Source of the DNA: Candidatus Aminicenantota bacterium
Lineage (GTDB): Bacteria > Acidobacteriota > Aminicenantia > UBA2199
DNA length: 34,457 bases
Direction of reading: 5' to 3'
NCBI GenBank assembly: GCA_023135565.1
Contig: JAGLSW010000869.1
Coordinates: 1-34,457 of the forward strand
Each line of letters opens with the position of its first letter. Position 1 is the first letter of the stretch. Made by a program: the position numbers and the translations under genes. Positions 1 to 34,457 of this stretch are shown here, piece by piece. Under the pieces are notes generated by a model. That model had not been told where the DNA came from. It saw only the letters and a program-made list of their open reading frames with translations, and made no database searches.

Positions 1-3000
1 CGCTCCTGTATGGAAGAGATAGCGTAAACCCCTGGTCCACCGGCAGATTTTATAGAAACATATTCTCCTTTGGCTGCTTCTTTTATATATTCGGCCAGGC
101 CCCTGATGTTCGGCACTCTAAAAACCACCGACAGCGGTAATCTAACCTTCAATGCCTTATGTATCCTGGGTATCATAATTGTGGCTTTCAATGAGTGGCC
201 GCCCAATTCAAAAAAATTATCGTCTATTCCTACAGCAGACGGCTCGATATTTAATACCTTTGACCAAATTTCAACCAACTGCTCTTCTATTTTATCCCGG
301 GGGGCTGCATAGGTTTCTTCCCGTTTTATCTCCGGCTCCGGTAAGGCTTTCCGGTTTACCTTCCCGTTTGGCGTTAAGGGTATTCTCTCTAATTGCATGA
401 AATAGGACGGCACCATATAATCGGGCAGCTTTTGAGATAAATATTCACGAAGCTCAGCAGTATCTACAATTCCCGATGTCCGGGAAACGATATAGGCGCA
501 GAGATATTTATCACCCTTCGCAGCGGCACCGGTTATCAACACCGCCTCTTTTATGTCCTTATGACTCAATAAATTTTCCTCGATTTCCCCCAATTCAATG
601 CGAAATCCCCTTATCTTTACCTGGTGATCGATCCTGCCGGTAAATTCCACATTCCCATCCGGAAGCCAATTGGCGAGATCCCCGGTTTTGTATAAGATAT
701 CACCGGGGATAAAAGGGCTCTCTACGAAATTCTCCGCTGTAAGCCCGGGACGGTTTAAATAACCCCTGGCCAAACCATCGCCGGCTATACACAATTCACC
801 CGCTAAACCTATGGGCTGCAAATGTAACCCCTTATCTACTATATACAAGCGAATGTTATCGATAGGCTTGCCGATGGGTATACTTTTGACATTTTCCCCT
901 GTATTACAATTGTAGTAAGAAACATCCACAGTGGCTTCCGTAGGACCATATAAATTGATTAACCTAATGCCGTTACCCTGGTTAAAAAGACTGTTAAACC
1001 GCTCTACATGATTAGTTAATAATGCCTCGCCGCTGGCAAATACCTGCCGTAAACCGGAGAGCCTAACCGGATCGGTATAATTTTCACAATACTCGAGGAA
1101 AACCGCTAACATCGAGGGTACAAAATGCATGGTAGTGACCCTGCTTCTCTCTACTGCTTCTACTATTGATTCCGGGCTTTTTTCACCTCCCGGTTCTAAT
1201 AGGCATACCGTGCAGCCCACCATAGACCACCAGAACAACTCCCATACCGAAACATCGAAAACAAAAGTCGTTTTCTGGAGTATCACATCCTGCTCATCCA
1301 AAGGATAGGCCTTCTGCATCCAGTTAAGCCTGTTTACTACGGACCTGTGCTCTATCATAACGCCTTTCGGTTTCCCGGTGGAACCTGATGTGTAGATGAC
1401 GTAAGCAAGCGGCCTTCCCGTGTTTGGAATAGGTCGCGAACCACAGGCTGCGGGTTCCGAAATATCCCGGCCCGGCTCCATCCCCCCAGGGGAGGGGATT
1501 TCTTTCTCCTCATCACGGGAATCGAAAAACATTGTCTCAAAACCCGGATTCTTGAATGCGGCACCCGCTTCAGATAATTCCCTGGTGGTTAATAGTAATT
1601 TTGCTCCACTGTCTTTTAACAGGTATTCTTTTCTCGCTGCCGGGTATCCCGGTTCAATGGGCAGATATCCGCTTCCAGCCTTCAAGATGGCAAACAACCC
1701 GGTTATCATCTCAATAGAGCGAAACACCATTATTCCTACAATAGTACCGGGTCCTGCGCCCTTGCGATTCAACGCGGCGGCAAGGCGATCAGCTCTCCTG
1801 TCTAACTCTTTATAAGTCAGCGCTGAATGTAGAGCAGGGGGTGTTTTACTTCCCCCGGTAGATGGCATGTGCGGGAAACCCGAAGCGAATCCCGTCTCTA
1901 CAACCGCTATCTTCCCCGGACTCCCGGTAACCTGTTCCTCAAATAACTCATGTACCGTTTTATCCCGGGGATAATCGACCGCCGTGTCGTTAAATTCATG
2001 CAGCAGTTGTCTCTTTTCTTCAGCAGAAATGATCTCTATGCCGGCTATTTTCTTCTCAGCATTTTTTACCAGGGAAGTTACGATTCTCTTAAAGTATTTA
2101 ATAAATCTCTCGATGGTCTCTTGTTTGAATAAAGCGGTACAATAATCGAGAACAAAAAACAGTTCGTCGTTAGCTTCATATGCCTGGACATTTAAATCAA
2201 CTATGGTAGTATCCCGTTTATGTTCATAAGGGCCTATTTTCAGACCGGGAATTTCAAGTTCCGTAAATTCTATATTCTGGAAAGCAAACATCACGTCAAA
2301 GAGCGGATTGCGACTTACATCCCGGCTAACCTCAATTTTTTCTATCAGCTCTTCAAACTGGTACTCCTGGTTCTCAAAACCCCGGAGTGATTTTTCTTTT
2401 ACTTCGCGCAGGAACTCTATAAAACTCCTCTCCGCCCGTGGATAATTCCTGTTTGCCAGGGTGTTGACAAATAAACCGATGGTTCCCTGGATGTCCGGGT
2501 GCGCGCGTCCCGCAGCCGGTGTGCCGATAATGATATCTTCCCGGCCGCTTAATTTTGACAACAGCACGTTCAATATAGCCAATAACACCATATATAGTGT
2601 GGCTCCTTCTTTGAGAGCCAACTCCCTCAGCATCTTCGACTCCTTCGGCTCCAGGCCGAACCGCAGGGAACGCCCGGAGAATACCTGGAGGGGAGGACGT
2701 TTATAATCGGCGGGCAAATCCAAAACAGGAATCTCTCCTGCAAACTGCTCCAACCAGTACTGCTCCTGCTTCTTAATCGAATCTCTTTTTTTATCGCTGT
2801 TCAACCATTCCGAATAATCTTTGTACTGGATTTTTAAGGGCGGTAATTCTCCTCCTGCATAAAGTTCCAAAAGTTCCTGCAGGAAGATCATCCGCGACGT
2901 GCCGTCAAATACGATATGATGAGTGTCTATTAACAGTATATGCCGCGTTTCCCCTATTTTTATCAAGCCCGCCCGCAGCAGCGGGGCTTGCGAAAGATCA

Positions 3001-5153
3001 AATATACGGACAAATTTCTTGATTATTTCATCTACACTGTTCTCGCCGGTTCCCGGGGTTCGCCCTGCTTCCGGCACATCATAAAATTCTATTTTAAAAT
3101 CAACTTTCTTTCGAATGGCCTGTACCGGTTCCTCCTCTTCAATAGAAAAGGAAGTTCGCAGGCTTTCGTGCCTGGAAACCATTTGTCCAAAGGCTTTCTC
3201 CAACTGTGGGTAATCGAGGTTTCCTTCGACCTGGAGCAGGGTTTTTATGTTATAGGCAGTGTGGATGTTTTCGATTTCATTTAATATAAATAATCTCTTC
3301 TGCATGGGGGAGACAGGATAATAGCCCTTTGGAGAAACAGGCCGAATGGGGATAAATTTATCCTTGCCCGCTGCTTTTATATATTCGGCCAGGCCGCGTA
3401 TAGTGGATATTTGAAATATTTTTGCTACCGGGATCTGCACATTAAATTCCCGGTGAACTTTGGAAAGCATGGTGGTGCCGCGCAAAGAATGCCCTCCTAA
3501 TTCAAAGAAATCGGAGTCGATGCCGATTTTCTCTTTTGCCGCGCCCAACACATCATGCCATATGTCCACCAGCTTTTCCTCTATATGATCGCGGGGAGCG
3601 GCATATTGCTCCTCAGAACTTATCTCCGGATCCGGCAGCGCTTTCCTGTCTATTTTCCCGCTCTGGGTTAAAGGCAAACGATCCAGGAAAACAAAATAAG
3701 TGGGAATCATATAATCGGGCAATTCTTCGCCGGCAAACTCTCGTAACCCGGTTGTGTCGAGAACAGCGTCCGGCCCGGATTTGGAGGATTTGGACACAAT
3801 GTAGGCACATAGATACTTATCCCCACTCCCGGTATCGCCCGCATTAGCAGCCGGCACTTCTTTGGCAGCCACCACGGCTTCATCGATCCCGGGGTGTTTC
3901 AACAGCGCGCTCTCTATCTCAGCTAACTCTATCCTGAAGCCCCGCAGCTTCACCTGCGCATCCCTCCTGCCCATAAACTCGATGTTTCCACCCGGCAAAA
4001 GCCTGCCGAGATCCCCGGTGAAATAAAGTAGGCCAAATTCTTCATCACGCTCGAAGATTTTTTTCGACGCTTCTTCATCTTTCCAATAGCCGGGAGAAAT
4101 ATGAGGGCAGGCAGCCATGATTTCACCAACCGCGTATTCATCTACTTCACTGCCTTCTTCATCCAGTACAAAAATCCGGGTATTGTCCAATGGTTCTCCA
4201 ATGAGCAAATGTTCGATAGTGTCCCCTGCGCGAATAAGCCAGGTTGTATTGACAGACGATTCGGTTTGCCCATACACGTTAGTTAGGATCGAATGGGGGA
4301 AAAATTTCTTACACATATTAATTTCATATTCCCTGATGGGTTCTCCTCCAAGCAGTATAAACCGAAGCGCCGGGAAATCTTCCTCCCCGGTTAGGGTGCT
4401 TGCAAAATAAGAAAATAGGGAATGCACCGAATGCCAGATGGTAATTTTTTCCCTTGCTAAAAATTCGGAAAGCTCAAAGGATTCCTGCCTCCTGACATCG
4501 ATGGGATAGAGGGCTGCCCCGTTTAAGAGTGCGGCAAACATATCCTGTACGGAACCATCATGACAAAAAGAAGAAAACAGGGTCATCCTGTCTTCCCGGG
4601 TAATCGAAAATAAACGGGTCCAGTTCCTGATGTAATACAAAACGTTTTCTTGGACCTGCATCACACCTTTGGGCCTGCCGGTAGAACCCGAGGTATACAT
4701 GATGTAAGCCAACCGGTCACCTGGAATATCGATACCGGGATTATCTCCCGGCAGCGTTTCGATAACACTGTCGATAGTGATGTATGGAATATTCGCTCCC
4801 CGGGCTATACTACGTGCTGTCTCTTCATGCGCAGACAGGGTCAATACCAGTGCGGACCCGGAATTTTCGATCATATAGGATAACCTGTTACCGGGATAAT
4901 CCGTAGAAAGCGGCACATAGGCTTTTCCTGCTTTTAATACCCCCAGTATAGCGGCAATCATGTGGGGGCCGTGCTCAAACAACAGGCTCACCCGCTGGAC
5001 AGTTTCCTTTTGCTTGAGAGTTTGTAAAACTAAATGGGCAACCCGGTTGGCATACCGGTTCAATTCCTCATAGGTGAAAGATTCTCCTTCGGTCTTCAAC
5101 GCGATATTACGCGGCGTTTTTCCTACCTGTTCTTCAAATTTTCCGGTTATCAT
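1..5153 (-). CDS. NRPS, A-T-C-A-T-(C), 3' end beyond the left edge
   Basis: Non-ribosomal peptide synthetase, at least 1717 residues, running off the left edge. Visible order: adenylation domain (about 5-515; A3 YTSGSTGRPKG near 153), thiolation domain with FFELGGHSL (Ser near 556), condensation domain (about 600-1035, HHIVFDG at 745-751), second adenylation domain (about 1050-1600), second thiolation domain with FFELGGHSL (Ser near 1654), and the first residues of another condensation domain. The second A domain gives pocket DVWHFSLVDK, the classical EntF-type serine code. The first gives DGQWLGVVNK, which I do not recognise; its A5 core reads YGQTE instead of YGPTE and its A4 region reads FCHDGSVQD. 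The start ATG at 5153 is the first in frame, with a weak GGGGG 11 bases upstream. The protein starts exactly at an A domain with no C or half-C in front, unlike its sisters. The frame stays open upstream into the end of the preceding gene, so the two may be one broken gene. Confidence 0.93.
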   Translation of the reverse strand, partial: MITGKFEEQVGKTPRNIALKTEGESFTYEELNRYANRVAHLVLQTLKQKETVQRVSLLFEHGPHMIAAILGVLKAGKAYVPLSTDYPGNRLSYMIENSGSALVLTLSAHEETARSIARGANIPYITIDSVIETLPGDNPGIDIPGDRLAYIMYTSGSTGRPKGVMQVQENVLYYIRNWTRLFSITREDRMTLFSSFCHDGSVQDMFAALLNGAALYPIDVRRQESFELSEFLAREKITIWHSVHSLFSYFASTLTGEEDFPALRFILLGGEPIREYEINMCKKFFPHSILTNVYGQTESSVNTTWLIRAGDTIEHLLIGEPLDNTRIFVLDEEGSEVDEYAVGEIMAACPHISPGYWKDEEASKKIFERDEEFGLLYFTGDLGRLLPGGNIEFMGRRDAQVKLRGFRIELAEIESALLKHPGIDEAVVAAKEVPAANAGDTGSGDKYLCAYIVSKSSKSGPDAVLDTTGLREFAGEELPDYMIPTYFVFLDRLPLTQSGKIDRKALPDPEISSEEQYAAPRDHIEEKLVDIWHDVLGAAKEKIGIDSDFFELGGHSLRGTTMLSKVHREFNVQIPVAKIFQISTIRGLAEYIKAAGKDKFIPIRPVSPKGYYPVSPMQKRLFILNEIENIHTAYNIKTLLQVEGNLDYPQLEKAFGQMVSRHESLRTSFSIEEEEPVQAIRKKVDFKIEFYDVPEAGRTPGTGENSVDEIIKKFVRIFDLSQAPLLRAGLIKIGETRHILLIDTHHIVFDGTSRMIFLQELLELYAGGELPPLKIQYKDYSEWLNSDKKRDSIKKQEQYWLEQFAGEIPVLDLPADYKRPPLQVFSGRSLRFGLEPKESKMLRELALKEGATLYMVLLAILNVLLSKLSGREDIIIGTPAAGRAHPDIQGTIGLFVNTLANRNYPRAERSFIEFLREVKEKSLRGFENQEYQFEELIEKIEVSRDVSRNPLFDVMFAFQNIEFTELEIPGLKIGPYEHKRDTTIVDLNVQAYEANDELFFVLDYCTALFKQETIERFIKYFKRIVTSLVKNAEKKIAGIEIISAEEKRQLLHEFNDTAVDYPRDKTVHELFEEQVTGSPGKIAVVETGFASGFPHMPSTGGSKTPPALHSALTYKELDRRADRLAAALNRKGAGPGTIVGIMVFRSIEMITGLFAILKAGSGYLPIEPGYPAARKEYLLKDSGAKLLLTTRELSEAGAAFKNPGFETMFFDSRDEEKEIPSPGGMEPGRDISEPAACGSRPIPNTGRPLAYVIYTSGSTGKPKGVMIEHRSVVNRLNWMQKAYPLDEQDVILQKTTFVFDVSVWELFWWSMVGCTVCLLEPGGEKSPESIVEAVERSRVTTMHFVPSMLAVFLEYCENYTDPVRLSGLRQVFASGEALLTNHVERFNSLFNQGNGIRLINLYGPTEATVDVSYYNCNTGENVKSIPIGKPIDNIRLYIVDKGLHLQPIGLAGELCIAGDGLARGYLNRPGLTAENFVESPFIPGDILYKTGDLANWLPDGNVEFTGRIDHQVKIRGFRIELGEIEENLLSHKDIKEAVLITGAAAKGDKYLCAYIVSRTSGIVDTAELREYLSQKLPDYMVPSYFMQLERIPLTPNGKVNRKALPEPEIKREETYAAPRDKIEEQLVEIWSKVLNIEPSAVGIDDNFFELGGHSLKATIMIPRIHKALKVRLPLSVVFRVPNIRGLAEYIKEAAKGEYVSIKSAGGPGVYAISSIQE
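1478..1504 (-). repeat. C/G-rich inverted repeat in the pre-A3 linker
   Basis: ATCCCC (1480-1485) pairs with GGGGAT (1494-1499). The stretch codes KEIPSPGGMEPG in a longer unconserved linker before A3 (LAYVIYTSGSTGKPKG) of the second A domain of the leftmost gene. Confidence 0.5.
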
Positions 5154-5171
5154 TGTTTCATTTACCCCCGG
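5151..5171 (-). other. Gene junction at a run of five G; possible frameshift
   Basis: The upstream gene reads KFKRNRG and stops at TAA (5162-5164) directly after five G (5165-5169). One extra G would continue in frame as RGVNETMITGKFEEQ, joining the two proteins. Nothing here shows whether this is real, a mutation or a sequence error. Confidence 0.5.
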
Positions 5172-8100
5172 TTTCGTTTGAACTTCCGTTTTTTGCCGGC
5201 GGTTTTGAATTCCCTATAATTTTTACCGGGATGGGCGACGGCGAATTCCAGTAATTTTATATAATCCCCGACAAAATGCTCGACGGTGACGGCGCTGAGA
5301 AGCGCTTTCTTATAAACCCACAGGGTGTCGATACCGTTTCCATATTCACCTACATAAGGTTCCAGGTCGAACTTAACATCCTGGAAGTGTTCAGTGTGAT
5401 AGGAAGAAAAAGGTTCCGCTTTCCCGGCCGCCGCCTGCATATTGGCCATATTAAAAGCTGCCGGGATGTCGGGGTAGCGCATCTTCTTCTCCCGGAAAAC
5501 CTTTTCCAGGGGGTAACCCTGGTGTTTAAAACATACCAGCACATCTTCGTGCACCCGCTGCAGTAATCCCGCGAAAGTTTCGTTCTCACCGATTTGCGTT
5601 TTAAACAAAACCGAGTTGACAAAAAAACCGATTATAGGATAGAGCGAATCATGCTCCCTGCCGGCATTGATAATAGAGCAAACTATATCTTTTCGACCGG
5701 CATAACGGGAAAGAGTCATAATAAAAGCGGTAAACATAACCATAAAAAGTGTCGTGTTTTGGGATTCGCCTAACTTTTTCAGGTTCTCTTTTAACTCTTC
5801 TCCTATTAGGACACGATACGAAGCGCCGCTCAGATCACGGCTGTCACCACCGATTTTCGTGGGCAGAGTAAGCCGGGAAATTCCGCCTTCTACTTTCGAC
5901 GCCCAAAAACGAAACGATTCTTCACTCTCAGCGCCCCCTGCCGCCCGGCGCACTTGCCATTGGGCAAAATCCTTATAGTGCAGGCTGAGAGGTTCCAGCC
6001 GGCCGGGTTTCCCGCTTCGGTAACTTTCATATAAATAAATCAGTTCTTTTTTAAAAATCTCCATGGACCAGCCATCGGAAATAATATGATGCATGGCGTA
6101 TATGAGTTTATAATTGTCGGCTGCCAATTTCACCGACAGCGTGTGAAATAACGGGGCCTTCTCCAGGCTAAAAACCCGGCCTGTCTCCTTCTTAAAAATC
6201 CTTTCCCATTCACCGTTCCTTTCCGCTTCCCCTAAGTGTGAAATGTCAACCTCCCGGAATGGGGATTTTATACCGGCCATGATAAACTGCACCGGTTTAT
6301 CATCGATCATTTTAAATTCGGTTCTCAAGCTTTCATGACGCTGAATGATATCTTCCACCGCCTTCCGCAGCGCCGGGCAGTCCACGGGGTGTGGCAAATC
6401 GACAACCCCGGGCATATTAAAAGCAGTGCTCCGCGGGTCTCGCCGGTGGATAAACCAGAGCCTTTCCTGGTTAAAAGAAAGGACATAATAGCTCTTTTTC
6501 TCCGCTTTCTCGATGGAAACATATTTCATTTTTACTGCTTCTTTTATATACCGCCCCGCTTCCCTTATAGTGGGGTAATCGAATATTTCAGCCAGCTCGA
6601 GCTTTACATTGAATTCTTTGTGAACCCTTGCTATCAGTATGGTTCCTTTTAGAGAATGACCGCCTAATTCAAAAAAATTGTCATCGATCCCGATTTCAGC
6701 GGCAATATTCAAAACTTGCGACCATAAAACGGCGAGTTTCTCTTCTATTTCACTGCCAGGGGCAGTATATTCTCTTTTGCGCAGGATTTCCGGTTCAGGC
6801 AGCAATTTCCTATCCACTTTGCCGTTTGGGGTCAGGGGAATCCTATCCAAAAACACAAAGTATGTGGGTATCATATAATCGGGCAGAACACGGGAAAGAA
6901 CTTCCCTGAGTTCCGCGATTTGCACTTCCGTCCCGCTGCTGTGCGCGACTATGTAAGCGCATAAGTATTTTTCTTTATTCAAAATTTTATCTAAAACAAC
7001 CGCTTCTTTGATTTTTTCGTGCTCTAACAACCGGGCTTCAATTTCACCCAACTCGATCCTGAAACCCCTTATCTTTACCTGGTGGTCGATACGGCCCAGG
7101 AATTCTATCTCGCCTTCCGGCAGCCAGCGGGCTAGATCACCGGTGCGGTAAAGAGTGACCGGCGCTTGGCGACCGGTGATTGCTGAAGACTGACCGGTTT
7201 GCCTCTCAGAGGCCGGGTGCGCCGCACCCTCACCGGTGCGGTGAAGTGTGACCGGCGATTGGCGACCGGGAGAATAAGAACTATCAAACCGCACAAATTT
7301 TTCCGCGGTGAGCCCGGGGCTGTTTAAATAACCGCGGGCATTTCCATCCCCTCCGATATATATCTCACCGCTTACGCCCAGGGGAACCGGCTTCAAACTT
7401 TTATCCAGGATATACAGTGAAGTGTTCGCAATGGGCTTCCCAATCGGGATGGTAACCGCCGAACCGGCAATGCTGTTAATAACATAGTAAGTCGCGTAAA
7501 CCGTGGTCTCGGTGGGGCCATATACATGGATAATCCTATCTTTCCCCATGTATTCCAGGGCTTTCCGCGCATGTTCCACCGATACTCTTTCGCCTCCGAA
7601 AAGGACTTTCCCGACATTGGCAAAACAATCTAACTGTAAATCCACCAGGACATTAAATAACGCCGTGGTGACAAAAAATACCGTTACTTTTTCCCGTTTT
7701 ATCAATGATGCCAGCCGGTCGACCGCCGCTGCCCTGGGCCGGTCTATCAGCACCAGCGCGGCCCCATTCAACAGGGCGCCGTAGATGTCGAACACCGAAC
7801 CGTCAAAAGCATAATTGGACAACTGCAGTAACCGGTCTGCGGATTTTATTTCTATATAGTTCGTGTCCTTGACGACTCTAACCACATTATAATGCCGGGT
7901 TAATACACCTTTGGGTTTGCCCGAGGTGCCGGAGGTATAAATAACATAAGCCAGGTTCGCGGAGGAACCGGGGGCCACGGCGCTTGAAACATGAAACCCT
8001 TCCGCCTCAATTTCAACCGGCGTATTGAAAAATACCGTTTCAACTTCGCTGCTTTTCAATTTTTCGACCTGCGCCGATAAACCGGGCGCAGCGAGCAGCA

Positions 8101-10015
8101 GCTTCGTACTGCTGTCTACCAGCATGCAGCGGATTCTTTCCGGGGGGAAATCGATCTCTATAGGTAAATAGGCCGCGCCTGCTTTTAATATGGACAGGAT
8201 CCCCACAATCATCTCTATCGAACGCTCTGCCATGAAAGCGACGATATCCCCGGTACGGACGCCCTTTTCGACCAATACCCGGGCCAGCCGGTCGCTTTCA
8301 CGATTCAACCGCCGGTAAGTTAGAGACACCCGGCGGCCTGTGGAGGAGCTGCCGTCACCGCTGCTTACACCAACCAGGGCTACTTTCCCGGGCGCCTTTT
8401 CTACCTGCTCTTCAAACAACCGCGGCAGCGTCTCCTCCCGGGGATAGCCTGTGACCGTGTCGTTAAAATCAAATAATATCCGCCGCTTCTCTGCTTCGGT
8501 GACAATATCTAAATCACCAAGCAAAGGATTTTCTTTCCGGGTAATTTCTTCGAACAAATGAAGCAAATGCCCGGTTAGACGCTGTATGGCGTCCCCGGTG
8601 AAAAACTCGCGATTATAATTTATCTCGATGTGTGCTTTTTGCCGGGAAAAAATGCATACCAGGGGATAGATCCTGCCCTCTTCGATAACCCCGGTTTTGG
8701 GGCCGCTTGTAAATTTTAGGAGTATATTAAAAAGACGATGTTCTACCGGTACGCTGCTCCACTCCTGGATGTCGAGCATCGGGAGGGCGGCGTACCCTTC
8801 TATCTTGCTTCTTAATTCCGCGATGGACTGTAGCCAGGGCGTTAGGGCGGAAGATGGCGTTACCGTCAATGGCGCCGGGTATAATCCTTCCCCTTGCCGG
8901 GAAAACTCCATGGCGAAAAGTACTTTTTCTTCACGGCAATAGCGGCTTAAAAGGAGCGCCCATGCCCCGGTCAGCAGTGTTTCCATTGTTATGCCGCACT
9001 TTTCGGTAAAAGCGCCTGCCGCCGTTACCAGGGCAGCGGGAATCTCTCTACATTCCACACCCACGATGTCCTCTTCCCGGGACAATTCTACCGTTCGATC
9101 CGCTTCCCCGGGCAGCATAGTGGGAACATCTATTCCCGCTAAATTGGACCTCCAGAAGGGTTCCGCTTCATGCGCGGGGATAACGGCGTCGCTGCGCACG
9201 AAACAAGCACGGTGAAATAATGCCACACTCCCGAGCCGGCGGTATATCTGCTCAGGCCGGGCGTAGAAATCGGCTTGAAAAAACATTTTCCTTTGACCGG
9301 TTTTCATGGCCGCTTTTATTAAATCCGTCACAAGACTTGCGCCATAGCCTCTCTTCCTCTGCTTTACCGTTACGCCTAAACTGTAGAGCCCGCAGAAATC
9401 TTCCCTGCCGGGAATCATGGTGCAGATGCCGATAGGCGCTTCATGTAAATAACCGACAAAATGCGTCACATTCCGCGCCATTTCGCCATAAAACTGCGAC
9501 GTTAAGGCATCTCCCATATACACACGGCGGCTGGTGAAAGATTCATTAAATATTTCTACGAAATGATCTAACTCAACGCTCGACTGCACCGGTTTCATCT
9601 CTATAGGAACCTCCGCCGCCGGCGGCGGGTCTTCATGCGGGTACCCCATCCAGGTCTCGGCCCTGTTTAATTCATAACCGGCTTTGCTTAAAAACGCGGC
9701 GGCTTCCTCGAAACCGGGCGATTCCGCCACTAAGTAAACACTGGGGTACCGCCTGTGTTCGAGGGCGAAGGTTTCGATTTTGCCGATGCACTCCGGGAGC
9801 CGGGTTTCCGATCCCGGGAATACCGCGGCGTGGTTCCATACAAAGTCCACGGTGGCGTTTGAATAGGCAAATAACCCGAATTCATTAGTTTGTGTTTTGG
9901 AAACAAATTGCCCGGTTTGCAGGCGATAATGCTCTTTGAGCATTTCTTCCGCCTGCAGCAGTTCGCCGGGTGTTGACCATACTTTCCTATTGAGTACTAA
10001 ATCTTTAATGTTCAC
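5162..10015 (-). CDS. GNAT-(half C)-A-T-C hybrid NRPS
   Basis: A 1617-residue NRPS with an acyltransferase-like front end. Residues 1-135 are a poorly recognised lead-in. Residues 137-275 look like a GNAT N-acyltransferase, with the acetyl-CoA loop RKRGYG at 220-225 and a YRRLG element near the end. Residues 284-518 are the C-terminal half of a condensation domain without an HHxxxDG half. An A domain follows (about 530-1075; A3 YTSGTSGKPKG, A5 YGPTE, A8 KIRGFRIELGEIE, A10 PNGKVDRK), then T (LGGHSLK, Ser 1121) and a complete C (HHIISDG 1309-1315). Pocket residues read DGFFLGVVYK, the bacitracin-type isoleucine code. Residues about 917-959 hold an in-frame repeat insert at A7. The start is GTG (10013-10015), with GGGAG eight bases upstream. 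The protein ends in a basic tail, unlike the other proteins that end in C. It probably extends the chain after the polyketide module, although a GNAT front end could also mark a capping or starter function. Confidence 0.94.
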   Translation of the reverse strand: MNIKDLVLNRKVWSTPGELLQAEEMLKEHYRLQTGQFVSKTQTNEFGLFAYSNATVDFVWNHAAVFPGSETRLPECIGKIETFALEHRRYPSVYLVAESPGFEEAAAFLSKAGYELNRAETWMGYPHEDPPPAAEVPIEMKPVQSSVELDHFVEIFNESFTSRRVYMGDALTSQFYGEMARNVTHFVGYLHEAPIGICTMIPGREDFCGLYSLGVTVKQRKRGYGASLVTDLIKAAMKTGQRKMFFQADFYARPEQIYRRLGSVALFHRACFVRSDAVIPAHEAEPFWRSNLAGIDVPTMLPGEADRTVELSREEDIVGVECREIPAALVTAAGAFTEKCGITMETLLTGAWALLLSRYCREEKVLFAMEFSRQGEGLYPAPLTVTPSSALTPWLQSIAELRSKIEGYAALPMLDIQEWSSVPVEHRLFNILLKFTSGPKTGVIEEGRIYPLVCIFSRQKAHIEINYNREFFTGDAIQRLTGHLLHLFEEITRKENPLLGDLDIVTEAEKRRILFDFNDTVTGYPREETLPRLFEEQVEKAPGKVALVGVSSGDGSSSTGRRVSLTYRRLNRESDRLARVLVEKGVRTGDIVAFMAERSIEMIVGILSILKAGAAYLPIEIDFPPERIRCMLVDSSTKLLLAAPGLSAQVEKLKSSEVETVFFNTPVEIEAEGFHVSSAVAPGSSANLAYVIYTSGTSGKPKGVLTRHYNVVRVVKDTNYIEIKSADRLLQLSNYAFDGSVFDIYGALLNGAALVLIDRPRAAAVDRLASLIKREKVTVFFVTTALFNVLVDLQLDCFANVGKVLFGGERVSVEHARKALEYMGKDRIIHVYGPTETTVYATYYVINSIAGSAVTIPIGKPIANTSLYILDKSLKPVPLGVSGEIYIGGDGNARGYLNSPGLTAEKFVRFDSSYSPGRQSPVTLHRTGEGAAHPASERQTGQSSAITGRQAPVTLYRTGDLARWLPEGEIEFLGRIDHQVKIRGFRIELGEIEARLLEHEKIKEAVVLDKILNKEKYLCAYIVAHSSGTEVQIAELREVLSRVLPDYMIPTYFVFLDRIPLTPNGKVDRKLLPEPEILRKREYTAPGSEIEEKLAVLWSQVLNIAAEIGIDDNFFELGGHSLKGTILIARVHKEFNVKLELAEIFDYPTIREAGRYIKEAVKMKYVSIEKAEKKSYYVLSFNQERLWFIHRRDPRSTAFNMPGVVDLPHPVDCPALRKAVEDIIQRHESLRTEFKMIDDKPVQFIMAGIKSPFREVDISHLGEAERNGEWERIFKKETGRVFSLEKAPLFHTLSVKLAADNYKLIYAMHHIISDGWSMEIFKKELIYLYESYRSGKPGRLEPLSLHYKDFAQWQVRRAAGGAESEESFRFWASKVEGGISRLTLPTKIGGDSRDLSGASYRVLIGEELKENLKKLGESQNTTLFMVMFTAFIMTLSRYAGRKDIVCSIINAGREHDSLYPIIGFFVNSVLFKTQIGENETFAGLLQRVHEDVLVCFKHQGYPLEKVFREKKMRYPDIPAAFNMANMQAAAGKAEPFSSYHTEHFQDVKFDLEPYVGEYGNGIDTLWVYKKALLSAVTVEHFVGDYIKLLEFAVAHPGKNYREFKTAGKKRKFKRNRG
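7137..7269 (-). repeat. In-frame hairpin element at A7, copy in the GNAT-NRPS gene
   Basis: Two 40-base direct copies (7137-7176 and 7230-7269, three mismatches) flank a core with the hairpin GGGTGCGCCGCACCC (7215-7229, six-base stem, GCC loop). A second inverted repeat, CCTCTCAGAGG, is at 7202-7212. The insert keeps the frame and codes RTGEGAAHPASE, followed by a second TLYRTGD that restores the A7 motif. Thirty-three bases (7205-7237) are identical to 27726-27758. Confidence 0.88.
8462..9166 (-). other. Half condensation domain behind the GNAT domain
   Basis: Codes residues 284-518 of the protein at 5162-10015. It starts at EPFWRSNLAG, the equivalent of YWxxxLAG, continues through GITMETLLTGAWALLLSRY and ends at FDFNDT before the A domain. 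It is more diverged than the other two half-C segments. Its position directly after the GNAT suggests the GNAT occupies the place of the missing first lobe. Confidence 0.75.
9182..10015 (-). other. GNAT acyltransferase-like N-terminal region
   Basis: Codes residues 1-278. The recognisable GNAT core is 137-275: FVGYLHEAPIGICTMI as central strands, YSLGVTVKQRKRGYGA as the CoA-binding motif A, and a C-terminal YRRLGSVALFHRACFV element. GNAT domains transfer acyl groups from CoA, often to amines; some PKS loading modules use diverged forms in chain initiation. What this one acts on cannot be read from the sequence. Residues 1-135 could be a second, degenerate GNAT-like half. Confidence 0.75.
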
Positions 10016-10023
10016 AACAATTT

Positions 10024-10028
10024 CTCCC
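10024..10028 (-). promoter_or_regulatory. Ribosome binding site supporting a GTG start
   Basis: GGGAG eight bases before the GTG at 10015. It decides the start of the GNAT-NRPS gene, since no ATG lies at this position. Confidence 0.65.
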
Positions 10029-10036
10029 GGTAGGAT

Positions 10037-13000
10037 TTAAAATTCAAAATCACTCTCGATACCCTGGTAAATATCGGATTTTACCTCTCCCAGATCATGG
10101 GATATTTCGATATCTTTGAGCTTGATGTCTTCATCACCTGTAATCGCAGCTAACACCTCTTTAAAATATTTGATAAACCGTTCTATTGTCGCCCGTTTAA
10201 AAAGCGCCGTGCTGTATGTCAGGGCCAAAATAAGACATTCCGTCCTCTCGATACTGGTCAAAATTAAATCGAACTTGGATTGAGTTCCTTTATAACCATA
10301 ATTTTCGTTTTCTATCCCGGGCTGCTCTTCTTCCGCGGTTCCTGCCGCATCTCCGGGAGGCGCTTCGACTTTCTCCGAACGGTGGGTATACATCACGTCA
10401 AATATAGGATTGCGACCGGCGTCTCTCTTTACCTGCATTTTATCGACTAAATCTTCAAATTGATAATCCTGGTTATCGAAAGCTTGCAGCGTCCTCTCCC
10501 TGACCTCTTTTAAAAAACCGGCAAAGGTTTTCTCACCGCCGGGGTAGTTTCGTAAAACCAGGGTATTGACAAACATGCCGATAATACTCTCTAAGTCGGT
10601 ATGCCTGCGTCCCATGGCTACTGTCCCGATTATAATGTCTTCCCGGCCGGTGAGCTTGTAAAGAAATACATTAAATATGGTAAATACCACGATAAACATG
10701 GTGGCGCCGGATGATTTCACATAAGCTCTTAATTTTTCCAGCGCCTCGCCGTCGATGTCGAACCGGGTCATATCACCGGCAAAATCCTGTACCTCAGGTC
10801 TTTCATAATCGGCAGGCAAGTCCAGTTGGGATAGGCCGCCTGAAAACTCTTTCAACCAATATTCTTCTTGTTTTTTTATTTCACCGGACCGTATCAAAAA
10901 ATTCTGCCATCCTGAATAATCTTTGTACTGGAGCCTTAGTGCGGGCAGGCTTTCTCCACCGTAAAGTCGAATAAATTCGGATACAAATACCTGGTGCGAT
11001 AAGCCGTCGCTAATAATATGATGAAAATCCGCCATGAGGATGTATTCTTTATCTGCTATTTTTATCAATACTGCCCTGAAAAGGGGGGCTCTACCGAGGT
11101 CGAAAGGCCGGACAAAATCATTGATGATATCCTGGAGGGTGCGCTCGTTTCCTGTATCGTAATATTCTACATTAAATTCGATTTCCCGGCTGTGCAGTAT
11201 CTTCTGTACAGGCTCCTTATCGAGCAGTTCAACGTATGTTCTCAGGCTGTCATGGCGCCGGATCAACTTCCTGAAGGTTTTCTCGATTTTCTCTTTGTCA
11301 AAGTCGGTCTCCAATATAAGTTTCTTCAATGTCGGTTGGTTATAGACAATACTATCTTTCTCCAATTGGTGTGCGATATATATCCTCTTCTGGGCGGATG
11401 AAAGCAAATAGTATTCCTTTTCCTCGGCGGGTTTTATGGAAATATAGACGTCTTCCCCACTGTTCTCCAGGATATATTCGGCCAGTTTTTTGATGGTAGG
11501 CCTGGAAAAAAATACTTGCAGCGGTATATCTATATTCAATGCCTTATGAATATGAGAAGCCACTGTCATGACCTTTAACGAGTCCCCGCCCAATTCAAAA
11601 AAATCATCGTGAATCCCCACCCGGTTAATCCCGAAAAAATTCTGCCAGGTTTTCGCCAATGTTTGTTCCGTCTTGTTTCCAGGCGCGGCATATTCGCTGC
11701 CCAGTTCCGGTCGCTGCAGCATCTCGTAAGAAGATGATAATGATTCTTCCGCAGCGTCCTCATCCACTCCCGCCTCACGGCTCTTTTCCCTGAGAAGATG
11801 CTCAAACAGGGCGTTGAGGTCGCGGGTTGAGACAGCCACACGGCTTAAATCCTTTTCCATTAAACGCTTGAATATCTCCACGCCTTCCAGCGGCGTCACT
11901 GCTCCCGAGAACCGGTTTTCGGAGTTTTGACTTCTATTCCCCTGCGAAGCCCTTCTCTCTATTGCTGCTGCGGCCATACCCACTTCTTTCCAGCCACACC
12001 AATTAATAGCTAAAGTATACACTCCATTTTTCCCGGCCCTGTAACATGCATAAGCTTCAAGAAACTCATTGGCTGCATTATAACCGACCTGACCAAAGTT
12101 CTCTATATAAAGATTGTTTCCTAAAGATGAAAAAAGGACGAAGAAATCAGGCGCTGCATCCAGTTCCGTCAATATTTTATCAAAAACCAGGGTGCCCTTC
12201 ACTTTTGGAGCTAAAACACTTTCCGTCATGCGCCGGTTTCTCCTCTGGATAACACCATGGTAATCGCCGACTCCGGCAGTATGGAGAATCCCGTTAACCG
12301 GGCCGAATCGCTCTTTTGCCCGGGAAAAAACATCTTGCATCTGCTCTAAGTTAGAGACATCCGCACGAACGATCATAACTTCAGCACCGAGGTTTTCCCA
12401 TTCTTTTATTTTTTTTATCTTAAGATTTACCTTATCCTTTTCGCCGTGGGATTCCAACCGGCTGCTCCACTCTGCCCGGGAGGGGAAAGGAGAAGAACCC
12501 ACCAGGATAAGCCGGGCTTTTACTGCCCTGGCCAGGTATTCCGCCAGGGTAAATCCGATACCCCCTAAACCGCCGGTAATAAGGTATACTCCCCCTTCCC
12601 GGAAACGGCGGCCAACTCCTTCAACCCCATCTAAGCGTACCGGTTTCACTGTGGGCGCCCAGGAATAACTGCCGCGAATGGCGGTTACCCTGTGGGAGAA
12701 ATCGCTGTGTAATTCTTGCAGCAAAAGTTCTACCCGGCTGTTTCCATGCATGGAGGCCGCTGCGGGAATATCTATGTTTTTACATTGGATAGTGGGATAT
12801 TCTAAGGGAATCACCTTAACAGCTCCTAACAGGGCTGCTTTTCCGGGATGTAGAATCTCATCCCCCATTACTTCATGAAGGCCGTCGCTTACCACAGCCA
12901 TTTTAATGTTGTTTGTGATTCCCCGGCTGCCGATGGCCCGGGCAATCTCCAGCAAACTGAATAAACCGGTATCCTGGATGCCGTCGATAGTCTCCAGGTT

Positions 13001-16000
13001 CGCGCCCTGACTCTCAGCTCCTGTCACATTCCATAAATGCACGATACAGTCAGGCACTTTCCCGGTATTTATAAGTTCCCGGAATAGGGAGTCATAATCA
13101 GCGGGTTCAGCAGGATCGAGGACATATTCCCCTGCACTTACCCGCTTAAAAGCAGTCCCGGCCCGGACAATAACAACATCCTGCCGCTGCAGCAGCAGGC
13201 ATTCTTTCAACCGGGAACCGGGGCCGTAATCAGCGATAAAGAGCAGCCAGCATAATGATTTCCCACCCTCGACGGAACGGTTTCCTTTTATCGCGGAACG
13301 CTCCCATGAGGGTACATAAAACCAATCGCCCATATCGGCTTTTTTACGCAGCCGGGCAGTGCCGGCCATCATTTCTACACCGATTTTGAAAGGGTCTCCT
13401 TCGATCCAATACTTTTGCCGGTCAAAGGGATAGGTCGGCAGCGGCACGCGGCAGCGCTTTTCTTGTGAATAAAAGGCGGCCCAATCGATCTTTGCTCCAT
13501 AAAGCCATATTTGACCCAACCTGTCCAAAAGATAAGCGTTGTCGGGGATATCTTCTTGCGGGTGCCGAACCAGGTTGATCACCTGTTGGGATGGTTTCTT
13601 GTCTTTATGCTGCCTGACAAATGTACACAATGCCTTGCCCGGACCTACTTCCACCAGCAGGGTGTTGTCTTCGGAAAGCAGTTCTTGCAGCCCGCGGTTA
13701 AACCGGACGGCGCTGCGAATTTGCTTCGACCAGTAAGCGGGATCCTGCGCCTCCCCGGCTTTGATCCAGTGCCCCGACACATTCGATATATAAGGAATTT
13801 GCGGTTTGTTCAATTTGATTGCTTTTACCTTATCCTCAAATTCCGCCAATATGGGTTCCATCATTTGCGAATGAAAGGCATGAGACGTATGCAGGCGGCG
13901 GGTTTTATACCCTTTATCCGCCAGTTCTTTCTCAAAAGCATCTATCGCTTCATGGGGGCCGGAAACCACGCAGCGCTCAGAACTGTTCAGGGCTGCCGGG
14001 GATATGTCTCCCTTCCCTTCTAATAGGGAAAGCAAGCGCTCTTCCGAAACGGGGACGCTCAACATCGATCCGGGGGGCATTTGCTGCATCAACCTACCGC
14101 GCTGCACCACCAGGGCGAGGGCGTCTTCCAAAGAAAAAACACCGGCCAGGTGAGCGGCTGCATATTCGCCTATGCTGTGCCCGATCATGGCTTTGGGTTC
14201 GATTCCCCAATGCAAAAGCAATTTCGCCAGCGCATACTCGATAACAAATATAAGGGGCTGGGTGATTTCTGTATTATTTATGGGGTCTGAATTAGCCACA
14301 GAGGGCACAGAGGACACAGAGGAATTGGACTTATCGGGCTTATCGGACGTATCGGGATCAGAGGCGGGAACTGCCGAAGACTGCTCCTGCTGCGGCGGGT
14401 AAAGAACCGCTTTTAGATCGAGACCCGACTCTTTCATGATATCGAAACAGCGATCCATTTCCCGGCGGAACAAGGGCTGCCGGTTGTACAGGCCCAGGCC
14501 CATGTTTATGTACTGCGAACCTTGACCGGAAAACATAAAAATAACCGGTTTTCGGTCTCCTTTTACCATATAAGTTTTAATTTTCTCCGGGTCCTGAGCG
14601 GCCAATACACGCACCGCTTCAGCAGCTCCGGAGCACAAAAACATGCGCCGCTGCTTGAAAGCCCTGCGACCGACCTGCAGCGTATAGACCACATCGGCGA
14701 AATCGATGCCGGGATGCTTTTCTAAATAAACACGCAGGTTTTCAGTCATCCGGGTTAGGGAGGTTTTGCTTTTGGCGGAGAGCATCACTGTGTAGGGGGG
14801 CGCTGAAGATTTTTCCCCGGATGACGGCGCCGGGCCCCCGCTGCCGGCTGCCTGATCCCCCTTGTCCGCATTAGAAGAATTGCGGGGAGGGGCTTCTTCC
14901 AGGATCATATGGGCGTTTGTTCCACCGATGCCGAAAGCGTTAACCCCGGCTCGCAGCGGTCCCGGGGTGAGGACGCCGGATTTCATCGCTGTGGGCTCGG
15001 TTACTACATAAAAAGGACTGTTCTCGATATCGAGCTGTGGGTTGGGATTTTCAAAATGAAGGCTGGGGGGTATCGAGCGGCGTGATAAGATCAATACTGT
15101 TTTGATAAACCCGGCTATGCCTGCGGCGCTGTCTAAATGACCGATGTTGGTCTTCACAGATCCTATCCCACAGTAACGCCGTTTCTCCGAGTCAAAGGCC
15201 AATTTTAAGGCGGCAAATTCCACGGGGTCGCCTAAGCTGGTGCCTGTACCGTGCGTTTCGATATAATCTATGGTTTCCGGTTCAACATCCGCCATTAGCA
15301 GCGCGGCTTTGATGACTTCCGCCTGCCCGTCTATACTCGGGGCCGAAAAACCGGCTTTCCTGCTGCCGTCGTTATTGATAGCCGAACCTTTGACGACAGC
15401 ATAAATATGATCCCGGTCCTCTTCAGCCTGGCTCAAAAGTTTCAACATAACGGCTCCAACTCCACTGCCGAAAATCGTTCCTTTCGCTTTAGAGTCAAAG
15501 GCGCGGCATCTCCCGTCAGGAGAACCGATCATGCCTTCCCGGTACATATAACCTCTTTTTTGCGGGAGAAATATTTTCGCTCCCCCGGCGAGAGCCATGT
15601 CGCACTCCCCGCTTAAGATACCCTGGCAGGCCAGGTTTACTGCTACTAAAGAAGTTGAACAGGCGGTATACATGGTAAAACTGGGGCCTTTTAAATTCAA
15701 CTTATAAGAAATATGGGTAGTCATAAAATCTTTATCCCGTAATTGCATTAAAGAAAAATAATCCAGGGTGTCCCCGGCCCCGGATAACATGGTAAGGGCC
15801 TGCCAATCCAGGCCTGAAGCGGCTCCTCCGTAAAGCCCGATAACCCCGGGATAAGTCCCGGAATCATAACCGGCATCCTCCATCGCCTGCCAAACACACT
15901 CATGGAACACTCGCGCCTGGGGGTCCATAACCCTGGCTTCAGCAGGGAGATATTCGAAAAATGAAGCATCGAAATACCCGGCTTCAGGCAGTACGCCCCT

Positions 16001-16210
16001 AACTTTTATATAAGCGGGATTTTTTAGGGTTTCGGGTTCCACTCCGGCTTCTATCAATTCCTCATCGGTAAAATGGGTGACGGTTTCAATACCCTTTTTT
16101 AAATTCTCCCAATATTCGTCGATATCCCCGGCCCCGGGAAACCTGCCCGCCATACCGATAACCGCTATTTCCAGGCCGGTTCGCGTGTTTTCCTTGGTGT
16201 TTTGCGTCAT
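10037..16210 (-). CDS. Hybrid PKS-NRPS, KS-AT-KR-ACP-C
   Basis: A 2057-residue type I polyketide synthase module joined to a condensation domain. KS: residues 12-440, with active-site TACSTSL (Cys184), HGTGT (His320) and KTNIGH (His358). AT: about 555-900, GHSIGE (Ser679) and HAFH at 777-780, the pattern usual for malonyl-CoA. A KR linker region follows, then KR with TGGLGGIG near 1212, Ser1361/1362, Tyr1377 and Asn1381. Acyl carrier: LGGDSLK with Ser1544. C domain: about 1600-2030, HHIISDG at 1730-1736. No DH, ER or methyltransferase is seen, so the product unit should be a beta-hydroxy two-carbon extension of the peptide, passed to the next amino acid. AT residues about 606-645 are an in-frame repeat insert. 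ATG overlaps the upstream TGA as TGATG, with AAGGAG nine bases upstream, indicating translational coupling. The C-terminus ends in the acidic/aromatic tail SDFEF. Confidence 0.96.
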   Translation of the reverse strand: MTQNTKENTRTGLEIAVIGMAGRFPGAGDIDEYWENLKKGIETVTHFTDEELIEAGVEPETLKNPAYIKVRGVLPEAGYFDASFFEYLPAEARVMDPQARVFHECVWQAMEDAGYDSGTYPGVIGLYGGAASGLDWQALTMLSGAGDTLDYFSLMQLRDKDFMTTHISYKLNLKGPSFTMYTACSTSLVAVNLACQGILSGECDMALAGGAKIFLPQKRGYMYREGMIGSPDGRCRAFDSKAKGTIFGSGVGAVMLKLLSQAEEDRDHIYAVVKGSAINNDGSRKAGFSAPSIDGQAEVIKAALLMADVEPETIDYIETHGTGTSLGDPVEFAALKLAFDSEKRRYCGIGSVKTNIGHLDSAAGIAGFIKTVLILSRRSIPPSLHFENPNPQLDIENSPFYVVTEPTAMKSGVLTPGPLRAGVNAFGIGGTNAHMILEEAPPRNSSNADKGDQAAGSGGPAPSSGEKSSAPPYTVMLSAKSKTSLTRMTENLRVYLEKHPGIDFADVVYTLQVGRRAFKQRRMFLCSGAAEAVRVLAAQDPEKIKTYMVKGDRKPVIFMFSGQGSQYINMGLGLYNRQPLFRREMDRCFDIMKESGLDLKAVLYPPQQEQSSAVPASDPDTSDKPDKSNSSVSSVPSVANSDPINNTEITQPLIFVIEYALAKLLLHWGIEPKAMIGHSIGEYAAAHLAGVFSLEDALALVVQRGRLMQQMPPGSMLSVPVSEERLLSLLEGKGDISPAALNSSERCVVSGPHEAIDAFEKELADKGYKTRRLHTSHAFHSQMMEPILAEFEDKVKAIKLNKPQIPYISNVSGHWIKAGEAQDPAYWSKQIRSAVRFNRGLQELLSEDNTLLVEVGPGKALCTFVRQHKDKKPSQQVINLVRHPQEDIPDNAYLLDRLGQIWLYGAKIDWAAFYSQEKRCRVPLPTYPFDRQKYWIEGDPFKIGVEMMAGTARLRKKADMGDWFYVPSWERSAIKGNRSVEGGKSLCWLLFIADYGPGSRLKECLLLQRQDVVIVRAGTAFKRVSAGEYVLDPAEPADYDSLFRELINTGKVPDCIVHLWNVTGAESQGANLETIDGIQDTGLFSLLEIARAIGSRGITNNIKMAVVSDGLHEVMGDEILHPGKAALLGAVKVIPLEYPTIQCKNIDIPAAASMHGNSRVELLLQELHSDFSHRVTAIRGSYSWAPTVKPVRLDGVEGVGRRFREGGVYLITGGLGGIGFTLAEYLARAVKARLILVGSSPFPSRAEWSSRLESHGEKDKVNLKIKKIKEWENLGAEVMIVRADVSNLEQMQDVFSRAKERFGPVNGILHTAGVGDYHGVIQRRNRRMTESVLAPKVKGTLVFDKILTELDAAPDFFVLFSSLGNNLYIENFGQVGYNAANEFLEAYACYRAGKNGVYTLAINWCGWKEVGMAAAAIERRASQGNRSQNSENRFSGAVTPLEGVEIFKRLMEKDLSRVAVSTRDLNALFEHLLREKSREAGVDEDAAEESLSSSYEMLQRPELGSEYAAPGNKTEQTLAKTWQNFFGINRVGIHDDFFELGGDSLKVMTVASHIHKALNIDIPLQVFFSRPTIKKLAEYILENSGEDVYISIKPAEEKEYYLLSSAQKRIYIAHQLEKDSIVYNQPTLKKLILETDFDKEKIEKTFRKLIRRHDSLRTYVELLDKEPVQKILHSREIEFNVEYYDTGNERTLQDIINDFVRPFDLGRAPLFRAVLIKIADKEYILMADFHHIISDGLSHQVFVSEFIRLYGGESLPALRLQYKDYSGWQNFLIRSGEIKKQEEYWLKEFSGGLSQLDLPADYERPEVQDFAGDMTRFDIDGEALEKLRAYVKSSGATMFIVVFTIFNVFLYKLTGREDIIIGTVAMGRRHTDLESIIGMFVNTLVLRNYPGGEKTFAGFLKEVRERTLQAFDNQDYQFEDLVDKMQVKRDAGRNPIFDVMYTHRSEKVEAPPGDAAGTAEEEQPGIENENYGYKGTQSKFDLILTSIERTECLILALTYSTALFKRATIERFIKYFKEVLAAITGDEDIKLKDIEISHDLGEVKSDIYQGIESDFEF
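10040..10060 (-). other. Acidic/aromatic C-terminal tail (IESDFEF)
   Basis: Last seven residues of the PKS-NRPS protein. The next protein carries GNAT plus half-C. Candidate docking element. Confidence 0.6.
14276..14395 (-). repeat. Repeat-derived insert inside the acyltransferase domain
   Basis: Codes about 40 residues rich in S, D, P and K between KAVLYP and TEITQPLIFVIEYALAKLL of the AT. It contains a CACAGAG-type repeat (14295-14322) and a GGACTTATCGG-type repeat (14327-14357). The flanking AT sequence is normal and the serine motif GHSIGE lies about 34 residues downstream. The frame is kept. Confidence 0.8.
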
Positions 16211-19200
16211 CAGGACGTTCTCCTTTTTCTCATATTTCTCATCTGCCGCAGCCGGTTACCGCCCTCTTTTTTTTCAGCAGTGCGGTCGATCATCAGGCTG
16301 TAGTTTTCCTCTTCCAGGTACCGGGCAAAAGCGCCTACCGTGGGATAACGAAACATCATCACCAGGGGTAAATCCCGCTCGAATACTTGCTTCAATTTGT
16401 CGTTTATTTTGATAAAATCAAGGGAATTACCTCCCAGGTCGAAAAAATTACCGGCAGTACCGATTTTTTCCAATGCCAGCACTTCCGCCCAGATATCCGC
16501 AATTATCTTCTCATTGGCACTTTGCGGGGCTATATAATCCGTGCCGGTTTTAACCTGGGGAACAGGTAAACTTTTCCTGTCCAATTTCCCATTGGGAGTT
16601 AAAGGCAATGTTTCCAACTGCATAAAATATGCGGGTATCATATATTCAGGCAGTTCCCCGGATAAATAGTCCCTGATCGACTGCACTTCTATCTTTTCCC
16701 CAGGCACTATGTAAGCGCACAAATACTTCTTGCCGGATTCCTTTTCATAAACGGTAACCAGCGCTTCCTTTATTTCTTTTTTCTTTAACAGGAGACTTTC
16801 GATCTCACCGAGTTCGATGCGGAATCCCCTGATCTTAACCTGCCGGTCGATACGGTCTAAAAACTCTATACTGCCTCCGGGTAACCAGCGGCACCTATCC
16901 CCGGTGCGATAGAGAGTGATCGGTGATCTGTGACCGGTGAGTTTTGAGAGGCGGTTATCGAGATTTTTAGAGGGTGGGGGCGCCGCCCCCTCGCCGGTTT
17001 TGTATAAATAATCGCCTTCGATATTTTCGAATATGTTTCTCACGAATGATTTTGCACTTTTTTCGGGATCGTTCAGGTAACCCGGCGCCAGACCATCCCC
17101 GGCAATATACAATTCCCCACTCACATTAACGGGACACATCCGCAGCCCTTTGTCTAAAACAAGCAAAACCGCATTGGCCACCGGTATGCCGATAGGAATA
17201 CCGGATAACATCCGGTAACCTTCTCCTGTTTTGTCGATTTCCAATACCGCAGAGATAATAGTGGCCTCGGTGGGCCCATACATATTATATATGCGACAAT
17301 CCTCACTTACTGTTTCATAACTGCGTTTTAACAGGTCGCCGGTCAACCTCTCGGCGCCTAAACACAAATGTTTCAGGGTGCTCAGCATAACCGGCTCCGG
17401 GGAATCCGTGCCGATCACAACCTGGTACTGGGAAGGCGTGCTGTGCAATACCGTAATCTTTTTCCGATTGATAAAATTAACATAAGCGGCGGAATCGAGC
17501 ATTAACTCCTCACTGACGATATATAAACTTGCTCCTGTTGTCAGCGTTATAAAGATCTCCCATACCGACCAATCGAAAAAATAAGAGAGATTCTGCACAA
17601 CACGATGGGCAGCGTCCAGTTCCAGGTGTTTATATCCCCAATGAATAAGGGGGCAAAAATTGGCATGGGTAATAGGAACGCCTTTGGGAATCCCGGTAGA
17701 ACCGGAAGTATAAATGATATAAGCCAATGGCGATCCACCGGGCAACGCGGAAGAATAGGACTTAGAAGACATATGGGACGAATAAAAAACTGGGGTGGAG
17801 ATTCCCGGTTCCCCAGCCTTATCCGTAACCGGGTCATCCAAATATACGGTTTGCCCGGGCCAATTCTCAAATAGGGCAGCTTCTTTAGATAAACTGCGGC
17901 TGGTTAACAATAATTTTGCGCTGCTGTCCCTGAGCATATAGTTGTTTCTCTGCCGGGGGTTCTTGGGGCTCATGGGCAGGTAAGCCGCGCCTGTTTTTAA
18001 GACAGCAGTGATCCCCACTATCATTTCTATAGAACGCTCGATTATAATACCGGCAGTGTCACCGGGCGCTAATCCTGTTTCCTGCAGCAAGAGAGCAAGC
18101 CGGTTCGACTTTTCATTCAATTCTTTATAAGTAAGAATAACATCCCCGGTCTTCGATTTTCGGCCTCCGACCTCCGTATTCGATACCAGTGCAGTGGAGT
18201 CGGGGGCTGCGGCAGCCTGCTCCTCGAATAACCCGTGGATGGTTTTGGCGATAGGATACTTTGTTTCCCTATTATTAAAACTATACAATATCTCCCGCTT
18301 CTCTTCCGGAGAAATTATTTCAATATCGAATATTTTAGCCCGCGGGTCTTTTAGGACAGCGGTTACAACCTTCTTGAAATAATTTATACAGCGCTCGACG
18401 GTTTCTTGCGTGAAAAGTTTCGTGCAGTAAGACAGGTTACAGGACAAAATATCCGCGTTTTCCCGGACGTTTAATGTCAAATCAAATTTCGCTATTTCAT
18501 TTTCATATTTATAGGGTTCTAATTTTAAATCGGGTATATCAACCCGCGGTATCCCGGAAGATGCCGGATCAAGACTTTGCAAAGTAAACATGACATCGAA
18601 AAGAGGATTCCTTCCGGCATCCCTGGTTAGGGCTAAAAACTCTACCAGGTCTTCAAACTGGTAGTCCTGGTTCTCGAAAGCCTTCAATGTGCCGCTTCTT
18701 ACCTCCACCAGGAATGCTTCAAAAGTCTTGCCGCCCAGGGGATAATTTCTTAAGGCCAGGGTGTTGACAAACATGCCGATTATCCCGGACAGATCGGGAT
18801 GCCTGCGTCCCGCTATCGGAGTGCCTATGACAATATCTTCCCGGCCGCTTATTTTTGAAAGTGAAAGGTTAAATATTGTAAGCAGTACCATGAACAGGGT
18901 GGCGTTATACTTTGCGGCCATCTCATTTAATGCCGCGGTTTCTTCTTCGCAAAGGGTGAAATCGACTGCGCTGCCGGCAAAACTCTGGATGGCGGGGCGC
19001 GGAAAATCCGTAGGTAGATTAAGTACGGGGATTTCTCCGGCAAACTGTTCCTGCCAGTATTGCTCTTGTTTTTTTATCGACTCTTTTCCTTTTTCGTTGT
19101 TTTGCCATTCCGAATAATCTTTGTACTGGAGATTTAAGGGGGCCAGTTCTTCTCCCGCATACAATACCGGGAATTCCCGCAAAAATATCCCCAAAGATAA

Positions 19201-22200
19201 GCCGTCGGATATAATGTGATGCATGTCCGCCAGGAGCAGGTTCTTGTTTTTCTCCCGGTTGATTAAACCGACCCGCAGCAGCGGGGCCCGGGAAAGATCA
19301 AAAGGACGAATGAACGTTTTTATTATCTCCTCATTTCCTGCTCCCTGCTCCTTGCTCCCGGTGGTATAATATTCGAGTTCAAATTCTATATCAACGGGTT
19401 CATGTATCATTTGCACCGGTTCTCCTGCTTTAATTGCAAAAGATGTGCGCAGACTCTCATGCCGGTTTATCATCTTCCTGAAAGCACCGGCAAACCGTTC
19501 CTTGTCGAGTGCGCCGGACAACCATACGACTATAGGCATATTGTAAAAGGTTTCCCCTTCTCCCATCTGCTGCAGGATATAAAGCCGCTTCTGCGCCGCG
19601 GATAAGGAGTAATAATCCTTTGCTTGCGCCCGTTCCAGGCCTGAAAATCTACTTTTCCCAGCTCGCTCGATATAACCGGACAGGCCTCTTATGGTGGGGT
19701 TTTCGAATACTTCCGTGTAAGGGAGGTCAATATCGAATCTCTTGTATACCTGCCCGGTCAACCTGGTTATGGATAAAGAGTGTCCACCGCGTTCAAAAAA
19801 ATTATCATCTATCCCGACGGTTTGCGCCGGCGCGCCCAATATTTCCGCCCATATTTCAACTAATTTCTTTTGTGTTTCATCCTTGGGAACGCTGTACTTT
19901 GCCCGGGATAACCCGGTTTCCGGCTTCGGTAGAGCTTTCCGGTCTATTTTTCCGCTTGCGGTTAAAGGTATGCGCTCCATCTCTACGAAATGAGCGGGCA
20001 CCATATAACCGGGCAGGCTTTGAGAAAGAAATTCCCGCGGTTCAACGATTGCTGTTTGGGCACTGCCGGTTTCGGCTTCCCCAAATACGACGTAAGCGCA
20101 GAGATATTTTTCCCCGGCCGCGGCGGAAGCCTTACCGGGACTTTCACCGGCTGTAACTACAGCTTCTTTTATGCCTGGATGCTTTAACAACCGGTTCTCG
20201 ATTTCTCCCAACTCAACCCGGAAACCACGAATTTTCACCTGCCGGTCCATCCGGCCAAGGTATTCTATACTGCCGTCAGGAAGCCATCGAGTTAGGTCGC
20301 CGGTTTTGTAGATTCTCCCGGGAATTCCCGGCTCTTGGGGTTTTGGGGAGGGGCCGGGTTTGCATAGATCAAAGGGAAATTTCTCCGCGCTGAGTTCCGG
20401 GTTATTGAGGTATCCGCGAGCCAGCCCGGCGCCTGAAATACACAGCTCTCCGGGCACTCCTACAGGCAGCAGGCTGTCATACTTATCCAAAATGTAAAGC
20501 TGGATATTCTGCATAGGCTTACCGATAGGAACACTGCCGCTGCCTTCCCATTTCGCCAGGGAATAACCGCAAGCATACACCGTACCTTCGGTGGGGCCAT
20601 ATATGTTCTCTAATCGAATTCCCGTATTTAAAACCTGGAATTTTTTTACCGGTTCGGGCAGCAGGGCTTCCCCGGCGGCAAAAATATATTTTAAAGTAGA
20701 CAACTTATGTATGTTCCGGGAATCCAATTCATCCACGAATACATTAAACATGGAGGGAACAAAATTTATATGAGTTACGGCTGCATTCGCTATCGCATCG
20801 ACTATCCTGCGCGGATATTTCTCAGCGCCGGGCTCCAGTATCGCTAACCTGCCGCCGGCAAAAAACCAGCCGAATAGTTCAGTCACGGAGACATCGAACA
20901 TATAGGATGTTTTAAATAGGTAAACGCCGGATTCTTCTAAGGGATACTTCCTTTGTAAGGCAGTTAGTATATTGACTGCCGCTTTATGTTCTACCAGTAC
21001 TCCTTTGGGTTTGCCGGTGGAACCGGAGGTGTAAATCACATAGGCCGGATGTGAGGAATAAGACTTCGAAGACATATAGGACGAATGTTTTGCCCTGCTC
21101 GATCTCTTTTTTTCCTCAACCCGGGCTTCAGCTCCAACTTCAGCCTGGGATCGAGACCCGGGTTTAGCAGCAGCCGGTGAATCTATAAAAACCGTCTCTC
21201 CCTGCCAATCATCCAACTCAATAGCCGCACTGCGCAAATTCCCGGTGATGATCAGCAGCCCGGCACTGCTGTCGTTCAATATATAACGCTTTCTCTGCGC
21301 GGGATAACCGGGTTCGATAGGCAAATACGCGGCTCCTGATTTTAATATGGCAAAAATTCCGATAACCATCTCTATGGAACGTTCTACCATTATCCCTACT
21401 AAAACGCCGGATCCGGCTCCCTTTTCGGCCAGTTCTAAAGTGAGGCTGTTTGCTTCCCGGTCCAATTGCTTGTAAGTCAACTGGAGACACGGCCCATAAG
21501 TCTTGTCCACTTGTTGATCCCGGCTTTCTCCCCGCTGCATTTCCTGCCCGGCACACTGCACTGTTAAAGCAATATTGTCCGGCGTTCTAACTGCCTGTTC
21601 TTCAAACAACCGGTGAATCGCCTTGCCTGCCGGGAAAGGAAATTCCGTGTCGTTAAAATCATACGACAACTGCTTCTTTTCTTCTTGCGACAACAATTCC
21701 ACTTCGCATATTTTAATATCCGGTTTAGAAAGGGTGTCATGTAACAATTTCCGGGCATGAAGAATAACCCGTTCCATGGTTGTTTTTTCAAACAAATCCG
21801 GGTTGAATTCCAACCGGCAGGCAATTTCATCGTCCTTTCTCGTAAAAGAGAATAGGGTGTCCGGTTTTATATGACTGAGGTAACTCCTATCATGAATATT
21901 CTCTACTACTACCGCTACATCAAACAGGGGGGAAGCTCCTCCAAAAGAAAAAAGATTTAATCGCGGAGTTAATACTTCAATGGGATAATTTTGATTTTCT
22001 TCCGCTTCATTAACGGTCTCTTTTACGGAGAGCAGCAATTCCCGGAAAGTCATTTCCCTTTTTATCTTATTTCTTAAAACCAACACGGTATTGACAAAAT
22101 CTTCTTTAACTTCCTGTTTATAAATAGGTGCCCCGACGATAATATCGCTGTTCCCGCTGTATTTATGCAGCAAAAGAACAAGCTGCGCCGTAAGAATCAT

Positions 22201-22431
22201 ATATAAGGCATAATCCGATTCCTTGCTCAATCTTTTTAATCCTGTAAAGAGTTCACCGCTGAATGTAAATTTCACCCGGTCCTTACCGGCGTCTTTTTCG
22301 CTTGTTTTGAAATCCTTTGGAAACCCGGTTTTAGTCAGGTCACCGGATAACTTAGCCAACCAATAATCTCTTTCTTTGACATTCCGGTTAGCTGCCAGCA
22401 TCAAAATATCGGAATAACTTCTACCCTGCAT
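16210..22431 (-). CDS. NRPS, (half C)-A-T-C-A-T
   Basis: A 2073-residue two-module NRPS. Residues 1-258 are a C-terminal half condensation domain (ERDYWLAKLSG at 20-30, FVNTLVLR near 112). A domain 1 is 268-836, T1 about 845-925, a complete C about 938-1375 (HHIISDG 1071-1077), A domain 2 1395-1957, T2 1967-2040 (LGGNSLD, Ser2003). It ends in a basic tail (RQMRNMRKRRTS) that meets the KS of the next protein. Pocket residues by eye are DVTNFAIVYK for the first A and DWWHCGMIIK for the second; neither matches a code I know. T1 reads ERGGHSLS where LGGHSL is usual, but keeps its serine. Both A domains carry extra linkers just before A3, sharing SSKSYSS, and the second has a hairpin-bearing insert at A7 (about 1811-1845). 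The start ATG has AGGAG 11 bases upstream, overlapping the previous gene's TAG stop. Confidence 0.95.
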   Translation of the reverse strand: MQGRSYSDILMLAANRNVKERDYWLAKLSGDLTKTGFPKDFKTSEKDAGKDRVKFTFSGELFTGLKRLSKESDYALYMILTAQLVLLLHKYSGNSDIIVGAPIYKQEVKEDFVNTVLVLRNKIKREMTFRELLLSVKETVNEAEENQNYPIEVLTPRLNLFSFGGASPLFDVAVVVENIHDRSYLSHIKPDTLFSFTRKDDEIACRLEFNPDLFEKTTMERVILHARKLLHDTLSKPDIKICEVELLSQEEKKQLSYDFNDTEFPFPAGKAIHRLFEEQAVRTPDNIALTVQCAGQEMQRGESRDQQVDKTYGPCLQLTYKQLDREANSLTLELAEKGAGSGVLVGIMVERSIEMVIGIFAILKSGAAYLPIEPGYPAQRKRYILNDSSAGLLIITGNLRSAAIELDDWQGETVFIDSPAAAKPGSRSQAEVGAEARVEEKKRSSRAKHSSYMSSKSYSSHPAYVIYTSGSTGKPKGVLVEHKAAVNILTALQRKYPLEESGVYLFKTSYMFDVSVTELFGWFFAGGRLAILEPGAEKYPRRIVDAIANAAVTHINFVPSMFNVFVDELDSRNIHKLSTLKYIFAAGEALLPEPVKKFQVLNTGIRLENIYGPTEGTVYACGYSLAKWEGSGSVPIGKPMQNIQLYILDKYDSLLPVGVPGELCISGAGLARGYLNNPELSAEKFPFDLCKPGPSPKPQEPGIPGRIYKTGDLTRWLPDGSIEYLGRMDRQVKIRGFRVELGEIENRLLKHPGIKEAVVTAGESPGKASAAAGEKYLCAYVVFGEAETGSAQTAIVEPREFLSQSLPGYMVPAHFVEMERIPLTASGKIDRKALPKPETGLSRAKYSVPKDETQKKLVEIWAEILGAPAQTVGIDDNFFERGGHSLSITRLTGQVYKRFDIDLPYTEVFENPTIRGLSGYIERAGKSRFSGLERAQAKDYYSLSAAQKRLYILQQMGEGETFYNMPIVVWLSGALDKERFAGAFRKMINRHESLRTSFAIKAGEPVQMIHEPVDIEFELEYYTTGSKEQGAGNEEIIKTFIRPFDLSRAPLLRVGLINREKNKNLLLADMHHIISDGLSLGIFLREFPVLYAGEELAPLNLQYKDYSEWQNNEKGKESIKKQEQYWQEQFAGEIPVLNLPTDFPRPAIQSFAGSAVDFTLCEEETAALNEMAAKYNATLFMVLLTIFNLSLSKISGREDIVIGTPIAGRRHPDLSGIIGMFVNTLALRNYPLGGKTFEAFLVEVRSGTLKAFENQDYQFEDLVEFLALTRDAGRNPLFDVMFTLQSLDPASSGIPRVDIPDLKLEPYKYENEIAKFDLTLNVRENADILSCNLSYCTKLFTQETVERCINYFKKVVTAVLKDPRAKIFDIEIISPEEKREILYSFNNRETKYPIAKTIHGLFEEQAAAAPDSTALVSNTEVGGRKSKTGDVILTYKELNEKSNRLALLLQETGLAPGDTAGIIIERSIEMIVGITAVLKTGAAYLPMSPKNPRQRNNYMLRDSSAKLLLTSRSLSKEAALFENWPGQTVYLDDPVTDKAGEPGISTPVFYSSHMSSKSYSSALPGGSPLAYIIYTSGSTGIPKGVPITHANFCPLIHWGYKHLELDAAHRVVQNLSYFFDWSVWEIFITLTTGASLYIVSEELMLDSAAYVNFINRKKITVLHSTPSQYQVVIGTDSPEPVMLSTLKHLCLGAERLTGDLLKRSYETVSEDCRIYNMYGPTEATIISAVLEIDKTGEGYRMLSGIPIGIPVANAVLLVLDKGLRMCPVNVSGELYIAGDGLAPGYLNDPEKSAKSFVRNIFENIEGDYLYKTGEGAAPPPSKNLDNRLSKLTGHRSPITLYRTGDRCRWLPGGSIEFLDRIDRQVKIRGFRIELGEIESLLLKKKEIKEALVTVYEKESGKKYLCAYIVPGEKIEVQSIRDYLSGELPEYMIPAYFMQLETLPLTPNGKLDRKSLPVPQVKTGTDYIAPQSANEKIIADIWAEVLALEKIGTAGNFFDLGGNSLDFIKINDKLKQVFERDLPLVMMFRYPTVGAFARYLEEENYSLMIDRTAEKKEGGNRLRQMRNMRKRRTS
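16220..16225 (-). promoter_or_regulatory. Ribosome binding site for the PKS gene
   Basis: AAGGAG nine bases before the ATG at 16210; the start overlaps the previous stop as TGATG. Confidence 0.8.
16901..17008 (-). repeat. In-frame hairpin element at A7, copy in the third NRPS gene
   Basis: Same site as the other two copies. The left flank (16901-16926) matches 27682-27707 with two mismatches. The hairpin is GGGGGCGCCGCCCCC (16976-16990): the same stem length and loop, but a T-A pair has become G-C on both sides. It codes KTGEGAAPPPSKN, then SPITLYRTGD. Confidence 0.85.
17750..17784 (-). repeat. GGACTTA-type repeat before A3 (second A domain, third NRPS)
   Basis: Matches 21053-21086 at 30 of 34 bases. 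Codes YSSHMSSKSYSS just before A3. Confidence 0.75.
19334..19360 (-). repeat. CTGCTCC-type tandem repeat in a C domain loop
   Basis: Near-repeats of CTGCTCC/TTGCTCC code SKEQGAGNEE between the LEYYTTG strand and IIKTFIRPFDL of the C domain in the protein at 16210-22431. The loop varies in length among the C domains of this window. Confidence 0.55.
20318..20331 (-). repeat. 14-base perfect palindrome near A7
   Basis: CCGGGAATTCCCGG codes part of EPGIPGRIYKTGD, in a proline-rich extra loop before A7 of the first A domain of the protein at 16210-22431. This is the same loop that carries the hairpin elements in other A domains. Confidence 0.6.
21053..21086 (-). repeat. GGACTTA-type repeat before A3 (first A domain, third NRPS)
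   Basis: Matches 17750-17783 at 30 of 34 bases. Codes HSSYMSSKSYSS just before A3 (AYVIYTSGSTGKPKG). Confidence 0.75.
21115..21160 (-). repeat. Glu/Ala-rich linker repeat before A3
   Basis: CAACYT-type repeating DNA codes AEVGAEARVEE. It resembles 28551-28600, at the same place in the first A domain of the upstream protein. Confidence 0.5.
21658..22431 (-). other. N-terminal half condensation domain (protein 16210-22431)
   Basis: Codes residues 1-258, starting MQGRSYSDILMLAANRN and then ERDYWLAKLSG. It keeps the second-lobe elements (IIVGAPIYK, FVNTVLVLR, SPLFDVAVVVEN) and ends at the A-domain boundary (YDFNDT). No first lobe or HHxxxDG exists upstream in frame; the previous stop codon is only 14 bases before the ATG. 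Confidence 0.85.
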
Positions 22432-22442
22432 AATATTATTAA

Positions 22443-22447
22443 CTCCT
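22443..22447 (-). promoter_or_regulatory. Ribosome binding site for the third NRPS gene
   Basis: AGGAG 11 bases before the ATG at 22431. It overlaps the TAG stop of the upstream gene, so termination and re-initiation sites coincide. Confidence 0.75.
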
Positions 22448-25400
22448 AAAATCCAAATTCAATTTCCCGTTTTTCCGCTTTTACAGTTGATAATTTATGA
22501 GAAAGTGTTATATCTTTCAATTGAATATCCCTGTTCTTCATCAAAAACGCCACAATTTCTTTAAAATATTCACTGATTCTCCTGATGGTCTCTTCTTTAA
22601 ATAACCCTGTTTTATATACAAAACCAAACCTCAATTTGCCTTCCAGTTCTATTCCTTGAAGCGTTAGATCAAATTTTGCCGTCCTGTTCTCGAAGCGATA
22701 AGGGCTTAATCTTAAACCGGGTATCTCGACCGCCACTGTATCCATGTTTTGCAATATGAACATCACATCAAACAGGGAATTACGGGCAGGATCCCGGTCA
22801 GCCTGTACTTTCGCAGCCAAATCCTCAAAGGGGTAATCCTGGTTCTCAAAGGCGGCTAAAGTCCTCGCTTTCGTGTCTTGCAAGAATTCAAAAAAAGTTA
22901 TCTCTCCTGCGGCCCGGTTCCTCAGCGCCAGCGTATTTATGAACATACCGATTAGCGAGTCTAAATCGCTGTGCCTGCGCCCGGCTGTGGGAGTTCCGAT
23001 TACAATATCTTCCTGCCCGCTTATTTTCGCTAACAGGACACAATAGACCGCCAACAAGACCATATACAACGTTACTTCCCGGTCCCGGGCTATTTCATTC
23101 AAGGCTGCCGTTTCTTTTGCTCCAAGTTCAAAAACAAGCGCTGCACCGGCAAAATCCTGGTTCGCCGGGCGAACGAAATCTATAGGTAGATCGAGCAGCG
23201 GGATGCCTTCGCTATATTGCTCTAACCAGTACTGTTCCTGCCTTTTCCTGCTTTCCATTTCTTTGTCGCTTTTTTGCCATTCCGCATAATCTTTATATTG
23301 GAGTTTTAAAGACGGTAATTCCTCCCCGGCATATAATTCCATTAAATCCCGGGTAAAGATTCCCAAAGATGTGCCGTCCGATATGATGTGATGCATGTCG
23401 AACATTAAGATATATTTCTCGCTTGCCGGTTCTATCAGGCCGACACGCAAAAGCGGGGCCCGGGATAGATCGAAAGGACGTACAAACTTCTCTATAATCG
23501 CGCCCGGCGCTGTGCCGTCCGGGGTGTAGTGTTCGATTTCAAACTCTATGGCGGCGGTATCATGTATCTTTTGTACCGGCGCCCCTTCTTGAATTTCAAA
23601 ATATGTACGCAAGCTTTCATGCCTGTCTATCATCCTGCGGAAGGTCTCTTCGATCCTGTCTTTATCCAGGACTCCTTCCAGCAGTACCGCTGCGGGCATA
23701 TTGTAGGCAGTGCCGGCCGGGTTCATCCGCTGGAAAATAAATACTCTTTCCTGGGCTGAAGAAAGAACATAATACTCTTTTGCCGATACCGGTTCGATTG
23801 CCGCATATTCATGTCGCCCTAGACTGCGCAAGTGTTGGGCTAACTCCATGATGGTGGGTGTTTTAAACACTTCGGAGAGGAGGATTTTTTTATCGAGTTT
23901 CTTGTGAATCCTGGAGACCATAAGCGTGGCTTTCAGGGAATGCCCTCCTAATTCAAAAAAATTAGCATCCATACTGATCTGTCCTTCGTCTATATCTAAT
24001 AATTCAGACCAGATTCCTGTCAGGGTTACCTCCACCTCATCCCGGGGAGCTGTGTACTTTCCTACTTCATCCGCCTCCGGTTCCGGTAACTTATCCCGGT
24101 CGACTTTGCCGTTGGGCATCAGGGGCAGACTTTCCATAAGGATAATATGAGGTATCATATATCGAGGCAAATCATCGCTGAGCTTTTTCTTGATCCCGGC
24201 TAATTCGATATCGCCTACTACATAAGCAGTTAGGAATTTTTGACCGCCCTTATCCTCTTTGACCAGGACTACACACTCACGAATATTTTCGATGGACAAT
24301 ATTTTACTTTCTACTTCCCCGGGCTCCACCCTGAATCCGCGGATTTTAACCTGGGAATCCTTCCTGCCCCGTAATTCTATATTGCCATCTTCATGCCATC
24401 TACCGATATCGCCGGAACGGTATAGTTTCAAGCCGTCTTTAGACAATTGGGGATGTTTTATTAACTTCTGCCCAGTTAAAACGGGATCGTTTATATATCC
24501 TAAAACTTCCGAACTGCCTTTAACAAAAATCTCTCCCCATACTTTGATCGGCACGGGGTTGAAATTTTCATCTAAAATGTAAATATCGACATTGTTAACG
24601 GGCTTTCCCGCCGGGGGGATGGGCGTCCGGCCGGCACCGGCAGCATTTAAAGTATAGGAAGTAACTACGTGCATCTCGGTAGAACCGTAATGATTGTGCA
24701 GTTGTAGGTGGGGATTCAAATCTAAAAACCTTTTCAAACCCAGGGTTATTTTTAACTGCTCCCCGGCTGTAATAATGTGTTTCAGGCTGTGTTTAAAAGA
24801 ACGATTCCAGCGGCTCGATTCATTAAATAAAAAATTGAGATAGGAAAAAGGTAAAAAGAGCACTTCTATTCGATGTTCACTCAAGAAATCCATCAAATAG
24901 TCTATGTCCTGCCTTTCGACGTCACCGATCAAATGCAGTTCGCCGGCGCCGGTCAGGGTGCCCATAATTTCCTGGAAGGAGACACAAAAATTAATAGAGG
25001 TAAATTGCAAACAGCGCAGCGAACAGTCGATGGTGGTTTTTTCATTCTGCCATTGGATAAGATTAGTTAGTATATCGTGGGACAACATGGCTCCGTTGGG
25101 CATGCCGGTAGAACCGGAAGTGTAATTTACATACAAAATATCGGCGGGGCTGTTCAACGGCGGCGGATTCCCTGTTTTCTCTAAAGATATCCTATCCCGG
25201 TGTTCATTTATATCCAGGATTTCTCCCGGGTAATTAGCAAACAATTCAGCCCTCATTTCGTCGATGATCAGCAAATCCGCCCGGCTGTTATCGAGCACAT
25301 GCAGTACCCGGTCTTTGGGATAGGTGGGGTCTACCGCCAGGTAAGCAGCACCGGCTTTGACAACCGCCAAAAGCACGATAATCATGTCGATAGAACGGTT

Positions 25401-28400
25401 CATGGATATCCCGATTACATGGTTGGACTTGACTCGATACTTTTCCCTGAGATAAGAAGCCATCCGGTTGGCTTCTTTATTTAAATCCCCATAGCTAATG
25501 GCGGGTAAATCTTTACCTGAAACGGCGGTTTCGTTCCCGGTCCCGGTTCTCTGCCGCCCGGTTTCCGTGCCTATAACCGCTATTTTGTCCGGGATACTCT
25601 GCGCCTGTTTCTCAAAAAGCTGCTGCAAAGTTAAGCGGGGGAACTCATAATCATTATCGTTAAATTTTTTTATAACTTTCTCATACTCTTTTTTTTCTAT
25701 ACATTTCAAAGTGGAGATAGGGACTGACAGGTTCTCGATTACATTGTCCAGGAGAGCCTGGAAATTATTCGCCATACGTTCTATACTACTGCGTTCAAAA
25801 AGGTCGCTGTTATACTCGATGCGTATATTAACCCGGCCCGCTCTTTCGTCCATAAAAAATATCAGGTCGAATTTGCTCATATTAAAATCTTCTATGTGAG
25901 CATAACCGGAAACGGTTACCCCTTGTAATGTTAGGTCGATATCTTCGGTGTCCGCATTATTGTGAGCCAACATCACATTAAATAAAGGGGACTGGCTTAA
26001 ATCCCTGTCCAGGCCTAATTCTTCCACCAAAAGATCAAAGGGGTAATCCTGGTATTTATAACAGGTCAGGGTTTCCTTTTTTATGGCGGTCAGGAGCTCT
26101 TTAAAAGATTGACCCGGGGTTAATTCATTGCGATATACCAGGGTGTTGACTAAAAAACCGACCAGGGGATAAAGTTCAGGGCGTTTACGCGCAGCTATGG
26201 GGGCGCCGATTACAATATCCCTTTGACCCGTATATTTGTAAAGAAAAATATTCAATAGGGTTAAAAGACTCATAAAAAGAGTGGCCTCTTCTTCAAGACT
26301 TACTTTATGCAGCCGCGATGTCTTCTCTTCATCGAGGATAAAGGAAACTCTACCGCCATTAAAAGTCTGGATGGGGCTGCGGGAAAAATCGAAAGGTAAT
26401 TCCGTGCCGTTGGGTTTGTCTTTTAATTTCTCCAACCAATACTGCCTGGATTCATAAAAGCTGCCGGCTGCGATTAAATCATTGTGCCAGCGGGTGTAAT
26501 CTTTGTATTGCAGTTTCAAGGGAGGCAGGGGATTCTCTTTTTTATCGACGTAGGCATTGTATAAAGTAATTATCTCATTATTCATGTTCCCCTGGGACCA
26601 GCCGTCATTTATGATGTGATGAATATTAAAAATAAGCAGGTATTTCTTCTCTTCCAACCGCACTATTTTAAAACAGGACATGGGGCCTTTAGTTAAGTCG
26701 AATGCCTTATTTGCCGTCTCCATAAAGATATTCCCGGCTTCTTTTTCACCGGCAGCGCCTTCTAAACGGCGTAGATCGGTTTGTTCTAAACTAAATTTAA
26801 AATCTGCACTGCCGGGGATTTTTTGGCACGGGACGCCGTCGATAGTAACAAAAATCGTTCTTAAACTATCATGGCGCTCAACCATGCTTTGCAGCGCTTG
26901 TTCAAAAGCCGGGATATTAAATTCGCCGCAGATGGTAAGAGCCGAAGGCATATTGTAAGCCGTGGAATCTTCCTCGAATTGGCACAAAATCCACAAGCGG
27001 CGCTGCGCATAAGAGAGTTCGTAATAATCTTTTTCTTCCGTGGGTATGATCTCGGTGTACCCCTGTTCGCCTATTCCTGCCAGCTTTTGTGCCAATTCTC
27101 TTATGGTAGGGTTAGCAAATACCTCTTCTATTTCCGTGTTAACCGCGAACTCTTTATATATGTGGTGCACTAAGCTGGTGGCTTTTAAAGAATGTCCGCC
27201 CAATTCAAAAAAATTATCATCGATCCCGATGGCGGTTTGATTGTCAAAACCCAATACTTCTGCCCAAATTGCTGTTAGTTTCTCTTCGCTGTCGTTCCTG
27301 GGGGCGACATATTCCTGTCCGGATAGACCCATTTCCGGCTGCGGCAGCGCTTTCAAATCGATCTTGCCGTTGGGGTTCAGGGGCATCTTGTCTAAGAAAA
27401 TAAAATAGGCAGGCACCATGTAATCAGGCAATCGAGCGGATAAATACTCTCTCATCCCGCCACTCTCTACTGCCTGACCCGCGGCCACTAAATAAGAGCA
27501 GAGATAGTTTTCGCCGTTCTCATACTGTCCGGTTGTTACCAGGACCTCGTTGATTCCCGGGTGGTTCAAGAGGCTGCTCTCGATCTCTCCGGGTTCTATA
27601 CGGTAGCCCCTGATTTTAACCTGGAAATCCAACCGGCCTAAAAACTCCACGGTGCCGTCGGGCAGCCAGCGGCAGCGATCCCCGGTGCGGTAGAGAGTGA
27701 TTGGTGACTGGTGAGCGGCAAGCCCCTCAGAGGCCGGGTGCGCCGCACCCTCACCGGTACGGTAGAGAGTGATTGGTGAGGAGAGAGCAGTAAAATAGGA
27801 CTTATCGGACCTATTAACAAATTTCTCGGCGCTGAGTTCCGGGTTGTTTATATAGCCCTGCGCAAGGCCGTCTCCACCGATATACAACTCTCCTTCTACG
27901 CCTATGGGGCAGAGCCGCTTATTTTTATCCAATACCAGCAGGGCTGTATTGGCAATGCTTTTCCCGATGGGGACACTGGATAAGTCTTTATAATCCTCGA
28001 CTTTCCGGCGCTGGATCTCCAAAACGGCAGCCATAATAGTAGCTTCGGTGGGGCCGTACATATTAAAAACCCGGCAATCTTCATGGACCCACTCAAAACT
28101 GCGAACCGCCAGATCATGGGTTAATTTTTCGGCGCCTATGGCCAGGTATTTCAAGGTTTCTAATTTTTTACCTACGTTAATCAAATACTGGAATTGGGTG
28201 GGAGTAATATGCAGCGTAGTAATTTTATTTTTTAGGATAAAATCCACTTCTGCTTCGGGATTCAGCAAAACATCCTCGCTGATCATATACAACGGGGAAC
28301 CGCCGGTAAGAGCAATAAATATTTCCCATACCGACCAGTCGAAATAATAAGAGAGATTCTGGATGACCCTGTCTTCCGGGCCTAATCCTAAATGAGCATA

Positions 28401-29825
28401 ACCCCAAAACATCAGCGGACAAAAGTTGCCGTGAGTGATAGGCACACCTTTGGGTTCGCCGGTAGAACCGGAAGTGTAGATAACATAAGCCACAGAGCAC
28501 ACAGAGCACACAGAGGACAAATCTTTTAATTTACCCGGCCCCTTTTTTTTCTCAACCTGAGCTTGAGCTTCAGCCCCGGTTTCAACTTCAGCAGCCGGGT
28601 CATCTATAAAAACCGTCTCACCTTGCCAATCGTCCAACCCAGAAGCTGTTTTCCTTAAACTACCGGTAGTAAGCAGCAGGCCGGAACTGCAATCACGCAG
28701 CATATAGCTGCTCCTAACCGCCGGATTCTTAGGGTTTAAGGGCAGATAAGCGCCGCCTGCTTTTAATATACCCAGTATGCCGACAATCATTTCGATAGAT
28801 CGCTCCACCATAATTCCTACAATATCACCGGTTTTTAAGCCTTTATTTATTAAAAACCGGGCCAGTATAGCGGCTTCATTTTCTAACTCTTGGTATGTTA
28901 AAGAGGCGCTGCTTCCTGCTGTGATCGAGCCTTTACTCCCGGTTTCTATATCGACGACAGCGATGTTTTTCGGGCTTTTCTTTACTTGTTCCGCAAATAA
29001 ACCGTGTATCGTTCTATCCCCGGGAAAGTCGCTTGCCCCGGCATTAAAATCGCTCAACAACTGCTTCTTCTCTGCTTTCGACAACATGTCGATATCGGCC
29101 AGCCCTGTATCCATGTCGGCAAGAACTGCTTGCAGCAAGTTCCTAAAATGACCGCTGATTCTTTCTACAGTGGCCTTAGCATATAAAGAAGCATTATATT
29201 CCACATATCCTTCGATTCGACCGGCAGTTCTCGAAAAAGAAAAAATCATGCCCGGAGCAATAGGGGATAGATGCTTTTTATCATGGATGTTTTCGACTAA
29301 TATAGCAATTTCGGATAAAGGAAAATCTCCCGCTGTAAAGGGCATACCTAACTGTTCCAACAATACTTCAATGGGATAATTGCGGTTTTTACCGGCTTCC
29401 GCAATAGCTTGTTTTACCTGGAACAGCAGTTCTTTGAAGGTCATCCTCTCTTCTATTTGATTTCTCAGTAATAATACAGTATTCACAAATTCTTTTTCAA
29501 TCTTCGGTTTTAAAATCGGGACACTAATTATAATATCTTTAATTCCCAAATACCGGTATATTAAAGCGTTTAAACCCGCGGCAAGTATTATGTGCAGCCT
29601 GATATCGGAAGCGGCACTTAAACTTATCAACCCGGCGGATAACTCTTCATCCCATTTAAAATTTACGGTCTGATAAGACTTTTTGCCGCTGTCCGCCGTC
29701 TTATAGTCATAAGGGAAACTGCTCTTTACCGGTTCTCCCGACAATTTGTCCAGCCAATAATCTCTCTCTTCGAGCTTTTGACCGGCAGCGAGCCACAACT
29801 TATCTTTGTGTTCCCTGGTTGTCAT
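22446..29825 (-). CDS. NRPS, (half C)-A-T-C-A-T-C
   Basis: A 2459-residue two-module NRPS. Residues 1-258 are a C-terminal half condensation domain (RDYWLDKLSG 21-30, FVNTVLLLR near 113) with no HHxxxDG half. A domain 1 is 270-830, T1 840-915 (LGGHSLK, Ser879), C1 930-1375 (HHIINDG 1069-1075), A domain 2 1395-1917, T2 1925-2000 (LGGHSLK), C2 2015-2440 (HHIISDG 2145-2151). The first A pocket reads DWWHAGMIMK, unknown but close to that of the second A domain of the next gene. The second A has the frame of a proline pocket (xVQFIAHVVK) but Cys1614 replaces the Asp that holds the substrate amine; its A3 reads TGMPNGAM and A5 YGSTE. A repeat insert occupies A7 of the first A domain (683-715). ATG overlaps the upstream stop as ATGA, with AAGGAG eight bases upstream. 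The protein ends in REIEFGF. Confidence 0.95.
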   Translation of the reverse strand: MTTREHKDKLWLAAGQKLEERDYWLDKLSGEPVKSSFPYDYKTADSGKKSYQTVNFKWDEELSAGLISLSAASDIRLHIILAAGLNALIYRYLGIKDIIISVPILKPKIEKEFVNTVLLLRNQIEERMTFKELLFQVKQAIAEAGKNRNYPIEVLLEQLGMPFTAGDFPLSEIAILVENIHDKKHLSPIAPGMIFSFSRTAGRIEGYVEYNASLYAKATVERISGHFRNLLQAVLADMDTGLADIDMLSKAEKKQLLSDFNAGASDFPGDRTIHGLFAEQVKKSPKNIAVVDIETGSKGSITAGSSASLTYQELENEAAILARFLINKGLKTGDIVGIMVERSIEMIVGILGILKAGGAYLPLNPKNPAVRSSYMLRDCSSGLLLTTGSLRKTASGLDDWQGETVFIDDPAAEVETGAEAQAQVEKKKGPGKLKDLSSVCSVCSVAYVIYTSGSTGEPKGVPITHGNFCPLMFWGYAHLGLGPEDRVIQNLSYYFDWSVWEIFIALTGGSPLYMISEDVLLNPEAEVDFILKNKITTLHITPTQFQYLINVGKKLETLKYLAIGAEKLTHDLAVRSFEWVHEDCRVFNMYGPTEATIMAAVLEIQRRKVEDYKDLSSVPIGKSIANTALLVLDKNKRLCPIGVEGELYIGGDGLAQGYINNPELSAEKFVNRSDKSYFTALSSPITLYRTGEGAAHPASEGLAAHQSPITLYRTGDRCRWLPDGTVEFLGRLDFQVKIRGYRIEPGEIESSLLNHPGINEVLVTTGQYENGENYLCSYLVAAGQAVESGGMREYLSARLPDYMVPAYFIFLDKMPLNPNGKIDLKALPQPEMGLSGQEYVAPRNDSEEKLTAIWAEVLGFDNQTAIGIDDNFFELGGHSLKATSLVHHIYKEFAVNTEIEEVFANPTIRELAQKLAGIGEQGYTEIIPTEEKDYYELSYAQRRLWILCQFEEDSTAYNMPSALTICGEFNIPAFEQALQSMVERHDSLRTIFVTIDGVPCQKIPGSADFKFSLEQTDLRRLEGAAGEKEAGNIFMETANKAFDLTKGPMSCFKIVRLEEKKYLLIFNIHHIINDGWSQGNMNNEIITLYNAYVDKKENPLPPLKLQYKDYTRWHNDLIAAGSFYESRQYWLEKLKDKPNGTELPFDFSRSPIQTFNGGRVSFILDEEKTSRLHKVSLEEEATLFMSLLTLLNIFLYKYTGQRDIVIGAPIAARKRPELYPLVGFLVNTLVYRNELTPGQSFKELLTAIKKETLTCYKYQDYPFDLLVEELGLDRDLSQSPLFNVMLAHNNADTEDIDLTLQGVTVSGYAHIEDFNMSKFDLIFFMDERAGRVNIRIEYNSDLFERSSIERMANNFQALLDNVIENLSVPISTLKCIEKKEYEKVIKKFNDNDYEFPRLTLQQLFEKQAQSIPDKIAVIGTETGRQRTGTGNETAVSGKDLPAISYGDLNKEANRMASYLREKYRVKSNHVIGISMNRSIDMIIVLLAVVKAGAAYLAVDPTYPKDRVLHVLDNSRADLLIIDEMRAELFANYPGEILDINEHRDRISLEKTGNPPPLNSPADILYVNYTSGSTGMPNGAMLSHDILTNLIQWQNEKTTIDCSLRCLQFTSINFCVSFQEIMGTLTGAGELHLIGDVERQDIDYLMDFLSEHRIEVLFLPFSYLNFLFNESSRWNRSFKHSLKHIITAGEQLKITLGLKRFLDLNPHLQLHNHYGSTEMHVVTSYTLNAAGAGRTPIPPAGKPVNNVDIYILDENFNPVPIKVWGEIFVKGSSEVLGYINDPVLTGQKLIKHPQLSKDGLKLYRSGDIGRWHEDGNIELRGRKDSQVKIRGFRVEPGEVESKILSIENIRECVVLVKEDKGGQKFLTAYVVGDIELAGIKKKLSDDLPRYMIPHIILMESLPLMPNGKVDRDKLPEPEADEVGKYTAPRDEVEVTLTGIWSELLDIDEGQISMDANFFELGGHSLKATLMVSRIHKKLDKKILLSEVFKTPTIMELAQHLRSLGRHEYAAIEPVSAKEYYVLSSAQERVFIFQRMNPAGTAYNMPAAVLLEGVLDKDRIEETFRRMIDRHESLRTYFEIQEGAPVQKIHDTAAIEFEIEHYTPDGTAPGAIIEKFVRPFDLSRAPLLRVGLIEPASEKYILMFDMHHIISDGTSLGIFTRDLMELYAGEELPSLKLQYKDYAEWQKSDKEMESRKRQEQYWLEQYSEGIPLLDLPIDFVRPANQDFAGAALVFELGAKETAALNEIARDREVTLYMVLLAVYCVLLAKISGQEDIVIGTPTAGRRHSDLDSLIGMFINTLALRNRAAGEITFFEFLQDTKARTLAAFENQDYPFEDLAAKVQADRDPARNSLFDVMFILQNMDTVAVEIPGLRLSPYRFENRTAKFDLTLQGIELEGKLRFGFVYKTGLFKEETIRRISEYFKEIVAFLMKNRDIQLKDITLSHKLSTVKAEKREIEFGF
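22449..22469 (-). other. Acidic/aromatic C-terminal tail (REIEFGF)
   Basis: Last seven residues of the protein at 22446-29825. The next protein begins with a half-C. Candidate docking element. Confidence 0.6.
24984..24986 (-). other. Asp-to-Cys change in a proline-like A domain pocket
   Basis: This codon reads TGT (Cys1614) in INFCVSFQEI. The aligned position in almost all alpha-amino-acid-activating A domains is Asp235 (GrsA numbering), which holds the substrate amine. The remaining pocket VQFIAHVVK matches the known proline pattern. Confidence 0.8.
27682..27779 (-). repeat. In-frame hairpin element at A7, copy in the second NRPS gene
   Basis: Two 26-base direct copies (27682-27707 and 27754-27779, one mismatch) flank a core with hairpin GGGTGCGCCGCACCC (27736-27750). 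It codes SPITLYRTGEGAAHPASEG and then SPITLYRTGD, so the A7 motif appears twice in a row and the frame is kept. Confidence 0.88.
27794..27815 (-). repeat. GGACTTA-type repeat near A7
   Basis: Contains AATAGGACTTATCGGACC and ends in CCTATT, giving a six-base inverted repeat. It codes NRSDKSYF, in the same reading phase as the related unit in the acyltransferase insert (SDKPDKS). Confidence 0.65.
28489..28520 (-). repeat. CACAGAG-type repeat before A3
   Basis: Three tandem CACAGAG units. The first 28 bases match 14295-14322 with three mismatches. It codes SSVCSVCSV directly before the A3 motif AYVIYTSGSTG of the first A domain of the protein at 22446-29825. Confidence 0.8.
28551..28600 (-). 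repeat. Glu/Ala-rich linker repeat before A3
   Basis: Repeating CTTGAGCTTCAG-like DNA codes AEVETGAEAQAQVEKKK upstream of A3. It resembles 21115-21160. Confidence 0.5.
29052..29825 (-). other. N-terminal half condensation domain (protein 22446-29825)
   Basis: Codes residues 1-258. The segment starts at the YWLxKLSG element that begins the second lobe of a C domain and continues through the IIISVPILK and FVNTVLLLR region to the A-domain boundary. The first lobe with HHxxxDG is absent, so it cannot catalyse condensation alone. The preceding protein already ends in a complete C domain. The first 30 residues resemble the start of the next gene product (LAAxxxxxERDYWLxKLSG). Confidence 0.85.
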
Positions 29826-32800
29826 TTTTTACTCTCCTTAGAATGCTTTCCTGTGGCTAAAGGCGCACCGAAGCCGAAATCACCAAAAGCATCTTCATAA
29901 TCCGCGGATTCGGAATCCGCTAAACCGGGAGATATATTAATTTCACCCAATTTGATGTCCCGGTTCTGCAGTAAAGCGGTTGTTATTTCTTTGAAATACC
30001 CGGCAAATCTTTCTATCGTCTCCTGTCTGAATTTTTTTGTACTGAATTCAAAGGTAAAACGAATTCTACCCCTGTCTTCTATGCCATTCAAAGTAAGATC
30101 GAATTTGGCGGTTTTGTTCTTATAATCATAAGGTTCCAGCTTTAAACCGGGAATCTCCAGGAGGGGAATATCGATATTCTGCAATGTAAACACTACATCA
30201 AACAATGGAGCAGCCAATTGTTCCACAATATCTTCAAATTGGTAATCCTGGTTTTCAAAAGCTGCTAATGTTCTCTCTTTTACCTGGCGCAGGAATTCCC
30301 TGAAAGTTTTTTCTACTCGCGGATAGTTCCTGAGCGCCAGGGTGTTGATAAACATACCTATTATATTTTGTAAGTCGGGATGCCCTCTCCCCGCTGTCGG
30401 TATACCAACGACTATATCTTCTTCGCAGCTTAACCTGGACAGTAAAATATTATATATAGCCAGCAAAACCATAAACAAAGTCACACCTTCTACTTTTGCT
30501 AATTCCCCTAATGCTGCTGTTTCTTCTTTACCGATTTCAAAACGTATCCTGTCGCCGGCAAAACTCCGCGTCCGATCCGGGGGGAAATCGCCGGGCAACT
30601 TAAGACGGGGAATTTCTCCTTTAAATTGCTCTTGCCAATACTCAGCTTGTTTTAATAGGGAACTTTTCTCCCTGCTGCTGTTTTGCCGGCCTGAGAAATC
30701 TTTATATTGCACCTGCGGCGGAGTTAGCTTTTCCCCGGAATATATAGCCATAAACTCCTTGATAAATATCCCTATCGAGGTGCCGTCCGTGATAATATGA
30801 TGCATGTCTACCATGAGAATATAGGAGGCGGCGCTGCCGGCCGAAAAGGTTTCTTTTTCACGGGTTTGCAGTTTTATCAAACCTACCCGCAGCAAAGGCG
30901 CTTGCGACAGGTCGAAAGGACGTACAAAACTCTTTATAGTGCTCTCCGCGCCCGCCGCTGTGATGCTCTCTGCGGATAAGGGGCTTCCGGCCTCCGGGAG
31001 CTCATAATATTCTACAGCGAATTCGATATTCCCGGGCTCATGAATCCTCTGTACAGGGTCTCCTTGCATAAGCAAAAAAGAAGTTCTAAGGCTTTCATGC
31101 CTGACTATCAATTCCCTGAAAGTAGCCGTAAATTTCTCTTTGTCCAAATCACCTATCAGGTTCATTACTGCCGGCATATTATAAGCTGTGCCCTGTGGGG
31201 CGGCCTGCTGCAAAATATACAACCTTTTTTGGACTGAAGATAGGAGATAGTACTCTTTCTTTTCTATAAGTTCTATAGACTCATAATCCTGCTCCACACT
31301 GCCTTTTACGTACTCTGCCAGACTGCGGACAGTCGCCGTGCGGAATACTTCCGACAGGGGGACGATCACATCCAGTTCTTTATGCAGCCTGGATACCATT
31401 ACCGCTGCTTTTAACGAGTGTCCGCCTAAATCGAAAAAGTTATCGTCGATGCCGATAAGTCCTCGATTTACAACCAGCACATCAGCCCATATTTGCACCA
31501 GCTTCGACTCGATTTCATACCGCGGCGCAGTATATGTCTCACCTGCCGTTATTTCCGGTTTAGGTAGGGCCTTCCTATCTATTTTGCCGTTAGGAGTCAA
31601 GGGAAACCGGGCCAGGGGGACTATATGAGAGGGTACCATGTAATCGGGCAATGTAGACTTTAAATAATCACCGGCAGCAGCTATAAGACCGGGGATACTA
31701 TACCAGCCGGGCAATTTCTCTTTCCCGGGATGATGTTCCTGCGCTGCGATTTGAACAGGAGGCCTTACTGCATATAGATTAAATAACCCGGTATCCGCCA
31801 ACAACTCTTCCTGCTGCGCGGTCACTGCGAAACCTTTGCTTTTCAATAACCCGGTGACTGCCGCAAGTAGTTCGCCTCCTTCGTGAACTTCGATGACCAC
31901 CTGACGAATCATAGGCCAATGCTCATTTTTTATGCCTTCCAGCACGTCGAGCTCGGCCTTCTCTACGTCTATCTTTAAGAGGTCTATAGATACCACGCCC
32001 TGCTCCTCTATCACCATGGAGAGGGATTTCAACCTACAGGCATAGCTGCCGGTGGTTAATCGTTCTGCCAGTAGTTCCTCATATTGTTCCTCAGTCAACG
32101 GCTCGCCATCGTTTTTTCGGTTTGCTGCTTCTTCCTGTTGATGCAGGAAAGCCTTGATCGTTTTACTTTCCTGTTCGCTGTCGGCACAACGCCCCGACAA
32201 TATCGTGGCATGGGGATAATAGGTGAATTCCACTTCCTCTTCCCGGCAGCCGATGCCATAATTAAAAGTCCTGATGTCACCCCGGTATAACGAGGCATTG
32301 AGAGACAATACCCCGTACACGGGAGGGAGGGGCTCAAACGCATATATCCTGCTGTTCATGCAATTGAGATTGGCAAATAAAGTAAATACCCCGATGTTGG
32401 CTCCAATATCGAATATACAGGCTCCTTCTTTTAGAGTTATGCCGTGTTCCAGGTAAGAACGCTGCCGGAAAATTTCATCGTACATGAAATCGGTTTCCAC
32501 ACGGTTCAGGTAATATACAGCCATTCCGTTGGGCCAGTGGTATAAAGAAACTTCTTTTTGCAGCCCCTGTTCCTGCAATTCAAGCTGCCGAAATACAGTG
32601 TAAGCAGATGTTTTTTCAGGTAGTATGTATGCCCTGAGGCTGCCGCCGCCGGTAGAATCAGGTTCTGCCGTCACCACCGCTTCCTTTACCGGCAAGATAT
32701 TTCCCCCGGTCAACTGCTTCTCGATTTCTTCCAATTCGATGCGGAATCCCCTGACTTTAACCTGGAAATCCATTCGACCGAGAAATTCTATATCCCCATC

Positions 32801-34457
32801 CGGCAGCCAACGAGCCAGATCACCGGTAGAATAAAGTCTAAAGCTGCTGCACTCCGAACACCAGGGGGGCCTGGGTTTTTCAACAAACTTCTCCGCTGTT
32901 AAAGCGGGCCTGTTTAAATATCCCCGGGCCAACTGAACACCGGAAATATACAATTGACCCGGGATTCCTATGGGCTGGAGACGCAGATCCCTGTCCAGTA
33001 CATAAAGCTTCGTGTTAGCTATGGGGTGGCCGATGGGTACCTTTTCAAGTTCTTTTTCTTCCGGGATCTCGAAACAGGACACATCCACAGTGGCTTCGGT
33101 GGGGCCATAAAGATTGATTAGTTTTGTTTTGCCCAACCTGTTAAACAACTTCTGAAACCGCTTCACCTGCATTGCCCCCAGGGCTTCCCCACTACAGAAT
33201 ATCCGCTTTAAACTTCTCACTTTTTCCAACTCCCCGGCGGCTGCTTCAAGAAAATCGAGGAATGCACTAAACATGGAGGGAACAAAATGTATCGTAGTGA
33301 TGCCGAAATCGCAAATAGCCTCTATTATAGCCCGGGGGTCTTTCTCATCATCAGGTGCGAGCAAACCCAAACCGGCGCCATAGAAACTCCACCAGAATAA
33401 TTCCCATACGGATACATCAAAAGTAACCGTGGTCTTCTGGAGAATCCTGTCGCTGCTGCCTATGGGATAGGCGGACTGCATCCAATGCAGCCGGTTTACC
33501 ACCGCCTGATGCTCGATCATCGTTCCCTTGGGCCGGCCGGTGGAACCGGAGGTGTAAATGATATAAGCCAGGGGGCCGAATGATCTCACCTGCGCTATTG
33601 GAAGTGGAGCAGCGCTTCCTGTATCGCAGTCGCCGACCGGCATCGCAATCTCCATGAATTCATCTAAGAAAATCTTTTTAAGCTTATAACTTTCCGGGTT
33701 CTTTTCGTTAAATTCATGATACAAATCACCATCGGTTAATAGCAGCTTCACACCGCTGTCTTGAAGTATAAAGGTTTTTCTTTCTCCCGGGTAATGGGGT
33801 GAAATGGGCAGATAAGCTCCCCCTGCCTGCAATATGGCAAAAATGCCCACCATCATAGGTATAGAACGTTCCACCATTATTCCTGCAATATCGCCGGGCT
33901 GTACGCCTTTTTCTATTAATAGAGAAGCCAATCTACAGGAAATTGCCTGTAATTCTTTGTAGGACATATGACGTTTCCCTGTATCTTTTAGGGCAATACT
34001 ATGAGGCGTTCTTTCCACCTGTTCCGCAAAAAGTTGGTGGATAGTTTTAGAAGCAGGATATGCCGCTGTGGTATCGTTAAACACCTCCAGTATTTGCTTT
34101 TTTTCTTCCCGGGTGATTAGTTCTATTTCGGCAATGGGCCTATCCATGTCCTCCAGGACGCCGTCGGTTATCTTATTAAAATAGGCGCTGAACCTGCTGA
34201 TGGTTTCTGCCTTAAATAACTCGGTACAATACTGGAAAGAGAATATTACCCGGTCTCCTACATCATCCGCTACCAATGTGAGATCGAATTTTGCCGTTTC
34301 CGATACCGCTATTTCTCCTTCATGAAGATTTCTTTCTTGCTGCGGAGAATTGCCTTCGCTGCGGTCGGAGTGTGTGTTAAATGAAAACATCACATCGAAT
34401 AAGGGATTCCTGGCGACGTCCCTGCTTACTTCTACTTTCTCCACTAACTCTTCAAAA
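29822..34457 (-). CDS. NRPS, (C)-A[FkbM methyltransferase]-T-C, 5' end beyond the right edge
   Basis: The 5' end lies outside the window: the frame is open to the edge and begins inside a condensation domain (FEELVEKVEVSRD...RNPLFDVMF), so the GTG at 34444 is not a real start. Numbering from that GTG: end of C to about 125, A domain from 130, methyltransferase inserted at about 612-896 between A8 (QVKVRGFRIE) and A10 (PNGKIDRK), T at 970-1050 (LGGHSLK, Ser1010), complete C at about 1065-1500 (HHIITDG 1215-1221). The A pocket reads DVWHFSLVDK, the EntF-type serine code. The insert carries FDIGANIG and LLKIDVE, typical of FkbM-type O-methyltransferases, so O-methylation of the serine unit or a neighbouring group is plausible. 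The final C domain has lost about seven residues covering the usual RDxxRNP motif, reading QLAAPLFDV. The C-terminus holds an acidic/aromatic GDFGFG element and then a short extension. Confidence 0.94.
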   Translation of the reverse strand, partial: FEELVEKVEVSRDVARNPLFDVMFSFNTHSDRSEGNSPQQERNLHEGEIAVSETAKFDLTLVADDVGDRVIFSFQYCTELFKAETISRFSAYFNKITDGVLEDMDRPIAEIELITREEKKQILEVFNDTTAAYPASKTIHQLFAEQVERTPHSIALKDTGKRHMSYKELQAISCRLASLLIEKGVQPGDIAGIMVERSIPMMVGIFAILQAGGAYLPISPHYPGERKTFILQDSGVKLLLTDGDLYHEFNEKNPESYKLKKIFLDEFMEIAMPVGDCDTGSAAPLPIAQVRSFGPLAYIIYTSGSTGRPKGTMIEHQAVVNRLHWMQSAYPIGSSDRILQKTTVTFDVSVWELFWWSFYGAGLGLLAPDDEKDPRAIIEAICDFGITTIHFVPSMFSAFLDFLEAAAGELEKVRSLKRIFCSGEALGAMQVKRFQKLFNRLGKTKLINLYGPTEATVDVSCFEIPEEKELEKVPIGHPIANTKLYVLDRDLRLQPIGIPGQLYISGVQLARGYLNRPALTAEKFVEKPRPPWCSECSSFRLYSTGDLARWLPDGDIEFLGRMDFQVKVRGFRIELEEIEKQLTGGNILPVKEAVVTAEPDSTGGGSLRAYILPEKTSAYTVFRQLELQEQGLQKEVSLYHWPNGMAVYYLNRVETDFMYDEIFRQRSYLEHGITLKEGACIFDIGANIGVFTLFANLNCMNSRIYAFEPLPPVYGVLSLNASLYRGDIRTFNYGIGCREEEVEFTYYPHATILSGRCADSEQESKTIKAFLHQQEEAANRKNDGEPLTEEQYEELLAERLTTGSYACRLKSLSMVIEEQGVVSIDLLKIDVEKAELDVLEGIKNEHWPMIRQVVIEVHEGGELLAAVTGLLKSKGFAVTAQQEELLADTGLFNLYAVRPPVQIAAQEHHPGKEKLPGWYSIPGLIAAAGDYLKSTLPDYMVPSHIVPLARFPLTPNGKIDRKALPKPEITAGETYTAPRYEIESKLVQIWADVLVVNRGLIGIDDNFFDLGGHSLKAAVMVSRLHKELDVIVPLSEVFRTATVRSLAEYVKGSVEQDYESIELIEKKEYYLLSSVQKRLYILQQAAPQGTAYNMPAVMNLIGDLDKEKFTATFRELIVRHESLRTSFLLMQGDPVQRIHEPGNIEFAVEYYELPEAGSPLSAESITAAGAESTIKSFVRPFDLSQAPLLRVGLIKLQTREKETFSAGSAASYILMVDMHHIITDGTSIGIFIKEFMAIYSGEKLTPPQVQYKDFSGRQNSSREKSSLLKQAEYWQEQFKGEIPRLKLPGDFPPDRTRSFAGDRIRFEIGKEETAALGELAKVEGVTLFMVLLAIYNILLSRLSCEEDIVVGIPTAGRGHPDLQNIIGMFINTLALRNYPRVEKTFREFLRQVKERTLAAFENQDYQFEDIVEQLAAPLFDVVFTLQNIDIPLLEIPGLKLEPYDYKNKTAKFDLTLNGIEDRGRIRFTFEFSTKKFRQETIERFAGYFKEITTALLQNRDIKLGEINISPGLADSESADYEDAFGDFGFGAPLATGKHSKESKK
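29834..29839 (-). promoter_or_regulatory. Ribosome binding site for the second NRPS gene
   Basis: AAGGAG eight bases before the ATG at 29825, inside the end of the upstream gene. With the ATGA overlap this implies coupled translation. Confidence 0.8.
29867..29893 (-). other. Acidic/aromatic C-terminal tail (DAFGDFGFG)
   Basis: Lies near the C-terminus of the rightmost protein, after its final C domain, and is followed by a 14-residue polar/basic extension. The next protein begins with a half-C. Candidate docking element. Confidence 0.55.
31757..32611 (-). other. FkbM-type methyltransferase inserted in a serine A domain
   Basis: About 285 residues lie between LRAYILPE (after A8) and the region before A10 of the adenylation domain. 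Key elements are FDIGANIG (32393-32416, SAM-binding loop), YAFEPLPP (second acidic strand) and DLLKIDVE. These are the hallmarks of the FkbM / Methyltransf_21 family, which mostly makes O-methyl groups. The usual interrupted A domains carry N- or C-methyltransferases instead. The motifs look intact. Confidence 0.85.

Follow-up and report, generated by a model that had tools for sequence, protein, structure and literature searches.

The locus described here raises the question of what a GNAT fold would do in the middle of an NRPS/PKS assembly line, fused to half of a C domain in a protein that follows a PKS. The GNAT domains described from PKS proteins belong to loading modules (CurA, GphF, LynB1, PedI/labrenzin), where they adjoin an ACP and act on malonyl (PMC10127204, PMC6855096).

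A GNAT-half-C protein follows a PKS within the line

The window, by which we mean the whole 34,457-nucleotide stretch of Candidatus Aminicenantota DNA that was analysed, holds a portion of a minus-strand NRPS/PKS assembly line from a draft genome of 7.6 Mb in 1261 contigs (Table 1). Within it, positions 8462-10015 of the minus strand correspond to residues 1-518 of a 1617-residue open reading frame, the GNAT gene, in which a 282-residue tandem GNAT-like unit precedes the second lobe, and only that lobe, of a C domain. This gene begins 21 bases after the end of the PKS gene, whose protein carries KR motifs for a beta-hydroxyl. Read by motif, the A-domain code of the GNAT gene is DGFFFGVVYK, an Ile-like code that agrees with an earlier sequence-only reading of this DNA, and Ile is its likely substrate.

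The first two genes of the window show features of their own. An FkbM methyltransferase domain lies between A and T in the 29822-34456 protein (31829-32410, residues 683-876), and in the second A domain of the 22446-29825 (minus-strand) protein, near residue 1569, Cys replaces the usual Asp235 (FCVS; code CVQFTGHVVK), which suggests that this domain may take an unusual or non-amino-acid substrate.

Table 1 Genes, domains and tails in the window, with the basis of each assignment where given.
Feature	Position	Strand	Remarks or basis
First gene in reading direction	34456-29822	-	A-FkbM methyltransferase-T-C
Second gene	29825-22446	-	
Third gene	22431-16210	-	
Fourth gene, PKS	16210-10037	-	KS-AT-KR-T-C; intact C domain, HHIISDG
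GNAT gene	10015-5162	-	1617 aa, one ORF; tandem GNAT - half-C - A - T - C
Last gene	5153-3	-	
Degenerate GNAT-like N-terminal half, residues 1-137 (weak evidence)	9605..10015	-	Without CoA loop; predicted secondary structure, L002 layout
GNAT domain, residues 138-275	9191..9604	-	PF00583, secondary-structure order, Foldseek, ortholog
CoA loop RKRGYGA, R220-A226	9338..9358	-	Ortholog conservation
Tyr258 in IYRRLG	9242..9244	-	Invariant in ortholog and L002
Half-C, residues 283-518	8462..9169	-	C-domain second lobe without the HHxxxDG lobe; PF00668 positions 193-456 only
A domain of GNAT gene	6818..8416	-	Ile-like code
T domain of GNAT gene	6545..6739	-	
C-terminal C domain of GNAT gene	5192..6493	-	HHIISDG present
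Acidic C-terminal tail of PKS protein	10040..10105	-	...YQGIESDFEF
Tail directly upstream of half-C gene	22449..22466	-	EIEFGF
Tail	29825-29893		
Ordinary N-terminal half-C of another NRPS	21646..22431	-	
Ordinary N-terminal half-C	29037..29825	-	

The N-terminal unit contains a GNAT domain with a conserved CoA loop

Residues 154-246 match PF00583 with E=1.8e-6 and 28.7 bits against a curated cut-off of 20.7, and the ortholog in a sister Candidatus Aminicenantes MAG additionally matches FR47 (31.9 bits, cut-off 22.1). In a model of residues 1-518, the strands and helices of residues 138-275 follow one another as in a GNAT, and a Foldseek search with a model of residues 1-285 returned GNAT acetyltransferases on top (E about 1e-4), with aminoglycoside AAC(3)-like proteins among the first matches and the tandem GNATs 2wpx and VipF further down. 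The residue 1-285 model, built on two sequences, is of low confidence (mean pLDDT 43), so that the sequence match weighs more than the fold match, and how the two GNAT halves lie with respect to each other was left out of account for the same reason. The GNAT fold that the sequence-only reading placed at residues 137-275 is borne out by these matches, as is its RKRGYG loop for CoA binding: R220-K-R-G223-Y-G225-A226 fits the RxxGxGA and [QR]xxGx[GA] pattern of GNATs, and R220, G223, Y224, G225, A226 and Y258 are all kept in the sister ortholog.

Tyr258 occupies the position of the usual general acid of GNATs, and its retention together with that of the CoA loop speaks for an active CoA-dependent enzyme. 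In place of the Asp of AAC(3)-I (YDLAV, strand 4), the protein has Ser212 and its ortholog Asn; with the acidic residue absent, ordinary base catalysis may be lost, which counts against a standard N-acetyltransferase. Some active GNATs are without an acidic residue at that strand-4 position.

The insert proved larger than the GNAT domain first proposed. Residues 1-137, which have no Pfam match, are predicted to alternate helix and strand in a GNAT-like manner (pLDDT mostly <55), weak evidence that they may be a degenerate second GNAT. With this half also GNAT-like, the unit is similar to tandem-GNAT proteins, for example L002, a free-standing protein of 281 residues that has the same two-part layout as residues 1-275 and, as here, its CoA loop in the second half. 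Free-standing tandem GNATs (clavulanate pathway 2wpx, VipF 6wqb, L002) likewise comprise two GNAT-like halves in about 280-330 residues, whereas the present unit is fused to an NRPS and the resemblance of its N-terminal half is weak.

Loading GNATs (CurA, GphF, LynB1, PedI/labrenzin) share with this protein a GNAT fold inside an assembly-line protein, and their common superfamily, with its members in PKS loading modules (PMC10127204, PMC6855096), would be compatible with CurA/GphF-type chemistry, that is malonyl decarboxylation and carrier loading. Such a function is very improbable here, as the tandem GNAT is positioned mid-line, fused to a C lobe before an A domain and not beside a loading-module ACP, the next carrier is a T domain loaded by the A domain, with no adaptor domain seen, and CurA-type chains were absent from the PDB sequence matches and from the best 50 fold matches.

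The half-C is the second lobe of a C domain and stands outside the ordinary half-C clade

Of the 456-position Condensation profile, residues 284-515 cover positions 193-456 alone (E=6.7e-14), so that the first lobe is absent, as had been proposed, and no HHxxxDG occurs within residues 1-518. McyB C1 is the closest solved structure to the half-C (E=3.3e-19); in the 1-518 model, pLDDT is high in much of the half-C, and solved NRPS C domains were matched. With a complete C domain (HHIISDG) already supplied by the PKS protein upstream, the half-C is not needed for bond formation, nor does the GNAT-half-C fusion make good a broken C domain. The proposed placement, in a protein that should receive a chain from the PKS module, is supported and refined: the gene does follow the C domain that ends the PKS protein, and that domain is already intact.

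A tree of 34 second lobes gathers the ordinary N-terminal half-Cs in one clade (100/99) that excludes the GNAT-linked lobes, which sit on a long branch, weakly beside full C domains that start genes (63/48); the genes concerned seem to open clusters. By tblastn in its own genome, the half-C is nearest to the second lobes of full C domains at gene starts. A lobe on a long branch outside the half-C clade fits replacement of the first lobe in an ordinary C domain better than addition of a GNAT to a docking half-C, and a common N-terminal half-C to which a GNAT had been added was rejected on this tree.

The same affinities bear on a reading in which the amine of T-bound Ile is acylated by the GNAT, much as the LgrA formyltransferase domain reportedly caps its own substrate, and a second, shorter chain begins on this protein. 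Gene-opening full C domains are where starter C domains would be, and their lobes are the nearest to the half-C by tblastn and, weakly, in the tree; GNATs are also typically N-acyltransferases. We nevertheless think such a cap unlikely, given that the upstream gene ends in a tailed C domain only 21 bases off, in an order that is conserved, and that a capped Ile could not take the upstream chain.

The fusion is conserved in a sister species

The sister MAG has the same GNAT-half-C-A arrangement, with 47% identity across residues 2-518, separated by 17 bases from a preceding C domain whose last residues are ...YQGKESDFDF. The same fusion in a sister species indicates that it is real and conserved. 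An artefact of assembly or of reading frame in a metagenome bin, for which the draft state of the genome with its 1261 contigs might speak, is scarcely credible in view of the single open frame and of the recurrence of the fusion, at this identity, in an independent MAG. The PKS ortholog of the sister (57-58% identity) reaches the end of its own contig (C658), which would fit a missing piece, and the PKS likely precedes the GNAT gene there too. As to whether the arrangement occurs elsewhere and always after a PKS gene, which the sequence-only reading had raised, it recurs behind a tailed C domain, with the upstream PKS likely only.

By motif, the sister A domain has the code DVVDLGLVYK in place of DGFFFGVVYK. 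As the codes differ between the two species, the GNAT unit is not tied to Ile, and the different code argues against an Ile-specific job.

Among 142 genomes of the class, the GNAT-half-C unit was present in two, the source and the sister. A single-sequence scan of genome contigs gave no match, a two-sequence alignment search of genome contigs found the sister MAG only, and GNAT-half-C was not found in viral contigs. A phylum sample of 396 genomes contained distant GNATs in small frames only, and a PF00583 search of seven NRPS-rich genomes yielded no further GNAT in a frame of >1000 aa, frames of 907 and 949 aa being left out.

Acidic tails precede half-C domains at NRPS junctions

The GNAT gene directly follows a protein with an acidic tail, ESDFEF here and ESDFDF in the sister, and in related genomes, proteins ending in the DFxF motif pointed to NRPS junctions. 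At the first loci, the tail was found in 6/6 proteins before a half-C and in 0/11 others (by eye; Fisher test), some of the six being variant or extended, for example DFEL, or DFGFG plus more residues. A further sample comprised 60 N-terminal half-C starts picked by half-C score alone, 55 of them with a readable upstream protein. The upstream protein ends in [DEN][FW]x[FW] (strict form) in 32 of the 55 cases and in a looser form in 46, compared with about 0.03 expected by composition for the strict form; the P value for this excess ignores relatedness among sequences and so measures strength rather than a true probability. The composition expectation replaced a first control set, which tail-selected loci had contaminated.

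The upstream partner of a half-C is a C-domain protein or a radical-SAM protein, one of the latter (L053 2270-3976) being B12-binding radical-SAM by Pfam and the others assigned by sequence likeness. Proteins of ~570 residues between NRPS genes (L053 2270-3976, L054 2556-4277, L055 2288-3988) carry a tail as on C-domain proteins.

None of the 60 ordinary half-Cs has a long N-terminal extension: from the upstream stop to the YW motif there are <=49 residues in all 60, compared with 286 from the start codon in the GNAT gene. A sample of 395 other phylum genomes contained no profile match at E<=1e-20, a plasmid search with an ordinary half-C returned generic C domains only (<=34% identity), and a literature search found, in the library consulted, no half-C docking domain, nor Aminicenantes NRPS work describing one. 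The acidic DFxF tail and the half-C that follows it (window and loci L041-L056, L087-L146) suggest an undescribed docking pair. In betaHD/SLiM docking, too, a short C-terminal motif of one protein is matched with a folded domain at the N terminus of the following one (PMC11186497); in the present case a C-domain lobe would act as receptor, and the donor would be a C domain or a radical-SAM protein instead of a T domain. Since the GNAT-linked half-C lies outside the tail-following clade, tail docking at the GNAT gene is proposed by analogy.

These tails also bear on whether the tandem GNAT is an enzyme. It could instead be a docking or scaffold pseudoenzyme that takes up the DFEF tail of the PKS protein jointly with the C lobe and preserves the shape of the C-A interface, with no acyl transfer. 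This is consistent with the DFxF tails ahead of half-C starts across the family's NRPS-rich genomes, the Ser/Asn at the usual acidic position, the keeping of the GNAT unit across different A-domain codes, and the degenerate N-terminal GNAT half. On the other hand, both species have retained the CoA loop and Tyr258, and sixty ordinary half-Cs manage without an extension, which argues that a GNAT is not needed for docking. We regard a pseudoenzyme as the main rival reading, somewhat less probable than an acyltransferase.

Discussion

Our preferred reading, held tentatively and falling only somewhat short of an even chance, is that the fusion forms a subunit interface with a probably active CoA-dependent acyltransferase acting at the PKS-to-NRPS hand-over. 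The C domain of the PKS protein would join the beta-hydroxyacyl-peptide to Ile on the T domain of the GNAT gene, while contact of the DFEF tail with the N-terminal region would help to hold the PKS and GNAT proteins together. The GNAT would bind an acyl-CoA and acylate the thioester-bound intermediate at the hand-over, either on the beta-hydroxyl left by the KR or on a free amine, and the half-C would be a platform set between the GNAT and the A domain, not a bond-forming enzyme. The DFEF tail of the upstream protein gives the docking role indirect support.

Parts of this architecture have parallels. LgrA reportedly begins with a formyltransferase-A-T initiation module that starts its line; it likewise has an acyl-type transferase in front of an A domain, whereas the module described here is fed by a C domain upstream of it. 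The C* of thermoactinoamide ThdA is likewise a C remnant, probably inactive, that lies immediately before an A domain; unlike the half-C here, it stands at the opening of a starter module, with no GNAT described (PMC7253712).

Taken as a whole, it is possible, if doubtful, that a GNAT swapped for the donor lobe of a C domain has produced a mid-line acyltransferase-and-docking module, with a platform touched by a DFxF tail, and that across the lineage DFxF tails and C-lobe receptors link NRPS, PKS and radical-SAM proteins in a docking system not described before. With assembly-line GNATs known as loaders, one that works mid-line within the remains of a C domain would show the swap of a catalytic fold at an NRPS subunit border. 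The pair of tail and half-C, if it does dock, would explain how multi-protein lines keep their order, and would offer a new part for NRPS engineering.
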